Source: Cyanothece sp. BG0011
Lineage (GTDB): Bacteria > Cyanobacteriota > Cyanobacteriia > Cyanobacteriales > Microcystaceae
Direction: 5' to 3'
Length of the DNA stretch: 64,000 nt
Assembly (NCBI RefSeq): GCF_003013815.1
Contig: NZ_PRLH01000004.1
Location: forward strand, 1-64,000
Made by a program: the position numbers and the translations under genes. Below, piece by piece: positions 1-64,000 of the stretch. Below the pieces are notes generated by a model. That model had not been told where the DNA came from and searched no databases. It worked only from the letters and a program-made list of their open reading frames with translations. The first letter of the stretch is position 1. Every line of letters begins with the position of its first letter.

Positions 1-25
1 ATAACGTATCAAACCGTTTGATCGA

Positions 26-48
26 TGAGGTGGGAAACTCCCACCTCA
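26..48 (-). terminator. Hairpin after the ferredoxin gene
   Basis: A perfect stem TGAGGTGGGA / TCCCACCTCA with a 3-base loop lies about 20 bases past the ferredoxin stop codon. There is no clear T-run, so it may be a terminator or only an mRNA 3' stabiliser. Confidence 0.5.
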
Positions 49-67
49 CACTATTTATGGATAAAAT

Positions 68-385
68 CTAGAAGATTTCTTCTTCTTGATACGTCAAAAT
101 TGTGCAATCAGACGTAGGGTAAGCAGCACAAGTGAGGACATAACCAGCATCGACTAGAGGATAACCTAAAAACTGAATGGCTTGGGCAGTTTGTTCGACA
201 GTTCCCTCAAGCACTTTTCCAGCACAAACTGTACAAGCTGCTGCACAACAACAGGCAGGAAGCTCAATTCCATCTTGTTTCGCTTTATCTAGAATAACCT
301 GGTCTGAGGCAACTTGAATGGTTGTTTGGGTTTGAGTTTTAGGGTTGATCAAGGTAACAGAAAATTCTTGTGGTTGACTGTTCAT
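68..385 (-). CDS. 2Fe-2S ferredoxin
   Basis: A 105-residue soluble electron carrier of the plant/cyanobacterial 2Fe-2S type. Cys46-x4-Cys51-x2-Cys54 followed by Cys86 gives the four cluster ligands in the usual C-x4-C-x2-C...C arrangement. The first ligand sits in a CCC triplet (Cys45-47), so there are extra cysteines beside the cluster. The acidic C-terminus and total length fit the family. It is not the main photosynthetic PetF by sequence feel (usually about 97 residues with PYSCRAGAC), so it is probably one of the accessory ferredoxins. It stands alone, 120 bases downstream of the ABC exporter gene on the same strand. Confidence 0.9.
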   Translation of the reverse strand: MNSQPQEFSVTLINPKTQTQTTIQVASDQVILDKAKQDGIELPACCCAAACTVCAGKVLEGTVEQTAQAIQFLGYPLVDAGYVLTCAAYPTSDCTILTYQEEEIF

Positions 386-505
386 GTTAGGTTAAAATCC
401 TCAATTGAGATGGAGACATAATAGGCTTTACCTATCTATTACCAATGTTCCCCAAATAAGGGATCAATTGAACATTTAACATGAAAAAGCATTGAGTTTT
501 CTTTT

Positions 506-2251
506 TTAGCTAACGGTTTCTGTTAGTTGATGCTGTTGCCATAACTGTTGATAAAGACCCGGTTGATTCACTAAATTTTGATGGGTTCCTATCTGTATAA
601 TTTGGCCATGATCCATAACAAAAATGCGATCGGTTTGTGCAGCAGCAGACAGTTGATGAGAAATAAAAATGATGGTTTTTTGTCGATTTTTAGAGAGACT
701 GTTGAGAATATTGGTGGCTGTTTTGTTATCCACACTCGACAGGGCATCATCTAATATTAAGACAGGAGAATTAATTAACAAAGCTCTAGCTAATGCACTG
801 CGTTGACGTTGTCCCCCGGATAAGGTAATTCCTCTTTCACCGACGATGGTTTCATACTGTTGAGGAAAATTGAAAATTTCTTCATGAATTTGCGCTTGTT
901 TGGCTGCGCTTTCTACTTCAAACGGTTCTTGTAGGGGATCACCATAACGAACATTATTGAGAATAGTGGTACTAAACAAAAAGCTATCTTGAGGCACATA
1001 AGCAATGGCTTGTCGTAGGGTTTTTAGGTCGAGTTCCGTGATATCATAACCATCTAGAAATAGTTGTCCTTTGTCAATATCTAATAGACGAGGCAAACTA
1101 TTAGCTAGGGTTGTTTTTCCTGAGCCAATAGGGCCAACAATCGCAATAATTTCTCCTGGTTCGATCAAAAAATTAACATCTTTGAGGGCTGGTTTTTGCT
1201 CTCCTGGATAAGTATAAGTTAAATGTTGAGCCGTAATTTTTCCTTGGATTGAATCTATTGGTAAAACAAGATTATCGTCTGAGTTTTGAATTTTAGGTTC
1301 GGTTTGAAAGATAGCTTGTACTCGATCAACACTCACTTCTCCCCGTTGATAGGCTGTAATGGTAAATCCGAGTAAAGCGGTGGGAAAGACTAATCTTTCT
1401 ACTAATATTAGTAATGCCACAAAATCTCCGATACTAATAATACCTTGATTAATAGCTGATGTCCCAAAAGCTAATAGTAATAAAAGACTGATATAGGATA
1501 AGGCTTCAATTAAGGGAAATAATAAATTGCGGGTTTGAGCAAGTTTTAAATTGGCTTTAAGAAGCTGACGATTTTTATCAGCAAAAGCTCGTCTTTCATT
1601 CTCTTCTTGAGCATAAATTTTAATCAAAGCAATGCCACTCATATCTTCTTGAATGAGTTGACTAATCTCAGAGAGTTTTTCTTGTACGTCCAACTGTTGT
1701 TGTTGCAATTTTCGGCTAAAGACTTGCACCGTAATTAACATCAAAGGATAAACGGCCACCGCTAATAAACTTAACTTTACATTGATAGCTAACATGGCAG
1801 GTAGGGTGAGTCCATAAGCAAAAATGGTATTAGCTAAACTGAGTAAAGCAAACCCCACCAAACGACGAATATTGTCCACATCACTGGTGGCACGGTTAAT
1901 CAGGTCTCCCGATGTATTTCGCGAAAAGTAAGCTGGTTCTAGGGTCAATAAATGCTCAAAGATGCCTTGTTTTAAACTAAACTCCACATCCCGTCCCACT
2001 CCAAAAATACAGAGACGAGACACCATCCGAATTCCCCAAGAAATGGAAGCTAAAATAAAAATAAGGATAACAGCCCGTAATATTTCCTCAAAACTAAAGG
2101 CCTGTCTCAGATTATCAATGCTGTCTCTAATTAAAAGGGGAATATAGACCCCTAACCCATTGACCACCAGCAACGCTACCATACCATAAGTAATAACGCG
2201 CCAATGGGGCCGGAGATAGGTGGCTAGTTGTCGGATTCTTGCAAGTGCCAT
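506..2251 (-). CDS. ABC exporter half-transporter (membrane domain fused to ATPase)
   Basis: 581 residues, the normal size of a fused six-helix exporter domain (about 1-320) plus nucleotide-binding domain (about 335-575). Walker A GPIGSGKTT lies near residue 372, the LSGGQRQR signature near 475 and Walker B LILDDALSS near 495. The residue after the Walker B aspartate is Asp, not the usual catalytic Glu. This Asp is common in the YheI/MdlA-like subunits that pair with a second half-transporter, so a heterodimer is likely. No partner gene is adjacent. Substrate is unknown; multidrug or lipid export is the usual guess for this branch. Confidence 0.9.
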   Translation of the reverse strand: MALARIRQLATYLRPHWRVITYGMVALLVVNGLGVYIPLLIRDSIDNLRQAFSFEEILRAVILIFILASISWGIRMVSRLCIFGVGRDVEFSLKQGIFEHLLTLEPAYFSRNTSGDLINRATSDVDNIRRLVGFALLSLANTIFAYGLTLPAMLAINVKLSLLAVAVYPLMLITVQVFSRKLQQQQLDVQEKLSEISQLIQEDMSGIALIKIYAQEENERRAFADKNRQLLKANLKLAQTRNLLFPLIEALSYISLLLLLAFGTSAINQGIISIGDFVALLILVERLVFPTALLGFTITAYQRGEVSVDRVQAIFQTEPKIQNSDDNLVLPIDSIQGKITAQHLTYTYPGEQKPALKDVNFLIEPGEIIAIVGPIGSGKTTLANSLPRLLDIDKGQLFLDGYDITELDLKTLRQAIAYVPQDSFLFSTTILNNVRYGDPLQEPFEVESAAKQAQIHEEIFNFPQQYETIVGERGITLSGGQRQRSALARALLINSPVLILDDALSSVDNKTATNILNSLSKNRQKTIIFISHQLSAAAQTDRIFVMDHGQIIQIGTHQNLVNQPGLYQQLWQQHQLTETVS

Positions 2252-2427
2252 GAAGTCAGTAATTGATAATTGATCACGAGTAACGAGTAGGTTTCTTAAG
2301 AAACTTATTATATCTTAATGCCCCGATCCATCAATTGATGGTAATTAAAGCCAAAAAATTATAAAGTAATCTAAATACTTTGTTAATATTATTGACATAA
2401 GCAATCCGACGGAGAAACACGATTATT

Positions 2428-3129
2428 ATGACTCAATCGACCAAATCTACTGTTATTTCCCCTTCCATCCTTTCGGCGGATTTTAGCCGTTTAGGTGCAG
2501 AAATTGAGGCAGTGGATAAAGCAGGCGCAGACTGGATTCATGTAGATGTCATGGACGGTCGTTTTGTGCCTAACATCACCATCGGTCCATTAATTGTTGA
2601 TGCCATTCGCCCCTATACAAAAAAACCCCTCGATGTTCATTTAATGATCGTTGAACCTGAAAAATATGTCGCTGACTTTGCTAAAGCCGGGGCTGATATT
2701 ATCTCCGTTCATGCAGAACATAACGCTTCCCCCCATTTACACCGTACTTTAGGGCAAATTCGAGAATTAGGTAAACAAGCAGGGGTGGTTCTCAATCCTT
2801 CTACTCCTTTGGACTTAATCGAATATGCTCTAGAATTGTGTGATTTAGTTTTGATTATGAGTGTTAACCCTGGTTTTGGGGGTCAGAGCTTTATTCCTGA
2901 AATGACGAATAAAATTCGCAAATTACGTCAAATGTGTGACGAAAAAGGACTTGATCCCTGGATTGAAGTGGATGGCGGTCTTAAGCCTGGTAATACTTGG
3001 CAGGTGTTAGAAGCTGGTGCTAATGCCATTGTCGCTGGTTCTGCCGTCTTTAAAGCGGATGACTATTCAGAAGCTATTGAAGGGATTCGTAACAGCAAAC
3101 GTCCTGAGCCTGAGTTAGCAACTGTATAA
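2428..3129 (+). CDS. rpe: Ribulose-phosphate 3-epimerase
   Basis: Interconverts ribulose 5-phosphate and xylulose 5-phosphate in the Calvin cycle and oxidative pentose phosphate pathway. The 233-residue TIM barrel shows the family motifs: [17 protein letters not shown] near residues 38-54, DVHLMI near 69, [11 protein letters not shown] near 146 and a late EVDGG phosphate-binding turn. The length matches cyanobacterial Rpe. It is a single-gene unit divergent from the ABC exporter and followed by a strong hairpin terminator. Confidence 0.97.
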
Positions 3130-3140
3130 TTCTCTGATGA

Positions 3141-3170
3141 GAAAAAGCGATCGCTTTTGATCGCTTTTTC
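3141..3170 (+). terminator. Rho-independent terminator of rpe
   Basis: GAAAAAGCGATC pairs with GATCGCTTTTTC around a short loop, ending in a T-run. The stem includes a GCGATCGC (HIP1) octamer. Because the A and T runs are symmetrical, it can also serve the convergent oxidoreductase gene. Confidence 0.8.
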
Positions 3171-3221
3171 CCACTATCAGTAAGATGGGGGTCAACAGGA
3201 ATTGCTCCCTATTTTACTTAT

Positions 3222-4292
3222 TTATGAAAAAGTCATTTGAGACGGATTAAGATATTGATAACTCAGATCAGAGTCTTGCCACGCTTTACCATCTAGGGCC
3301 ATTTGCTCGATCAAACTGGCTAAACGTAACGCTTTTAAGGCCTGAGTGCCTCCCACAGAGGGTTGATCCCCTCCTCTAACACAATGGACAAAGTGTTCTA
3401 ATTCAGCGTGTAGGGGTTCGATTTTGGTGGTATGGACTTTTTCAATTAATCCATCTTGACGATATAAAACTTGTCCGTAGTCGGTGCTATAGTTAGCGGT
3501 TGTTTGTCGGTGAATTAAAATATCGTTGTTGAGAAAATCCGCTTCGGTTAAACAGTTTTTACAATGGGCTGCTAAACGACGAATTTTACGATGAGTGACT
3601 TTACTAGCTGTTAGGGTGGCAACAATGCCATTAGCAAACCCCAAAGTAGCCGTGACATAATCGAGATGACCGGAATTAGAGGCACAACTGCCACTGGCGG
3701 TGAGTTTGACCACAGGAGATCCCACTAACTCTAAGAGTAAATCAATGTCGTGGATCATTAAATCCAAGACCACAGAGACATCATTTGCCCGTTGAGAATA
3801 AGGACTCATGCGATGGGCTTCTAAAGCTAACACTTCTTCTGTTTTCAAGACTTTGCTCAGTTCTTGAAAAGCAGGGTTAAACCGTTCAATATGACCCACT
3901 TGCAAAATACCATGGGAACTCGCAGCCGCATTAACTAACGATTCTGCTTCTGCGATACTAGCAGCAATGGGTTTTTCAATCAGGGTGTGAACCCCTGCCC
4001 GTAAACAGTCCATCCCCACCGAGTGATGCAAGCGAGTGGGAACCGCAATACAAACTGCATCGACATGGGGTAGAAGATCCTGATAATTTTCAAAGAAACG
4101 GACTCGATATTTACTGGCAATATCGATACCCCGTTCCACATTTACATCAGACACGCCGACTAATTCCACATCTTTGAGTAAACTGAGAATTCGGCTATGA
4201 TGTTGTCCCATATTACCCACTCCAATCACACCAATACGAATGGGATCGAAAATGCTTCTATGGGATGTTAGGGGTTGTTGTGTATCTGACAT
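3222..4292 (-). CDS. Gfo/Idh/MocA family NAD(P)-dependent oxidoreductase
   Basis: A dinucleotide-binding dehydrogenase of the glucose-fructose oxidoreductase family. The N-terminal Rossmann motif GVIGVGNMG is followed by the diagnostic EKP (in LIEKPIA), whose lysine is catalytic, and by a GHIERFNPAF segment at the start of the C-terminal beta-sheet domain. The open frame extends 11 codons further up to a TTG, but the ATG at 4292 has a GGAG-type site before it and gives a normal 356-residue protein. The substrate, probably a sugar or cyclitol, cannot be told. It is not the shorter biliverdin reductase BvdR. Confidence 0.85.
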   Translation of the reverse strand: MSDTQQPLTSHRSIFDPIRIGVIGVGNMGQHHSRILSLLKDVELVGVSDVNVERGIDIASKYRVRFFENYQDLLPHVDAVCIAVPTRLHHSVGMDCLRAGVHTLIEKPIAASIAEAESLVNAAASSHGILQVGHIERFNPAFQELSKVLKTEEVLALEAHRMSPYSQRANDVSVVLDLMIHDIDLLLELVGSPVVKLTASGSCASNSGHLDYVTATLGFANGIVATLTASKVTHRKIRRLAAHCKNCLTEADFLNNDILIHRQTTANYSTDYGQVLYRQDGLIEKVHTTKIEPLHAELEHFVHCVRGGDQPSVGGTQALKALRLASLIEQMALDGKAWQDSDLSYQYLNPSQMTFS

Positions 4293-4460
4293 TGTCTGGG
4301 TTGCTCCTGTAAACTCCTCCACCAAGTTTGATTGTCTCGCCTCTGCATCAGTTAGTTAATGAGTCAATCACCCAAGATGGTAACACAGTTTGCCAGAATG
4401 TAAAGAAATAGAACGTTATATAGTGCTACGCACGCTTGGAATGGGGAATAGGCAAGGGTT

Positions 4461-4495
4461 CTCCCCCTCACAAAAGGGGGAGTTAGAGGGGGTGG
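4461..4495. repeat. C/G-rich dispersed repeat, copy 1
   Basis: CTCCCCCT and AAAGGGGGAG form an inverted repeat, followed by TTAGAGGGGGTGG. A nearly identical 45-base stretch, including the preceding GGCAAGGGTT, occurs at 33162-33210. Related copies sit near 17200, 34920 and 49660. All are intergenic. The rest of the 4293-4802 gap is A/T-rich, with short GGGAATA tandem repeats around 4580-4610 and no gene. Confidence 0.75.
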
Positions 4496-4541
4496 CAATG
4501 GTAGGCTGTCAAAGGGTTTCAGGATTGGGAAATGTCAAACT

Positions 4542-4692
4542 CATATCTTGCACCTTCGATTAAATTGGCTAGTTTAGAGAGGGAATAGGGAATAGGGAAT
4601 GGGCAATGGTATTTATTTTTGACTGTAACTGATTGAGAATTGATTCTCTCCAGTTTATTATTTGGTTTTTATGTACTGGTGCAAGATGTCAG
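4542..4692. repeat. 151-bp segment bounded by inverted 13-15 base repeats
   Basis: CATATCTTGCACC at 4542-4554 is inverted relative to GGTGCAAGATGTCAG at 4678-4692. The same motif recurs elsewhere in the window between genes. The interior is non-coding. It could be a small non-autonomous element, or two independent copies of a dispersed motif. Confidence 0.5.
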
Positions 4693-4802
4693 TCAAACAC
4701 AAACACCATAATGCGTAGTGTTATGTTATTTGTCTCTTTCGGCAGAGTCGAAAAAAGATAATATTTTGCTATTTAAATAGTAAAGCTACCTAAATATTTG
4801 TA

Positions 4803-5369
4803 ATGCAAAATAAATTAAATTCTCCTAACCTTCCTGACAAAGGTAAATTTGCGGGTGTCTTACGCCTTTTAGGTCAAATCAGTTACTGGATTCATCTCAT
4901 TCTGGGTGCAGTTTCAGCCCTCATTTTGGGATTAATTTTATTTAGCCGTAAACTAGGCACACCTGCTAATAGTACAGCCATTAATATTAGTATTTTCTTG
5001 ACCATTGCTAGCTTGGTGGCGTTGGGAATTAGAATCTTCTTTGCTTGGCGTTATGGCCGTATAGCTAAGCAACTGCAATCAGCGACTCCCATGCAACCCA
5101 ATCGATTAGAGATTGCTAATTTATTACGAATTGCTCTAACTGTTAGTTTAACAGGACTAATTTTGGCATTTTTAGCCTCAGAAACGACAGTAATCAGTAT
5201 CATTGCTCAAGCGATCGCTCAACCCCAGGGTCCTAGAGTATACGAACAACAGCAAGCAATTGAAACAGCAGATTTGTTTTTGGATTTTGTCAACGTCACT
5301 ATTTTAGGTGCCCACGCATTGGGAACGATCAATTCTTTAGGATTGCTCAACTGGATTACGCGAGACTAA
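4803..5369 (+). CDS. DUF3611 family membrane protein
   Basis: 188 residues with four hydrophobic helices (about 30-50, 65-85, 110-130, 155-180). The pattern G-x-L-R-L-L-G-Q-I-S-Y-W near residue 18 is typical of the cyanobacterial and chloroplast DUF3611 family. Its function is unknown; the family is found with thylakoid or plastid envelope membranes. It is convergent with ackA, whose stop lies 20 bases away. Confidence 0.75.
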   Translation: MQNKLNSPNLPDKGKFAGVLRLLGQISYWIHLILGAVSALILGLILFSRKLGTPANSTAINISIFLTIASLVALGIRIFFAWRYGRIAKQLQSATPMQPNRLEIANLLRIALTVSLTGLILAFLASETTVISIIAQAIAQPQGPRVYEQQQAIETADLFLDFVNVTILGAHALGTINSLGLLNWITRD

Positions 5370-5389
5370 ACTATACAAAATAATAGTTA

Positions 5390-6601
5390 TCAGTGACAAA
5401 GATGCCAACATTGTTGGGCTATTGCCCAATCTTCTTCGGTATGAATCACTAAAATTCTCACCGATGAGTCTTCAGTGGCGATATCTTCATCGACCGGAGA
5501 GGCTTGATTTTTGGTTTTGTCTAATTTGAGTCCTAAAAATTCAAAGGTTTCACAAGCTTTTTCCCTAACTAAAAAGGCGTTTTCTCCTACCCCGGCAGTG
5601 AAGACTAAAACGTCTAATCCCCCCAAGACGGCTAACATCGAACCTATCTGCGATCGCAAACGATGAATATACATATCAAAGGCTAATTGAGCGCGAAAAT
5701 TATTCTCTTTGATTCCTTGTAAAATAGCCCTAATATCCGCAGATATTCCTGACACGCCTTTTAACCCTGATTCTTTATTTAAAAGGGTATTTAATTCATC
5801 TGGGGTTAAGCCATATTCTCCCATTAAATAAATTAAGATAGCCGGATCAATCGAACCACTACGGGTTCCCATCATCAACCCTTCTAGAGGGGTAAATCCC
5901 ATGGTTGTATCGATACTTTGACCATCTTTGATAGCGGTTAAGGAGCAACCATTACCCAGATGACAGTTAATTAATTTTAGAGAAGATAAGGGTCGATTGA
6001 CAATTTCCGCTGCCCGATGGGCGCAATATTCATGACTAATACCATGAAATCCATAACGACGAATTCCTTTTTCTAACCATTCAAAGGGTAGGGGATAAGC
6101 TGCATTTTCTAGGGGAATGGTTTGATGAAAGGCTGTATCAAATAGAGCTACTTGAGGCACATTTCCTAATACTTTTTCTATGGCTTCTATTCCTTCAATA
6201 TGACCGGGATTATGATTAGGGGCTAAAGGAATTAATTCAGCAATTTTAGCTTTAACGTCAGGGGTTATTTTGGTCGCTTCAGAATATTTGATGCCGCCAT
6301 GAACCACTCGATGTCCCACAACATTGATATCATTTAATTGCCCAATCACTTTTGTTTCACCTTGGGTTAAGGTCTCGAGCATTTGAGGAATTGCTTGTGC
6401 TTTATTGTTCCTATCTAAGGTTATGGTTTGTTTAATTTCTTTGGCTTTTACGGTTAAAATTCCTTCCTTTTCTGACACGGTCCAATCAATATTTGCTGTC
6501 CAAATAGGTTCAGGAGGATGCTTAGGCAGACTGTTTCCTTCTATATTATATAGACAACTTTTTTGACTGCTCGAGCCGGCGTTGAGTACCAAAATTTTCA
6601 T
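5390..6601 (-). CDS. ackA: Acetate kinase
   Basis: Makes acetyl phosphate and ADP from acetate and ATP, or the reverse for fermentative ATP in the dark. The N-terminus MKILVLNAGSSSQK is the ASKHA-fold phosphate loop. HRVVHGG, FDTAFHQT, RRYGFHGISH and GNGCS follow in the normal order, and VFTAGVGENA is the adenosine site near the end. 403 residues is the usual length. The phosphotransacetylase gene is not adjacent. It lies downstream of tRNA-Trp and rplS on the same strand. Confidence 0.97.
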   Translation of the reverse strand: MKILVLNAGSSSQKSCLYNIEGNSLPKHPPEPIWTANIDWTVSEKEGILTVKAKEIKQTITLDRNNKAQAIPQMLETLTQGETKVIGQLNDINVVGHRVVHGGIKYSEATKITPDVKAKIAELIPLAPNHNPGHIEGIEAIEKVLGNVPQVALFDTAFHQTIPLENAAYPLPFEWLEKGIRRYGFHGISHEYCAHRAAEIVNRPLSSLKLINCHLGNGCSLTAIKDGQSIDTTMGFTPLEGLMMGTRSGSIDPAILIYLMGEYGLTPDELNTLLNKESGLKGVSGISADIRAILQGIKENNFRAQLAFDMYIHRLRSQIGSMLAVLGGLDVLVFTAGVGENAFLVREKACETFEFLGLKLDKTKNQASPVDEDIATEDSSVRILVIHTEEDWAIAQQCWHLCH

Positions 6602-6655
6602 GATCTTCTCTGAGTCAAATCATGTTTTTATGATACCTCGAAAATTGATGATTAA

Positions 6656-6728
6656 CGCGCCCTGGAGGACTTGAACCCCCGACATCAGGTTTTGGAGACC
6701 TGCGTTCTACCAACTGAACTAAGAGCGC
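6656..6728 (-). tRNA. trnW: tRNA-Trp (anticodon CCA)
   Basis: The minus strand folds as a complete 73-base cloverleaf. The acceptor stem GCGCTCT/AGGGCGC has one G-T pair. The D arm is GTTC-AGTTGGTA-GAAC, the anticodon stem-loop is CAGGT-CTCCAAA-ACCTG with anticodon CCA, and the T arm is GGGGG-TTCAAGT-CCTCC. CCA is not encoded. It lies about 100 bases downstream of rplS, as in other cyanobacteria, but the secE-nusG block that often follows is replaced here by ackA. Confidence 0.96.
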
Positions 6729-6829
6729 ATGGTAGGAGTCATAGTCAAGGACTATGGTCTAAGCCTTAACTATTATAGCGCAGTTTGATCCTTTTTTTGT
6801 AGGTTAGGTGCGCTATTTTTAAACTCATT

Positions 6830-7192
6830 TTAAACGCGACGATCAAAACGCTGGCGAATTCTGGTGGCTTTACCCACTCGGTTACGGAGATAGTATAGTT
6901 TAGCCCGACGGACTTTACCACGACGGATTACTTTAATATCAGCGACACGAGGAGAATGGAGAAGAAACACCCGTTCGACTCCTACACCTTGGAAGACTTT
7001 TCGCACGGTAATGGTTTCGTTAATGCCTCCATTCCGCATGGCAATAACGGTCCCTTCGTAAGGCTGAACCCGTTCTTTGCCCCCTTCTCGAATTCGGACA
7101 CCCACGCGAACGGTATCTCCCACATGGATAGTGGGTAAGTCTGTTTTAAGATATTCCGATTCTATATCTTTTATAATGGCTTGAACATTCAT
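6830..7192 (-). CDS. rplS: 50S ribosomal protein L19
   Basis: A 120-residue ribosomal protein located at the 30S-50S interface. The family signature is clear: [19 protein letters not shown] around residues 25-43, then [25 protein letters not shown] and [14 protein letters not shown] at the C-terminus. The start [16 protein letters not shown] is the usual cyanobacterial one. tRNA-Trp follows on the same strand. Confidence 0.98.
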
Positions 7193-7252
7193 GGCTTTTG
7201 CAAAAACTCACAATTGACTATCTTACCCTACTTTTCTATTAAAATCAAGGTC

Positions 7253-7870
7253 TTAAAATTCAATTCCGGCTTGGGCTTTGATCCCTTGTTCTTTGAAAGG
7301 ATGTTTAATTAATTTCATTTCTGTGACGAGATCAGCGATTTCTATCAGTTCGGTGGGCGCCCCTCTTCCGGTTAGAATAACATGGGTAGATTGGGGTTTT
7401 TCTTGCAGGGCTTTAATAACAGTTTCAACGTTTAAATACCCTAATTTTAAAGCCACGTTGACCTCATCGAGTAACACTAATTGATAGTCTGGGTTATTGA
7501 TAAAAGAAACAGCTTTTTCCCAAGCTTTTTGGGCGTTTAAAATATCCCTTTCTCGATCTTGAGTTTCCCAGGTAAACCCTTCGCCCATAGCTAAAAAGTC
7601 TAGCTGATTTTCCCATTGACTTAAAACGGCTTTTTCGGCTGGTTCCCAGGCCCCTTTAATAAACTGAACAATGGCTACTCGAAAACCATGGCCCAGCGAT
7701 CGCACAACCATTCCTAAGGCTGCGGTGGTTTTCCCTTTACCGTTACCGGTGTTAACAATAGTGAGTCCTTTTTCTTTTGATGCTTCTGCAAGACGTTTTT
7801 CTTGAATTTCTTTCCGTCTTTGCATTTTTTTTTGATATTGTTCTGATGAAAGATTAGTATCAGTGGTCAT
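7253..7870 (-). CDS. cobO: Cob(I)yrinic acid a,c-diamide adenosyltransferase
   Basis: Transfers the 5'-deoxyadenosyl group of ATP to the corrin cobalt in cobalamin (pseudocobalamin) synthesis or salvage. The P-loop GNGKGKTTAALG lies near residues 42-53 after a basic N-terminal helix (KKMQRRKEIQEKRL). VQFIKGAW, LLDEVNVAL and VILTGRGAP match the CobO/BtuR family. 205 residues is normal. It is 60 bases downstream of nothing in the same pathway; the other cobalamin gene here, cbiT, is 14 kb away. Confidence 0.94.
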   Translation of the reverse strand: MTTDTNLSSEQYQKKMQRRKEIQEKRLAEASKEKGLTIVNTGNGKGKTTAALGMVVRSLGHGFRVAIVQFIKGAWEPAEKAVLSQWENQLDFLAMGEGFTWETQDRERDILNAQKAWEKAVSFINNPDYQLVLLDEVNVALKLGYLNVETVIKALQEKPQSTHVILTGRGAPTELIEIADLVTEMKLIKHPFKEQGIKAQAGIEF

Positions 7871-7953
7871 TTTAATCAGGTATTTCAGGTATTCAATATT
7901 GATAAATAAGTGGCTAAGATAATAATTCCTCAGCCTATCTTATAATTTGAGAA

Positions 7954-8802
7954 TTATATCTCTTGAGTTATAGGGTTTTTTCCATCGCCATAAGATTCAT
8001 TCTCATCAGGTTCTTTAATTTTTTCTACTTCTGATTGAACTTGGTTCAAATGAATATCATTGACCTTATTAATAAACGCGGCGATCGCTTGTTTTTCTAG
8101 CTCTTGTATTTGTTCTTCTGTTTTTTGTTGTTTTTTACCGTCTTGTTCTGTTTTTATCGATTCCATATCTAATTTAGTAATTCTTAGACTAAACTTTTCT
8201 TGTTCTGCTTCTAAGTTTTCAACAATTCCGTTGGCTTCTTTCCAACGAGCTTCTAAAGGAAAAGAGGTAGAAAAACTAGCAAAAATGGAAGCAGCTGCCG
8301 GCAAAACAACTGGTAGCCAGTTTAACCATCCTGGACCCGTATCAAGTTTATCAACTAATACTAATACTGGAGTAACACCCGAAAAAATAATGGTAGAAAT
8401 TTGTAAGAAATAATAAAGGTTTCTCGCATTATTTCGCGTTGAACTATAATCCACAATTAACTGTTGACAATACCGTAAGGCATTTTCTCGTTCTAACTGT
8501 AAGCGAGCATTTGATAACTCTGGATTTTCTAAAAGTTCCTCATATTTCTGTTCTCTTTCTGCTCTATCTTTGGCGGAAAAATATTGAGAATTGAAAAGTA
8601 ATAGGAATATAAATCCCGCCAAAAATATTGCATCTAAAGTTACAAAAAGTTGTTTATTCTTTATCACTAAAGTAATAATAACACCTGCCGCAAAAGAATC
8701 TAAACAGATGTATTCTAATACTTTCAAGAATCGACGAAGACCAACCAGAGAACTGGTTTTTTCTTCTCCACTCTTAGGGGTTATAGATTCGCTTACTGTC
8801 AT
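7954..8802 (-). CDS. SLATT/DUF4231-type two-helix membrane protein
   Basis: 282 residues. Two hydrophobic segments near 35-70 and a second pair near 130-175 frame a helical stretch YCQQLIVDYSSTRNNARNLYY. Then come PVVLPAAASIFASF and an aromatic RWKEANGIVENLEAEQEKF, which is the pattern of DUF4231/SLATT proteins. A charged glutamine-rich coiled coil forms the tail. SLATT proteins occur as predicted membrane effectors beside nucleotide-signalling (SMODS/SLOG) genes, but no such partner is next to this gene. Its role here is unknown. Confidence 0.65.
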   Translation of the reverse strand: MTVSESITPKSGEEKTSSLVGLRRFLKVLEYICLDSFAAGVIITLVIKNKQLFVTLDAIFLAGFIFLLLFNSQYFSAKDRAEREQKYEELLENPELSNARLQLERENALRYCQQLIVDYSSTRNNARNLYYFLQISTIIFSGVTPVLVLVDKLDTGPGWLNWLPVVLPAAASIFASFSTSFPLEARWKEANGIVENLEAEQEKFSLRITKLDMESIKTEQDGKKQQKTEEQIQELEKQAIAAFINKVNDIHLNQVQSEVEKIKEPDENESYGDGKNPITQEI

Positions 8803-8913
8803 AATTAATTACGGTTTTCTTGTTAATAGGAATAACTAATGACTTAGGTCATCGATAAGTAAGGAATAATCATTGCTTGAAAACTAGGACTTTTATCACG
8901 CCTTACTTATTTC

Positions 8914-9537
8914 TTACTTATCAATGTCTTCAATTTTATCAGATTGCCAAAAACTTTGAATCGAATAGTCCAATTTTTGTAACATTTCCCGTAATAACGG
9001 TAAACTTAAGCCAATTACATTACTATGACAGCCTTCTATTTTTTCAATCAATACGCTTCCTTTGCCTTCTAGAGCAAAACTGCCGGCACATTTTAGGGGT
9101 TCTCCTGTATTAACATAAGCTTCAATTGTGGGATCATCGATATCAGCAAAATAGACTTTTGTGACCCCACAAGAGAGCAAAGTTTTTTGTTTTTTTCCAT
9201 CTAAAAGGGCATGACCGGTGTATAATATCCCTTGATTATTTCTCATCATTTGCCAACGAGCGATCGCCTGTTCTGGAGAGTCGGGTTTTCCATAAATTTG
9301 GCCATCAATAGCCAAGACAGAATCACATCCTAAGACTAAACAATCGTGGTACTTCTGAGCAACAATTTCTGCTTTACATTGTGCTAAAACTTGAACTAAT
9401 TTAGGGGGGTTAGTTTCGGTGATTTGAGATTCATCAAAATCACTCGAACAAACAATCGGATTAATACCTACGGTTTTGAGAAGTTTTAGACGAGCAGGAG
9501 AAGCAGAAGCAAGAACAAAAGGGGGAGATTGTTGCAT
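8914..9537 (-). CDS. maf: Maf family nucleotide pyrophosphatase
   Basis: Hydrolyses non-canonical or modified nucleoside triphosphates. The N-terminal [15 protein letters not shown] carries the SxxR signature. [19 protein letters not shown] and YTGHAL follow in family order, and the conserved C-terminal segment is [11 protein letters not shown]. 207 residues is slightly long because of a short C-terminal extension. The psbP-like gene lies 95 bases upstream on the same strand, with a small hairpin repeat between them. Confidence 0.93.
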
Positions 9538-9580
9538 TTTTTACTGGATTTCAAGTTTAATTAATTCTAATATTTAACTA

Positions 9581-9627
9581 GCAATCAGCTATCAGTTTAA
9601 AAATACTGACTGCTGATTGCTGATTGC
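9581..9627. repeat. GCAATCAGC / GCTGATTGC palindromic repeat
   Basis: GCAATCAGC at 9581-9589 is inverted relative to GCTGATTGC at 9612-9620, which is then partly duplicated (TGATTGC). A related CAGTCAG/CTGATGG repeat is at 26826-26922. Such hairpins are common between cyanobacterial genes. Confidence 0.65.
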
Positions 9628-9631
9628 TTTT

Positions 9632-10183
9632 TTAATAAACTGAAAAAGAATTGACTGAAGTTTCAAACAAATCTTTAACTTTATCCCAACGTTTTTGTAA
9701 AGTCGATAAATTAAAGGTAAATAGTTTACCACGACTTACGGCAATACTAGCAAGATTATGGCGTTGCTCTTGATTAGGTAAGGTGACTTCATATTCTAAA
9801 TTATAATAAGTTTGTCCTTCAACTTCCCGTGATTCAGCATTAATCAAATCAACTTGACGGCCAGTTTCTTGATTATTATTCATTTGTTTTAATAAATAAT
9901 ATCCCACTTCCGTGGGAGTTCCTAAGTCGGATAAGGTTTTTTCTTTATCCACATCACTAACAATGACACTTAAGTTTTCAGTGGGTTCGATGATGTCGCG
10001 AAAAATGACATCTACTCCTTGAGACGACTGCTTGACATCGACTCCAACCCAACCATTAGGATACAAAAATTGATACCCGTCACCGGCATCGACATAACTT
10101 TGTAAACCACCTAACCCAATCGAGCAACTAAATAGAGTTAAACTGATTAGGGTAAGGACAACGATTCTTAGAGACTTAAACAT
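9632..10183 (-). CDS. PsbP-like lipoprotein (CyanoP)
   Basis: 183 residues with a lipoprotein signal: a hydrophobic stretch then LTLFSCS, predicting a lipid-anchored Cys20. The mature part follows the PsbP fold: YQFLYPNGWVGVDV, VIFRDIIEPTENLSV, a LGTPTEVGYYLL segment and the late YYNLEYEV...RHNLASIAV...LFTFN strands. CyanoP is a lumenal factor associated with photosystem II assembly. It is divergent from the cheA-like gene, with about 240 bases between. Confidence 0.92.
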   Translation of the reverse strand: MFKSLRIVVLTLISLTLFSCSIGLGGLQSYVDAGDGYQFLYPNGWVGVDVKQSSQGVDVIFRDIIEPTENLSVIVSDVDKEKTLSDLGTPTEVGYYLLKQMNNNQETGRQVDLINAESREVEGQTYYNLEYEVTLPNQEQRHNLASIAVSRGKLFTFNLSTLQKRWDKVKDLFETSVNSFSVY

Positions 10184-10427
10184 AAACTTTGCCTGACTTT
10201 AGCGGTTCTATTGTCTCATTGCAGTGGGAATCTTGTCATCTTAAAATTAAGTGAGAGTTGAGATACTTGTCTTTTTGTACTGCTATCGGTTTTTGTGTTC
10301 AGTAATCCTAATCTTCTTTGTAACAAATTTGCAACTTGTTACAAATTTATCTTGATTTTAGGGAACCTTAAAAAAGGGTAAGAAAATGGTCAAAACCTGG
10401 TTCAAAGCATTTTTTAGGAGGTAAGCA

Positions 10428-12185
10428 GTGAACGAGCAAATGGATTTGAGCGATTTTTCCATGTTGGATCTGTTTAGCTTGGAAGTCGAAACTCAAGGAG
10501 AAGTCCTCAACGATCACCTTCTCACCCTTGAAAGCCAACTACAAGACTCTTCGGAGGCAAAAGGGTCTATTTCTTTATTAGAAGCATTAATGAGGGCTTC
10601 CCATTCCATTAAAGGGGCGGCCAGAATTGTGCAAATTGAACCGGCGGTCAAAATTGCCCACGTTATGGAAGATTGTTTCATGGCGGCCATGGAACGGACC
10701 ATTACCTTAACCCCGAATCATATCGATTTTCTCTTGCAAGGGGTCGATTTTTTACAGTCCATTGCAGAGGTTGAACAAGATCACTTTAATCAGTGGTTAA
10801 CCGAACAACAAACCAAGGCCCAGGGGATAGTTGAGGCGATCGCCTCGATCATGGACCCTCAACCCCCTTCAACCCCAGATTCCCCTGAAATACCCGAAAC
10901 CCTTCCCCCTGTGGAACCCCCCGTCAGTGTGGCTGAAGTGGAAGAGAATGAGCAAGAAACCGAGGATGAGACGTTACCTGAGTTTGATCTATCTATAGAC
11001 GATGTGTTTCCTGAAGATGGAGAAGAGACCCTTCTCTTTAGCCACGATGTTAAACAGCCTCGGAATCTTCAGGATGATTCGCTGTCAGACAGTCCCCTCT
11101 GCGATACGGATCAACAAGTCATGACTTGGGTTGATGACGAACCAGAAACGAGTAAAGATTTAAACCTGTTAACCTCAGATAATTTTGCCACCGATCAAGA
11201 AGAAATCACCCCGGCAACTTCCCTGATGTCGGCCTCAGGAATGGGAACCTCGAAAGATCGCTTTGTCAGGGTAAGTACCGATAACCTCAACCGCCTTATG
11301 GGTTTAGCAGGAGAATCCTTGGTCGAAGCGACGGCATTAGTGCCTTTATCGGAGTCTTTTTTACAACTCAAAAAAAGTCAATTAGAACTCTCCCAATTAT
11401 TAGAACAATTACAAATCAATTTAGTACAAACCGCTCTTCCCAAAGAAGCAGAAAACTATTTTTCTGAGTTAGTTCATAAAGAACGGGAATGTCGAGGGAT
11501 TTTAAATGATCGCTTAAATGCTTTAGAACAGTTTAGTTATCGATCGTTCAATTTATCCGATCGTTTATATCGAGAAGTCATTGCCACCCATATGCGTCCT
11601 TTTGAAGAAGGAGTTAGTGGTTTTCCTCGCATGGTTAGGGACTTAGCAAGACAATTAAATAAGCGGGTGAAATTAGAAATTATTGGGAAAGCCACTATGG
11701 TGGATCGGGATATTCTCAGGAAATTAGAAGCCCCTTTAACCCAAATTTTACGGAATGCGATCGATCATGGTATTGAGTTTCCTGATGAGCGAGTGGCTAA
11801 AGGAAAACCCCCAGAAGGAACCATTTATTTAGAAGCAGCCCATCGCTTCGGAATGTTGTCGATTACCATTTCTGATGATGGCAAAGGAATTGAATTAGAT
11901 AAATTGCGACAATCCATTGTTAAAAAAGGGTTAGTCACCGAAGAAATGGCGAGACAATTAAATGAAGCAGAGTTAATGGAATTTATCTTTTTACCGAACT
12001 TTTCTACCGCTAATCAAGTGACGGAAATTTCAGGGCGAGGGGTGGGCTTAAATATTGCTAAAACCATGGTTCAGGAGGTAGGGGGTAATCTCCAGGCTAT
12101 TTCTAAGCCAGGAAAGGGGATGAATTTCCATTTTCAACTGCCTTTGACTTTATCGGTTATTCGTACGTTATTAACAGTCCCTTAA
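10428..12185 (+). CDS. CheA/WspE-like histidine kinase, truncated at its C-terminus
   Basis: 585 residues. An Hpt domain with phospho-acceptor His59 (RASHSIKGAARI) is followed by an acidic proline-rich linker (about 140-275), a dimerisation helix pair and a HATPase. NAIDHGIEFPDER lies near 442, DDGKGIE near 483 and GRGVGLNIAK near 535. The GTG start has AGGAGG six bases upstream. Homologues run on after LPLTLSVIRTLL into a CheW-like domain and usually a receiver domain. Here the frame stops three residues later (TVP), exactly where the convergent crtO gene is also cut. The CheW and receiver modules are therefore missing, and coupling to receptors should be lost if the join is real. Confidence 0.88.
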   Translation: MNEQMDLSDFSMLDLFSLEVETQGEVLNDHLLTLESQLQDSSEAKGSISLLEALMRASHSIKGAARIVQIEPAVKIAHVMEDCFMAAMERTITLTPNHIDFLLQGVDFLQSIAEVEQDHFNQWLTEQQTKAQGIVEAIASIMDPQPPSTPDSPEIPETLPPVEPPVSVAEVEENEQETEDETLPEFDLSIDDVFPEDGEETLLFSHDVKQPRNLQDDSLSDSPLCDTDQQVMTWVDDEPETSKDLNLLTSDNFATDQEEITPATSLMSASGMGTSKDRFVRVSTDNLNRLMGLAGESLVEATALVPLSESFLQLKKSQLELSQLLEQLQINLVQTALPKEAENYFSELVHKERECRGILNDRLNALEQFSYRSFNLSDRLYREVIATHMRPFEEGVSGFPRMVRDLARQLNKRVKLEIIGKATMVDRDILRKLEAPLTQILRNAIDHGIEFPDERVAKGKPPEGTIYLEAAHRFGMLSITISDDGKGIELDKLRQSIVKKGLVTEEMARQLNEAELMEFIFLPNFSTANQVTEISGRGVGLNIAKTMVQEVGGNLQAISKPGKGMNFHFQLPLTLSVIRTLLTVP

Positions 12186-13704
12186 TAGGGGTTTGATAAT
12201 TAGCAATTTCTGGTAACGGGCGCAGAAATACCATTTGTTCGAGGGACATATCTACATGATAGTAGTTACCTCGATAAGCTCCTAATCTTTCTCCTAACTC
12301 CGCCGGACTTTCCACCCGACGGGCTATGACTGAATGCTTTAAATTAGGGGAATAATCGGCTAATTTTTCTAACACCCGGTCAGCCACTTGATTTTTAAGG
12401 GTATCGGTCCACCCTGTCCCATTTAACCCGGTATTTTCCGCTCCAGCAATTTGATAAGGGGCAAAAAATTCGATCCATAAGGTATGCTTTCCTTCCGGTG
12501 CCATAGACGGATCTAACTGAGTGGGCATTACCACATACATGGAAGGATCTTGATCGGGAATGCGACCCCTAGAGGCTTCATGGTGAGCGGTTTCTACCTG
12601 TTCAACAGAATCAGCAATTAAAATAGAGCCGATTAAATAATCATCTTGATGGTTATATTGTTCAAATTTTAGGGGTTCGGATAAAGCACAGTCAATTTTT
12701 AAGAGGCTTTCGTTATTGTTAATAATACGTTTATCGAGACGGTGACGTAGTTTGGGGTCTGCACTGTCAATGTCAGCCGGATCGACTAAATTTAAAAATA
12801 AACGTTTGGCATCAATATTAGAAATAACCCCATGTTTTGCCCGATATTCTTTACCATTAGCAATTCTCACACCCACTGCTTTACCATTGTCTACTAGAAC
12901 TTTTTCTACGGTTTGCTCAGTTAAAATCACCCCGTTATAATGGCGAACACATTTGACTAAAGCATCAACTAAAGCCCCTGTACCGCCTCTCGGACGCGCC
13001 ATGCCAGGGTTATGCCGTAAGCTCATCATCATCGCACCAATGGCCAGACTTTTTTGAGACGGGGCCATCCCTAATTCAGCAGAGAGACGAGCTAGAGGGG
13101 CTTTTAACCAAGGTTCGGTTAACCATTCATCGAGAAGATCCTCAGCACTGGTGAGCATGGTACGAACAAAGTCTAAGGCTTTATTAGGGCTTCCTACTAC
13201 TTTAAGCACATCTTTAAGGGCATTAATGTTATAACCACCAGCAATCTCAAGGATTGATTTTGGCGGTACATTGAAAATGGGAGTTAAAGCATTAATAATC
13301 TGTTGCCAATATTCGGTAAATTCTCGGTATCGTTGCGCTTCTTGAGGATTATATTGAGCAATATTAGCACAAGTTTGGTCAACGGAACGATGACCTAAAA
13401 AGTATTTTCCGTCAGGATGAGGACAAAAAACAACGGGATCACAGTATAGGTATTCTAACCCAAAACGATTCAGTTCTAATTCTTCGACGACAGGACTTAG
13501 ATGGATAAATTCATGATCGATCGCACAAAGATTGAACTTAAACCCTGGGGCTTCTTTTGGCATGGCTTCTTCGGTGGTAGCTGCCCCTCCGGGTACGGCT
13601 CGTTTTTCAAGTACCAGCACCTGATACCCTGCTTTGAGAAGATAAGATGCACAGACTAAGCCGTTATGACCTGCACCAATTATAATGACATCAAAAGTTT
13701 CCAT
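12157..13704 (-). CDS. crtO: Beta-carotene ketolase CrtO-type, truncated at its C-terminus
   Basis: An FAD-dependent desaturase-like enzyme that adds keto groups to beta-carotene (echinenone synthesis). The FAD-binding motif IIIGAGHNGLVCA lies at residues 8-20, followed by EKRAVPGGAATTE. CAIDHEF, ARPRGGTGAL, GVISNIDAKRLF and MVFLRPLPEIANYQTPIK follow the CrtO pattern. The family then continues with a TGAGTHPGG...GRN motif for about 30 more residues; here only ITYE follows. That lost motif belongs to the FAD domain, so the product is probably inactive if the truncation is genuine. Confidence 0.88.
   Translation of the reverse strand: METFDVIIIGAGHNGLVCASYLLKAGYQVLVLEKRAVPGGAATTEEAMPKEAPGFKFNLCAIDHEFIHLSPVVEELELNRFGLEYLYCDPVVFCPHPDGKYFLGHRSVDQTCANIAQYNPQEAQRYREFTEYWQQIINALTPIFNVPPKSILEIAGGYNINALKDVLKVVGSPNKALDFVRTMLTSAEDLLDEWLTEPWLKAPLARLSAELGMAPSQKSLAIGAMMMSLRHNPGMARPRGGTGALVDALVKCVRHYNGVILTEQTVEKVLVDNGKAVGVRIANGKEYRAKHGVISNIDAKRLFLNLVDPADIDSADPKLRHRLDKRIINNNESLLKIDCALSEPLKFEQYNHQDDYLIGSILIADSVEQVETAHHEASRGRIPDQDPSMYVVMPTQLDPSMAPEGKHTLWIEFFAPYQIAGAENTGLNGTGWTDTLKNQVADRVLEKLADYSPNLKHSVIARRVESPAELGERLGAYRGNYYHVDMSLEQMVFLRPLPEIANYQTPIKGLLITYE
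12168..12180. other. Junction of two truncated genes
   Basis: Family resemblance of the kinase ends after RTLL (base 12174) and that of crtO after KGLL (near base 12172). The two coding regions overlap by 29 bases, tail to tail. Both lose C-terminal parts at the same place, so this is a breakpoint: a deletion, an inversion end or an assembly join. Confidence 0.75.
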
Positions 13705-13748
13705 AAGTAGAGTTGTTTATTTAGTTTTTAATCTTAACAATTTTTTCC

Positions 13749-13800
13749 CTCTTGCCTCTTGGCTCTTGCCTTTTGCCTCTTGCCTTTTGCCTTTTGCCTT
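13749..13800. repeat. CTTGCC-TTTTGC short tandem repeat
   Basis: About seven imperfect copies of (C)TTGCCTTTT/TCTTGGC run up to the stop codon of the pyrFE gene. Such degenerate tandem repeats are common between cyanobacterial genes. Here the repeat touches the coding end. Confidence 0.75.
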
Positions 13801-15244
13801 AATGTTTAAAAAAGCTCTTATATTGTTGTTCATTAATTCTTCCGGCTTCATATAACGTTTCTGTAATTTCAGAAATAGTTAACACAGAATAAGCGTTGTA
13901 TCCTTCTATTTTCAGTTTATCTTTAACCCCTTGTTCATGATCGATAAATACCACAATATCGTTGACAACTAATCCAGAAGAGGTTAATTTTTCGGCTCCT
14001 TCTTTAACACTTTTTCCTGTGATTAAAATATCATCAACAATCACAACTTTTTCCCCTGCTTGAAAATTCCCTTCAATTAAACGACGGGTTCCGTGTGCTT
14101 TAACTTCTTTTCTCGGATAAATCATCGGATGATGTAACATTAAAGATAATCCTGTAGCGGTGGGTAAAGATCCATAAGGAATCCCTGCAATTCTATCAAA
14201 ATTTAAAGTCTTTAAAATATCAGCATAGGCCGTTAAAACTTGATGGAATAATTGAGGTTGAGAAATAATTTTTCTAAGATCAATATAATAAGAAAACGTT
14301 GCCCCAGAAGCTTGCACATATTCCCCAAATAATAAACAACCAATATCATAAAGTTGTAAAATTAAATCTTGGTGAGGATGGGAATTTAATAAACAGACAT
14401 TGGGACTCCACAGGTCACAGTTTTGTGAACTTTGAGTAATCTTTTGTCGATATTCATTAATTGCTTGGTTGAGATTTTTAACTTCTTCTTTCAAATTTTT
14501 AGATTTCAAAAAATCTTGAGGAACAGGAATTAATACCCCATCGCCTGTCGGATTTAAAGCCACTTTTAATATCTCATAAAGATCATTACCCTTACTCCAA
14601 ATACTACGCATTAATAGTAATCTTTCAGGGGCAAGAGAACGGATTTTTTGGATAACGTCTAAATTGGTAGTTCCGACTTCTAAAAATAACTGTTCTGGGG
14701 TTGCCCAAGTTCTCGCTTCTTTGATAACTTGTAAATAAAAGGGGGCTTGCTCCGTGGGATATTCTTGTAACATAACCGCCGAAGGATTAGAGGTATGACA
14801 GAGGACAAAAACACCGCGATCGGGATAAACTAAAAAAGGAGCAACATGATCTTGTCCTGCATAAGGACTGACTGTAACAGCATCCACTTGCCACTGTTCA
14901 AAAATGGTTTGGGCAAATAGGGTGCTAGTATTAAGATCCCCATGTTTTGCGTCTAAAATAATCGGAATCTCATCAGGAATAGCATCAATAACCTTTAACA
15001 ATAAGTCTAAGCCTTCTGGTCCCAACGCTTCATAAAAGCCCAAAGTCGGTTTATAAGCACAAACTAACTCTGATGTTTGTTCAATCACCCCTTTTAACCA
15101 AGTTTCTAAGCTAATAATTAAACTTTGTTGCTCTGATTGGGTATTCTGAGCTAGGGGCATCATTTCTGGGTTAGGATCAAGACCAAGGATCAATAACGTT
15201 TGACAATTAGTGATCCGTTGGGTTAATTTCTCAAAAAAATTCAT
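13799..15244 (-). CDS. pyrFE: Bifunctional orotidine-5'-phosphate decarboxylase / orotate phosphoribosyltransferase
   Basis: Catalyses the last two steps of UMP synthesis. The decarboxylase half (about 1-270) starts MNFFEKLTQRI and has ILGLDPNP and LDAKHGDLNTS with the catalytic Asp-Lys-Asp group. The transferase half (about 300-481) carries the PRPP loop VVIVDDILITGKS near 430. The order decarboxylase then transferase is the reverse of the animal UMP synthase. This fusion is known in cyanobacteria. 481 residues looks complete. The C-terminal stop overlaps a tandem repeat. Confidence 0.94.
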   Translation of the reverse strand: MNFFEKLTQRITNCQTLLILGLDPNPEMMPLAQNTQSEQQSLIISLETWLKGVIEQTSELVCAYKPTLGFYEALGPEGLDLLLKVIDAIPDEIPIILDAKHGDLNTSTLFAQTIFEQWQVDAVTVSPYAGQDHVAPFLVYPDRGVFVLCHTSNPSAVMLQEYPTEQAPFYLQVIKEARTWATPEQLFLEVGTTNLDVIQKIRSLAPERLLLMRSIWSKGNDLYEILKVALNPTGDGVLIPVPQDFLKSKNLKEEVKNLNQAINEYRQKITQSSQNCDLWSPNVCLLNSHPHQDLILQLYDIGCLLFGEYVQASGATFSYYIDLRKIISQPQLFHQVLTAYADILKTLNFDRIAGIPYGSLPTATGLSLMLHHPMIYPRKEVKAHGTRRLIEGNFQAGEKVVIVDDILITGKSVKEGAEKLTSSGLVVNDIVVFIDHEQGVKDKLKIEGYNAYSVLTISEITETLYEAGRINEQQYKSFFKH

Positions 15245-15347
15245 AAGAGGAAGTTAGCTCTAAAAAAAATGGCCAATTTTACCTTAATTGTACCTCTAAC
15301 TTATCATTGATCTAAGAAAATAACTCCTGATTGGAAGTATCGAACCT

Positions 15348-16354
15348 ATGGATTTAATAACGTTACAAAATTTTCTCGATAATAGTTCTTTTCTCATTTT
15401 ATTCTTAACCATGCTCATTTACTGGGCTGGGGCAGCTTTTCCGGGTTTAACCTGGTTACCCACCCTCGGCACAACCGGGGTGGCGATCGCTAATTTATGT
15501 ATGGGGACCTTGTTGGGGGCGCGATGGTTAGAAGCCGGTTATTTTCCTCTCAGTAATCTTTATGAGTCTTTATTCTTCTTAGCTTGGGGTGTAACCGCCA
15601 TGCACCTAGTGGCTGAACAAATGAGTCGCAGTGCCTTGGTTGGAGTGGTAACAACCCCCGTAGCGATGGGTATTACTGCTTTTGCAGCCCTGTCTCTACC
15701 CCCAGAAATGCAAACCTCTGCCCCTCTAGTGCCTGCGTTAAAGTCGAACTGGTTAATGATGCACGTGAGCGTGATGATGTTGAGTTACGCCACTTTAATG
15801 GTGGGTTCAGTATTAGCGATCGCTTTTCTAGTCGTCACTCGCAACCAAGACATTGAACTTAAAGGCAGTTCCGTGGGAACCGGTAGTTATCGCGATAAGT
15901 TAGGACGTTCATTACTCAACAATAATCATAAACAACCTACTGTTAATGTAGCCCAAAGTAACGGTAATGGTGGAACAGCCGTGTTAGAAACCGTTGCTAT
16001 TAAACCTGAAACCATGACCCTGTCTCCTCAACGGCTAAATTTAGCCGATACCCTCGATAATATTAGTTATCGTATCATTGGTTTAGGGTTTCCTCTGCTG
16101 ACCATTGGTATTATTGCCGGTGCGGTCTGGGCCAATGAAGCATGGGGTCTTATTGGAGTTGGGACCCTAAAGAAACCTGGGCGTTGATTACTTGGTTGGT
16201 ATTTGCAGCCTATCTTCATGCTCGCATTACCAAAGGGTGGCAAGGCCGTAAACCGGCACTTTTAGCTGCCAGTGGTTTTGTCGTAGTTTGGGTGTGTTAT
16301 TTAGGGGTTAATTTATTAGGAAAAGGCTTACATTCTTACGGCTGGTTTTTCTAA
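15348..16354 (+). pseudogene. ccsA: Cytochrome c biogenesis protein CcsA (ResC/CcsB family), one-base frameshift
   Basis: A haem-handling membrane protein of the system II cytochrome c assembly machine. The first frame (15348-16187) carries multiple transmembrane helices and ends correctly with AVWANEAWG, then runs into nonsense. The second frame (from 16142) continues with [12 protein letters not shown], the tryptophan-rich haem-binding motif, and the final helices to LHSYGWFF at 16354. Adding one G to the GGGG run at 16144-16147 restores a single protein of about 335 residues. The gene should be essential in an organism with cytochrome f, so a homopolymer sequencing error is more likely than true inactivation. 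Confidence 0.9.
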
Positions 16355-16362
16355 TATTGTCC

Positions 16363-16386
16363 GGTGGGCATTGCCCACCTTTTTTA
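16363..16386 (+). terminator. Terminator of ccsA
   Basis: GGTGGGCA/TGCCCACC forms a tight hairpin followed directly by a run of Ts, eight bases past the ccsA stop. Confidence 0.85.
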
Positions 16387-16542
16387 TTGTTACCATTTTG
16401 CACAAGAGTTAGACATTGAACAGGTGAGAAATATACAACAAAAGAAAGTTTTTAAACCCTTCTCATACCAAATCCCGCTTTCAACCCTATCTTATTTTCT
16501 ATAAAAACCATTGTTTTATATTACTGTTCCCCATTTTCTAAT

Positions 16543-16881
16543 TTAATTCAACCAAAAAATCCGCCTTTGTGTCGGTTGTAAACGGGGACTTTGTTCTTGC
16601 ATCACTTTATCAATTTGATGGGGATCAAAATTATGACGAAAATCATTTCTTAACTGAGAAACTCGTTTTTCTGTTTCTTCAACTTCGACTTTAATTTCTT
16701 TTAACTGCGCTTGTTGAGACCATTGATAGGGAATTAATTTGAACAAGCTAAATAGTGCCACGGCTGATAAAATGCCGTTAATAGCTAATTTAATGGTAAT
16801 TTCTGTGGCTACCCATTGATGTTCTGGATGAGTGGTAGAAACGGTTTTACGAGAAGAACGACGCTGTCTAGACATGGACAT
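16543..16881 (-). CDS. Small conserved cyanobacterial membrane protein with coiled coil
   Basis: 112 residues: a basic serine-rich N-terminus (RQRRSSRKT), one transmembrane helix near 33-50 (AINGILSAVALFSLFKLI), then a heptad-like charged helix (LKEIKVEVEETEKRVSQLRNDF), ending QPTQRRIFWLN. The layout recalls FtsB/DivIC-type bitopic proteins, but I see no diagnostic motif. I believe homologues occur widely in cyanobacteria next to psaM or on their own. Function unknown. Confidence 0.7.
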   Translation of the reverse strand: MSMSRQRRSSRKTVSTTHPEHQWVATEITIKLAINGILSAVALFSLFKLIPYQWSQQAQLKEIKVEVEETEKRVSQLRNDFRHNFDPHQIDKVMQEQSPRLQPTQRRIFWLN

Positions 16882-16987
16882 AGTTAAACAGATAACTCAT
16901 CTACAATAGACCATTCACCCCAAACAAAAACATTAAATTATTGTTTCTGTCGGGATGAATCGGTATCTGTTTTATTAAACGAAACAG

Positions 16988-17080
16988 TTACTTATAAAGT
17001 TCCGTGGCTAAGCGAAAAGCAAGAATCCCAGGAACTAAAGCAATAACTAAAGCAACTAACACTTGGGTATCAGATAACAT
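16988..17080 (-). CDS. psaM: Photosystem I reaction centre subunit XII
   Basis: A 30-residue single-helix subunit of photosystem I. It starts MLSDTQV and ends FRLATELYK, which is the PsaM pattern, with a hydrophobic helix between. AGGAGA lies 13 bases upstream of the ATG. It is too short for most gene callers. It stands alone between a small membrane-protein gene and the universal stress gene, both on the same strand. Confidence 0.93.
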   Translation of the reverse strand: MLSDTQVLVALVIALVPGILAFRLATELYK

Positions 17081-17193
17081 GGACAGTAATCTCCTAGAAT
17101 ATGACTGATTTAACCATTACTTTGCATCATCATTGACCGTTTGTGAAACATCTTGTTACAAAGATTTAACTTTCTTGGATCTCCCACACCTCC

Positions 17194-17250
17194 CACACCC
17201 CCCTGCCCCCCTTTGAAAGGGGGGAGTTAGAGGGGGGTCGGGGCAGGGGG
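17194..17250. repeat. C/G-rich dispersed repeat, copy 2
   Basis: A run of C-rich sequence, CCCCCCTTTGAAAGGGGGG, then AGTTAGAGGGGGG and CAGGGGG. It shares the GGGGAGTTAGAGGGGG core with copies at 4461 and 33172. It lies just past the stop of the universal stress gene. Confidence 0.7.
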
Positions 17251-17255
17251 ATGTA

Positions 17256-18110
17256 TTAAATGCCTTCTTTACGGGCCAAGAGGATGGGACAATTCGCATT
17301 AACCCTGACATAATCAGATAAAGAGGTTCCTAAGAGGCGATCTAAGTCTGGTAATGCTTTGGCCACAGAAGGACGGCGATCAGGTGATCCTAACAACAAT
17401 AAGTCGATGTTGTAGTCTTCTGCCAACTGACACAGTTGTTCCCCTGGACGACCCCCTGTTACCGCGCAACGATAGGGAACTCCCATACGCTTCACTTTAG
17501 TGGCTGCTTCTGCCACGATGGGGTTATTCTCCATCTCTGCTTTGGAAAGGGGCAGCAGTTCCGGTTTAATGTCAGGGTTCACCCGTGCGAGAATTAACTC
17601 AGCTTCTGAATAGTCCCGTAGTAAATACAAGGCTAAATCTAAGGCATATTGGGCGGCAGGAGACTTATCAAGGGCAACCATGACCCGTTTAATCTTTTTG
17701 ACGTAAACATCATCCTTAACCAACAACATGGGGTGGTTGGTAAGTTGGAAGACGTATTGACTGACGGATTTTTCTAAAATGGCTTCGAGGCGTTTGAGTC
17801 CCCTTGACCCCATAATGATTAAATCTGCGTTGATCTCATCAGCTACCTGACAGACTGTGTCTTTGGGGTCTCCTTGCCGTAACATGGTTGAGACATGGGT
17901 GGGATCAAGTTTGAGGTTATCGAGGATACCTGCAATTAATTTGCCTCCTTCTTCCCATTTGGTCGCGATCTCATCGGTGGTAATTTGGGGAGGAACGACA
18001 TGGAGGATGTTGAGGGATGCTTTTTTAATGGCAGGAAGATCCATCAAAACTTTAAGCATTTCTTGGGTGGTTCCGGTTCCTGAGTCAGCGTATAAGATTT
18101 TTTCCAGCAT
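17256..18110 (-). CDS. Universal stress protein, tandem UspA domains
   Basis: 284 residues with two Usp domains. The first (about 1-133) has IIMGSRGLKRLEAILEKSVS, the GxxG...S nucleotide-binding pattern. The second (about 140-284) starts RVMVALDKSPAAQYALDLA and has LLLLGSPDRRP, with a late GTSLSDYVRVNANCPILLAR. ATP binding is therefore likely, at least in domain one. It is a soluble protein of unknown specific role, monocistronic, with a C-rich repeat at its 3' end. Confidence 0.92.
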   Translation of the reverse strand: MLEKILYADSGTGTTQEMLKVLMDLPAIKKASLNILHVVPPQITTDEIATKWEEGGKLIAGILDNLKLDPTHVSTMLRQGDPKDTVCQVADEINADLIIMGSRGLKRLEAILEKSVSQYVFQLTNHPMLLVKDDVYVKKIKRVMVALDKSPAAQYALDLALYLLRDYSEAELILARVNPDIKPELLPLSKAEMENNPIVAEAATKVKRMGVPYRCAVTGGRPGEQLCQLAEDYNIDLLLLGSPDRRPSVAKALPDLDRLLGTSLSDYVRVNANCPILLARKEGI

Positions 18111-18195
18111 GAATTGAAACTCAATTATTAACCGTGATTAGCTGTCTATAAATATTAGAATACTGCGTTTTTTTTTGCTCATATTTAACAAATTA

Positions 18196-19002
18196 TTAAG
18201 CAGTGATGGTGTCTGTTAAGTCGGCCTCACTTAAGTTAGTCTGTTCTAGGTTCGTTCCCATTAAATTAGCCCCTCTCAAGTTTGCCCCTTGTAGATTGAC
18301 TCCTTCTAGGTTGGCATAGCTCAGATTAGCATAACTTAAGTTTGCTCCTTGTAAACTAGAGCCTTGTAGATTTGCTTTGCTTAAATTACTCCATCTTAAA
18401 TCGAGGCGATCGCCTTTAATTTCTTGTAGGTTAGCATAAGATAAATAACTATGATATAAATGCCCTTGAATCATTTGTGCTTGAAATAAATTGGCTCGAT
18501 AAAAATAAGCCCCTTGTAGTTCAGCTTCGTATAAACTAGCTTGGGAAAGATCCGCTTCACAAAAGTTAGTATTTCGTCCATAAGCTTCGCTTAAATTGGT
18601 ACGATTGAGTTGAGCGCGACTAAAATTAGCTGCTTGAATTTGGCTATTTCTTAAGGAGGTTCCAATTAAATTGGCTTGGGATAAATGGGCTTGAATTAAG
18701 TTAGCTTGTCGTAAATTTGCCCCAATTAAGTTGGCTCGTTCGAGGTAAGCATAACTGAGATTAGCTGCAGTTAAATTGGCTTGAGTTAAATCAGCTTTTT
18801 CTAAGTTTCCTTGGCTCAAATTGACGTTTTCTAAATTGGCTTTACTCAGATTCACTCCACATAAATGAGCTTGTTTCAGATTTTTTCCTCTTAAATCAAT
18901 CTCTTGTAAATCTGGACTGATTTGAGGGTTATTTTCACGCCAGCTTACCCAGTTTTTTTCTTTTTCTAAAAGGGCTAAATGTTCTTGATTTGCCATGACC
19001 AT
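18196..19002 (-). CDS. Pentapeptide repeat protein
   Basis: 268 residues, almost entirely A(N/D)Lxx repeats from residue 30 to the end (for example KADLTQANLTAANLSYAYL). These fold as a right-handed quadrilateral beta helix. There is no signal peptide or membrane helix, so it should be cytoplasmic, unlike the lumenal pentapeptide protein at 45907. The start could be the first or third codon (MVMANQEHL). Function unknown. Confidence 0.9.
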   Translation of the reverse strand: MVMANQEHLALLEKEKNWVSWRENNPQISPDLQEIDLRGKNLKQAHLCGVNLSKANLENVNLSQGNLEKADLTQANLTAANLSYAYLERANLIGANLRQANLIQAHLSQANLIGTSLRNSQIQAANFSRAQLNRTNLSEAYGRNTNFCEADLSQASLYEAELQGAYFYRANLFQAQMIQGHLYHSYLSYANLQEIKGDRLDLRWSNLSKANLQGSSLQGANLSYANLSYANLEGVNLQGANLRGANLMGTNLEQTNLSEADLTDTITA

Positions 19003-19165
19003 ATTTACTCTTTTAATGCGCTTTGTTAATAGTTTAGCAAACTATGGGGACAGGTTAGTTTTTTCAATTCATCTAAACCCTTTATTCTTACTTTAGAGAG
19101 ATATGCTAATATGATCACAATAAAGATTTAAAGTTACTACTATTTGATGGGAATTAATAACAATT

Positions 19166-19711
19166 ATGTACAGTCTTGCTAAATGGTCTGTAGAAGATTA
19201 TCACAAAATGATTGAAGCGGGAATTCTTGATGGTTGCCCCGTTGAATTAATGGCAGGAAAAATACTACAAATGAGTCCAGAAGGTCCATTACATCACTAT
19301 ATTAATCTCAGTATTGCTGAGTATCTACGCTCACTGTTAGGGAAAAAAGCTGTCATTAGCGAAGCTCATCCTATTACCTTAATAGACTCAGAACCTGAAC
19401 CAGATATTGCTGTGGTTCGTTCTCCGTCTACCTTATATTTTGATCACCATCCTTACCCCGAAGATATTTATTGGTTGATTGAAATTGCTGATAGTACCTT
19501 AAGCAAAGATTTAGGGATCAAAAAAACAATTTATGCTAATGCTAATATTCAAGAATACTGGGTCATTGCTCTGACTTCTAAAACCCTAAAAGTCTTCCAA
19601 AATCCTAAAGAAAACGATTATAAAATCAAAAAAGACTATCAAACTGGAATCATTTCTCCTTTATCATTTCCTGAAATTAATCTTTCAATTGAAACCCTTT
19701 TAGGAAAGTAA
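19166..19711 (+). CDS. Uma2 family (DUF820) putative restriction-fold nuclease, copy A
   Basis: 181 residues of the cyanobacterial Uma2 family, which has a PD-(D/E)xK nuclease fold. The pattern is W-S-V-E-D-Y-H-K-M-I-E-A-G-I-L near 8-22, SEPEPDIAVVR near 75 (the acidic site), YWLIEIADSTL near 100 (E/D site) and QEYWVIAL near 130. Cellular role is not established; the family is expanded in cyanobacteria. A paralogue lies 0.9 kb away in the opposite orientation beyond the sulfotransferase. Confidence 0.88.
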   Translation: MYSLAKWSVEDYHKMIEAGILDGCPVELMAGKILQMSPEGPLHHYINLSIAEYLRSLLGKKAVISEAHPITLIDSEPEPDIAVVRSPSTLYFDHHPYPEDIYWLIEIADSTLSKDLGIKKTIYANANIQEYWVIALTSKTLKVFQNPKENDYKIKKDYQTGIISPLSFPEINLSIETLLGK

Positions 19712-19725
19712 AAAAAATAATATCA

Positions 19726-20580
19726 ATGAGTAAGAAAAAACCGAGTTATTATAATCATAATGGCTTTTTAATGCCCATGGGATTTCCCATTGAAGGGTTT
19801 ACATCTGCCCTAAATTACCAAGCACAACCGTCCGATATTTTTCTTGTCACTTATCCTAAATGTGGCACAACTTGGACACAATATATTCTCTGGTTAATGC
19901 AACATCAAGGAGAACCTTTGTCGGCATCAGAAAAGTTAGAAACTTATATCCCTCACTTAGAAGAAGTAGGTAAAGAAACCATAGAAAACTTACCTCAACC
20001 AAGAGTTATAAAAACCCACTTTCCTTATGAGTTGACCCCTTATCATCCAGAAGCAAAATATATTTATGTGGCGAGAAATCCTTTTGATTGTGTGGTTTCT
20101 TTTTATCATCATACAAGAGGGTTTATTAAACATTATAATTTTGCCGATGGAACCTTTGATGATTTTTTTGAATGCTTTATAAGCGGAGAAGTTGACTTTG
20201 GAGATTATTTTGATCATTTACTTTCTTGGTATGAACATAAAAACGATGAAAATATTTTATTTTTGACATACGAAGCGATGAAAAATAACATCAAAATGAT
20301 AATTATAAAAATAGCAAACTTTTTAGGAGGAGATTATTTAAACTGTATAAAAAATGAACATACTCTCAATAAGATTATAATTAACAGTAGTCTAGAAAAT
20401 ATGAAAAAGGAGCAGCAGCGTTGGTCTAGTAACCGTCCTGAAAATATGCCTTCTTTTGTACGTAAAGGAGAAGTGGGAGATTGGAAAAATTATTTTTCAT
20501 CTGAACAACAGCAAAGATTAATAGATAAATTTATGATAAGAACGGCTGGAACAGATTTAAAACCTCTCTGGTTCTTTTAA
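19726..20580 (+). CDS. Sulfotransferase (PAPS-dependent)
   Basis: Transfers sulfate from 3'-phosphoadenylyl sulfate to an unknown acceptor. TYPKCGTTW at residues 42-50 is the 5'-phosphosulfate loop. YVARNPFDCVVSFYHH near 114-129 is the 3'-phosphate site, with Arg117 and Ser125. KGEVGDWKNYF near 248 is the C-terminal GxxGxxK-type nucleotide motif. 284 residues matches the cytosolic sulfotransferase family (Sulfotransfer_1). It starts 14 bases after the Uma2 gene, so the two are probably co-transcribed. The middle part is unusually Asn/Lys/Ile-rich (AT-rich codons), which hints at later acquisition. Confidence 0.93.
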   Translation: MSKKKPSYYNHNGFLMPMGFPIEGFTSALNYQAQPSDIFLVTYPKCGTTWTQYILWLMQHQGEPLSASEKLETYIPHLEEVGKETIENLPQPRVIKTHFPYELTPYHPEAKYIYVARNPFDCVVSFYHHTRGFIKHYNFADGTFDDFFECFISGEVDFGDYFDHLLSWYEHKNDENILFLTYEAMKNNIKMIIIKIANFLGGDYLNCIKNEHTLNKIIINSSLENMKKEQQRWSSNRPENMPSFVRKGEVGDWKNYFSSEQQQRLIDKFMIRTAGTDLKPLWFF

Positions 20581-20588
20581 ATCATTGA

Positions 20589-21143
20589 CTATTCTAAAGC
20601 TATTAATTTTTTAACATCAATTTCTGCTTTTGGAAAAGCAAGGGGAGAAATTTTGCCTTCTTGATAGGTTTTAGTTATGGTGTAATCACTTTCCTGGGGA
20701 TTTTGAAAGACATATAATATTTTATTGTTAATATCAATTACCCAGTATTCAGGAATATCAAATTTAGCATATAAAGTCTTTTTATCAATTAAATATTTTT
20801 TTAGGGTACTGTCTGCAATTTCAATAATCCAATAAATATCTTTAGCATAGGGATGACGATTAAGATATAAAGTATCAGGAGTACGTACAATAGTAATATC
20901 TGGTTCAGGTTCTGAATCTAATAATGTAATGGGATGAGCTTCCATCACTTCGGCTTTATTTGCTAGAATTGATCGTAAATATTTGACCCCTCGATGATTC
21001 AAAAAACGATGAAAGCTTCCTTCAGGACTCATTTGAATAATTTCCCCTGCTATTAATTCTACATGACGATCATCGAGAATTCCTGCGTCAATCATGCGGT
21101 GATAATCTTCGACTGTCCATTTAACTAAAGTGTATGTAGTCAT
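20589..21143 (-). CDS. Uma2 family (DUF820) putative restriction-fold nuclease, copy B
   Basis: 184 residues from the ATG at 21143 (MTTYTLVKWTVEDYH). An upstream in-frame start at 21191 adds 16 residues without family similarity. SEPEPDITIVR and IYWIIEIADSTLKK carry the acidic nuclease-fold residues, and EYWVIDI follows. It is clearly a paralogue of the copy at 19166 (for example the shared EDYH-MI-AGILD and IQMSPEGS segments). It is convergent with the sulfotransferase, with eight bases between. Confidence 0.88.
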   Translation of the reverse strand: MTTYTLVKWTVEDYHRMIDAGILDDRHVELIAGEIIQMSPEGSFHRFLNHRGVKYLRSILANKAEVMEAHPITLLDSEPEPDITIVRTPDTLYLNRHPYAKDIYWIIEIADSTLKKYLIDKKTLYAKFDIPEYWVIDINNKILYVFQNPQESDYTITKTYQEGKISPLAFPKAEIDVKKLIALE

Positions 21144-21276
21144 ATCATTAAAATTGAGAGAAGGGGTTAATAAAAATAGTATTTCTTTCACTCTATAATA
21201 ATAAAGATTAATAAAAACAAATTCCCATATTGCTACACATTGTTATCCTGTTTAACTACCGAACGGTTGTAAAATT

Positions 21277-21867
21277 ATGCTTTGGCCATATAAAACCCCT
21301 GGTATTCCTGATGATCTCTTTGAACGGTTACCAGGTATTCCCCTCAGTAAACGAGAAGTGCGTTTACTACTCATTTCTGCCTTAAGATTAAAACCAGACT
21401 CAGTTTTGTGGGATATTGGCGCAGGAACCGGAACCATACCCGTTGAAGTGGGGTTATTGTGTCCCGATAGTCAGATTATTGCCGTAGAACGAGATAAAGA
21501 TATTGTTAATCTCATTCGTCGTAACTGCGATCGCTTTGAAGTCCAAAATGTAAAGATTCTTGAAGGACAGGCCCCCGACTGTTTTAACCAGTTAGACCCC
21601 TTACCCGATCGCGTTTGCCTAGAAGGAGGGCGACCCATCAAAGAGATTTTAACGGAAGTTTGGCAACGATTAAAGCCCGAAGGACGGCTAGTGGCCACTG
21701 CTTCTAACCTAGAAAACCTTTATCTGATTTCAGAGGGGTTAGCAGCCCTACAAGCGCGGAATATAGAGGTAGTACAAGGGGGGGTGAATCGGTTAGAAAC
21801 CAAAGGCATCTATCAAACCTTAGCCGCCGTTGATCCCATTTTTATTCTCAGTGGTGAAAAATTTTAA
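21277..21867 (+). CDS. cbiT: Cobalt-precorrin C15-methyltransferase, decarboxylating subunit
   Basis: A SAM-dependent methyltransferase of the corrin ring in the anaerobic cobalamin route. The N-terminus WPYKTPGIPDDLFERLPGIPLSKREVR is characteristic of CbiT. WDIGAGTGTIPVE near 47-59 is the SAM loop, and VERDKD and RVCLEGG follow. 196 residues fits a stand-alone CbiT rather than the fused CobL. The partner CbiE is not adjacent. cobO lies 14 kb away. Confidence 0.93.
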   Translation: MLWPYKTPGIPDDLFERLPGIPLSKREVRLLLISALRLKPDSVLWDIGAGTGTIPVEVGLLCPDSQIIAVERDKDIVNLIRRNCDRFEVQNVKILEGQAPDCFNQLDPLPDRVCLEGGRPIKEILTEVWQRLKPEGRLVATASNLENLYLISEGLAALQARNIEVVQGGVNRLETKGIYQTLAAVDPIFILSGEKF

Positions 21868-22067
21868 CGAGAATACCTCTGAGCAAACATTCACTAACCT
21901 ATTGGTATAGTTAAGATAGTTGAGTCTTTTGTATGCTAAGAAAAGAGGCGATTACTATAAATTCTCGAAAATTTCTAGAATAAAGGACAAGAAATTTGTT
22001 AACCTTTCATAAGGAATCCTTAATGTTTTTGCCTTGTGACTCCTCACCTTACTCTTTTTCTATTGTT

Positions 22068-22955
22068 ATGCCTTGGACTCGAATTATTACGGCCATTGTC
22101 GCCATTGTCTTTGCCTTAGGGATGTTAATTATTGGGGGGTGGTACTTCACCCTCGGACTCTGTGTGATCGTTTTTTTAGGACAACTGGAGTATTTCCAGT
22201 TAGTTAGGGCCAAAGGGATCGCCCCGGCCGCTAAAACAACTCTCGTGGTGTCTCAAATCCTGCTGATCAGTTCGGCGATCGCTTCACCCCTAACGGATGC
22301 GTTATTCCCCTTAACGGGGGCTTTAATTTGTTTTTACCTCTTATTTCAACCCAAACCAGCCACTATCGCTGATATTTCTACCTCGGTATTAGGGTTATTT
22401 TATGGCGGATATTTACCCAGTTATTGGGTAAGATTACGAGTAGGCTTTGCCCATACGGCCCCAACGGTTAATGTGGCCAGTATTAATTTACCCCTGATGG
22501 GTTACTGGCCTGAATCGTGGAACGAACCGAAATTATTTCCCCCGGCTTTAACCGTCACCTGTTTAGCCTTTGGTTGCATTTGGGCTGCGGATATTGGGGC
22601 TTATATTATGGGAAAATGGTTAGGGAAAACTCGCTTATCGGATATTAGTCCTAAAAAAACAGTGGAAGGGGCATTTTTTGGCTTATTAGGCAGTGTTCTC
22701 ATTGGAGAAATTGGGGCTTGGTATTTAGAATGGCCCTATTGGTATGTAACCGGAATGATTTTAGGGGTATTAATTGGTATTGTGAGTTTATTGGGTGATC
22801 TCACTGAATCGATGATGAAACGGGATGCCGGAGTTAAAGATTCGGGTCAATTAATTCCGGGTCATGGTGGTATTTTAGATAGAACCGATAGTTATGTGTT
22901 TACGGCCCCATTAGTCTATTATTTTGTTACTTTATTCTTGCCATTGTTGCAATAG
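22068..22955 (+). CDS. cdsA: Phosphatidate cytidylyltransferase
   Basis: Makes CDP-diacylglycerol from phosphatidate and CTP for phosphatidylglycerol synthesis. There are about eight membrane helices. The C-terminal signature is present: GDLTESMMKRDAGVKDSG then PGHGGILDRTDS. The ATG at 22068 (MPWTRIITAI) gives 295 residues, the family length. An ATG at 22023 with AAGGA before it would add 15 residues and is an alternative. The last codons overlap the 3' end of the convergent Mut7-C pseudogene. Confidence 0.93.
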   Translation: MPWTRIITAIVAIVFALGMLIIGGWYFTLGLCVIVFLGQLEYFQLVRAKGIAPAAKTTLVVSQILLISSAIASPLTDALFPLTGALICFYLLFQPKPATIADISTSVLGLFYGGYLPSYWVRLRVGFAHTAPTVNVASINLPLMGYWPESWNEPKLFPPALTVTCLAFGCIWAADIGAYIMGKWLGKTRLSDISPKKTVEGAFFGLLGSVLIGEIGAWYLEWPYWYVTGMILGVLIGIVSLLGDLTESMMKRDAGVKDSGQLIPGHGGILDRTDSYVFTAPLVYYFVTLFLPLLQ

Positions 22956-23162
22956 TCAAGCTGAGTGAGTTGTTTAATGAATGTTTCTAACTTAGGATAA
23001 TGGGAACCTTTCCAATAAACTTGCTCACATTCAGTACATTGATAAAATTATGGAGGGATTTCCTTTTACCCAATGGGTTAGGGGTTTTTGTTTTTGGTGA
23101 GTGGGTAAAAAGTCATTTAAAGAACCATAAAATCGAAAATTGACAGGATATAATTCAACCAT
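22919..23162 (-). pseudogene. Remnant of a Mut7-C RNase-domain gene with its middle deleted
   Basis: The minus strand begins ATG-V-E-L-Y-P-V-N-F-R-F-Y-G-S-L-N-D-F-L and runs to THWVKGNPSI, like the N-terminal ubiquitin-like part of the cyanobacterial Mut7-C proteins. About 40 codons in, it reaches a stop. In the next frame the C-terminal zinc-ribbon end appears: QCTECEQVYWKGSHYPKLE...KQLTQLDY. The central roughly 180 residues, including the nuclease domain and the first CxxC, are missing. The gene is dead. Confidence 0.75.
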
Positions 23163-23208
23163 TTTTATTCTTTGCTAAATAATTATAACCAATACTTTTT
23201 TTTGACTA

Positions 23209-24252
23209 CTAATTATATTTTACCCCTAATCCGGGTAAATGACTAAGCATTAATTTTCCTTCTTTTAAGATTACTCCTTGAAAGGGATCATCAATCAAGT
23301 TTAAATGACTATCTAAGTCTAAATAGTCTGCATAAGCAGCTAAATGAGTCATGGCGGTATTGGCTAAACCACTATCAGAATAACAACCATACATGACTTG
23401 TAATTTACAGACTTTTGCAATGGAAATCATTCGCATCACTTCAGTTAATCCTCCGGCTTTCATTAGTTTAATATTAATGCCATGAATATAAGGAGAAAGT
23501 TTGATAATATCGTGACTATTAAAACAACTTTCATCAACGAAAATAGGTAACGGCGATCGCTCATATAAACTAGGTAAATTGCCTTCATCTCCTACATTTA
23601 AAGGTTGTTCTATATATTTAACATTTTGTTTTTTTAACCAGTCACTCATATGGATAGCCTCTTTTAACGTCCATCCTCCATTGGCATCTACTGTTAAAGG
23701 AAGATGAGGGGTTTCTTTACGGATGGCTAAAATCATGGCTTTATCTGCCTCTATTCCCTCTGGAGAACCTAACTTAATTTTTAATAGGTTAACTTCCATA
23801 AAATCAAGCCAATTTTTAACTCTTTTGACTGCATTTTCTGGGGAACTAATACCAATGGTAACCGAAGTAGAAAATAAGCGATCGCCGTTTAATCCCCATA
23901 GTTTCCATAGCGGCAAATTGACCTTTTTTCCTAACCAATCATATAAAGCAGTATCAATAGCAGCCCGAAGAGAGGAATTAAGATTATTGTCTAATAAAAC
24001 TATTTCTATTTCTTGTCTTTCTAAAGGATGAAATTTTGATAAACTCGGAATAATTTGTGTTAATTCTTGTTGTAATTGCTCCCTATTTATTTTATTTCCT
24101 TTAACCACAGAAAAAGGAGACGCTTCTCCCCATCCTTCAATTCCGTCTGACTCGATTTTTACCCATAAATTAGTATTACTAGCGGTGGTTCCCCGACTAA
24201 TGGTTAACGGAAAACGTTTATGAACAGTAAACGGTTGAATAGTTAGACGCAT
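23209..24252 (-). CDS. Enolase-superfamily dipeptide epimerase
   Basis: 347 residues from the ATG at 24252 (MRLTIQPFTVHKRFPL). The open frame goes up to 24294, but those codons lie in a palindromic repeat. The muconate-lactonizing subgroup pattern is clear: LLKIKLGSP (KxK), LTVDANGGW, YIEQPL and FVDESCF supply the metal ligands, and INIKLMKAGGL is the opposite catalytic lysine. This fits L-Ala-D/L-Glu or a related dipeptide epimerase for peptidoglycan peptide recycling. An o-succinylbenzoate synthase role is less likely. Confidence 0.88.
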   Translation of the reverse strand: MRLTIQPFTVHKRFPLTISRGTTASNTNLWVKIESDGIEGWGEASPFSVVKGNKINREQLQQELTQIIPSLSKFHPLERQEIEIVLLDNNLNSSLRAAIDTALYDWLGKKVNLPLWKLWGLNGDRLFSTSVTIGISSPENAVKRVKNWLDFMEVNLLKIKLGSPEGIEADKAMILAIRKETPHLPLTVDANGGWTLKEAIHMSDWLKKQNVKYIEQPLNVGDEGNLPSLYERSPLPIFVDESCFNSHDIIKLSPYIHGINIKLMKAGGLTEVMRMISIAKVCKLQVMYGCYSDSGLANTAMTHLAAYADYLDLDSHLNLIDDPFQGVILKEGKLMLSHLPGLGVKYN

Positions 24253-24284
24253 ACAATTAATTAAACCTCTTAATGGAATAGGAT

Positions 24285-24312
24285 GTAGGGGCATAATATA
24301 TTATGCCCCTAC
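24285..24312. repeat. Perfect 28-base palindrome
   Basis: GTAGGGGCATAATA is followed directly by its exact reverse complement, then CAATTTTTAT. A cousin with the same GTAG...CTAC ends is at 51917-51946. It is a dispersed cyanobacterial palindromic repeat lying just upstream of the epimerase start. Confidence 0.8.
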
Positions 24313-24486
24313 CAATTTTTATTGTCACGCTTATTGCAATTTGCTGTAAGCTAAATTAGAAATTTAGAGTTGAAAGATTATTAATGAGAAAATAGCATTG
24401 TATTTCAACAATTTCATCAAGCTTTGAGCTTATCTTGAACTCAGTTTAATATATAATCGATAGAGAAATCTGATAAAGGAGAATAA

Positions 24487-25005
24487 ATGGACATAAAAGG
24501 GTTAATTCGTGATATTCCTGACTTCCCTAAACCTGGCATTGTTTTTCGAGATATTACCACCTTACTCAGTGATGCTGAGGGCTTACGCTATACCATTGAT
24601 ACCTTAACCGAAAAATGTCAAGCTGCCAATTTATCTCCTGATTATATTGTGGGAATGGAGTCCCGTGGCTTTTTGTTTGGAGTCCCTTTAGCTTATCAAT
24701 TAAATGCAGGGTTTGTCCCTGTGAGAAAACCTGGTAAATTGCCGGCTGCCGTGCATCAGGTAGAATATGAATTAGAATATGGTACAGATAGTTTAGAAAT
24801 CCATCAAGATGCCCTAGAAAATCACCACAGTGTTTTAATTGTAGACGATTTAATGGCAACCGGCGGAACCGCCAAAGCAACAGCCGAATTATTAGAAAAA
24901 ATTGGTTGTAATGTGTTAGGATTTGCCTTTATTATTGAATTAAAAGCGTTAAAAGGTCGTCAAAAGTTGCCTGATCTTCCCATTATCAATTTAGTGGAAT
25001 ATTAA
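24487..25005 (+). CDS. apt: Adenine phosphoribosyltransferase
   Basis: Salvages adenine to AMP using PRPP. 172 residues. The N-terminus [21 protein letters not shown] is typical, then [10 protein letters not shown] and [11 protein letters not shown], with the PRPP loop [16 protein letters not shown] near 117-132. AAAGGAG lies seven bases before the ATG. Soluble, monocistronic. Confidence 0.97.
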
Positions 25006-25175
25006 AGATGAATAATTTAATAACTAAGGAATATTTTAATCACTGTTTTGTTAAAAATTTTTCTTATGTTTGAAATAATTTGATGAGCATGAGGAGATTA
25101 TTGTAGTCAACCAACTATCAGTAATCTTAATTACTCTTGTTTCGAGAAAAAATAAAACTATCCTTGATAATTATT

Positions 25176-26225
25176 ATGACTCAAACTGTATCTCCAAAAA
25201 AAAATAACCCATTCAATAAGCTAATAAATTTCTTTGATGCTGAAACAGTTTTATATATCATTAAACGAGTTTTACAAGGATTATTGACAATATTATTAGC
25301 CTCGATGCTCAGTTTCATTATTATTCAAATTGCCCCAGGAAATTACTTAGATACCCTCAAACAAAATCCGAAAATTGCCGAAGACACCATTAAACAGTTA
25401 ACAGAGCAATTTGGCTTAGATCAACCTTGGTATGTTCAATATTGGCGGTGGTTGGTACAGGTTGTCACTGAATTAGATTTTGGCACTAGCTTTGTTTATA
25501 ATCGTTCCGTTGCCTCTTTACTAGCTGAAAGAATACCTGCAACCTTATTGTTAGCTATTTCATCTATTATCTTAACTTGGTTGATTGCTATTCCGTTAGG
25601 GATTTTAAGCGCAGTTAAACAAAGTAGTTTGACAGACAAAATTCTCAGGGTAATTAGTTATTTAGGGCAAGGATTTCCTAGTTTTATTACGGCCTTAGTG
25701 TTATTGATTTTAGCGCAATATTTATCCCCCTTATTACCCGTAGGAAATATGACCAGTTTAAACCATGCAGAATTATCTCCCATTGGTAAAATATTAGATA
25801 TTGGCTGGCACATGATCTTACCCACCATCGCTTTAAGTATTACCAGCTTTGCCGGTTTAATGCGCTTAATGCGAGGGCAAATGTTAGACGTAATGAGACA
25901 AGATTATATTCAAACCGCTAGGGCAAAAGGACTCCCAGAAGATAAAGTAATTTATGTTCATGCGTTACGCAATGCAGTGAACCCCTTAATCACCTTATTA
26001 GGATTTGAATTTGCTAGTTTATTAGGAGGGGCATTTATTGCCGAATTTTTCTTTAATTGGCCGGGGTTAGGTCGACTGGTTTTGCAGGCCGTGACAGCAC
26101 AAGATTTATATTTAGTGATGGGAAGTTTAACCATGGGTGCTACCATGTTAATCATAGGGAATTTATTAGCGGATTTATTATTAAAAGCCGTTGATCCTCG
26201 CATTAAATTAGAAAACCTAAAATAA
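25176..26225 (+). CDS. ABC transporter permease, DppB/OppB type
   Basis: A permease of the binding-protein-dependent dipeptide/oligopeptide/nickel class. From the ATG at 25176 (MTQTVSPKKNN) it has 349 residues. A first helix is followed by the periplasmic loop with APGNYLDTL and FGLDQPW, then five more helices and the ATPase-contact loop DYIQTARAKGLPEDKVIYVHALRNA near 245-270. The end DLLLKAVDPRIK is typical. No second permease, ATPase or binding-protein gene is beside it, so the system is split over the genome. Confidence 0.92.
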   Translation: MTQTVSPKKNNPFNKLINFFDAETVLYIIKRVLQGLLTILLASMLSFIIIQIAPGNYLDTLKQNPKIAEDTIKQLTEQFGLDQPWYVQYWRWLVQVVTELDFGTSFVYNRSVASLLAERIPATLLLAISSIILTWLIAIPLGILSAVKQSSLTDKILRVISYLGQGFPSFITALVLLILAQYLSPLLPVGNMTSLNHAELSPIGKILDIGWHMILPTIALSITSFAGLMRLMRGQMLDVMRQDYIQTARAKGLPEDKVIYVHALRNAVNPLITLLGFEFASLLGGAFIAEFFFNWPGLGRLVLQAVTAQDLYLVMGSLTMGATMLIIGNLLADLLLKAVDPRIKLENLK

Positions 26226-26294
26226 ATTCATTAATTAATAATGAATAAAAACCTATTGCCTATTGCCTATCATGACTAACTAATGTTATCAAAA

Positions 26295-26476
26295 GTGCAA
26301 GATATGACCGAAAAAAAGGGTTCTACGCCTCCTATTTCAAGGGGATGAAAGCGGTCGAGGGATGGCGAGGAAACCTCGCCATCCCTCGACCAAGAGAAGA
26401 AGAGTTTTCCTTGTTTCAAGCCTCCAAATTAAGGTGGATGTAATTCTAAATTCTACATTCTAAATTCTACATTCTG
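26295..26476. repeat. Intergenic repeats: dispersed motif, palindrome and 12-base tandem
   Basis: GTGCAAGATATGA at 26295-26307 is a copy of the dispersed GGTGCAAGATGTCAG motif. A hairpin GGTCGAGGGATGGCGAGG/CCTCGCCATCCCTCGACC follows at about 26354-26391. Then ATTCTAAATTCTAC is repeated in tandem at 26442-26476 up to the next start codon. An inverted motif copy lies on the far side of that gene at 26777. Confidence 0.7.
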
Positions 26477-26483
26477 ATTGACT

Positions 26484-26774
26484 ATGCTCTCACAAATTTA
26501 TTATATTGTTCGTTCAAAAACAGATGGAAAATATTTAGTAGCCCGAATTAATAAAGGGGAAGACGAAGGACCGGTGAGCTATTTATTAGTATTTCCAGAA
26601 AATTTTGAAGCCCGGAGTTATCTTAATACTCATAGTGCAGAGGTGAGCGATCGCTTTATTGTAGAATCGACCTCAGGAACCCAATTAAAAGCCATTTTGC
26701 AACGATGGGATTTTCAAGGCATTGGCTTAGTCAAAGATCCCTTAATCCCTAGAATTGAATTTTTGTCAATGTAA
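26484..26774 (+). CDS. Conserved cyanobacterial protein of unknown function
   Basis: 96 residues from the ATG at 26484 (MLSQIYYIVRSKTDGKYLVAR); a TTG two codons earlier is possible. No membrane segment or signal peptide is seen. It has an alpha/beta character with YLLVFPENFEARSYLN and VSDRFIVESTSGTQLKAIL, ending LIPRIEFLSM. I recognise the type as widely conserved in cyanobacteria but know no function. Inverted copies of the dispersed motif flank the gene (26295 and 26777). Confidence 0.75.
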   Translation: MLSQIYYIVRSKTDGKYLVARINKGEDEGPVSYLLVFPENFEARSYLNTHSAEVSDRFIVESTSGTQLKAILQRWDFQGIGLVKDPLIPRIEFLSM

Positions 26775-26776
26775 AA

Positions 26777-26922
26777 CTGATATCTTGCACTGAAACTAAT
26801 AAACTTAAAAATAATGAGAGGCTAAGCATTCAGTGTTATAAAAAGCAGTCAGTGGTCAGCATTCAGCAGTCAGTGTTATAAGAAAATAGCTGATGGCTGA
26901 TGGCTGATAGGTGAACGCTTAC
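26777..26922. repeat. Dispersed motif copy and CAGTCAG/CTGATGG palindromic repeat
   Basis: CTGATATCTTGCAC at 26777-26790 is an inverted motif copy. From 26826, GCATTCAGTGTTATAA occurs twice in part, with GCAGTCAGTGGTCAGCATTC, and faces CTGATGGCTGATGGCTGATAG at 26890-26910. Together these form a long imperfect hairpin. No gene is visible before ndhF. Confidence 0.65.
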
Positions 26923-27001
26923 AAATTCCTTAAAAAAAGTCTATAACTATAAAGTTAGCGTTATCAACTAAATAGAGAACAAATCATTTAGGCATTACCC
27001 T

Positions 27002-29050
27002 ATGGAACCCCTTTATCAATATGCCTGGCTTATCCCCGTATTGCCCCTATTAGGGGCAATGGTGGTGGGCTTAGGTCTAATTTCCTTTAATCAAGTAACC
27101 AACCGCCTCAGACAAGCTAATGCAGTGTTTATCATCTCCTTGCTAGGGGCATCGATGGTGTTATCCTTTGCCCTGTTGTGGAGTCAAATACAAGGTCATG
27201 AAGACTATAATCGCATGATCGAATGGGCAGCAGCCGGCAATTTTCAGTTACAAATGGGTTATACCCTTGATCCCCTTAGTGCCTTAATGTGTGTTATTGT
27301 CACCACTGTGGCCTTTTTGGTGATGGTATATACCGACGGTTACATGGCCCATGATCCCGGTTATGTGCGCTTTTATGCTTATTTAAGTATCTTTAGTGCC
27401 TCCATGTTGGGATTAGTGATCAGTCCTAACTTAGTGCAAGTTTATATCTTCTGGGAACTGGTGGGGATGTGTTCCTATCTTCTCATCGGTTTTTGGTTTG
27501 ATCGCAAAGCAGCAGCCGATGCTTGCCAAAAAGCCTTTGTCACCAACCGTGTCGGAGACTTCGGCCTTCTCCTCGGAATGTTAGGCATTTACTGGGCCAC
27601 CGGAACCTTTGAATTTGATCTCATGGGGGAACGCCTAGAAAACTTAGTTTCTTCGGGAATGATAGCCCCTGCTTTAGCTGGTTTATTCGCTGTCTTAGTG
27701 TTCCTCGGACCCGTGGCCAAGTCCGCCCAGTTTCCCCTCCATGTTTGGTTACCGGACGCAATGGAAGGCCCTACCCCCATTTCTGCTTTAATTCACGCAG
27801 CGACGATGGTGGCAGCCGGTGTCTTTTTGGTGGCGCGGATGTATCCTGTGTTTGAACATATCCCCACGGCCATGACAATTATTGCCTGGACTGGGGCCGT
27901 TACCTCATTTTTAGGGGCAACTATTGCTTTAACTCAAAACGACATCAAGAAAGGGTTAGCTTATTCCACCATCTCCCAACTGGGTTATATGGTGATGGCC
28001 ATGGGTATCGGTGCTTATACCGCCGGACTCTTTCACCTGATGACCCATGCTTACTTTAAAGCAATGTTATTCCTCTGTTCTGGGTCCGTTATTCACGGAA
28101 TGGAGGGAGTCGTGGGCCATGACCCCGTATTGGCACAGGATATGCGTTTAATGGGGGGATTACGCAAATATATGCCCCTTACCTCTTTAGCCTTTTTAGT
28201 GGGAACTCTGGCTATTTGTGGGATTCCTCCCTTTGCTGGTTTCTGGTCAAAAGATGAGATTTTAGGCTTAGCTTTTGAAGCAAACCCTCTATTATGGTTT
28301 GTGGGCTGGTTTACCGCCGGTTTAACCGCTTTTTATATGTTCCGAATGTATTTTATGACCTTTGAAGGAGATTTCAGAGGCAATGATATGGAAATTCGGA
28401 ATGAGTTATCAATGGCGGCAGCCCCTGTCTTTGGTCCTGGGGCCATGGATGTGAAAGAATTAGACCATGATAGCGAAGATCACGGTCACGACGAACATGG
28501 CCATAGTGACTCCCCCCATGAGTCTCCTTTAACCATGACTCTACCTTTGCTTATTTTAGCCATTCCTTCGACGGTCATCGGTTTATTGGGTAAACCCTGG
28601 GATAATACCTTTGAGGAGTTTATACACGCTCCTGGAGAGATGATAGAAGAGGTTTCTCACTTTGACTGGACCGAGTTTGGTATTATGGCCGGGAATTCCG
28701 TTGGTATTGCTTTGATTGGGATTACTATCGCTTCTTTGATGTATTTACAGCACAAAATTGATCCCAAAGCGATCGCAGATAAGTTTCCAGCGTTGTATAA
28801 ATTCTCCCTCAATAAGTGGTATTTCGACGATGTTTATTACAACGTTTTTGTAATGGGATGTCGTCGGTTAGCCCGTCAAATTATGGAAGTGGATTATCGT
28901 GTGATTGATGGCGCAGTTAATTTGACTGGTTTAGCTACCCTCGTTAGTGGTGAAGGTTTAAAGTACCTAGAAAATGGTCGCGCCCAATTCTATGCCTTGA
29001 TTATTTTCGGGGCTGTATTAGGATTTGTAGTTGTCTTTAGCGTGGTGTAA
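27002..29050 (+). CDS. ndhF: NAD(P)H-quinone oxidoreductase subunit 5 (NdhF)
   Basis: An antiporter-like membrane subunit of the thylakoid NDH-1 complex, for cyclic electron flow and respiration. 682 residues with about 15 helices. MEPLYQYAWLIPVLPLLGA is the typical start. FWELVGMCSYLLIGFWF, FPLHVWLPDAMEGPTPISALIHAATMVAAG and the discontinuous-helix lysine region NDIKKGLAYSTISQLGYM are in place. The loop DHGHDEHGHSDSPHE is histidine-rich. The length suggests NdhF1 rather than the CO2-uptake forms, but that is an inference. Confidence 0.96.
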   Translation: MEPLYQYAWLIPVLPLLGAMVVGLGLISFNQVTNRLRQANAVFIISLLGASMVLSFALLWSQIQGHEDYNRMIEWAAAGNFQLQMGYTLDPLSALMCVIVTTVAFLVMVYTDGYMAHDPGYVRFYAYLSIFSASMLGLVISPNLVQVYIFWELVGMCSYLLIGFWFDRKAAADACQKAFVTNRVGDFGLLLGMLGIYWATGTFEFDLMGERLENLVSSGMIAPALAGLFAVLVFLGPVAKSAQFPLHVWLPDAMEGPTPISALIHAATMVAAGVFLVARMYPVFEHIPTAMTIIAWTGAVTSFLGATIALTQNDIKKGLAYSTISQLGYMVMAMGIGAYTAGLFHLMTHAYFKAMLFLCSGSVIHGMEGVVGHDPVLAQDMRLMGGLRKYMPLTSLAFLVGTLAICGIPPFAGFWSKDEILGLAFEANPLLWFVGWFTAGLTAFYMFRMYFMTFEGDFRGNDMEIRNELSMAAAPVFGPGAMDVKELDHDSEDHGHDEHGHSDSPHESPLTMTLPLLILAIPSTVIGLLGKPWDNTFEEFIHAPGEMIEEVSHFDWTEFGIMAGNSVGIALIGITIASLMYLQHKIDPKAIADKFPALYKFSLNKWYFDDVYYNVFVMGCRRLARQIMEVDYRVIDGAVNLTGLATLVSGEGLKYLENGRAQFYALIIFGAVLGFVVVFSVV

Positions 29051-29072
29051 AGACCTTTTTCTTAGTTAGTTT

Positions 29073-29097
29073 TAAGGGGCAAAATTGCCCCTTTTTT
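29073..29097 (+). terminator. Terminator of ndhF
   Basis: AAGGGGCAA/TTGCCCCTT hairpin followed by TTTT, about 25 bases past the ndhF stop. Confidence 0.88.
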
Positions 29098-29138
29098 GTT
29101 TACAATAAAAATAGATAAATTTCCAGTTTTAATCAACA

Positions 29139-30467
29139 ATGACCAATTTAAACAGTCAAAAATCTGTAGCCTTACCCCCTGGAGAAACAGGATTACCTTT
29201 TATCGGTGAAACCCTTAGCTTTTTATTCGATCCTGACTTCGCCAAGAAGAGAAAAAAGAAATATGGTCAAGTTTATAAAACCAATATCTTTGGCAATAAT
29301 ACTGTTACCATGATTGGAGCAGAAGCCAATCAATTCTTATTTCGTAATGGAAATAAATATGTTGTCTCAACCTGGCCAAAAAGTACCCGAATTCTTTTAG
29401 GAAAATTATCTTTAGCAGTTAAAGATGGTACGTTTCACACATCCAGACGCAAATTATTAGCCCAAGCATTTCAACCCAGGGCTTTAAATAGCTATATTCC
29501 GAAAATGACTGAAATAACGCAACAATATGTAGACAAATGGTTACAAACAAAAGAATTAACCTGGTATCCTGAGTTAAGAAAATATACCTTTGATGTTGCT
29601 TGTAGTCTATTAATTAGCACCGAGAATGCCTCTCAAACAAAATTAGCCAGCTACTTTGAAACCTGGTGTCAAGGATTATTTACGTTACCCATTAATTTAC
29701 CTTGGACAAACTTTGGTAAAGCGTTAAAATGTCGGGCAAAACTATTACAAGAAATCGAAACAATTATTATTGATCGACAACAACAACCTAATGAAAAAAA
29801 TGATGCTCTTGGTATTTTATTAGATGCAAAAGATGAAGAAGGAAATAGTCTGACAATAGAAGAACTCAAAGACCAAATTTTATTACTTTTATTTGCTGGT
29901 CACGAAACATTAACCTCTGCAATTTCTTCATTTGTTTTATTAATGGCGCAACATCCTGATATATTGGAAAAAGTCAAAAAAGAACAAGAAAGTCTTAATA
30001 TTACTGATACTATAACCCCAGAACAATTAAAAGAAATGACCTACTTAGAACAGGTGTTAAAAGAAGTTTTAAGACTCATTCCCCCAGTGGGTGGCGGATT
30101 TAGAAAAGTCATTAAAGAATTTGAATTTCAAGGGTATCATATTCCTAAAGATTGGACAGTACAATATCAAATTGCCCAAACCCATCAACAAAAAGATACG
30201 TTTCCTGATTATAATACCTTTGACCCTGAGCGATTTTCTCCTGAAAATATGGCAGATAAACAGAAAAATTTTTGTTATATTCCCTTTGGTGGGGGATTAA
30301 GAGAATGCTTAGGGAAAGAATTTGCTAGATTAGAAATGAGAATCTTTGCCAGTGTGTTAGTTCGTAACTGTCATTGGCAACTCTTACCCAACCAAGACTT
30401 AGAACTGATAACCCTTCCCAGTCCCCGTCCTCGTGATGGTTTAAAGGTTAAAATTACCGAAGTTTAA
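29139..30467 (+). CDS. Cytochrome P450, CYP120-like
   Basis: A 442-residue haem monooxygenase. The proline-rich start (LPPGETGLPFIGETL) is followed by the I-helix oxygen motif FAGHETLTSA near 252, the K-helix ExxR (EVLRLIPP) near 310, and the haem loop FGGGLRECLGKEFARLEM with ligand Cys390. There is no membrane anchor. The sequence resembles CYP120/CYP26-type retinoid hydroxylases found in cyanobacteria; the substrate is not shown here. No redox partner gene is adjacent, though ferredoxin could serve. Confidence 0.94.
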   Translation: MTNLNSQKSVALPPGETGLPFIGETLSFLFDPDFAKKRKKKYGQVYKTNIFGNNTVTMIGAEANQFLFRNGNKYVVSTWPKSTRILLGKLSLAVKDGTFHTSRRKLLAQAFQPRALNSYIPKMTEITQQYVDKWLQTKELTWYPELRKYTFDVACSLLISTENASQTKLASYFETWCQGLFTLPINLPWTNFGKALKCRAKLLQEIETIIIDRQQQPNEKNDALGILLDAKDEEGNSLTIEELKDQILLLLFAGHETLTSAISSFVLLMAQHPDILEKVKKEQESLNITDTITPEQLKEMTYLEQVLKEVLRLIPPVGGGFRKVIKEFEFQGYHIPKDWTVQYQIAQTHQQKDTFPDYNTFDPERFSPENMADKQKNFCYIPFGGGLRECLGKEFARLEMRIFASVLVRNCHWQLLPNQDLELITLPSPRPRDGLKVKITEV

Positions 30468-30663
30468 CCCTGAAACATAAGAGGTTAGGCTATCTAGATA
30501 ACATTCAGATCAATTGTCAAGGAATAAATGTTAATTTACAAAAAATTTAACATTGTCTATAATGATAAACGAGATATCAGATGTAAGTTAACATTGAGCA
30601 TTAAAAAAGAGCCTTAAAGCAAAGTCAAGATAGTTTATTAGTCAACATATACATAATAAAAGA

Positions 30664-31611
30664 ATGAGCAATCAAACCACCAACTTAACGATTATCGGCG
30701 CAGGATTATGGGGACAAGCGTTAGCAAAATTAGCAAAATATAACGATCAAAATAACGTCCGAATTTGGTCAAGAAGTAGTAGTGAATCCTTAGCTTCAGT
30801 TGTCAAAGAAGCAGATGTTATTCTTTCGGCTGTTTCTATGAAAGGGGTTCGGCCAACCGTTGAAAAATTACTCGCTCTAAACATTCCCGAAGAAACTATC
30901 TTTATTACTGCTACCAAAGGATTAGAAACAAAAAGTATTCTTACCCCTTCACAAATATGGCAAAAAAGCTTTCCTAACCATCCCGTTGTCGTCTTATCCG
31001 GACCTAATTTATCGAAAGAAATTGATAAAGGATTACCTGCAGCCACTGTTGTCGCTAGTGACGATACAGTAGCCGCCGGTAAAGCACAAGAAATCTTTTC
31101 TTCTGATATTTTTCGGGTTTACTTTAATAACGACCCCATCGGCACAGAATTAGGAGGAACCTTAAAAAATGTCATGGCCATTGCTTCTGGGGTTTGCGAC
31201 GGGTTGCAGTTAGGAACCAATGCAAAATCTGCTCTATTAACTCGTGCTTTACCCGAAATGATTCGCATTGGTAATGAGATGGGAGCCTCTCCAGAAACCT
31301 TTTTTGGACTGTCAGGATTAGGAGATTTAATTGCTACTTGTGATAGTCCTTTGTCTCGTAATTATCGAGTGGGTTATGGTTTATCAGAAGGTAAAACCTT
31401 AGAGCAAGTTTTAGAAGAATTACAAAGTACCGCCGAGGGGGTAAACACTGCCAATGTTCTCGTAGAATTAGCTAGAAAATATAGAATAGCGATTCCGATT
31501 TCTCGTCAAGTGTATCGCCTTCTTAATGGAAAAACAACCCCTCAAGAAGCGGTTCAAGAGTTAATGGCGAGGGATTTAAAAGCAGAATTCGATGATTTAG
31601 ACTTTGCTTAA
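30664..31611 (+). CDS. gpsA: Glycerol-3-phosphate dehydrogenase [NAD(P)+]
   Basis: Reduces dihydroxyacetone phosphate to sn-glycerol 3-phosphate for phospholipid and glycolipid synthesis. IIGAGLWGQALAKLA near 9-23 is the NAD loop. TATKGLE, VLSGPNLSKEI, GTLKNVMAIASGVCDG with the catalytic lysine near 170, and FFGLSGLGDLIATC follow. 315 residues is close to usual. Soluble, monocistronic. Confidence 0.96.
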   Translation: MSNQTTNLTIIGAGLWGQALAKLAKYNDQNNVRIWSRSSSESLASVVKEADVILSAVSMKGVRPTVEKLLALNIPEETIFITATKGLETKSILTPSQIWQKSFPNHPVVVLSGPNLSKEIDKGLPAATVVASDDTVAAGKAQEIFSSDIFRVYFNNDPIGTELGGTLKNVMAIASGVCDGLQLGTNAKSALLTRALPEMIRIGNEMGASPETFFGLSGLGDLIATCDSPLSRNYRVGYGLSEGKTLEQVLEELQSTAEGVNTANVLVELARKYRIAIPISRQVYRLLNGKTTPQEAVQELMARDLKAEFDDLDFA

Positions 31612-31790
31612 TTAGAAAATTTTAGGTTTTGTTGAGAGTAAAAAGACCCCAAAAATTTAGCAACTTGGACTAATAAAGAAGATAGTTAAAACATCAATAA
31701 AATGAAATTCTTTGGGTTAACTTTACTCTCGCAATTATACGAAGCTATTAAACAGATTAATAGCCAGCTTGTTGTTAGTAAAAAATCGTG

Positions 31791-33149
31791 ATGACTACAG
31801 AAAAGAAACCCAATAGAACCCGAAACTTTTTTGAATTATGGAATATGAGTTTTGGCTTTTTTGGTATTCAATATGGTTGGGCCCTACAGATGGCCAACAC
31901 CAGCGCAATTTATGAATATTTAGGAGCCAGTCCCGAACAAATTCCTTTATTATGGTTAGCAGCCCCAGTCAGTGGTTTAATTGCTCAACCGATCATCGGT
32001 TATATGAGCGATCGCACTTGGGGACCATTAGGCAGAAGACGGCCTTATTTTTTGGTGGGTGCCATTTTAAGTTCTATTGCTTTAGTATTAATGCCCAACT
32101 CATCCACATTATGGATGGCCGCAGGGTTACTGTGGATTTTAGACACTTCTGTTAACATCAGCATGGAACCATTTAGGGCATTTATTGCCGATTTATTGCC
32201 CGAAAAACAGCACACCCAGGGCTTTTCAATGCAAACCTTCTTTATTGGTTTTGGGGCGGTAGTGGCTTCGGTTTCCCCGTGGATATTAACCCATGTTTTT
32301 GGGCTGAGTAATACCAGCAACGCAGCAGAAGGGGTTCCTTTTACCGTTAAAGTGTCATTTTACATCGGGGCGGCCGTCTTTTTATTTACGGTACTGTGGA
32401 CGGTGTTTACCACAGAAGAGAAACCCCCCAAAAATTTAGAAGCCATGCAACAGGCAAACGAAAACAAAGATGCAGGAGATAAATTAGGGGAAATTGTCGA
32501 TTTAATCAAAGCCACACCCAAAACCATGAAACAATTAGCCTTGGTGCAGTTTTTTACTTGGTTAGGGGTTTTTTGTATGTTTCTCTACTTTCCCCCGGCA
32601 GTGGCTCATAATATTTTTGGTGCCGTAGAAGAAAATTCAGCCCTTTATACTGAAGGGATTGAATGGGCAGGTATTTGTATTGCTGTTTATAATGGGGTTT
32701 GTTTTCTGTTTTCTTGGGTATTACCCATGCTCACGGCTAGACTGGGAAGAAAAATGACCCATTCTCTGTGTTTAATCTGTGGTGGCCTGGGATTAATCAG
32801 TTTATTATGGGTTCATCGACCGATTTACGCTTTATTGTCTATGGCTGGCTTTGGTATTGCTTGGTCGAGTACCTTAGTGATTCCTTATTCAATGTTATCC
32901 CATATCATTCCTGAGAAAAATATGGGGTTATATATGGGACTGTTTAATGCGTTTATTGTCATCCCCCAAATTATTGCAGCCTTGGGGTTAGGATCAATTA
33001 TGGATTCTTTTCTCGATAATAATCGCTTATTAGTGGTGGTTTTAGGAGGGGTTTCGATTCTTTTAGCGGCCATCTGTATTCATTGGGTAGATGACATAGA
33101 AACGGTGAAAACTGATAACCAGTCATTAGAAGTTCAAGCCACTGTGTGA
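31791..33149 (+). CDS. MFS carrier of the SLC45/glycoside-type sugar transporter group
   Basis: 452 residues from the ATG at 31791, right after an in-frame GTG. Twelve helices are predicted. WNMSFGFFGIQYGWALQMANTSAIYEYLGA at the N-terminus and GYMSDRTWGPLGRRRPY in the 2-3 loop are the signature of the SLC45-like and plant SUC-like sugar carriers. A cytoplasmic loop with GEIVDLIKATPKTMKQL divides the halves. Sucrose or maltose type sugars are plausible substrates. A GH13 enzyme gene is 0.4 kb downstream on the same strand, with petL on the opposite strand between. Confidence 0.85.
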   Translation: MTTEKKPNRTRNFFELWNMSFGFFGIQYGWALQMANTSAIYEYLGASPEQIPLLWLAAPVSGLIAQPIIGYMSDRTWGPLGRRRPYFLVGAILSSIALVLMPNSSTLWMAAGLLWILDTSVNISMEPFRAFIADLLPEKQHTQGFSMQTFFIGFGAVVASVSPWILTHVFGLSNTSNAAEGVPFTVKVSFYIGAAVFLFTVLWTVFTTEEKPPKNLEAMQQANENKDAGDKLGEIVDLIKATPKTMKQLALVQFFTWLGVFCMFLYFPPAVAHNIFGAVEENSALYTEGIEWAGICIAVYNGVCFLFSWVLPMLTARLGRKMTHSLCLICGGLGLISLLWVHRPIYALLSMAGFGIAWSSTLVIPYSMLSHIIPEKNMGLYMGLFNAFIVIPQIIAALGLGSIMDSFLDNNRLLVVVLGGVSILLAAICIHWVDDIETVKTDNQSLEVQATV

Positions 33150-33171
33150 AGATAGGCAACAGGCAAGGGTT

Positions 33172-33206
33172 CTCCCCCTAACAAAAGGGGGAGTTAGAGG
33201 GGGTGG
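33172..33206. repeat. C/G-rich dispersed repeat, copy 3
   Basis: CTCCCCCTAACAAAAGGGGG then AGTTAGAGGGGGTGG, almost identical to the copy at 4461-4495, including the flanking GGCAAGGGTT and GGCAA. A degenerate dispersed motif (TTCAAGATGTCAG) follows at 33255-33267. Confidence 0.8.
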
Positions 33207-33276
33207 CAATAGGCAACAGGATTTTATGTTGAGTCCGACTCTTCTTGTAAGACGTTCAAGATGTCAGTATAACCAA

Positions 33277-33307
33277 AGGGGTTAAGGTTAAATTGTCCTT
33301 AACCCCT
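33277..33307 (-). terminator. Hairpin downstream of petL
   Basis: AGGGGTTAAGG and CCTTAACCCCT form a perfect 11-base stem, eight bases past the petL stop. The following T-run is weak on this strand. Confidence 0.65.
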
Positions 33308-33314
33308 ATCTCAA

Positions 33315-33416
33315 TTAGATAATTTTGGCCGTACGAAGACCGAAATATAATCCAAGGGCGATCGCTGTAAAGATCACAATATATCCAGCAAAAGCAGCAA
33401 TAGCAACTCCTGACAT
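33315..33416 (-). CDS. petL: Cytochrome b6-f complex subunit 6
   Basis: A 33-residue single-helix protein, start MSGVAIAAF, end GLYFGLRTAKII. The C-terminal pattern G-x-x-FGLR-x-AK-I-hydrophobic matches cyanobacterial PetL. GAGG lies eight bases before the ATG, and a strong hairpin follows the stop. It is too short for routine gene callers. I considered Psb30, PetG, PetN and PsaI; their recalled sequences fit less well. Confidence 0.82.
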   Translation of the reverse strand: MSGVAIAAFAGYIVIFTAIALGLYFGLRTAKII

Positions 33417-33562
33417 AATTTTCCTCGACTCCTAAATTTACTAATTCTTTGCTATTTTACTTCTATTGGTGCAAGATGTCAGAATTAGGTTAGAGGGTCA
33501 TTGTCAGGTACAATGGGGTTATTGCAACTGAAGGCAATACCCCGCGAAAGGAAAAAATTGTT

Positions 33563-34891
33563 ATGAGTGATGTCGTACTTCATGTCTTTAATTGGAAGTA
33601 TCAAGAAATTATTGACAGACTAGGAGAAATACGAGAAGCAGGTTATGGTGCGCTACTAATTCCACCTATTCTTTATTCAGATGTGAACTCACAGGACTGG
33701 TGGCAACGTTATCAACCTAAAGATTATCGAGTGCTTTTGTCTCATCTGGGAGGGAAAAAAGAACTAGAGGAGTTGATTAAACAATGTCATACCGGTGAGC
33801 CTAAACTAAAAGTTTATGCCGATATTGTCATCAATCATATGGCTAATGAAAATAGGGAAGATCGGTTAAACTTTCCAGGGAACGCTGAACTGGCGAACTA
33901 TCAACACAAGAGAGACTTATTTGAAGCCAATAAATTGTATGGGGATTTGAATGAGGGCTTATTTTCTGGTCATGATTTTAATCGTTCAGGAAATATTCAA
34001 GACCATGAATGGTCCGACCGGCATCGGGTTGTCTATGGAGATATCAGTGATTTACCCGATTTAATGGACTCTCCTTGGGTGTTGTTGCAGCAACGAACCA
34101 TGTTAGCAGCTCTAGCAAAAATGGGCTTTGATGGATTCCGTATTGATGCCATCAAACATATCAGCAAGCGGATGATTGATAATTTTGCTGATAGTGATTC
34201 ATTGGCCGGACGCTATTTGTTTGGGGAAGTGTTGACCACCAATGATCATGAAGAAAAAACCTTTTTAGATCCCTTTCTTGAAGAAACTTGGATATCTGCC
34301 TATGATTTCCGTTTGTTTCAAACCATCCGAAAAGCATTTGAGATGGGCGGATCTCTCAGAACACTGGCCCGCCCTGAAAACGAGAATAATGGTTTACCTT
34401 GGACGAGGTCCGTTACTTTTGTGGTCAATCATGATCTTCCTCATAATGAGGATTTTCGTAACTTGTTACTCGATCGCACCGATGAAAATTTAGCTTATGC
34501 CTATATTGTGGGTAAAGATGGCGGACTGCCTTTAATTTACTCCGATCATAACGAATCCGTTCACAGATATCCTGAAGACCACGATCGCTGGTGTGATGCG
34601 TTTAAACGAGACGATATTAAACGGATGATCCGCTTTCACAATCAGGTTCAAGGCAAACAGATGACTATCTTATACGAAAGTGACTTGGTGTTAGTCTTCA
34701 GACGGGGAGATTGTGGCATTGTTGCCATTAATAAAGGGGGGGATCATGCTTCGGTGGAGTTCAGCACTTCGGGCTTAAAAAATCCCAGTCTCTATGAAGA
34801 TTGCCTGAATAACCACCAAATGACCCTAGACGGCGATCGCTTTACCCTATCCATTAACCCTAGAACGGCTCAAATGTGGTTATCTGAATAA
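33563..34891 (+). CDS. GH13 alpha-amylase family glycoside hydrolase
   Basis: 442 residues without a signal peptide, so cytoplasmic. The four GH13 regions are readable: ADIVINHM near 86, DGFRIDAIKH near 191 (nucleophile Asp), FGEV near 221 (acid/base Glu) and VVNHDLPHN near 288. There is a short C-terminal beta domain. The small size and the lack of a carbohydrate-binding module suggest an intracellular maltodextrin or glycogen-derived oligosaccharide enzyme. Copies of the dispersed 15-base motif sit on both sides (33468 and 34892), inverted. Confidence 0.9.
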   Translation: MSDVVLHVFNWKYQEIIDRLGEIREAGYGALLIPPILYSDVNSQDWWQRYQPKDYRVLLSHLGGKKELEELIKQCHTGEPKLKVYADIVINHMANENREDRLNFPGNAELANYQHKRDLFEANKLYGDLNEGLFSGHDFNRSGNIQDHEWSDRHRVVYGDISDLPDLMDSPWVLLQQRTMLAALAKMGFDGFRIDAIKHISKRMIDNFADSDSLAGRYLFGEVLTTNDHEEKTFLDPFLEETWISAYDFRLFQTIRKAFEMGGSLRTLARPENENNGLPWTRSVTFVVNHDLPHNEDFRNLLLDRTDENLAYAYIVGKDGGLPLIYSDHNESVHRYPEDHDRWCDAFKRDDIKRMIRFHNQVQGKQMTILYESDLVLVFRRGDCGIVAINKGGDHASVEFSTSGLKNPSLYEDCLNNHQMTLDGDRFTLSINPRTAQMWLSE

Positions 34892-34985
34892 CTCATATCT
34901 TACACCTCCCTCCATCTCCCACACCCCCCAACACCCCCCTTTAAAAGGGGGGCAGGGGGGGTAGGGGGCAGGGGGGGGTTAGGGA
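34892..34985. repeat. Dispersed motif plus C/G-rich repeat, copy 4
   Basis: CTCATATCTTACACC at 34892-34906 directly follows the amylase stop. Then come CCCACACCCCCC runs, a CCCCCCTTTAAAAGGGGGG palindrome near 34935-34953 and GGGGGG runs to about 34982. Confidence 0.65.
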
Positions 34986-35012
34986 CAAGAGGCAATAGTC
35001 TTTTATATTGTT

Positions 35013-35828
35013 TCAGTCTGATTCTTGTTCAAGCAGTTGAATTTTATTAGCGACTAAAACGTATTTTTGGGAGTATTCAATTTCAATTTCTTCTTGAGTT
35101 GATAAATCCCAATCTAAATTATAAGCTTGTACTAATTCACCTGGAATGAAGGGACGTAATACCCCATAAACAATCACTATTGCATCTTCGTGAAGTTCAA
35201 TTCTGGGTTTCGGTTGTACCACAATTAAATCTTTTGCGCTAAAGATTTTTTCTTCGTCTAGTATAACTAAACCATAATTTGTGACGGCTTCGACTTCTCC
35301 TTTAATGGCTAAAGGCTGATTATTATAAAAGTCAACGTTATCATTAATATCTCCAGGATCAGGAGACAGCATCATAAACTCAGCGATAATAACAGGTTTT
35401 TTTTCGTATTTTCTATAACCGTCTGCATCAAGCTTTAAGCCGTATTTTGTTTCAATTTCGTTTAAATTTAATTTTGTAACTGTCCCCTTAACTAAGACTT
35501 CAGGGGTTTTATTATTAGAAAAAGTTAAAAGATTTTTTGAAGGATCAATGACTAAAATTCTTTCTCCACTAAACACATGATCTTTATCCAAAACGAATCC
35601 TCTCGTTCCAATGGTTTCTACAATATCATTGCGAACTAACACTGATTTTCCCATAAAATGATTAATATTGGGACTAATGGCAGCAACATCAACGAATTCA
35701 TTTTCCTTGGTTACAACTTCGTCACTATTTTGACAAGCTGATAAGGTAATCAATAAGTGTAAAACCAATAGAATCGTCAATAATTTTTTCACCTTTTTTA
35801 GCTTCCAATAAACTTTATCTAATGGCAT
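35013..35828 (-). CDS. Predicted lipoprotein with an internal duplication
   Basis: 271 residues from the ATG at 35828 (MPLDKVYWKL), overlapping the upstream DUF1206 gene by 14 bases. A hydrophobic stretch ends in LITLSAC, so Cys32 is the likely lipidated residue. Two similar beta-rich units follow: GKSVLVRNDIVETIGTRGFVL...FSGERILVID and NQPLAIKGEVEAVTNYGLVIL...FSAKDLIVVQ, an internal repeat with an OB-like feel. Function unknown. The overlap implies translational coupling with DUF1206. Confidence 0.75.
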   Translation of the reverse strand: MPLDKVYWKLKKVKKLLTILLVLHLLITLSACQNSDEVVTKENEFVDVAAISPNINHFMGKSVLVRNDIVETIGTRGFVLDKDHVFSGERILVIDPSKNLLTFSNNKTPEVLVKGTVTKLNLNEIETKYGLKLDADGYRKYEKKPVIIAEFMMLSPDPGDINDNVDFYNNQPLAIKGEVEAVTNYGLVILDEEKIFSAKDLIVVQPKPRIELHEDAIVIVYGVLRPFIPGELVQAYNLDWDLSTQEEIEIEYSQKYVLVANKIQLLEQESD

Positions 35829-36651
35829 AACGTCGATATTTAGCAGCAACAAACATATAGAGTCCGTAACCCATTAAACCCATACCCATTAATCTTAACC
35901 ACAACCATCCTAATGGCTGAGTTGCGATTTCGCGAAAGGCATTTTGTAAACCGCCTGCTAAGTCTGCAGTCCCATAAATGGCAGCTTGAATTAAGAAAAT
36001 ACCGATTAAAATAAAAGCAATTCCTCTAGATAATACGCCCAGTTTACCGATATAAATTGTCCATTTTTCTAAGCGGTAATTAATATCCACCGATCGCAAT
36101 TCACTAATATAAGAACCTGTGTAAGCACCATAAATATAAAAACCACCAATCATTGTCACTATAATTCCCCCTAAAAGAATAAGCCATTCTCCAATGGGCT
36201 GCTCAAAAATTTCATTCGCTAAATCTTGAATGGTGTCATCATATTCTCCTATTTGTAAGACAATTTTAAACGCTGAATAAATCACCCCAGCATAAGTAAA
36301 CGCACTCATCAGATAACCAAGACGTTGAACAATACTTTTCACACTCCAGAAGTTAGAGGATTCTAACACTTGGACTGCCTGAAGTAATCTTCGCAAAACA
36401 TATCCTCCTAATGCTACTGCCAATAGGCTGACAAATCCTCTTCCCCAGGGTTGATGAGTAACGAAAGTTAAGGTCAAATAGGTTCCGGAGGCTTGGTGAT
36501 TCGACATGATTGAGGCCCGAACCGCTAAAATACCAATGGATAGATATAAAGCACCTTTGCCTATATATCCCACTAAAATGTATCGTCTAATCCAAGGATT
36601 AGCTAAGACTTTATTTTGTAGCAGTCGTTGTGTTTTATCGAACCATTGCAT
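35815..36651 (-). CDS. DUF1206 family membrane protein
   Basis: 278 residues built from three repeated two-helix units, each starting with a short amphipathic part and a glycine-rich helix (GYIGKGALYLSIGILAVRA, YAGVIYSAFKI, VLSRGIAFILIGIFLIQAA), typical of DUF1206. Function unknown; the family occurs widely in cyanobacteria and actinobacteria. It is the first gene of a two-gene unit with the lipoprotein and is divergent from the phosphoesterase gene. Confidence 0.82.
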   Translation of the reverse strand: MQWFDKTQRLLQNKVLANPWIRRYILVGYIGKGALYLSIGILAVRASIMSNHQASGTYLTLTFVTHQPWGRGFVSLLAVALGGYVLRRLLQAVQVLESSNFWSVKSIVQRLGYLMSAFTYAGVIYSAFKIVLQIGEYDDTIQDLANEIFEQPIGEWLILLGGIIVTMIGGFYIYGAYTGSYISELRSVDINYRLEKWTIYIGKLGVLSRGIAFILIGIFLIQAAIYGTADLAGGLQNAFREIATQPLGWLWLRLMGMGLMGYGLYMFVAAKYRRYAIR

Positions 36652-36976
36652 TATGATAAGACGTGATCAACCTTAAGGATTAAAATTAACTCAATTAATC
36701 AAAAGTCGCACAACAATTAGTTTTAATTACCGATGAATTTATTATAACCGAATTTAAGTTAACCTCTTCTTTTTAAGCTCAATTGACTCCTAAACATTAT
36801 TTGACGACTTAGTATTAAAAGTTGATATCTTATTTAAAACTTGATATCTTTTAAGTATAAGAGTAATTCTGTCTTATCTCAACGATTAGATAGGTTTGAT
36901 AACTTAATTGGGTATGAGAATATACACTACTCATCAACTATAAATCCTTCACCTTATTTTAGGAAGCTTTTATAAT
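36652..36976. other. 325-bp divergent promoter region
   Basis: A non-coding, AT-rich stretch between DUF1206 and the phosphoesterase. TTGATATCTT occurs twice in direct repeat (36824 and 36841 regions). No RNA gene or repeat family member is visible. It must hold promoters for both directions. Confidence 0.5.
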
Positions 36977-38539
36977 ATGCAATTTGTTAAAGATCCCTCA
37001 ATTTCGGTTAAGATTAACGAAATGAAACAAAGAGTCCGATGGCAAGAATCGGTCATTAAAGAACGTGCCATTGACCAAACAAAACTTTTCATCGAAGACA
37101 GCAATAGAGATAATCCAGACTTTTCATTTTTAGTGATTGGTGATAGCGGTTGTGGACAGCATTATGACAATCACCCTCAAAGACAAATTGCTGAATTGAT
37201 GCTGAAACAATCAGCTAATTTTATTCTTCATACAGGAGATGTGGTTTATCAAGTGGGTTCAAAAGAATATTACTACAAAAACTTTATTAAGCCTTACAAA
37301 GAATATTTAGTAGGGGGTGACTCGCCTAAACAAATTGCCTATGATGAGTTAATTTTTAAATTGCCTTTCTTGCCTGTTCTTGGTAACCACGATTATTATG
37401 ATCTTCCCTTAGTTTATGGAGTCCTTTCTCAACTCACTTGGGGAGTTCGTCGTCTATTACCCATTAAATTTGATTTTGATGTGGGTTGGCACGGTTCTTT
37501 TAAAGGAAAAGCCTATAGTAAAGCTTTTTTAGATTATTTAGCTGACATTAAATCCTCCCATTCTCTAGCTAAACATTTGGATAAACATTATGGTGTCACT
37601 CCTGATGGGAGTCGTTGTTTATCCTATCAACCCGGACACTTTACTCGTTTGCCAAATCGTTACTATACTTTTTCTTACGGTGGCATTGATTTTTTTGCCC
37701 TTGATTCTAATACCTTTAATGCACCCTCTCCTTTACCCGATACGAAAGCAGGGGAACTAATGCGTCATTCACTGGTGAAACGACGTAAAGAGTTAGAAAC
37801 ACGAAAAGAAAAAATTCTCACAGAAATGCAATCCCTTAATCCTGAAAAAACAGAAGAAGCAGAAATGCTAGATGATAAAGAGGGACAAATCAACCAAATT
37901 GAAGAAGAACAATTAGATATCGATAAAAGACTCGATAAACATCAAGTTACCATTGATTTTGAGCAACTTCATTGGCTCAGAGATCAATTGATCAAATCTT
38001 GGCAAAATCCTGAAATTCGAGGACGAGTTATTTATTTACATCATCCCCCCTATGTGACAGAAAAGACCAAATGGGACCAAGGACAAACCCTAGCAGTGCG
38101 TCATCGTCTGCGTTATGTTTTTAATGAGGTGGCTCAAATCATCGGCAACATTCCCCAAAACACCGGTATTGTTGATTTAGTTTTATCTGGTCATGCTCAC
38201 TGTTTAGAACATCTCTATACTGAAAATAAACAACAAGCTGATTCTTTTATTCATTGGCTCGTTTGTGGGGGAAGTGGCCACAGTCTTCGCCGTCAACGTC
38301 GTGAAGGTTCCATTCTCAAAGAAACTGACGAACAAGGTGTTGAACATCAAGTTGCTCGCTCATTAAAATTTATAGGTCGTAATGGCCATGGTTCTCATAA
38401 AAAACGGCCTTATTCTTTTCTACAAATTGAAGTTAAAGGGGGTAAACCTCCTCAATACGTTATTCATTATCATATTGCTGAACTCTATCAACACCACTGG
38501 CATAATTACCAACTAGACCCTATGGTTATCAATGAATAA
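36977..38539 (+). CDS. Calcineurin-like metallophosphoesterase
   Basis: 520 residues. The metal-binding motifs are in order: VIGDSGCGQHYDNH near 53-66, HTGDVVYQ near 85, LGNHDYYDLP near 134, YLHHPPYVT near 354 and LSGHAHCLEHLY near 402. A charged coiled-coil insertion of about 70 residues (260-325, KRRKELETRKEKIL...EEEQLDIDKRLDKH) separates the core halves, which is unusual. There is no signal peptide, so it is cytoplasmic. Substrate unknown. The convergent downstream gene also encodes a coiled-coil protein. Confidence 0.88.
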   Translation: MQFVKDPSISVKINEMKQRVRWQESVIKERAIDQTKLFIEDSNRDNPDFSFLVIGDSGCGQHYDNHPQRQIAELMLKQSANFILHTGDVVYQVGSKEYYYKNFIKPYKEYLVGGDSPKQIAYDELIFKLPFLPVLGNHDYYDLPLVYGVLSQLTWGVRRLLPIKFDFDVGWHGSFKGKAYSKAFLDYLADIKSSHSLAKHLDKHYGVTPDGSRCLSYQPGHFTRLPNRYYTFSYGGIDFFALDSNTFNAPSPLPDTKAGELMRHSLVKRRKELETRKEKILTEMQSLNPEKTEEAEMLDDKEGQINQIEEEQLDIDKRLDKHQVTIDFEQLHWLRDQLIKSWQNPEIRGRVIYLHHPPYVTEKTKWDQGQTLAVRHRLRYVFNEVAQIIGNIPQNTGIVDLVLSGHAHCLEHLYTENKQQADSFIHWLVCGGSGHSLRRQRREGSILKETDEQGVEHQVARSLKFIGRNGHGSHKKRPYSFLQIEVKGGKPPQYVIHYHIAELYQHHWHNYQLDPMVINE

Positions 38540-38562
38540 TGATTCATAGAATAGCAAGGTAT

Positions 38563-39324
38563 CTAATCAGATTTTTCGGTGGAAAAAGATTGCCACAACT
38601 CCCGTAAAACTTGTTTAATATGTCGCTCTTTTTTAGCCAGGGTACGGGCAGATTCTTCTATTTTGCTTTCTAGCTTTGTCTGCTGCTCTGTTATTTTTTC
38701 GTTGAATAATTCAGGTTCTGTTTGACTTTGCTGATACCAAGACTTAGCCTCGTCTAAGTAGGGTTTTATATCTTCAAACTGTTCACTATAACGACTAACT
38801 AAGTTAGCTCTAATAACCGCTAATTTAGCTTTTAGTTGTGCGTAACGCCTTTTCATTAGAGCAAATTCTTCACTATCTTGGATTAACTTAATAGAGGATT
38901 CTATTGTTTCCTGAATTTTGCTTGAATGATTTTTTGCAGTTTCGTTAACTTCCTTGAGTACCATCTCAATGTTGTTTTCCAAATCTTTTTCTTCTTCGAC
39001 GATTTTGGACTCTAGCTGTTGAACTTCTTGTTGAGTTTTAGAAATATTCTGACGTTTAGAATAACTGAGTCCTTCAATAATTCCCTCAACAGTTGCGGTA
39101 ATTTCTTCCTTAATGTCTTCTCCCTCATTTGGGGAATTTTCAATAACAGCCGAAACAACATCTTGAACTAAAGAACGAATTCCCTGAGAATCTTCTTTGA
39201 CTTCTAAATTAGTTTGCGAAAGGGTTGATTTGACAATTTCTTTGACATTTCCAGGGCGACTTTTTTCTTCTTTTTTTGCTTCCTGAAGGGCTGTAATGAT
39301 TTTTTCTTTTAAAGAACTAGACAT
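38563..39324 (-). CDS. Coiled-coil protein of unknown function
   Basis: 253 residues, highly charged (Lys/Glu/Gln) and almost all helical. The N-terminal half repeats IK-E-I-V-(K/S)...VVSAVIEN and EEITATVEGIIEG units, and the C-terminal half is heptad-rich (QQEVQQLESKIVEEEKDLENNIEMVL). There is no membrane segment. I recognise the architecture from conserved cyanobacterial hypotheticals but no function. It is convergent with the phosphoesterase, 23 bases between. Confidence 0.7.
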   Translation of the reverse strand: MSSSLKEKIITALQEAKKEEKSRPGNVKEIVKSTLSQTNLEVKEDSQGIRSLVQDVVSAVIENSPNEGEDIKEEITATVEGIIEGLSYSKRQNISKTQQEVQQLESKIVEEEKDLENNIEMVLKEVNETAKNHSSKIQETIESSIKLIQDSEEFALMKRRYAQLKAKLAVIRANLVSRYSEQFEDIKPYLDEAKSWYQQSQTEPELFNEKITEQQTKLESKIEESARTLAKKERHIKQVLRELWQSFSTEKSD

Positions 39325-39414
39325 AACTTTCCAAAAATAATTTTTCTAAAAGAATAATTGATAATAATCTTTTTAATCAATCACATTTTGCATGGTAATC
39401 AATATTTTTCATAG

Positions 39415-39642
39415 TTGCATCAGTCTCAAGAAAGACTTTTAAATATTATTTTTGTCATTATATTTGCCTTCGTCTGGGTGGGTTTGATCTCCATGTCTCG
39501 TTTAGTCTTGGGCGCCCATTGGCCCAGTGATGTCATTGTCGGTTTGGCGATCGCCCTACTCTGGTTAATCTTCGTTATTTTGGCTTTTATCAGAGCCGAA
39601 ATCGAGATCAATAAGCATTCAAAACTTCAGAGAACTCGATAG
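39415..39642 (+). pseudogene. C-terminal fragment of a PAP2-type phosphatase
   Basis: 75 codons opening with TTG. They contain SRLVLGAHWPSDVIVGLAIA, the last catalytic motif (SRxxxGxHxxxD) of the PAP2 acid phosphatase family, between two membrane helices. The earlier KxxxxxxRP and PSGH motifs, and the N-terminal helices, are absent upstream, where only AT-rich non-coding DNA is found. It is a 5'-truncated remnant, unlikely to be active. Confidence 0.75.
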
Positions 39643-39692
39643 CATTGCCTGGAAAAGTTATTGAACAATGATGTAACCCTAACAACAAGTTA

Positions 39693-39713
39693 CCCGCCTT
39701 CGGAGGCGGGTTT
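39693..39713 (+). terminator. Hairpin after the PAP2 fragment
   Basis: CCCGCC TTCGG (loop) GGCGGG-type stem (CCCGCCT/AGGCGGG) followed by TTTAA, 50 bases past the fragment. Confidence 0.6.
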
Positions 39714-40092
39714 AATCAGTGTACAAAGGATATGGACTCCTAGAAATATAAATGAATTGGTTAGATAGTGACTAACTAAAGTGAACACTGAACTCACAAT
39801 ATTTGTTAAGCAACTCAACATCCTCTTTCCGACTCAGGTGTTGATCATGGTTCTCACCCTAACACCTTCTTAAACCATTAATTTAAAAAGCTGTGGGTAA
39901 TACCATCGTGTCTTTTTAGGACATTGGTGTTAAAAATATTGCGTCGACTAGAGCAGATGGCACAGACTCCAATCGATACCTTTTTAGAAGTTTGGTGTAC
40001 TTCCTTGTGCCTGTCTCGATAATAGCATCAACCTGAGAAAAATGCCTCGTTTTCTTTACAAAACTTTATAGTAAAAAGAAGATAAGTAAAAA
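39714..40092. other. 379-bp unexplained intergenic region
   Basis: No intact gene. AGGTGTT/AACACCT inverted repeat at 39836-39867. On the minus strand around 39890-39985 a short frame reads GVCAICSSRRNIFN...RHDGITHSF with a CxxC pair, suggesting a decayed small coding region or mobile-element end. I could not identify its family. Confidence 0.4.
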
Positions 40093-40857
40093 TTACCAAG
40101 GAAGACAATTACCATCCCAAGAAAAGAATTTTCCTGTATCATTTTCTGTTAAGTTATCAATAATAGTTAATAACTGTTTAACGGTTCTTTCGACAGAAAA
40201 TAGCTTTTCTGGGGGGACATTTTTTTGAAACGGTTTAGATAAATGAGTGTCTGTTGTTCCAGGGTGTAATGCAACAACAATCGTATGGGGACAAGTTCTT
40301 TTATATTCAATAGAAATGGTTTTTAGGAACATATTAAGGGCTGCTTTTGAAGCGCGATAACCATACCAACCTCCCAGATAATTATCTTCAATACTGCCGA
40401 CTTTAGCACTAATAGCCGCAAAAACACTCTGGTGGGAATGACGAAAGAAAGGTGATAACTGTTTAGCTAATAAAACAGTAGCGATACTATTAACTTGGAA
40501 ATAAGTTAATAAATTTTCAGTATTAATATGTCTCAGACTTTTTTCTGGTTTAATAGTATCTTCATGAAGAATACCCACACAGTTAACCACTAAATGGAGT
40601 TCTGATATTTCTTGTTTTAACTGTTTAGCTAAATTGCTGATTTGTTCTTCTTCCGTAATATCTAACTGTAATAGTTTTAGAGAGTTAGAATATTGAATCT
40701 GTAACTTAAATAACTCTTGTGCTGTTTCTTTTTGTCGATAAGTTGCATAAAGTTTAACACTTTCTTCTCGTTCAAGAAGTTGTCTGATAAATCCTACACC
40801 GATTCCCCTAGAAGCACCAATAATGAGAATATTTTTGTTGATTTTTTGAGTATTCAT
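40093..40857 (-). CDS. Short-chain dehydrogenase/reductase
   Basis: 254 residues. IIGASRGIGVGFIRQLL near 12-28 is the NAD(P) loop, VNCVGILHE the NAG-type motif, and a SAKVGS...YGYRASKAALNMFL segment has the catalytic Ser, Tyr and Lys. The late ALHPGTTDTHLSKPFQ is typical of the CsgA/C-factor-like SDR group. Substrate unknown. It lies 21 bases downstream of nth on the same strand and is probably co-transcribed. Confidence 0.9.
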   Translation of the reverse strand: MNTQKINKNILIIGASRGIGVGFIRQLLEREESVKLYATYRQKETAQELFKLQIQYSNSLKLLQLDITEEEQISNLAKQLKQEISELHLVVNCVGILHEDTIKPEKSLRHINTENLLTYFQVNSIATVLLAKQLSPFFRHSHQSVFAAISAKVGSIEDNYLGGWYGYRASKAALNMFLKTISIEYKRTCPHTIVVALHPGTTDTHLSKPFQKNVPPEKLFSVERTVKQLLTIIDNLTENDTGKFFSWDGNCLPW

Positions 40858-40878
40858 TATATTATGTACTATAATTTA

Positions 40879-41517
40879 TTAAGAGATAAAAGAACAGAGA
40901 TTAGCTAATTGACAATCTTGACAATTAGGCGTTCTTGCTTTGCAAATTTGACGACCATGATAAATAATCCGAATCGAAAAATTTTCCCAGTCTTTTTGAG
41001 GTAATAAAGCCATCAAATCCTTTTCTATTTTAACGGGATCAGTGGCTTTTGTTAACCCTAATCGTTGACTTAATCGTTTAACATGGGTATCAACTGTCAC
41101 CCCTGCATTAATACCAAAAGCATGAGCTAAGACCACATTAGCTGTTTTTCTGGCCACACCAGATAATAATAATAATTCTTCCATGGTTTGAGGAACTTTT
41201 CCATCAAAATCTTGCATAATTTTTTGACAAGCCCCTTGAATATTTTTAGCCTTATTACGATAGAATCCTGTAGAACGGATCAATGTTTCTAATACTTCTC
41301 GATCAGCATTGGCTAAAGATTGAGCATCAGGAAAACGAGTAAATAATTCAGGGGTTACTTTATTAACCCGTTCATCGGTGCATTGGGCTGATAAGATAGT
41401 TGCAACTAATAATTGAACAGGACTATCATAAGTTAAACTACAAGTAGCATCAGGATATAATTGTTTGAGAATTTTTAGTATTTCTAAGGCTTTTTTTTGC
41501 TGATTGGATGTTTTCAT
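40879..41517 (-). CDS. nth: Endonuclease III
   Basis: A DNA glycosylase/AP lyase removing oxidised pyrimidines. 212 residues. The helix-hairpin-helix LLSGVARKTANVVLAHAFG (near 120) holds the catalytic lysine, and VDTHVKRLSQRLGL holds the catalytic Asp. C-x6-C-x2-C-x5-C at the C-terminus (ICKARTPNCQDCQLANLC) binds a 4Fe-4S cluster. Complete by length. Confidence 0.97.
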   Translation of the reverse strand: MKTSNQQKKALEILKILKQLYPDATCSLTYDSPVQLLVATILSAQCTDERVNKVTPELFTRFPDAQSLANADREVLETLIRSTGFYRNKAKNIQGACQKIMQDFDGKVPQTMEELLLLSGVARKTANVVLAHAFGINAGVTVDTHVKRLSQRLGLTKATDPVKIEKDLMALLPQKDWENFSIRIIYHGRQICKARTPNCQDCQLANLCSFIS

Positions 41518-42069
41518 GATAAAACCCTGAGTTTAGGTTAAAGGAGGAAAGAAATTACCTTTGAGGATAAACTTCCTAGAAATAACTATAGTATAAAGTA
41601 TATATTTTCCTTATTACAAATCATTCCTGTCTCATGGGCCTTGCTTTTTAGTCTTGAATGAGTAACTTTGTGAACATCTTTTTATTTTCTGAGATACTAA
41701 TATTAATCAATTTCAATTATTTAATTTAATTAATTCTTGATTCTACTTAATTATTATTATCCTGTATTATGATAATAATAATCAATATATTAAGGTGTTT
41801 ATGCTTGGTAACAAAAAAAATTAGAAGATTGTATTAAAGAGTTAGATAAAGATTGTGTTTTAGGAATATGATTATTACGAATAGCTAATATAGCTAGTCT
41901 ATTGAAATCGTGAAGGTACTGGTTGAGAGGAGAGAACGCCGAAACGAGAAACAGAAAATTTTCACAACTCATTTAAACTGGCTATAATATTATCTATCTT
42001 CTGGACGATGTGAAAATAATCTAATAATGATATCTATATTAATTGTCTAAAATAATTTGATGTTTTTAG
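41518..42069. other. 550-bp AT-rich region with an eroded coding trace
   Basis: No intact gene. From about 41822 the plus strand reads LEDCIKELDKDCVLGI, a stop, then LLRIANIASLLKS and a further stop, and in the same frame a WLRGENAETRNRKFSQLI piece near 41920. This looks like a small gene broken by stops. The family is not recognised. Confidence 0.4.
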
Positions 42070-42228
42070 TCAGGGATTACTCCGCCCTTCGGGTTCGCCA
42101 GTTGCTTCATTTGGGAAATCCCAAAACCGCACTGGACTCACCGTACAACGACGGAGTCTGCTCTGGAGGACAGGGGTGGCAAACCATTGCGCTACTGTGA
42201 GATGTCCGTGAACGTTGGTAAGCTTTTA
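42070..42228. repeat. Strongly folded repeat, possible IS200/IS605-type element end
   Basis: Several nested hairpins are visible: CCAGT...ACTGG enclosing TTTGGG-AAAT-CCCAAA (42099-42135), and GACT-CA-CCGT/ACGG-AGTC (42137-42160). The block ends GTGAACGTTGGTAAGC. GC content is well above that of the flanks. It resembles the structured right ends (omega-RNA-like) of TnpB-carrying elements in cyanobacteria, but no tnpA or tnpB is present, so the assignment is tentative. Confidence 0.4.
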
Positions 42229-42272
42229 TAACAACTAAAATAACTTTTTGATGAAATCAAGTAGGTAATATT

Positions 42273-43316
42273 TTGTATTTTAGTAACTTTGTCGGTGTCA
42301 TTGCGCTGCTAATCGCCATTTATATTTTATGGCAAATTCGCTTTATTATTTTGCTAACGTTTGCGGCCGTAGCCTTGGCAACGGCCATTAATTATTTAGT
42401 TCAATTATTAATGAAGTTAGGAATCAAAAAGCGTGGTGTATCAATTTTTGTGGCTTTATGTCTACTCTTGTTAATATTTGCAGTTTTTCTGTGGCTAATT
42501 TTTCCGCCTTTTATCGATCAGTTACAACAATCTCTTTCTTTATTACCTCTAGTTGTAGATAAGATTCAGGTTTGGTTAACCTGGTTACAAGAAACAGTTC
42601 CAGAACAGCTTGTCGGAGAAATTCAAAAGCTAGAAAATCTGACTCGCGATTTACCCGGTATTGCCACCCAAGTTGTCAGCAATTTCTATAGTATTTTTTC
42701 AAGTTCGTTGGGTGTTTTGTTAAATATTTTGCTGATGACGGTGGTAATGATTATGTTACTTGCCAGTCCCGATCCCTATATACGCTTATTTATCGCTTTT
42801 TTCCCCTCTTTCTATCGTCGCCGTGCTGCCAAAATTCTCAAAAAAAGCGAGATTGCTTTAGTGGGGTGGACTAAGGGAATTTTGTTTAATATGCTGGTCA
42901 TTACTCTTCTTAGCTGGTTGGGATTAACAATTCTGCAAGTTAAACTTTCTTTAGCTAATGCCCTTTTAGCTGGTTTATTAACCTTTATTCCGAATTTAGG
43001 CCCTGCTTTAAGCTGTATTCCCCCAATCGTTTTGGCTTTAATTGATGCACCCTGGAAAGCGGTAGCCGTATTGATACTTTATATTCTGATTCAACAGGCA
43101 GAAAGTAATATCTTGACTCCTTTAGTCATGAAGCAGCAGGTATCTTTGTTACCAGCAGTGACTTTACTCGCTCAAGCCTCATTTGCCATCTTTTTTGGTT
43201 TTATTGGTTTATTTTTGGCATTACCATTAACTGTGGTGGCTCAGGTATGGATTGAAGAAGTGTTAATTAAAGACATTTTAAGTAACTGGAATCAAAAAAG
43301 CGATCGCTTTCAATAA
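42273..43316 (+). CDS. AI-2E family transporter (PerM-like)
   Basis: 347 residues with about eight helices. WQIRFIILLTFAAVALATAINYLV is the typical first helix pair, and the late TFIPNLGPALSCIPP, LTPLVMKQQVSLLP and FGFIGLFLALPL are family motifs. No ATG is available near the N-terminus: the frame opens with TTG at 42273, seven codons after an in-frame stop. The folded repeat ends only 45 bases upstream, so the original start and promoter may have been altered. Substrate unknown; autoinducer export is only the family name. Confidence 0.85.
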   Translation: MYFSNFVGVIALLIAIYILWQIRFIILLTFAAVALATAINYLVQLLMKLGIKKRGVSIFVALCLLLLIFAVFLWLIFPPFIDQLQQSLSLLPLVVDKIQVWLTWLQETVPEQLVGEIQKLENLTRDLPGIATQVVSNFYSIFSSSLGVLLNILLMTVVMIMLLASPDPYIRLFIAFFPSFYRRRAAKILKKSEIALVGWTKGILFNMLVITLLSWLGLTILQVKLSLANALLAGLLTFIPNLGPALSCIPPIVLALIDAPWKAVAVLILYILIQQAESNILTPLVMKQQVSLLPAVTLLAQASFAIFFGFIGLFLALPLTVVAQVWIEEVLIKDILSNWNQKSDRFQ

Positions 43317-43325
43317 TTACTTAAA

Positions 43326-43637
43326 TTAAGGAGATTTTTTATTTCCTGGTACATCGGTGGTTATGGTCAGATGAGCGACGTTAACCACCCCGACACCCAC
43401 TTCTAGCCTAACTCTCTCCCCATTAATATTTTTTTCTCTTACTTTTTTTTCAGCTATTTGTATAATATCTAAAGCTTGGTCAACGGCGGTTTGAATGGCT
43501 TCTTCGGTAACCTCTTCTGCTTTATCGTTGGCGACATTAGAAACTTGATGAGCGACTTTTTTACCTGTTTGTTCGACGGTATTAGCAACTCGATTCATTA
43601 GCTTCTGACTTTTTTGAGGAATATTCTCTAAATTCAT
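43326..43637 (-). CDS. Small helical cyanobacterial protein of unknown function
   Basis: 103 residues. The first 65 form an amphipathic helix rich in Ala, Val, Gln and Glu (QKLMNRVANTVEQTGKKVAHQV), and a beta-strand tail RVRLEVGVGVVNVAHLTITTD follows. No signal peptide or membrane helix. Convergent with the AI-2E gene, ten bases apart. No function known to me. Confidence 0.65.
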   Translation of the reverse strand: MNLENIPQKSQKLMNRVANTVEQTGKKVAHQVSNVANDKAEEVTEEAIQTAVDQALDIIQIAEKKVREKNINGERVRLEVGVGVVNVAHLTITTDVPGNKKSP

Positions 43638-43716
43638 TATTCAAATTAATTACGCTTACATTCAATATACTTAACAAACTATTTAAATTCATCATCCTTT
43701 AGATAGTTTTGACATC

Positions 43717-43746
43717 AAAAAAGACGCGATCGCTCGCGCCTTTTTT
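43717..43746 (-). terminator. Terminator of ftsH
   Basis: AAAAAAG-GCGCGAGCGATCGCG-type stem with a T-run on both sides (AAAAAAGACGCGATCG/CTCGCGCCTTTTTT). It lies 20 bases past the ftsH stop and contains HIP1-like sequence. It could act on both strands. Confidence 0.75.
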
Positions 43747-43765
43747 CTATGGTTTCTAACCTAAC

Positions 43766-45652
43766 TTACAACTGAGGGACAAACTGTTCTTTTTCAGGAA
43801 CATGGGTGTATTCAGCCACAATTTGACGAAACTCTTCGCCGTCAATGGTTTCTTTTTCAATTAATAATTCCACCAAGCGATCAATCACTTCACGGTTATC
43901 ACGAATCAGTTGACGGGCGAGTTGATGGCCCTCTTCAGCTAAAGTACGAACCTGACTATCAATCTTCATGGCCACTTCTTCGGAGTATTCTGCGCGGTTC
44001 ATTAAACCACCCCCTAAGAAGACTTCCCCGGAAGAACTTTCTAAGGAGAGCGGTCCTAACTCACTCATCCCGAAACGAGTTACCATCTGACGAGCCATTT
44101 CCGTCACCTGTTGTAAATCGCCACCAGCGCCGGTTGTTACCTCATCATAGCCAAACACCTCTTCTTCCGCTGCACGACCCCCTAACGCGCCAGCAATGCG
44201 GGCCATTAACTGTGCTTTAGTGGTTAGTCCTTGTTCTTCGTTGGGGGTGAACCAGGTTAACCCTTGGGCCTGTCCACGGGGAATTAAGGTGACTTTCTGA
44301 ACGGGATCATGATCCTTAACTAATGTTCCCACGATCGCATGGCCCACTTCATGGTAAGCAATGAGACGCTTACTCTTGCTATCCACTAAGGGAGTTCCTT
44401 CCATACCGGCCACCACCCGGTCTACTGCGTCGTCAATTTCCAGTAAGGTAATGGCTTCTTTGCGACGACGGGCGGTTAAAATGGCTGCTTCGTTGAGTAA
44501 GTTCGCTAAGTCTGCTCCACTAAACCCAGGGGTACGACGGGCGATGGACTCAATCGAGACATCCGGTGCTAATTTTTTGTTGCGAGCGTGAACTTCTAAG
44601 ATTTCGATCCGTCCTTTGAAATCAGGGGCATCGACAATCACCTGACGGTCAAACCGGCCAGGACGCATTAAGGCAGAGTCAAGCACATCAGGGCGGTTAG
44701 TGGCAGCAATAATGATGATGCCAGTATTGCCTTCAAACCCGTCCATTTCCGTTAATAACTGGTTCAGGGTTTGTTCCCGTTCATCGTTACCGCCACCGAT
44801 ACCAGCACCCCGTTGACGGCCCACTGCGTCGATTTCATCGATAAAGATGAGACAAGGAGCGTTTTCTTTGGCTTTTTTGAATAAATCACGAACCCGAGAC
44901 GCACCCACACCGACGAACATTTCTACGAACTCAGACCCAGAAATGCTGAAGAAAGGAACACCGGCTTCTCCTGCGATCGCTTTAGCTAATAAGGTTTTAC
45001 CGGTTCCAGGAGGCCCCACTAATAACACCCCTTTAGGAATGCGTGCGCCAACAGCAGTGAACCGTTCCGGTTGTTTTAAGAAGGTGACAACCTCTTGTAA
45101 TTCTTCTTTGGCTTCATCGATACCAGCCACGTCATCGAACATAATGCCGGTTTTGGCTTCCATTTGGAAACGAGCCTTAGACTTACCAAAATTCATGGCC
45201 TGTCCTGGACCACCGGGTAAATTACTCGAACGACGGAAGAGGAAGAATAAAGCCCCGATGAGGAGGATAGGGAATAATAAATTGCCTAAAAAGCCCCATA
45301 ACGCGCCTTCATTACGAATCGGGTGAGATTCTAGTTGAACATCAGACTTTCGTAACTTAGCCACTAAGTCGGGGGCGTTCATGGGAAGATCAACCCGTGA
45401 TCTTTGCACTCGATCTTCAATTTCCGGGTCTACCGCCTGTACAATGGCCGTGCGTCCCCCTTCGTAGAGATCAACGCTCAGAATACGACCTGAATCTAAA
45501 TATTCTAGGAAACGTCCGTAGGTCATACGGGTGTTAGCTGTGTTGTTTCCCATTTGGGTCGAAGCCGAAGGAAATGCCCCTTGCCAGAGGAAAAAACCCA
45601 CCACTAATAGTGGTACAGTCCAGAGTAATAGGGTTCTCCAAGATATTTTCAT
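43766..45652 (-). CDS. ftsH: ATP-dependent zinc metalloprotease FtsH
   Basis: A membrane AAA+ protease; in cyanobacteria such enzymes remove damaged photosystem II D1 and other membrane proteins. 628 residues. Two helices (about 8-25 and 115-135) flank a lumenal/periplasmic domain. Walker A GPPGTGKT lies near 213, [13 protein letters not shown] (Walker B) near 270, the second region of homology [21 protein letters not shown] near 315, and the zinc site HEVGH near 433. Several FtsH copies are expected in the genome; which paralogue this is cannot be told. Confidence 0.97.
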
Positions 45653-45843
45653 AGGTTAAAGTTTCTCGTAGGTTATCAAAAATTGGTTTCTTTAATACAA
45701 AATGGGTCTTTTGTCAAGACGTTAACCATAAAATGTCGGAATTTTGCTCAAATCGCAGATCCAACTTAACTAAATTTAACGTAATTCTCAGATTAGTTGC
45801 AAGTTTTTCCGATTTCTTCGTCTTCGTCATCCCATTACCCTAA

Positions 45844-46410
<567 letters not shown>

Positions 46411-46421
46411 ATTAATGATTA

Positions 46422-46442
46422 GGTGGGCGTTCTTTGCCCACC
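46422..46442 (+). terminator. Hairpin after the pentapeptide gene
   Basis: GGTGGGC/TGCCCACC stem, similar to the ccsA terminator but without a T-run. Confidence 0.45.
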
Positions 46443-46472
46443 GCCCAGTCTATTATTTAAGTTAGAGAAAGA

Positions 46473-47600
46473 ATGAGTAATCAGCGTGTTGGTGTTATTG
46501 GTGGGGGTCAACTGGCCGGGATGATGGCTACCGCTACGGAAAAATTAGCCATAGATTTATTAATACAAACCCCCCACAAAGATGATCCGGCTGTAGCGAT
46601 CGCCCATGAGGTGATTTTAGCCCCTATTGATGATGCTAACGCCACCCAACAATTAGCAGAAAAATGTGACGTTATTACCTTTGAAAACGAGTTTATTAAT
46701 TTAGAAGCCTTAAAAAAGTTAGAAAGTCAGGGGGTTTGTTTTCGTCCTAAATTATCAGCTTTATCCCCTTTATTAGATAAATATCAACAACGAAGTTATT
46801 TAAAAAGTATCAATATTCCTGTTCCCAAATTTACCACTTTAGAAGCATTATCTTTAACTGATTTTAACTTTCCTTTAGTGATTAAAGCCCGTCGTCATGG
46901 TTACGATGGTCAAGGGACATTTATTATTAAGAATTCAGAAGAATTAAACCACCTATTAGAAAAGGTCAATAATATCCCTTTAATGGTAGAAGACTATATT
47001 CCCTTTGAGCGAGAATTAGCCCTGATGGTTGCTCGTAATGTTAAGGGAGAAATTGTTACCTATCCAGTGGTAGAAACCTATCAAAAAGAACAAGTTTGCC
47101 ATTGGGTGATTGCCCCTGCCAATATTTCTGAAACAGTACAAAAAGAAGCTCGGCAGATTGCTGAACATTTAGTAACTCAATTAGACGTGGTTGGCATTTT
47201 TGGCATTGAATTCTTTTTAACTTCAGATGAGCAATTATTAGTCAATGAAATAGCCCCTAGAACCCATAATTCTGGGCATTATACTCTAGATGCTTGTGAT
47301 ATTTCTCAGTTTGAAATGCAGTTAAAAGCAGTAACCGATCACCCATTAGGATCAACTCAATTGAATTGTTTAGGGGCAGTGATGGTGAACCTATTAGGAT
47401 ATGAAAATTCCCATTATGACTATCAAGAAAAACGCCAGAAAATAGCTAATCTTCCTCATACTTATGTACATTGGTATGAGAAAACCGAGTCTCGTGTCGG
47501 TCGTAAATTAGGTCATGTTACTCGATTAATTAAAGATCATAAAATTGCGCCAGAAACCATTGCCAAAGAAATAGAATCCATTTGGTATCGTAATCAGTGA
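46473..47600 (+). CDS. purK: N5-carboxyaminoimidazole ribonucleotide synthase
   Basis: An ATP-grasp enzyme of purine synthesis: AIR plus bicarbonate and ATP to N5-CAIR. 375 residues. GVIGGGQLAGMMATA at the start, ITFENEFI, IKARRHGYDGQGT (ATP loop), FGIEFFLTSDEQLLVNEIAPRTHNSGHYT (metal site) and the C-terminal GRKLGHVT are all typical. It is the first gene of a probable unit with tadA, 36 bases downstream. Confidence 0.96.
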   Translation: MSNQRVGVIGGGQLAGMMATATEKLAIDLLIQTPHKDDPAVAIAHEVILAPIDDANATQQLAEKCDVITFENEFINLEALKKLESQGVCFRPKLSALSPLLDKYQQRSYLKSINIPVPKFTTLEALSLTDFNFPLVIKARRHGYDGQGTFIIKNSEELNHLLEKVNNIPLMVEDYIPFERELALMVARNVKGEIVTYPVVETYQKEQVCHWVIAPANISETVQKEARQIAEHLVTQLDVVGIFGIEFFLTSDEQLLVNEIAPRTHNSGHYTLDACDISQFEMQLKAVTDHPLGSTQLNCLGAVMVNLLGYENSHYDYQEKRQKIANLPHTYVHWYEKTESRVGRKLGHVTRLIKDHKIAPETIAKEIESIWYRNQ

Positions 47601-47636
47601 TAGAGAGTGATCAGTCCCCAACAATTATTAAGAGAG

Positions 47637-48152
47637 ATGCGATCGCTTAAAGATAATTCAATGAGAAAACCTGATCCTTGGGGAAACTATCAAACCCATT
47701 GTCACTGGATGAAACAAGCGTTAAGATTGGCAGAAATTGCCGCCAAGTTAGGAGATGTTCCCGTCGGTGCGGTGATGATTAATGGTCAAGGCAAGATCAT
47801 TGCTGAAGGCTATAATAGTAAAGAATGTCATCATGATCCCACGGGTCACGCCGAAATCATCGCTATTCGTCAAGCTAGTCAAACACTGAAATCGTGGCAC
47901 TTGGAAGAATGTACCCTCTACGTTACCTTAGAACCCTGTATTATGTGCGCTGGTGCCATTATTCAATCTCGGTTAGGATTATTGGTGTATGGGGTCGATG
48001 ATCTCAAGTCGGGAAGTATTCGCACTGTATTAAATTTACCCGATAGTGCAGCCTCTAATCATCGTCTTTCGGTGCTGTCAGGAATTCTTGAAGGAGAGTG
48101 TCGTCAGCAATTAAAACACTGGTTTATAGAGAAAAGACTTAAAAAAAGCTGA
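47637..48152 (+). CDS. tadA: tRNA adenosine(34) deaminase
   Basis: Converts A34 to inosine in tRNA-Arg(ACG). HAEIIAIRQA and LEPCIMCAGAI supply the zinc ligands and the catalytic Glu. HWMKQALRLAEIAAKLGDVPVGAVM is the usual N-terminal core. The start is uncertain: the ATG at 47637 (MRSLKDNS, with AAGAGAG before it) gives 171 residues, the ATG at 47661 gives 163, and a GTG at 47607 would overlap the purK stop region. The enzyme is essential in bacteria that lack tRNA-Arg(CCG-type) redundancy. Confidence 0.92.
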   Translation: MRSLKDNSMRKPDPWGNYQTHCHWMKQALRLAEIAAKLGDVPVGAVMINGQGKIIAEGYNSKECHHDPTGHAEIIAIRQASQTLKSWHLEECTLYVTLEPCIMCAGAIIQSRLGLLVYGVDDLKSGSIRTVLNLPDSAASNHRLSVLSGILEGECRQQLKHWFIEKRLKKS

Positions 48153-48246
48153 ACAGTGTAGAAATAAATCTATACTAGGAAACATTTTGCTCTGTTAACT
48201 CAGTCATCCCTTTACGATGCGATCGCTTGGCTAAGTCACTCCCTAT

Positions 48247-48456
48247 CCAATACTGCGTAGGTTTTGGATTTTGACTTTTCTTTAAGGCAAGCAGAGGAGC
48301 AGGGAGACCTTCGCTGAGGAGAGGGCTTTTCGGTTTTCTCCCCCGCAAGAAAGCTCCCTTCTCCTCGCGCGTTCACGCTTGTCGGGGAACCCGACCGGGG
48401 TCGCTCGTCTCCCTTGCAGTCTCAGCTAGGGTTTTGCGCTTAACCGAGTAGTATTG
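48247..48456. mobile_element. 210-bp non-autonomous element (MITE-like) with 9-bp target duplication
   Basis: CAATACTGCGTAGGTT at the left end is inverted, with four mismatches, relative to AACCGAGTAGTATTG at the right end. ACTCCCTAT occurs directly outside both ends (48238-48246 and 48457-48465), as expected for a 9-base target duplication. The interior is GC-richer and folds: GGGAGAC (48302) pairs with GTCTCCC (48407), GAGGAGAGGG (48316) with CCCTTCTCCTC (48356), and GTCGGG with CCCGAC (48381-48395). No gene is inside. The rest of the 48153-48807 gap is AT-rich and without a visible gene. Confidence 0.75.
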
Positions 48457-48807
48457 ACTCCCTATTCTTACTCCTCCCTCAAACTAATCAAGGTTTGAGA
48501 AATGGCCAGACGTTCAGTTTAGTGATCTTCATCTCAGATACCTAGCTAGAGTAATTTAAAGCTTGTAGCGTTATTGATTAGTTTTATTTATAAAATAGCA
48601 AAAAATTAGTTTTTTCTGTTTATTTTTGTTATGATAAGGCCATAATGTCTGAAAAAAATGTTAACATTTCTGGTTTAAATTTGTAATAACCATAACATAA
48701 ACATCAATAGAAACAGGAGGTTTAATAAATAATTAATAGAAACCTAACAAAGAACCAGGAGACAATTAAACAAGGCAGTAAAACTCATTGAGTAACTATT
48801 AAGCACT

Positions 48808-49629
48808 GTGAAAACTTTTCTATTATTAGCATCTTTGTCAATCACTCAGGTATTGGGCGATATCCTTCTGAGTCGAGGAATGAAAGATTTTGTCGGTTTT
48901 GATTTTTCTAGTCCAACTATCATTTTTTACTTAATAGCTTATATTTTAACGAATTATTGGATTTTGATGGGCTTAGGAATTCTGATTGTTTCTCTAAGTC
49001 TTTATCTTACCGCCATTTCTAAATTAGACCTGAGTTATGTTCTACCGATTCATGCCTCTAGTTATGTTTTAAACGGATTATTTGCTTGGGCTATTTTAGG
49101 AGAAGATGTCACCGGAATGCGCTGGATAAGCACATTAGTCATTTCCTGTGGTGTATTATTTGTGGGATTAAGTGATAGTCAAACCTCACAATTTTCTCAA
49201 GATTATCACGGTAATATGAAGTCTCGTAATTTACCCTTATTTTTTCTACCCTTTAGTCTAGCGGTGTCTAAAACCTGGTTAGCAATTATGATTAGTTCTA
49301 TCTCTGATGCCAGTGGAGACTTATTGTTAGCCCTAGGAATGAAAAGAATAGGAGAACTCAAAAAAATAACTTTTGTAGAAGTAACAAAAATGGTGATCAA
49401 AGTGATCACTAATCCCATTATCATCAGTGGAATTGCTTGTCAAGGAATTGCGTTTTTTAGTTTCATCTCTGTCTTAAGTTGGGCAGATATCAGCTTTGTC
49501 CGTCCCGCTACAGCTTTAACTTATATTATTAGTATGTTAGGGGCTAAACTTATCCTAAAAGAAGACATTAGAGAACAGAAACTCTGGGGGATTATTTTAA
49601 TCGGACTAGGGGTCTTTATTCACCGTTAA
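48808..49629 (+). CDS. EamA/SMR-like drug-metabolite transporter
   Basis: 273 residues with nine or ten helices in two similar halves. Each half shows an SMR/EamA-type pattern (VLGDILLSRGMKDF and DASGDLLLALGMKRIG; LSYVLPIHASSYVLN and ISFVRPATALTYIIS; AILGEDVTGMRW and LILKEDIREQKLW), so it arose by internal duplication. The start is GTG. A plain AGGAGG lies much further upstream, near 48715, and does not serve it. Substrate unknown. Confidence 0.82.
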   Translation: MKTFLLLASLSITQVLGDILLSRGMKDFVGFDFSSPTIIFYLIAYILTNYWILMGLGILIVSLSLYLTAISKLDLSYVLPIHASSYVLNGLFAWAILGEDVTGMRWISTLVISCGVLFVGLSDSQTSQFSQDYHGNMKSRNLPLFFLPFSLAVSKTWLAIMISSISDASGDLLLALGMKRIGELKKITFVEVTKMVIKVITNPIIISGIACQGIAFFSFISVLSWADISFVRPATALTYIISMLGAKLILKEDIREQKLWGIILIGLGVFIHR

Positions 49630-49656
49630 AAAATCGAGAGTTCTTTCCTAACATTG

Positions 49657-49712
49657 ACCCCTCTGCTCCCCTTTGAAAGGGCAGGGCTGTTTCAAAGGGG
49701 AGCAGGGGGGTT
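49657..49712. repeat. C/G-rich dispersed repeat, copy 5
   Basis: CCCCTCTGCTCCCCTTTGAAA and TTTCAAAGGGGAGCAGGGG are inverted around GGGCAGGGCTG, a 56-base palindrome. It belongs to the same C/G-rich family as the copies at 4461, 17194, 33172 and 34920. A dispersed motif copy GATGCAAGATGTCAG follows at 49796-49810. Confidence 0.7.
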
Positions 49713-49821
49713 GGCCAGAGGCAATCGTATTTCATTGTGACGCTAACTTATTCACAATTAATTACCTTCTCATAATTATTAAGTTTTCTTGTACTGATGC
49801 AAGATGTCAGTCTCCTCAGAT

Positions 49822-50562
49822 TTATTGACTCAATGCCTTCAAAAAACTTTGCATACTAGCAAAAATTCCTGATTTTTTAGATTGAGGTTGATCACTATTA
49901 TCCTCTTCTCCTTTCAACGCATTATTAACTAAAATGTCCAATGCTTCTCCCATGGGTTTTTGGCTTTGTTCTGCGATTAACTCATAACCCTCTTCTTTTT
50001 CTAAATACACCAACCAAGGAGAAGGATAAGAACGCAACACCACCACCCCATCTAACGGTCGAAAATAATAAACCGATTCTAAGGTACTAATAAACCGTTC
50101 TCTAAGTTGACGGGCTGCGTAACCAATACCCACAATAGACACATCTTCTAACTGGGGAATCAGCAGAATAACCGGGCGATGGCCGGCTAAATTACATAGT
50201 TTTTCTACCGTTTCCACTTCTACAGACGAGGGACTGACTAATAAAAAGGCTTCGTCAGCCTCAGAAATTTTCTTTTCGACAGAAGTGGCCCGACTCCCTA
50301 AGTCAGTTACCTGAAAAGGGGTTTCTCCCCAGTCTCGTCTGGCTAAGGCAGCGGCCCCGGTATCGGGAAAGATCACTTTTAACCCTGATTCTTGGCCCTC
50401 GAATAAGGTGGTAAACTCTAAGGCTAAGGGTTGGGCTTGTAGGGCAATCTCTGGGATAACAATTTCTAAGCAAATGCGTCCTACCCCTGCTTCTAGGGCG
50501 AGTTTAGCGGCTTGTTTGGCTTGGGTTACGGCTTGTTCTAAAGTGTTGGGAACTTCAACCAT
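49822..50562 (-). CDS. DUF1995 family protein
   Basis: 246 residues. VPNTLEQAVTQAKQAAKLALEAGVGRICLEIVIPE is the hallmark N-terminus of the DUF1995 family of cyanobacteria and chloroplasts. FPDTGAAALARRDWG and a late VYYFRPLDGVVVLRSYPSPWLVY follow. No membrane segment. Plant members are plastid proteins (for example LPA3, linked to photosystem II assembly), which suggests but does not prove a similar role. Divergent from the DUF4126 gene. Confidence 0.85.
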   Translation of the reverse strand: MVEVPNTLEQAVTQAKQAAKLALEAGVGRICLEIVIPEIALQAQPLALEFTTLFEGQESGLKVIFPDTGAAALARRDWGETPFQVTDLGSRATSVEKKISEADEAFLLVSPSSVEVETVEKLCNLAGHRPVILLIPQLEDVSIVGIGYAARQLRERFISTLESVYYFRPLDGVVVLRSYPSPWLVYLEKEEGYELIAEQSQKPMGEALDILVNNALKGEEDNSDQPQSKKSGIFASMQSFLKALSQ

Positions 50563-50645
50563 GATAGGGCTAGTAAACGGCGATCGCTTTTATTGTACAA
50601 GAGTACGAGACAATAGAAAATAGACGACTTTATGGTAACAGTCAG

Positions 50646-51188
50646 ATGATTATTGGTATTTTAGCGATCCTTTCTGCATCGGCAGCAGCCGGAATGAGAA
50701 TTGCGTTACCTTTATTAATGATTGGCTTGCTTCGTAGTGATTTATGGTCACAAGTTCCTGTACTGGCTGCCATTCCTCCTAAAGTTTTAATTGGGGTTTT
50801 AACCAGTTGGTCTTTGTTTGAATTATTCGGCTCAAAAAAGTTACTCGGTCAGCGTATTTTACAGATTATACAATTAGTTTTTAGTCCTTTAGTGGGCGGA
50901 TTATTAGCGGTTGCTGTGGTGAAAATGGCTAATTTAGACGTGAGTCCCTTATGGTTAATGGGTGTGATTGGGGGAGTCTTAGCTTTTGTTTTAAAGTTGG
51001 TTCAAGTGGGTTGGTTTTTTCGTTTAAGGGGTTTACCTATTTGGGTGATTTGCATTGAAGATATTATTTGTATTTTATTAGTTTTATTTGCTTTTGATGC
51101 CCCCCAAAATGGGGGATTAATTGCCTTAATGTTGTTATGGATAGCCATTAGAAGTTCTACAGCTTGGCGTAAATGGTATGTTCAATAA
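50646..51188 (+). CDS. DUF4126 family membrane protein
   Basis: 180 residues with four to five helices. The N-terminal LSASAAAGMRIALPLLMIGL and the glycine-rich FSPLVGGLLAVAVV and LMGVIGGVLAFVLKL are typical of DUF4126. Function unknown. It is convergent with the GST gene, 11 bases apart. Confidence 0.75.
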   Translation: MIIGILAILSASAAAGMRIALPLLMIGLLRSDLWSQVPVLAAIPPKVLIGVLTSWSLFELFGSKKLLGQRILQIIQLVFSPLVGGLLAVAVVKMANLDVSPLWLMGVIGGVLAFVLKLVQVGWFFRLRGLPIWVICIEDIICILLVLFAFDAPQNGGLIALMLLWIAIRSSTAWRKWYVQ

Positions 51189-51199
51189 TTATTAATTAA

Positions 51200-51886
51200 T
51201 CATCGTCTTCCTTGATTAAATAATATTTTTTTAGAGTCTTCTGTCATGGTGGCTTCTGTTTTTAAGTTTTTCGCTATTTCATAAGCTTTTTGAACAGCCG
51301 AACGATTTTGTATGGTTTCAAACCATCTTTTAAGATTCGGAAAATCTTCTAAATTTTGCTGTTGTTGTTGATGGGGTACTATCCAAGGATAAACGGCCAT
51401 GTCTGCAATAGAATAGTCTGTGGCTATATATTCTCTATCTTTCAACTGGTCATCTAATACCCCATAAAGTCGTTCAGTTTCTTTAACATATCGATGAATG
51501 GCATAGGGGACTTTTTCGGGAGCATACTGACTAAAATGATGATTTTGACCTAACATGGGGCCAAGTCCTCCCATTTGCCAAAATAACCATTGCATAACGT
51601 CCATTTCACCCCGTATATCTGTGGGCAAAAATTGTTGAGTTTTCTTGGCTAAATAATATAAGATTGCCCCCGATTCAAAAATACTAAGGGGCTGATCCCC
51701 ATCTTGTGGCGCATGATCGACAATAGCAGGAATACGATTATTAGGAGAAATTTCTAAAAATTCAGGGGCAAATTGTTCGCCTTTAGCGATATTAATTAAT
51801 TTAATGTCATAGTCGAGTTGGGCTTCTTCTAAAAAAATAGTAATTTTATGGCCGTTAGGGGTGGTCCAATAGTAAAGATCAATCAT
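51200..51886 (-). CDS. Glutathione S-transferase, YfcG/Nu-class type
   Basis: 228 residues from the ATG at 51886 (MIDLYYWTTPNGHK). The thioredoxin-like N-domain has NGHKITIFLEEAQLDYDI, NNRIPAIVDH with the cis-proline, and FESGAILYYLAKK, which binds the gamma-glutamyl part. The all-helical C-domain has WLFWQMGGLGPMLGQNHHF and YSIADMAVYPWI. This pattern matches the YfcG-like disulfide-bond oxidoreductase/GST group. Substrate not known. Confidence 0.93.
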   Translation of the reverse strand: MIDLYYWTTPNGHKITIFLEEAQLDYDIKLINIAKGEQFAPEFLEISPNNRIPAIVDHAPQDGDQPLSIFESGAILYYLAKKTQQFLPTDIRGEMDVMQWLFWQMGGLGPMLGQNHHFSQYAPEKVPYAIHRYVKETERLYGVLDDQLKDREYIATDYSIADMAVYPWIVPHQQQQQNLEDFPNLKRWFETIQNRSAVQKAYEIAKNLKTEATMTEDSKKILFNQGRR

Positions 51887-51916
51887 AATCAACCGTGTTT
51901 AAGTTCAATCGAATCA

Positions 51917-51946
51917 GTAGAGACAATTAATTTTAATTGTCCCTAC
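51917..51946. repeat. GTAG...CTAC palindromic repeat
   Basis: GTAGAGACAATTAA faces TTAATTGTCCCTAC with one mismatch, followed by CAATTT, like the palindrome at 24285-24312. Confidence 0.7.
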
Positions 51947-51961
51947 CAATTTATTGAAGAT

Positions 51962-54211
51962 TTAAGGAACTTTCAACTCGACGAATTTGTTTTCTGGTAA
52001 AAAGCTGCGGAACTTACCGTGATCAGCAAATACAGCCACTAAATGTAACCAAGCATCCGGTTCTTTGTGTAAATCACCCCAGGGAATGGCAATTTCTAAA
52101 CATTGATTAAACGCCACCTCAATGCGATGGTTTTTCGGATGCCAATCATTACTATGCCAAGCTTGCTGTAACCAAGCCGACTGAGTCACTAAATTAATAC
52201 CGACATGATGATGGAATGTATAGTTAACTGGGGCTTCATCAGGAACCTCCGCTAACGGTGCCGTACTGGTAAACACATCCGTATCGGCATAGTACCAGAG
52301 TAAATGTAACTCATTGGGTAAATCTCTGCCCGGTTGCGTCCCCATTTTCACATCAAACCGTAGATACAAATTCATGTGATCCGTACCATAATAGATCCGT
52401 TGCACTGTACTAGCTTTGTGCATGGTTCCGGTTGATCCGCCGATTTCGATGCGTCCGGCTTTTTCCCAGTCTTCTTCGTCGGGATAACCATTGATCACGG
52501 GTTGAATAAACCCTTCTGGGGCGCGATCGCCTTTCTTGGTATGATCGTCTAGGGGTTCGTATAAATTTTTAGGAATGGGTTCCCCTAAGGCCGAATAAAC
52601 CCCCCGTAAATGTTCGCGGTAGAGTTCATCAAATAGGGCCCCATGACTTGAAGAATGCCCTTCTCCGAACCACCAACACCAGTCCGAACCTTCGGCCGCA
52701 TATAAGGCTTCCCAGGCTTCAGGGTTACTTTTTTCGGTGGCTTCAGGGTGTTTCTCCATCATGTCCCGGGCCTCGGTTAAGAGATCCCAGGCTTTATTTT
52801 TCACCGGATCACCGATCCAAGTGCTAAAGCTACCATCAACCCAGGACCCACTGTGTAACTTGTGGGCCGGAATTTCGGCTTTGGGGGGGAATTTTTCGAG
52901 AAACTCAGAAACGGTGACTAATTGAATATCATCAATTTCACTCAATTGAGAATATAAGGCTCTAAGGAAGTGTAACCCATCATCGGGATAATATTCCCAA
53001 CAGTTTTCCCCATCTAAGGCAATGGTGACTAACCAGGGATCTTCGAGGGTGGTTTCTTCGCTTTCTTGACGTTCAACTAAAGATCGAGAAATGGCTTGTA
53101 AATGGCCCAGGAAATCAGAGGCCGCATGACGGGGTTCCATGCCACTATAACTAAAGCCAATTAAATCGGATAAACGGTGATCCCTGAAGACAATGGCTAA
53201 GTCTCCGTAGTCTGTTTTAAGACGGTAGGGGAGATACATCCGATGGGGATCACAAACGTTCCCGGTTTCGTCGCGATAGAAATAATGTTCCACACTCCAC
53301 CCTAAGACGGACTCATCGGAACATAACCAATTAAACTTTTCTTGGGCAACATAGGGTAAAATAGCAGGGCTAACGGACTGTTCTGAGGGCCAGAGTCCTT
53401 TGGGTTCGCAGCCAAAGCGATCGCGATACATTTCTTTGGCTTTGCGGAGATGGAGGGGAATATCTTGAGGATATTGGAACCGTTTTTCCGGTAACTGCAT
53501 CTCAGGAATGGCCACCCGTCCCGAATCGGTATCGGCCAGTAACGGCAGAATGGGGTGAGTGTAGGGGGTTGTCATTAATTCTAACTGCCCCGAATCCTGC
53601 ATTTTTTTGTGTTGGGGGATAATTTGACCGATAATTTCCCGGTGTTTGGCGATGATTTTTTGGCGATCGCTTAAAGAAAAGCCTTTCCCTTTTTCAAACC
53701 AGGCTGCAATTTCGGGATCTTTTTCTCTAAAAATGGGATCGATCCAGGCTAAGTTATGCCAAGCTAAAAGATCGCTATAGTCATGGACAGTCCAATTTTC
53801 CATACACCAGTCTCGGCCCTTATCATGCTTCTGTAAATTCAATTCAGAATAGCGATAATAGGGATCAATTAAGGTGCGATGGTGAGCATCAAAAAAGTGG
53901 TCAAAAATAAATCCTTTGTCTTCGTCTGTTAGATCAATAGCAGAGGTTAAGGTGAGGGCCATGTAGCGATCGAGGGCGGTTCCTTGGCTATAATCTTCTA
54001 GTTGTAGAATTAAAGAAGGAACGAGGTTAACGGTTTGATGTAGCTTAGGAAACTCTTCTAAAACAAGAATTAGGTCTAAATAATCTTTGATACCGTGTAA
54101 GCGGGCCCAGGGCATACGATACTGTCCATTAGGATCATCAATTGCTTCACGGGATTTATACAAAGGTTGATGTTGATGCCAAATAAATGCAACGTATAGA
54201 GGATGAGCCAT
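51962..54211 (-). CDS. GH57 family glycoside hydrolase with C-terminal beta domain
   Basis: 749 residues, cytoplasmic by sequence. HQHQPLY at residues 12-18, NLVPSLILQL near 62, GLWPSEQSVSP near 269 (nucleophile Glu) and ALDGENCWEYY near 394 (acid/base Asp) are the conserved GH57 regions. After about residue 580 a beta-rich domain (GRIEIGGSTGTMHK...YYGTDHMNLYLRFDV) resembles those fused to amylopullulanase-type GH57 enzymes. It probably acts on alpha-glucans. Monocistronic. Confidence 0.92.
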   Translation of the reverse strand: MAHPLYVAFIWHQHQPLYKSREAIDDPNGQYRMPWARLHGIKDYLDLILVLEEFPKLHQTVNLVPSLILQLEDYSQGTALDRYMALTLTSAIDLTDEDKGFIFDHFFDAHHRTLIDPYYRYSELNLQKHDKGRDWCMENWTVHDYSDLLAWHNLAWIDPIFREKDPEIAAWFEKGKGFSLSDRQKIIAKHREIIGQIIPQHKKMQDSGQLELMTTPYTHPILPLLADTDSGRVAIPEMQLPEKRFQYPQDIPLHLRKAKEMYRDRFGCEPKGLWPSEQSVSPAILPYVAQEKFNWLCSDESVLGWSVEHYFYRDETGNVCDPHRMYLPYRLKTDYGDLAIVFRDHRLSDLIGFSYSGMEPRHAASDFLGHLQAISRSLVERQESEETTLEDPWLVTIALDGENCWEYYPDDGLHFLRALYSQLSEIDDIQLVTVSEFLEKFPPKAEIPAHKLHSGSWVDGSFSTWIGDPVKNKAWDLLTEARDMMEKHPEATEKSNPEAWEALYAAEGSDWCWWFGEGHSSSHGALFDELYREHLRGVYSALGEPIPKNLYEPLDDHTKKGDRAPEGFIQPVINGYPDEEDWEKAGRIEIGGSTGTMHKASTVQRIYYGTDHMNLYLRFDVKMGTQPGRDLPNELHLLWYYADTDVFTSTAPLAEVPDEAPVNYTFHHHVGINLVTQSAWLQQAWHSNDWHPKNHRIEVAFNQCLEIAIPWGDLHKEPDAWLHLVAVFADHGKFRSFLPENKFVELKVP

Positions 54212-54384
54212 TATCAGTTTTAATCTCTTTAATTGTGATGAGTAGTAGCAAAAGTGAGGGATTCATGAAGGTATTTTTACCTAAAATTGCAGAACCAACC
54301 TTGCTTAAATACCCAGACTTGAACTGCTATACCTTATAGATTACCCCGAAAGCTCCCCTTATAGAGTTTGACTTTTTTACTGTC

Positions 54385-56163
54385 TTAAATCTTTCCTAAC
54401 CAACCCTTTAAATTTTCTTGTTGTCGGGGTGATGGGTTATCAATTTGAACCACTTCATATCGACTCGGTTGAGGCTTTCCTAAGGTAACGGAAAAGGTTT
54501 TTAATTCGTCTTGATGAAATACGGTGACTGAGACAATTTCATCAGCTTGATGATCTTTGAGACGTTGATTTAAGTCATCGGCGGTTACGCGAATACCATT
54601 AATGGCTAATAATTCATCTTCGGGGTCAATTCCTTCCACAAAAGCGGGTGATCCTTTTTCAACAAATTTAATGATTTGCTTGTTATTTTCTGATTGAACT
54701 TTAATCCCTAAGTGGGGAACACTATCGTCGTCCATAATGGCTTTCAGTTGGAGACCGAAGGGGTTTAAATACTTATTAAAGGGTAATTCTTCTGTGCTAT
54801 CAACGTATAGGTTAAAAAAGCTTTGTAAGTCCATATCCGCGACCGATTCGATCACTCGTTGAAGTTGATGGGGGGTAAACCCAGTTTCGGATTTTCCGAA
54901 TTGTTCCCACATCTGAACCATAACGTTATCTAAAGAGCGTTTATTTTCATGTTTAGCTCGAATCAATAAGTCTAACAGCAGGGAAACTAATTCACCTTTT
55001 AAATAATAGGAAATTTGACAGTTATCACTATTATTATCTCGTCGATAGAGTTTAATCCAAGCGTCAAAACTAGACTCACTGAGGGGTTGAACTTTACGGC
55101 CTGGAATGCTTAAAAAGCGAGTTATTTCTTTACCTAAAATTTCTAAGAACTTTTGAGCATTATAAATTCCGGCTCTCATGGGAATTACCATATCATAATA
55201 ACTGGTGGTTCCTTCAGAAAACCATAAGGAAGGGGTATAATTTTCTTGTTCGTAATCAAAGGTTTCTAATGCTTTTGGACGAATGCGTTTTATATTCCAT
55301 AAATGAAAGAATTCATGGGCAACTAATTGTAGAAAACGGTTATATTTATCTGTATCTCTAAAATAAAAACGAGAATAGATTAATGAACAGGAATTTTTGT
55401 GTTCTAATCCTCCAAAATTATTTTGGGTTAGATGAAGGATAAATAAATAATCGTCGTAGGGTAATCCGTTGAATAATTTAGCTTCTGTTTCTATAATTTT
55501 TTTGGTGTCTTCTATCACTTTCTTCGGTTGAATATTACCGGTTCCCCAAATGGCATATTGATGGGGTTTTCCTAATACTTCAAAAGAATAAATGCCATGG
55601 TTACCAATTTCAAAAGGACTATCTACCAAGGTGTCGAAATCTTTGGCATAAAATTGGTTGACTTTTTCAGGAATTGCTGGTAAAGCTGTGCTAACTTTCC
55701 AAGTTGAATTGGGGGGAATAATTTCGACGGTGATGGGGGTCGCTTCTAACCCTGGAATATAATAAAATAAAGCAGCCCCATTAAAATAACCATGAGTATC
55801 GTCTAAATGGTTCGTTCTGACGGTTAATTCATTGGCATAAACGCGATAGGTAATTAAAAGATTGTCCACTTCTTTGGTTTCTACTTGCCAATGATTTTTA
55901 CTCACTTTTTGACTGAGTAGCTTGGTTTGCTTATCTTTAGAAATGGCTTTAAAATCTTGAATATGTCTAGCATATTCTCTCACTAAATAAGACCCCGGTG
56001 TCCACACTGGCATTTTTAAATCAAGGATAGGATTTGACCAGTATTCAATCTGTAAACCCACCTCAAATAAATGGGAATTAGGATGGGGCATTTTCACAAA
56101 ATAAGTTAAACTGGGTGCAGGATAATTGAGTTTTTTACTCTCAGTAATCGTTGATTTAGTCAT
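54385..56163 (-). CDS. M61 family metallopeptidase with PDZ domain
   Basis: 592 residues. A beta-rich N-domain (about 1-190) is followed by the catalytic zinc site HEFFHLWNIKRIRP near 281, with WFSEGTTSYYD as the third-ligand segment. A C-terminal PDZ-like domain (about 480-570) has GSPAFVEGIDPEDELLAINGIRV. This is the glycyl aminopeptidase-like M61 group. No signal peptide is seen, so it may be cytoplasmic. Its start is two bases past the Crp-like gene stop, so the two form one transcript. Confidence 0.92.
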   Translation of the reverse strand: MTKSTITESKKLNYPAPSLTYFVKMPHPNSHLFEVGLQIEYWSNPILDLKMPVWTPGSYLVREYARHIQDFKAISKDKQTKLLSQKVSKNHWQVETKEVDNLLITYRVYANELTVRTNHLDDTHGYFNGAALFYYIPGLEATPITVEIIPPNSTWKVSTALPAIPEKVNQFYAKDFDTLVDSPFEIGNHGIYSFEVLGKPHQYAIWGTGNIQPKKVIEDTKKIIETEAKLFNGLPYDDYLFILHLTQNNFGGLEHKNSCSLIYSRFYFRDTDKYNRFLQLVAHEFFHLWNIKRIRPKALETFDYEQENYTPSLWFSEGTTSYYDMVIPMRAGIYNAQKFLEILGKEITRFLSIPGRKVQPLSESSFDAWIKLYRRDNNSDNCQISYYLKGELVSLLLDLLIRAKHENKRSLDNVMVQMWEQFGKSETGFTPHQLQRVIESVADMDLQSFFNLYVDSTEELPFNKYLNPFGLQLKAIMDDDSVPHLGIKVQSENNKQIIKFVEKGSPAFVEGIDPEDELLAINGIRVTADDLNQRLKDHQADEIVSVTVFHQDELKTFSVTLGKPQPSRYEVVQIDNPSPRQQENLKGWLGKI

Positions 56164-56165
56164 TA

Positions 56166-56849
56166 TTAAATTTGTTTAGCAAAATGATTTAACTGTTTAA
56201 GATTCGTTAATAATAAAATCTGGCGAGAATGATCACTTTCTAGACAACCTTGATGTTGTAATTGAGTCATAATCTGTTGACAGTCATCGAGAGAAATATC
56301 AGCAATGTCTGCCAAATCTTGAGCAGGAATTTGTAAAATTTCTGCCCCTTCCTCACTCAATTTACCATAAGCTTCTGCCAATTTAATTAAAGTTTTAATG
56401 AGTTTAATTTTCGGGGTTTGTTGATGTAATTGAAAACGACGATACAGATGACGAAATCGCTTAACACTGAGTTGCAACATTTTATGATGAACTTGGGGGT
56501 CTTTAAACAGCATTTGTAAAAAACGTTGGGCTGAAATACTGAGTAATTGAACATCAGAAAGGGCAATCACGTCTATACCCTTAAGAGATTCGTCCAAAAC
56601 CTCCATTTCTCCGAAGAAATCTCCTTTACCCAGAATTTCTAACACTGTTTCTTGATGGTTATAACGGGAACGAATTTTAACCCAACCCGACACGATAAAG
56701 TAAACCGCCTTTCCCCAGTCATTTTCTTTTATAATTTCTTCATACTGACCATAATTTTCTTCATCGACCACAGACAGTATCCATTCTAAGGTTTCGGGAT
56801 TCGCTACACTAAACAGGGGGAATAGCTCGACAATTGCTTGAGTTTCCAT
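56166..56849 (-). CDS. Crp/Fnr-like cyclic-nucleotide-binding regulator
   Basis: 227 residues. The N-terminal cNMP-binding barrel (about 5-125) has VSGWVKIRSRY and GKGDFFGEMEVLDESLKGIDVIA. The canonical cAMP-binding Arg-Ser/Thr pair is not obvious in this segment, so the ligand is uncertain. The C-terminal part (from about 150) has a helix-turn-helix-like ILQIPAQDLADIADISLDDCQQIMTQLQHQGCLE. It directly precedes the M61 peptidase gene and may regulate itself and that gene. Confidence 0.85.
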   Translation of the reverse strand: METQAIVELFPLFSVANPETLEWILSVVDEENYGQYEEIIKENDWGKAVYFIVSGWVKIRSRYNHQETVLEILGKGDFFGEMEVLDESLKGIDVIALSDVQLLSISAQRFLQMLFKDPQVHHKMLQLSVKRFRHLYRRFQLHQQTPKIKLIKTLIKLAEAYGKLSEEGAEILQIPAQDLADIADISLDDCQQIMTQLQHQGCLESDHSRQILLLTNLKQLNHFAKQI

Positions 56850-57054
56850 TAAAGGGGTTTTCGGACGGCATTAAATAAGGGGTTAAGGAATATCAATGGA
56901 TTGACTTTTCCTTATGGTTCAACCATTTCTTTTAATGATAAACCCCACAGACACTATAAGTCTAGGTTAGCGCATCGTTAACTGTTGTAAATTGTCTAAA
57001 CCTAAACAATTGTTATATTATCGTGAAGATCACAAGCACAGCTAGAAAATTTTC

Positions 57055-58044
57055 ATGGGTAGAAAGTATCACGTTTACGGTGTCGGTAATGCTTTAGTTG
57101 ATATGGAGTTTCAAGTCACTCCAGAATTATTACAAGAATTAAACATTGATAAAGGGGTAATGACGTTGGTGGATGAAGTCCGTCAAGGAGACATTATTGC
57201 CAAATTTAATGGTAATCTTTGTAAACAAAGTGGTGGGGGTTCTGCTGCTAATACCATGGTTGCTTTAAGTCAATTTGGGGCGAAGGGTTTTTACTCTTGT
57301 AAAGTGGCTAAAGATGAAGCGGGATTTTTCTATTTAGAAGACTTACAAAACTGTGGTTTAGATACCAATGTTCATGATGAAAAAGAAGTCGGAGGAAGCA
57401 CCGGAAAATGCTTAGTAATGGTCACTCCTGATGCTGATCGCACCATGAACACTTTCTTAGGAATTAGTGGCAGTTTATCAGAAGCGGAATTAGTTCCAGA
57501 GGCAATTGCTGATTCTGAATACCTTTACATGGAAGGTTATTTAGTTCCCTCTCCAACTGGTAAAGCTGCAGCGATCAAAGCTAGGGAAATTGCTGAAAAT
57601 TCGGGGGTCAAAATTACATTTTCTCTCTCTGATCCCAATATGGTGGACTTCTTTAAAGAGGGATTATTAGAAATCATTGGCTCGAATACAGATTTTATTT
57701 TTGCTAATGAATCAGAAGCCCTAAAAATGGCAGATACGGAAGATTTCTCTGAGGCGATCGCCTATTTCAAAAAGTTGTCTAAGGGGTTTGCCATTACTAG
57801 AGGTTCAGCCGGATCAGTGGTGTTCGATGGTCAAGAATTGATAGAAATTACCCCTTATCCAGTTCAAGCGATTGATACTGTGGGCGCAGGAGATATGTAT
57901 GCTGGAGCTTTTTTATATGGATTAACCCACGGCATGAGTTATGCTCAAGCTGGTGATTTGGCTTCTCGTGCTTCTTCTCAGATTGTTACTTGTTATGGTC
58001 CCCGTTTAGCAACAGAAAAGTTAAAAGAATTGCTAAATACTTAA
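57055..58044 (+). CDS. PfkB family carbohydrate/nucleoside kinase, adenosine kinase-like
   Basis: 329 residues. [12 protein letters not shown] near the start, [17 protein letters not shown] (substrate site) near 59-75, and [22 protein letters not shown] near 270 (anion hole and catalytic Asp) are PfkB features. The NxxE motif reads NESEA. The overall sequence resembles the cyanobacterial sugar kinases annotated as adenosine kinase. The phosphate acceptor is not proven. Confidence 0.9.
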
Positions 58045-58085
58045 AGGGTCACTCATAACTAACCTAAAACTATCTATTATTTTTG

Positions 58086-58103
58086 CCGAGGCTATGGCCT
58101 CGG
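58086..58103 (+). terminator. Hairpin downstream of the PfkB kinase gene
   Basis: CCGAGGC/GGCCTCGG stem with a 3-base loop, then TTCCTTAAAATTT. The T-run is weak, so termination is only possible. Confidence 0.5.
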
Positions 58104-58182
58104 TTCCTTAAAATTTAGGATAATTTCTGTTACAATAGTACAATATAACTAAAACAAAATTGGGAAGAAAGAGGCATTGATT

Positions 58183-58986
58183 ATGTTAAGCCAATTCCGA
58201 AAACATTATCCTGAAGGAAGTTTAGTGAGCGAGTTAGTCACTATCGATCATGGTCAATATATTGTCAGGGTATTATTACAAAATAAGGGGATAACCTTAG
58301 GGACAGGATTAGCCGCAGATCATAACATTGAAACAGCCGAAGATCGAGCCAGAGAAAGAGCATTAAAAAGTCTTGAACTCGATGATAAAGCCCCTGAAAG
58401 ATCAGAAAAAATCACTTCTCAACCATCCCCTGTGCCTCAAGAAACCCCTCAACCCAAACCCAAAGTTGAAGTGACATCACCTCCCCCAGAAAAACCCATT
58501 GAACCGGTTGCTAAAGTGGCTAAGACAGAAGAACCGAAAGAGATAGAAACAGAAACGCCCCCCTCCCCTAAAACAACCCCTGAAACCTCAACTAACTCCT
58601 CTAAAAAACAAGCTAAGACCCCATCAAACAATAAAAAAACATCACCCATTGAACCAGAAATTGAAGAAAAACCGTTACCTATTCCTGTCACTCCTCCATC
58701 AACCAAAACAGAAGAAATAGAAACAGAAGATAGTCAAGAAGCTACCGTTGAACCCCTTGAAGAACCCCAAATTGATGAAAATCCCCCGATGGTAGAAGAA
58801 GAGGAACTTGATTTTTCCGAAATTATTGCCCGTTCCAATGCAGAATTAAAACGATTAAAATGGACAACCGAACAAGGTCGAGAATATTTAATCAAAACCT
58901 ATGGAAAGCGATCGCGTCAAGTGTTATCAGATGAGGAATTATTAGAATTTCTTCGTTATTTAGAAAGCTTACCCACCCCTTCTTAG
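58183..58986 (+). CDS. Conserved protein with two short ordered ends and a Pro/Glu/Thr-rich linker
   Basis: 267 residues from the ATG at 58183; a TTG two codons earlier is less likely. The first 65 residues (LVSELVTIDHGQYIVRVLLQN...GTGLAADHNIETAEDRARERAL) have a double-stranded-RNA-binding-like alpha/beta pattern. A long low-complexity PKP/TEE linker (about 70-210) follows. The C-terminus RLKWTTEQGREYLIKTYGKRSRQVLSDEELLEFL is a conserved helical segment seen at the ends of other cyanobacterial proteins. Function unknown. The GH116 gene starts 57 bases downstream. Confidence 0.75.
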   Translation: MLSQFRKHYPEGSLVSELVTIDHGQYIVRVLLQNKGITLGTGLAADHNIETAEDRARERALKSLELDDKAPERSEKITSQPSPVPQETPQPKPKVEVTSPPPEKPIEPVAKVAKTEEPKEIETETPPSPKTTPETSTNSSKKQAKTPSNNKKTSPIEPEIEEKPLPIPVTPPSTKTEEIETEDSQEATVEPLEEPQIDENPPMVEEEELDFSEIIARSNAELKRLKWTTEQGREYLIKTYGKRSRQVLSDEELLEFLRYLESLPTPS

Positions 58987-59043
58987 ATCGGGTTTATTTT
59001 TATTACTGTTCCGAATGACCTTCCTGTTCTAAAATATGATCCC

Positions 59044-61458
59044 ATGAAGACTTTATTTTCCCTCCCAAACATCCCTTCTTGCGCTTGGAAACGTCCTATC
59101 GGTCAAGGATGGAATAATCCCTATACAGTACGCTATGCGAGTAACTTAGATGACGGTCCCTGGCACGGAATGCCTCTCGGTGGGTTCGGGTCCGGTTGTA
59201 TTGGGCGATCGCCTCGGGGTGATTTTAACCTTTGGCATTTGGATGGGGGGGAACACATTTTTAAAAGTATCCCATCTTGTCAATTTAGTATTTTTGAACA
59301 GTTAGAAGATGGCACAGCACAAGCTTATGCTTTGTCTACGGAAGCCCCAGAAGATAATACCCTATCTCGATGGGCTTGGTATCCCCAAGAAAAAGGAACC
59401 TATTCGGCCCTTTATCCCTGTAGTTGGTATCAGTATGAAGGGGTATTTCAAGCAGAGATTTATTGTGAGCAATTTTCTCCTATTATTCCTAATAACTATC
59501 AAGAAACCAGTTATCCTATTGGGGTCTTTGAATGGACCATAAAAAACCCCACTGATAAACCCATTACCCTCAGTATTATGCTGACTTGGCAAAATATTGT
59601 CGGTTGGTTTACCAATGCCATTAAATCCCCTGAAATTACGGTTAGAGACGACGGTAGTCCAGAGTATGAATATCAACCGAGATGGGGTCATAGTACCGGC
59701 AATTTTAATCAGTGGATACAAGATAATTTTCGGGTGGGTTTTATTCTCAATAGATTACAACCCCATGAACAAGTGCAAGAGGGAGAAGGACAAATCTGTA
59801 TCGCCAGTGTGACTAATCCCAGTGTCGAGGTTTTTTATCTGGGAAAATGGAATCCGAATGGGGATGGTTCTGAGGTTTGGGACTATTTTGCCATGAATGG
59901 TTCATTGCCAGATCAAGAAGATGAAACCCCGGCCGAACCTGGCGAACAAATTGCAGCCGCTATGGCGATCCGATTCACGATTAAACCAGGAAGAGTTAAA
60001 AAAATTCCCTTCATTTTAGCCTGGGATTTACCCATCACAGAATTTGCCCAAGGGATTCAATATTATCGTCGCTATACTGACTTTTTTGGTCGCAATGGTC
60101 AAAATGGTTGGGCAATGGTAAGAACGGCTTTAAAACATTCTGATGTGTGGCGAGATAGAGTAGAAGAATGGCACAATTCTATCTTAAAACAGAAGGATTT
60201 TCCCGACTGGTTTAAGATGGCTTTGTTTAATGAATTGTACTTATTAACCGACGGGGGAACCCTTTGGACAGCAGCCTCTGAGACTGATCCCATCGGACAA
60301 TTTGGGGTCTTAGAATCGATGGATTATCGTTGGTATGAAAGCTTAGACGTAAGATTATATGGATCATTCGGGTTATTGATGTTATGGCCGCGCTTAGAAA
60401 AAGCAGTTATAGAAGCCTTTGCACGGGCAATTCCTAGTAGTGATGATACCATTAGGATTATTGGTTATAATCAGGCCGAAGGGTTACGAAAAGTCAAGGG
60501 AGCAACCCCCCATGATTTAGGTGCGCCCAATGAACATCCTTGGGAAAAAACTAATTATACCAGCTATCAAGATTGTAATCTTTGGAAGGATTTAGGTAGC
60601 GATTTTGTCCTACAACTGTATCGAGATTTTCTGTTAACTGGTGCAGAGGATATTGACTTTCTTTGGGAATGTTGGGAAGCCGTTCCAGAAACATTAAACT
60701 ATCTTAAAGCATTTGATTTAGATAATGATGGTATTCCCGAAAATTCTGGCGCACCGGATCAGACATTTGATGACTGGGAATTGAGGGGAATGAGTGCTTA
60801 TTGTGGGGCGTTATGGATCGCTGCTTTAGAAGCTGCTATAAAAATCGGAGAAATCTTATTAGAAAATCCTCCTAATAATCCACAATTATCACCTGAAAAT
60901 TATCCCGAATCCATTGAAAAAGAACTGGATAAATATCACAATTGGTTACAACAATCTCGCTCAGTTTATCACAGCACTTTATGGAATGGAGAATATTATA
61001 AATTAGATAGTGAAAGTGATTCCGATGTGGTGATGGCAGATCAATTATCGGGTCAATTTTATGCCCGTTTATTAGGGTTGCCTAATGTCGTTGAACATGA
61101 ATATGCTCTATCAGCTTTAAAGAAAGTTTATGAAGCTTGTTTCTTAAAGTTTCAAAACGGAAAATATGGGGCCGCCAATGGCATGAAACCAGATGGAACC
61201 CCAGAAGATCCTAACTCAACCCATCCCCAAGAAGTATGGACGGGAATTAATTTCGGTTTAGCCTCTTTCCTAATACAAATGGGGATGAAAGATGAAGCTT
61301 TAAAATTAACTGAAGCCGTGGTTAAACAAGTGTATGAAAATGGCTTACAGTTTCGCACGCCTGAAGCAATAACAGCAGTGGGAACCTTCCGTGCGGGTCA
61401 TTATTTGAGGGCTATGGCGATTTGGGGGATTTATTATCAATTAAGTGAAACGAAGTAA
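59044..61458 (+). CDS. GH116 family glycosidase (non-lysosomal glucosylceramidase-like)
   Basis: 804 residues, no signal peptide. The N-domain starts with MPLGGFGSGCIGRSPRGDFNLWHLDGG, typical of GBA2-like proteins. The (alpha/alpha)6 catalytic domain has FKMALFNELYLLTDGGTLW near 390-408 (nucleophile Glu397) and DNDGIPENSGAPDQTFDDW near 560-578 (acid/base Asp). The family includes beta-glucosidases and beta-xylosidases as well as glucosylceramidases. The natural substrate in a cyanobacterium is not shown. Confidence 0.92.
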   Translation: MKTLFSLPNIPSCAWKRPIGQGWNNPYTVRYASNLDDGPWHGMPLGGFGSGCIGRSPRGDFNLWHLDGGEHIFKSIPSCQFSIFEQLEDGTAQAYALSTEAPEDNTLSRWAWYPQEKGTYSALYPCSWYQYEGVFQAEIYCEQFSPIIPNNYQETSYPIGVFEWTIKNPTDKPITLSIMLTWQNIVGWFTNAIKSPEITVRDDGSPEYEYQPRWGHSTGNFNQWIQDNFRVGFILNRLQPHEQVQEGEGQICIASVTNPSVEVFYLGKWNPNGDGSEVWDYFAMNGSLPDQEDETPAEPGEQIAAAMAIRFTIKPGRVKKIPFILAWDLPITEFAQGIQYYRRYTDFFGRNGQNGWAMVRTALKHSDVWRDRVEEWHNSILKQKDFPDWFKMALFNELYLLTDGGTLWTAASETDPIGQFGVLESMDYRWYESLDVRLYGSFGLLMLWPRLEKAVIEAFARAIPSSDDTIRIIGYNQAEGLRKVKGATPHDLGAPNEHPWEKTNYTSYQDCNLWKDLGSDFVLQLYRDFLLTGAEDIDFLWECWEAVPETLNYLKAFDLDNDGIPENSGAPDQTFDDWELRGMSAYCGALWIAALEAAIKIGEILLENPPNNPQLSPENYPESIEKELDKYHNWLQQSRSVYHSTLWNGEYYKLDSESDSDVVMADQLSGQFYARLLGLPNVVEHEYALSALKKVYEACFLKFQNGKYGAANGMKPDGTPEDPNSTHPQEVWTGINFGLASFLIQMGMKDEALKLTEAVVKQVYENGLQFRTPEAITAVGTFRAGHYLRAMAIWGIYYQLSETK

Positions 61459-61749
61459 TTATTCATTATTAATTGATGAAAGTTGCTCTGCTTTGATATC
61501 CTGAATCGCTCTCGTTAATCCATCTAAATAACTACCCAGGTTATCAATGTCATTTTTCATTGATTGAATCGTGGGATGATTGGCGATCGCATTATTTAAA
61601 CTGTCTGGGTTACTATCAGCGAGATAAACATCAATTAACTCGTTAATTACGTCATCGATAGTTTTTCCCTCATCCTTGACTTTGTTTTTCAATCTTTCTA
61701 ACTTGTCAGGATTAATGATTATATTTAGTTGGGTTTCTGTGGTGGTCAT
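61459..61749 (-). CDS. Ribbon-helix-helix-like protein, possible orphan antitoxin
   Basis: 96 residues. The first half, TQLNIIINPDKLERLKNKVKDEGKTIDDVINELID, has the strand-helix-helix pattern of the RHH (CopG-like) DNA-binding fold. The second half is a charged helix (NDIDNLGSYLDGLTRAIQDI). No toxin gene lies beside it on the same strand; the nearest is the oppositely oriented HigB-like gene. Its stop is one base from that of GH116. Confidence 0.65.
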   Translation of the reverse strand: MTTTETQLNIIINPDKLERLKNKVKDEGKTIDDVINELIDVYLADSNPDSLNNAIANHPTIQSMKNDIDNLGSYLDGLTRAIQDIKAEQLSSINNE

Positions 61750-61891
61750 AATTTTAAAAGATTTTAATTAAAGATTATAATCTGAACTTTAGATCAGTAA
61801 TCAAAACAAAAGTGTTGGGGGGATGTTGTGCAGTTGACAGTAGAATTAAGATATACTAAATTAGGTATAATCTGATAGTTTGACTAATATA

Positions 61892-62227
61892 ATGCCAGAT
61901 AAACCAATCTACTGGATTGGCTCTTCTAAGGATGATATTTGTGATTTTCCTGAAGATGTAAGGAAAAAAGCAGGTTTTCAGCTTCGTGCTATTCAAAGGG
62001 GAGAGAAACCGAATGATTTTAAGCCTATGCCAACCATTGGTAAGGGAGTCGAAGAAATTCGGATTTGGACAGGGGAGACTTATCGTGTTTTTTATGTGGC
62101 TAGATTTTTGGAGGCGGTTTATGTTCTCCATGCTTTTAGTAAGAAATCACAAAAAACATCTCGGCAGGATATTAATTTAGGTAAGCAACGTTATCAGCAA
62201 ATGATGAAATTTAGGGAAAATTTATAG
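61892..62227 (+). CDS. HigB/RelE-type toxin (Gp49-like)
   Basis: 111 residues from the ATG at 61892 (MPDKPIYWIGSSKDD); a TTG four codons upstream is in frame. GFQLRAIQRGEKPNDFKPMPTIGKGVEEIRIW and YRVFYVARFLEAVYVLHAFSKKSQKTS match the phage Gp49-like/HigB RNase toxins. Members cleave mRNA in the ribosome. The antitoxin gene starts eight bases past the stop. Confidence 0.9.
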   Translation: MPDKPIYWIGSSKDDICDFPEDVRKKAGFQLRAIQRGEKPNDFKPMPTIGKGVEEIRIWTGETYRVFYVARFLEAVYVLHAFSKKSQKTSRQDINLGKQRYQQMMKFRENL

Positions 62228-62235
62228 GGGTTAAT

Positions 62236-62565
62236 ATGACTATTTCTCAATCTTCTCAAAGCATTAATGTTACTCTAGCTCAGGATAATATTTTTGCAGA
62301 TTTAGGTTTTTCTGAGGATGAGGCGGTTAATCTGAAAATTCGGGCTGATTTGATGTTAACGTTACGTTCTTTTATTAAGGCTAAGGGTTGGACGCAAAAA
62401 GATGCAGCCAGTTTTTTTGATGAGACTCAACCGAGAATTAGTTGTTTGATGAATGGGGATATTAAGCGTTTTAGTGTGGATAAGTTATTACTGATGTTGA
62501 GTAAGGCAGGTATGGAGGTTAAATTTGAGGTTGTTTCTAATTCAATGGAGGATGTTGAGATTTAA
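62236..62565 (+). CDS. HigA-type antitoxin with XRE helix-turn-helix
   Basis: 109 residues. An N-terminal flexible part precedes a helix-turn-helix WTQKDAASFFDETQPRISCLMNGDIKRFSVDKLL (about 52-85) of the HTH_37/XRE type that partners Gp49-like toxins. Toxin-first order is the usual HigBA order. The antitoxin should neutralise the toxin and repress the operon. The tRNA-Phe fragment follows 100 bases later. Confidence 0.92.
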   Translation: MTISQSSQSINVTLAQDNIFADLGFSEDEAVNLKIRADLMLTLRSFIKAKGWTQKDAASFFDETQPRISCLMNGDIKRFSVDKLLLMLSKAGMEVKFEVVSNSMEDVEI

Positions 62566-62663
62566 CTAAAAATACCCACAAATTTAAAGACCCAAGGAAA
62601 TAAACTCCTCCCTTGAGTCCTTGAAACCCTTACGAATCGTGGGTTATACTGATGATAATTAAA

Positions 62664-62712
62664 TGCCAGGAGGCGGACTTGAACCGCCGACACGAGGATT
62701 TTCAGACCTCTG
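62664..62712 (-). pseudogene. 3' fragment of tRNA-Phe (anticodon GAA), likely attachment site
   Basis: On the minus strand the sequence from CAGAGG through the anticodon loop CTGAAAA, TCCTC, GTGTC, the T arm GGCGG-TTCAAGT-CCGCC and TCCTGGCA matches the 3' two-thirds of a bacterial tRNA-Phe. The acceptor 5' strand and D arm are absent; upstream of CAGAGG the sequence (TAGCTATAATAA) is unrelated. Such a fragment is what tRNA-targeting integrases leave at the far end of an integrated element. Confidence 0.85.
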
Positions 62713-62889
62713 TTATTATAGCTAGAAGCTAACTATACAGTCAACTTCACACACTTTTTAACAAGTTAGCCTAATATTGAGCCTAAAAAGAGAAGCTTTT
62801 AAGATGATTTTACTTATAAAAATATGTTAACTTCTGTGTGTTTCTTCTTATGTGAGAGCTATTTTGAAGTAGTAGCGCATGGGTTTAAC
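62713..62889. other. Element-side flank of the attachment site
   Basis: AT-rich and non-coding. GCTAACT (62728) and AGTTAGC (62764) form an inverted repeat, and GTCAACTTC (62740) recurs as GTTAACTTC (62826). These could be integrase-arm or promoter sequences. No integrase gene is within the window. Confidence 0.4.
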
Positions 62890-63288
62890 ATGGTTCTTGA
62901 CTTAACAGATATTTACGGAAGTAGCGCAGAATTTAGTGCAGCAGATCCGACCGATCCTTTGATTATAATTCACTTAAAAGATTTTCAGAACTCAGACAAT
63001 AACGGTGATATAACAGACGGAACCGGGTTTGATGATGTTTCTACTATTACATCAGAAAACATCAATTCAAAAGCAGCTCAATCCTTTGCCGGTCAACTTA
63101 AATTAATACGACAAAATCAACCAAGTTCAAACACAGACGAGACAAATGGAATTTATATTACAAACGATCCTAACGCCAGTAAGAACTTTGTCTTAAGAAA
63201 TGGAGTTAGGCAGATTTCTTATCCTTTTAACGTTGCTGTTTATGCGCCCGATCCCACTTCCTTTATAGATATTGACAACGTTCTGTAG
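62890..63288 (+). CDS. Hypothetical protein, probably element-encoded (phage-like)
   Basis: 132 residues from the ATG at 62890 (MVLDLTDIYGSSAEF); an in-frame ATG at 62824 would add 22 residues of cysteine/phenylalanine-rich sequence that looks unlike the rest. The protein is acidic, rich in Asp, Asn, Ser and Thr, and beta-rich, with no signal peptide. The composition and the tight spacing with the next genes suggest a virion structural (tail or baseplate) protein. I recognise no family. Confidence 0.6.
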   Translation: MVLDLTDIYGSSAEFSAADPTDPLIIIHLKDFQNSDNNGDITDGTGFDDVSTITSENINSKAAQSFAGQLKLIRQNQPSSNTDETNGIYITNDPNASKNFVLRNGVRQISYPFNVAVYAPDPTSFIDIDNVL

Positions 63289-63290
63289 TA

Positions 63291-63857
63291 ATGACTTTAG
63301 ATTTAACCTATGATGCTTTGTTTACTTCATTTGCGATAGAAAACGATAAGATCATACTTGCAAAAGCTGATTTGCTAAGAATGGTTTTAGGAATTCCGTT
63401 AACCGTTACCGATTGGTTGATTGTAATTCATGAATGCTTAAGACGGACTTTTTTGTCCTACTTAATTGTCGATGAAAACGACATTTTGTTAAAAGACAAC
63501 CAATATTTTGTTGTTAGTGATTATTCACAAGTTTATGCTCACATAGATTGTATCACATTAGGAAAAAGAGCAACTTTTGACTCTATTGTTTTGGGTTATC
63601 AATGGAAATTTACGACAATATTTGAGTCAACTACAAATAAAAGTTTATCATTAGTAGAAATTAACGACAATAATGTTTTGATCAACTTAGATGCTTTAAA
63701 TTTTCCTAGCAATCCTGTTGATTTTTGTCAAGCTTTTGTCAACTATTTAGCTGTAAACGAAGCTGAAAACATTAAAGTCGACACCAATTATTTGGTTGAG
63801 TTCTTTTTTTCTAATAATTTACCATTATTAAGATTAGAGGATATTATTGATGGCTGA
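63291..63857 (+). CDS. Hypothetical protein, probably element-encoded (phage-like)
   Basis: 188 residues, starting two bases after the previous stop. Alpha/beta content; no membrane segment, signal peptide or motif that I can name. It has LLRMVLGIPLTVTDWLIVIHECLRRTF near 27-53. Its 3' end overlaps the next start by eight bases (ATGGCTGA), a phage-like packing. Confidence 0.6.
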   Translation: MTLDLTYDALFTSFAIENDKIILAKADLLRMVLGIPLTVTDWLIVIHECLRRTFLSYLIVDENDILLKDNQYFVVSDYSQVYAHIDCITLGKRATFDSIVLGYQWKFTTIFESTTNKSLSLVEINDNNVLINLDALNFPSNPVDFCQAFVNYLAVNEAENIKVDTNYLVEFFFSNNLPLLRLEDIIDG

Positions 63858-64000
63858 TCGATTTCTGTCTAATATTTCGCAAATTCAAGACTTAGAAGAC
63901 AACGATAGTTTTCTTATTGCTAAAGGAGATCAACTTTTAAGGTTTTCTTGGTTAGATTTTTTAAATTATTTGTCAAATATTGAATTTAATCAGAGAAGTT
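63850..64000 (+). CDS. Start of a probable phage tail-fibre-like protein, cut by the window end
   Basis: 50 residues are visible: MADRFLSNISQIQDLEDNDSF... then LLRFSWLDFLNYL. A start like this (short helix, I-x-x-L-x-D-x-D-x-F/L-x-I-A/V, then a K-x-x-W-x-D-L/F segment) is typical of phage tail-fibre and receptor-binding proteins. The rest lies beyond the window, so this is tentative. Confidence 0.55.
   Translation, partial: MADRFLSNISQIQDLEDNDSFLIAKGDQLLRFSWLDFLNYLSNIEFNQRS

Follow-up and report, generated by a model that had tools for sequence, protein, structure and literature searches.

Temperate phages and genomic islands that insert into the 3' halves of tRNA genes are the closest described counterparts of the locus studied here. 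They have in common with it a displaced 3' stub, empty sites in related strains and, in its relatives, an integrase next to the intact tRNA; the mechanism of insertion is identical and it is the gene content that differs. Within the cyanobacteria, the tycheposons of Prochlorococcus are likewise tRNA-targeting and move by a tyrosine recombinase, and in their description these tRNA-associated elements appear as large cargo carriers of 4–200 kb with metabolic genes (PMC10872708). The present locus comes from Cyanothece sp. BG0011, and the window analysed comprises bases 1–64000 of contig C121 (NZ_PRLH01000004.1), which is 72379 bases long. Near its right edge, we recognise with a probability of roughly 0.88 an element of the tyrosine-integrase type that has inserted into tRNA-Phe and belongs to a rare cyanobacterial family, most likely temperate and virus-like. 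Support for the insertion is good, and the mechanism is ordinary and already known. Its interest is that a textbook insertion exposes a rare and hardly described family of cyanobacterial integrative elements.

Alignment to the intact tRNA-Phe genes of the genus gave 98% identity over the 50 bp of the stub (E 6e-17; Table 1). The match is exact over 43 bp (62663–62705, minus strand), from the anticodon loop CTGAAAA to the tRNA-Phe 3' end, and is followed by a single mismatch at 62706 (tRNA position 31, the last pair of the anticodon stem) and by six further matching bases (62707–62712), at which point the similarity to tRNA-Phe ends. The initial annotation had described a 49-base 3' part of tRNA-Phe with one anticodon-stem mismatch, which is correct to within one base. 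The 5' half of the tRNA is missing beside the stub, and ARAGORN detected no tRNA at this position. The 34 bases past the stub bear a weak likeness to a tRNA 5' half, equalled by 1.7% of shuffles, and the alignment lacks collinearity. A tRNA-Phe pseudogene, decayed or partly duplicated, with ordinary chromosomal genes instead of an element to its right, would account for the weak tRNA-like covariance score over the junction (25.9 bits with Rfam, below the 29-bit cut-off) and for the six bases that still match past the mismatch. This is extremely unlikely, however, as all 43 bp of the 3' part are conserved and similarity then ends abruptly, exact identity starts at the same point as in a proven tRNA-Phe integration in another genome (G061, see below), and the neighbouring genes on the right are those of an element family flanked by tRNA repeats elsewhere.

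An intact tRNA-Phe is present in all of the other genomes of the genus (8/8). In four of them (G003, G005, G006 and G008) the left flank of about 100 bases adjoins the intact gene, with 86–93% identity over flank and tRNA part, and the match to all four breaks off at the same base. Since they keep this flank beside an intact tRNA-Phe, they represent empty sites, and the comparison with strains lacking the insert, which had been suggested at the outset, bore out the reading of the 3' fragment as displaced. Chromosomal-type genes had also been reported to the left of the stub, and these are syntenic with the closest relative (G001) over 54385–61727 of the window at 88–93% identity, after which that genome continues with an intact tRNA-Phe and thiC. 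In several genomes of the genus the DNA on the left-flank side of tRNA-Phe differs, and the site is therefore a variable one. Two chromosomal contexts of tRNA-Phe are known in the genus, next to thiC or next to a potassium-channel gene; G002 has a tRNA-Phe gene in each, on its contigs C109 and C10, and other genomes show just one of the two contexts. Just left of the stub, 61880–62565 encodes a Gp49-type (PF05973) protein and, after it, an HTH_37 protein, likely a HigBA-like toxin-antitoxin pair. The match to G001 stops at 61727, before this pair, and the match to G006 begins after it, at 62566, so the pair may be an earlier insertion at the variable site.

Table 1. Features around the junction of chromosome and element, in coordinates of the contig.
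Feature	Position	Strand	Basis or remark
Native chromosomal DNA, left flank of the empty site	62566..62662		Four relatives have it just downstream of their intact tRNA-Phe
Displaced 3' part of tRNA-Phe	62663..62712	-	Alignment to intact tRNA-Phe genes of the genus
Integrated element, left end	62713..64000, on to contig end at 72379	+	Composition, gene content
First element gene (154 aa; start may be at 62890)	62824..63288	+	F9-related
Second element gene, 188 aa	63291..63857	+	Without database match
Third element gene, start (320 aa in the contig)	63847..64000	+	Without database match

To the right of the stub lies a foreign gene cluster. The 9667 bases from the junction to the contig end have a G+C content of 32.4%, compared with 38.8% in window positions 1–62662, and none of the equal-length stretches sampled in the latter was below 36.0%. 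The packed array of genes on the same strand that had been noted here is indeed seen, and continues to the contig end with nearly all genes on the plus strand. In order, the ORFs encode proteins of 154, 188, 320, 381, 582, 81, 257, 282, 126, 133, 213 and 148 aa, followed by a homologue of family F0 (the most conserved of the protein families described below) and a C39-type peptidase truncated at the contig end. The F0 gene is out of frame at a poly-T run (L008, 11577–11590; contig 71577–71590), which may be a sequencing error or a real disruption. With the exception of the C39-type peptidase, no assembled element gene had a convincing Pfam or PHROG match. The product of the third gene looks discoidin-like by eye, and its hhalign comparison with family F18 was not significant. 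Matches of the window to Lactobacillus phage DNA were weak and were set aside.

The contig stops at 72379, 9.7 kb inside the element, and its far end is therefore not visible. No tyrosine integrase was found in the assembled 9.7 kb, and searches of the assembly by DNA, by pattern and by the tRNA 5' half found no intact tRNA-Phe, the stub alone being recovered; the Rfam tRNA list is not exhaustive, since 150 of 408 candidates were scored and tRNA-Lys is also absent from it. The lack of an intact tRNA-Phe, together with an assembly of 5.6 Mb (estimated 99.96% complete) that is divided into 227 contigs, and with a 43-bp repeat able to mislead short-read assemblers, could suggest that the left flank and an arm of the element were wrongly joined through the 43 bp of tRNA sequence, the element residing elsewhere or partly as a free circle. 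The thiC and potassium-channel neighbours, which were also considered as the right flank, are both assembled in this genome with neither tRNA-Phe nor element DNA at the expected place, which counts against the insertion. On the other hand, the structure of the junction is exactly that of a displaced-stub end, and a misassembly is very unlikely. Even a free circle needs an attachment site matching tRNA-Phe, so that the family would still target this gene. Integrases on three other contigs of the genome (C105, C86 and C209) were examined as the missing end and none is close to the integrases of the relatives. The short contig C209 (1755–3063, L100) also encodes an HNH nuclease with 46% identity to the one adjoining the integrase of a viral contig from IMG/VR (L080); it may be part of the stretch of this element that was not assembled, or of a different element. 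The genome may harbour a second related element on contig C158 (~11634–17600, L102), where a primase-like match and an integrase with 32% identity to the one in the G061 element come after a tRNA-Gly.

Complete homologous elements, with both ends, are seen in other cyanobacteria. G098 and G099 each have a tyrosine integrase after an intact tRNA-Asp, and the 3' part of this tRNA recurs as an exact 46-bp copy on the same strand, 27.7 and 27.1 kb away, respectively. In G345 an intact tRNA-Ala adjoins the integrase, and a 23-base 3' copy is found 14.4 kb off, with the match continuing past the tRNA end; the 14.4-kb element between them contains the conserved gene module, a VapE-type helicase, a repressor-like gene and a phage lysozyme. 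The near-complete genome G061 (C1:2438390–2479053) has an intact tRNA-Phe at 2438390 and, 21.2 and 40.6 kb further on (2459637 and 2479011), two exact 43-base copies of its 3' part, with exact identity starting at CTGAAAA as in the window. There are two elements here in tandem behind one tRNA-Phe, the second, of 19.4 kb, carrying the module; their integrases are 75% identical and their module genes strongly diverged. The integrase is located at the tRNA-proximal end in the relatives. The nearest relative of the Cyanothece element is a remnant in G016, at about 60% protein identity (F2, 57.5%; F0, 61%), next to which are an intact tRNA-Phe and the broken start of an integrase, oriented as would be expected of the missing right end. 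The integrase and intact tRNA-Phe forecast for the far end are thus supported by homology, since relatives have an integrase beside an intact tRNA (tRNA-Phe in G061), and neither is present in the contig as assembled to 72379; in this copy they would lie at the unassembled end. In Aphanothece hegewaldii the first module gene (F40) occurs a second time, beside a tRNA-Arg at another locus (L079, 8960–10083), which suggests that this tRNA is a target too.

These arrangements are best explained by insertion through a tyrosine integrase at tRNA-Phe. The attachment site of the element itself would carry a copy of the tRNA-Phe 3' part, so that strand exchange in or beside the anticodon loop would leave the original 3' part as the stub and, on the integrase side at the far end, make tRNA-Phe whole again. 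Anticodon-stem arms are commonly the core sites of integrases, and for this reason the mismatch and the six matching bases beyond it are best read as the element's side of the exchange.

That the element extends rightward from the stub, as the initial annotation proposed, is shown by its composition, by the complete homologous elements bounded by a tRNA and its 3' repeat, and by gene content that recurs sparsely: F0 is carried by 8/386 genomes sampled across the cyanobacterial phylum, its 13 loci in named cyanobacterial genomes being joined by one on the viral contig L080, and relatives of the 282-aa protein occur in 5/97 other genomes of the same family and order. Aphanothece hegewaldii CCALA 016 and Kamptonema sp. 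UHCC 0994 are among the strains that carry relatives. The conserved module consists of families F0 to F9, recurs in other cyanobacteria and on L080, and combines small conserved proteins with a long coiled-coil or collagen-like fibre. By blastp clustering, the gene order F7-F4-F8-F5-F3-F1-F2-F6...F0 is common to this genome, L078 and L080, with parts of it in others, and it is preceded by F9 or a relative of F9. The small-protein family F9 sits at the same module end in relatives as the first gene of the present element, which matched it with an hhalign probability of 79.5 (E 1.5e-5). F3 appears to be a fusion of two domains, one F1-like and one F2-like; in profile comparison its N-terminal half aligned with F1 (hhalign probability 93) and its C-terminal half with F2 (78). 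A CRISPR-like array with repeats of ~37 bases lies just past the integrase of L080 (13040–13950) and may be host flank or element cargo.

Few links lead from these proteins to described ones. No close relatives of the F3 protein were found in viral contigs, genome contigs, phages or plasmids, and its AlphaFold model, which is of low confidence (mean pLDDT 51), gave no significant fold match, nor did its sequence match the PDB. The F0 model is good (mean pLDDT 82.7); its single significant match is an unnamed viral protein (A0A510E892; 33% identity, E 3e-7), and it has none in the PDB. A non-exhaustive search of the literature returned no description of this element family. The family is rare, cyanobacterial and new, lying outside the protein and phage libraries and the papers searched, which are not exhaustive.

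It is probable, though less certain than the insertion, that the gene cluster builds or decorates a particle and that these elements are viruses or satellites rather than any other kind of cargo. Members of the family carry lysozymes, peptidases and other cell-wall enzymes, repressor-type HTH proteins, primase-helicases and integrases. The F7 protein of L080 has a 190-aa domain that is 62% identical to the receptor-type domain of gp102 of Microcystis phage Ma-LMM01, and the L080 fibre matches tail-fibre PHROGs, which is weak evidence because the matches run partly through low-complexity collagen repeats. Judged from gene content, the lysis, repressor, replication and integrase genes, with the fibre and gp102 domain matches, point to what would be a temperate virus-like element. 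That it is a provirus is plausible, at slightly less than even odds. Searches of the assembled part of this element and of the main ORFs of its relatives against Pfam and PHROGs gave no capsid, portal or tape-measure protein, and no terminase was recognised in any member among the ORFs searched, which included part of the small ones; an FtsK-type protein of L070 gave a weak terminase PHROG match among stronger FtsK matches. The provirus reading is weakened by this lack of recognised capsid, portal, terminase and tape-measure genes. A provirus whose particle is made of small proteins of the F1/F2/F3 type, unrelated to known capsid, portal and packaging proteins, and which inserts into many tRNA genes, is doubtful.

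A phage satellite, which would integrate, replicate by VapE or Prim-Pol, supply genes for adsorption and lysis and be packaged by a helper phage, is a possible but tentative alternative. The complete 14.4-kb element of G345 is in keeping with it, with an integrase, a repressor, VapE and a lysozyme, and with no terminase, portal, capsid or packaging ATPase recognised among its searched ORFs; in size and replication genes it resembles P4-like and PICI-like satellites. Satellites nevertheless do not usually have a long fibre and a set of small conserved proteins dedicated to them, the small ORFs were searched in part, and other members do carry ATPases of the FtsK/HerA type (L070 and L073), a type not recognised in the searched ORFs of the G345 element or in the assembled part here. 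A third view is that of a non-viral integrative element, either conjugative or a cargo island, in which the product of the cluster would be a structure for the cell surface or for contact. The FtsK/SpoIIIE protein of L070 and the Prim-Pol and ATPase of G098 speak for it, since the FtsK and Prim-Pol of some members recall actinomycete integrative conjugative elements, and the G098 ATPase has relatives on cyanobacterial plasmids and none in the phage collection. This view is unlikely, however, as the complete G345 member has no recognised ATPase or relaxase, and a lysozyme, a repressor and a receptor domain shared with a phage fit viruses better.

The relatives with both ends supply exact boundaries, target tRNAs (Asp, Ala and Phe) and a testable gene list. 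Should the module build a particle, an ecologically important phylum would harbour a type of virus or satellite whose structural proteins have gone unrecognised; otherwise the module would be a new kind of adhesion-and-lysis cargo.

Set beside described systems, the family resembles several of them in part. Microcystis phage Ma-LMM01 has the C-terminal part of gp102 in common with the F7 protein of L080, but it is a 162-kb tailed phage that shares that domain only, and the F7 protein of the present genome has no match to gp102. The tailless double-jelly-roll proviruses (Varidnaviria) also have small integrated genomes, and the FtsK/HerA-type ATPase of some members recalls them, whereas the low-confidence model of the candidate protein F3 is not jelly-roll-like in look. 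P4-like and PICI-type satellites are similar in size, integrase, repressor, a VapE or Prim-Pol gene and the lack of a recognised terminase or capsid, and differ in that the family described here has its own fibre, several small conserved proteins and lysis enzymes, and no known helper. From the tycheposons, as they are described (PMC10872708), the elements for which both ends have been seen are set apart by their size of 14–28 kb and by their virion-like module and lysis genes.
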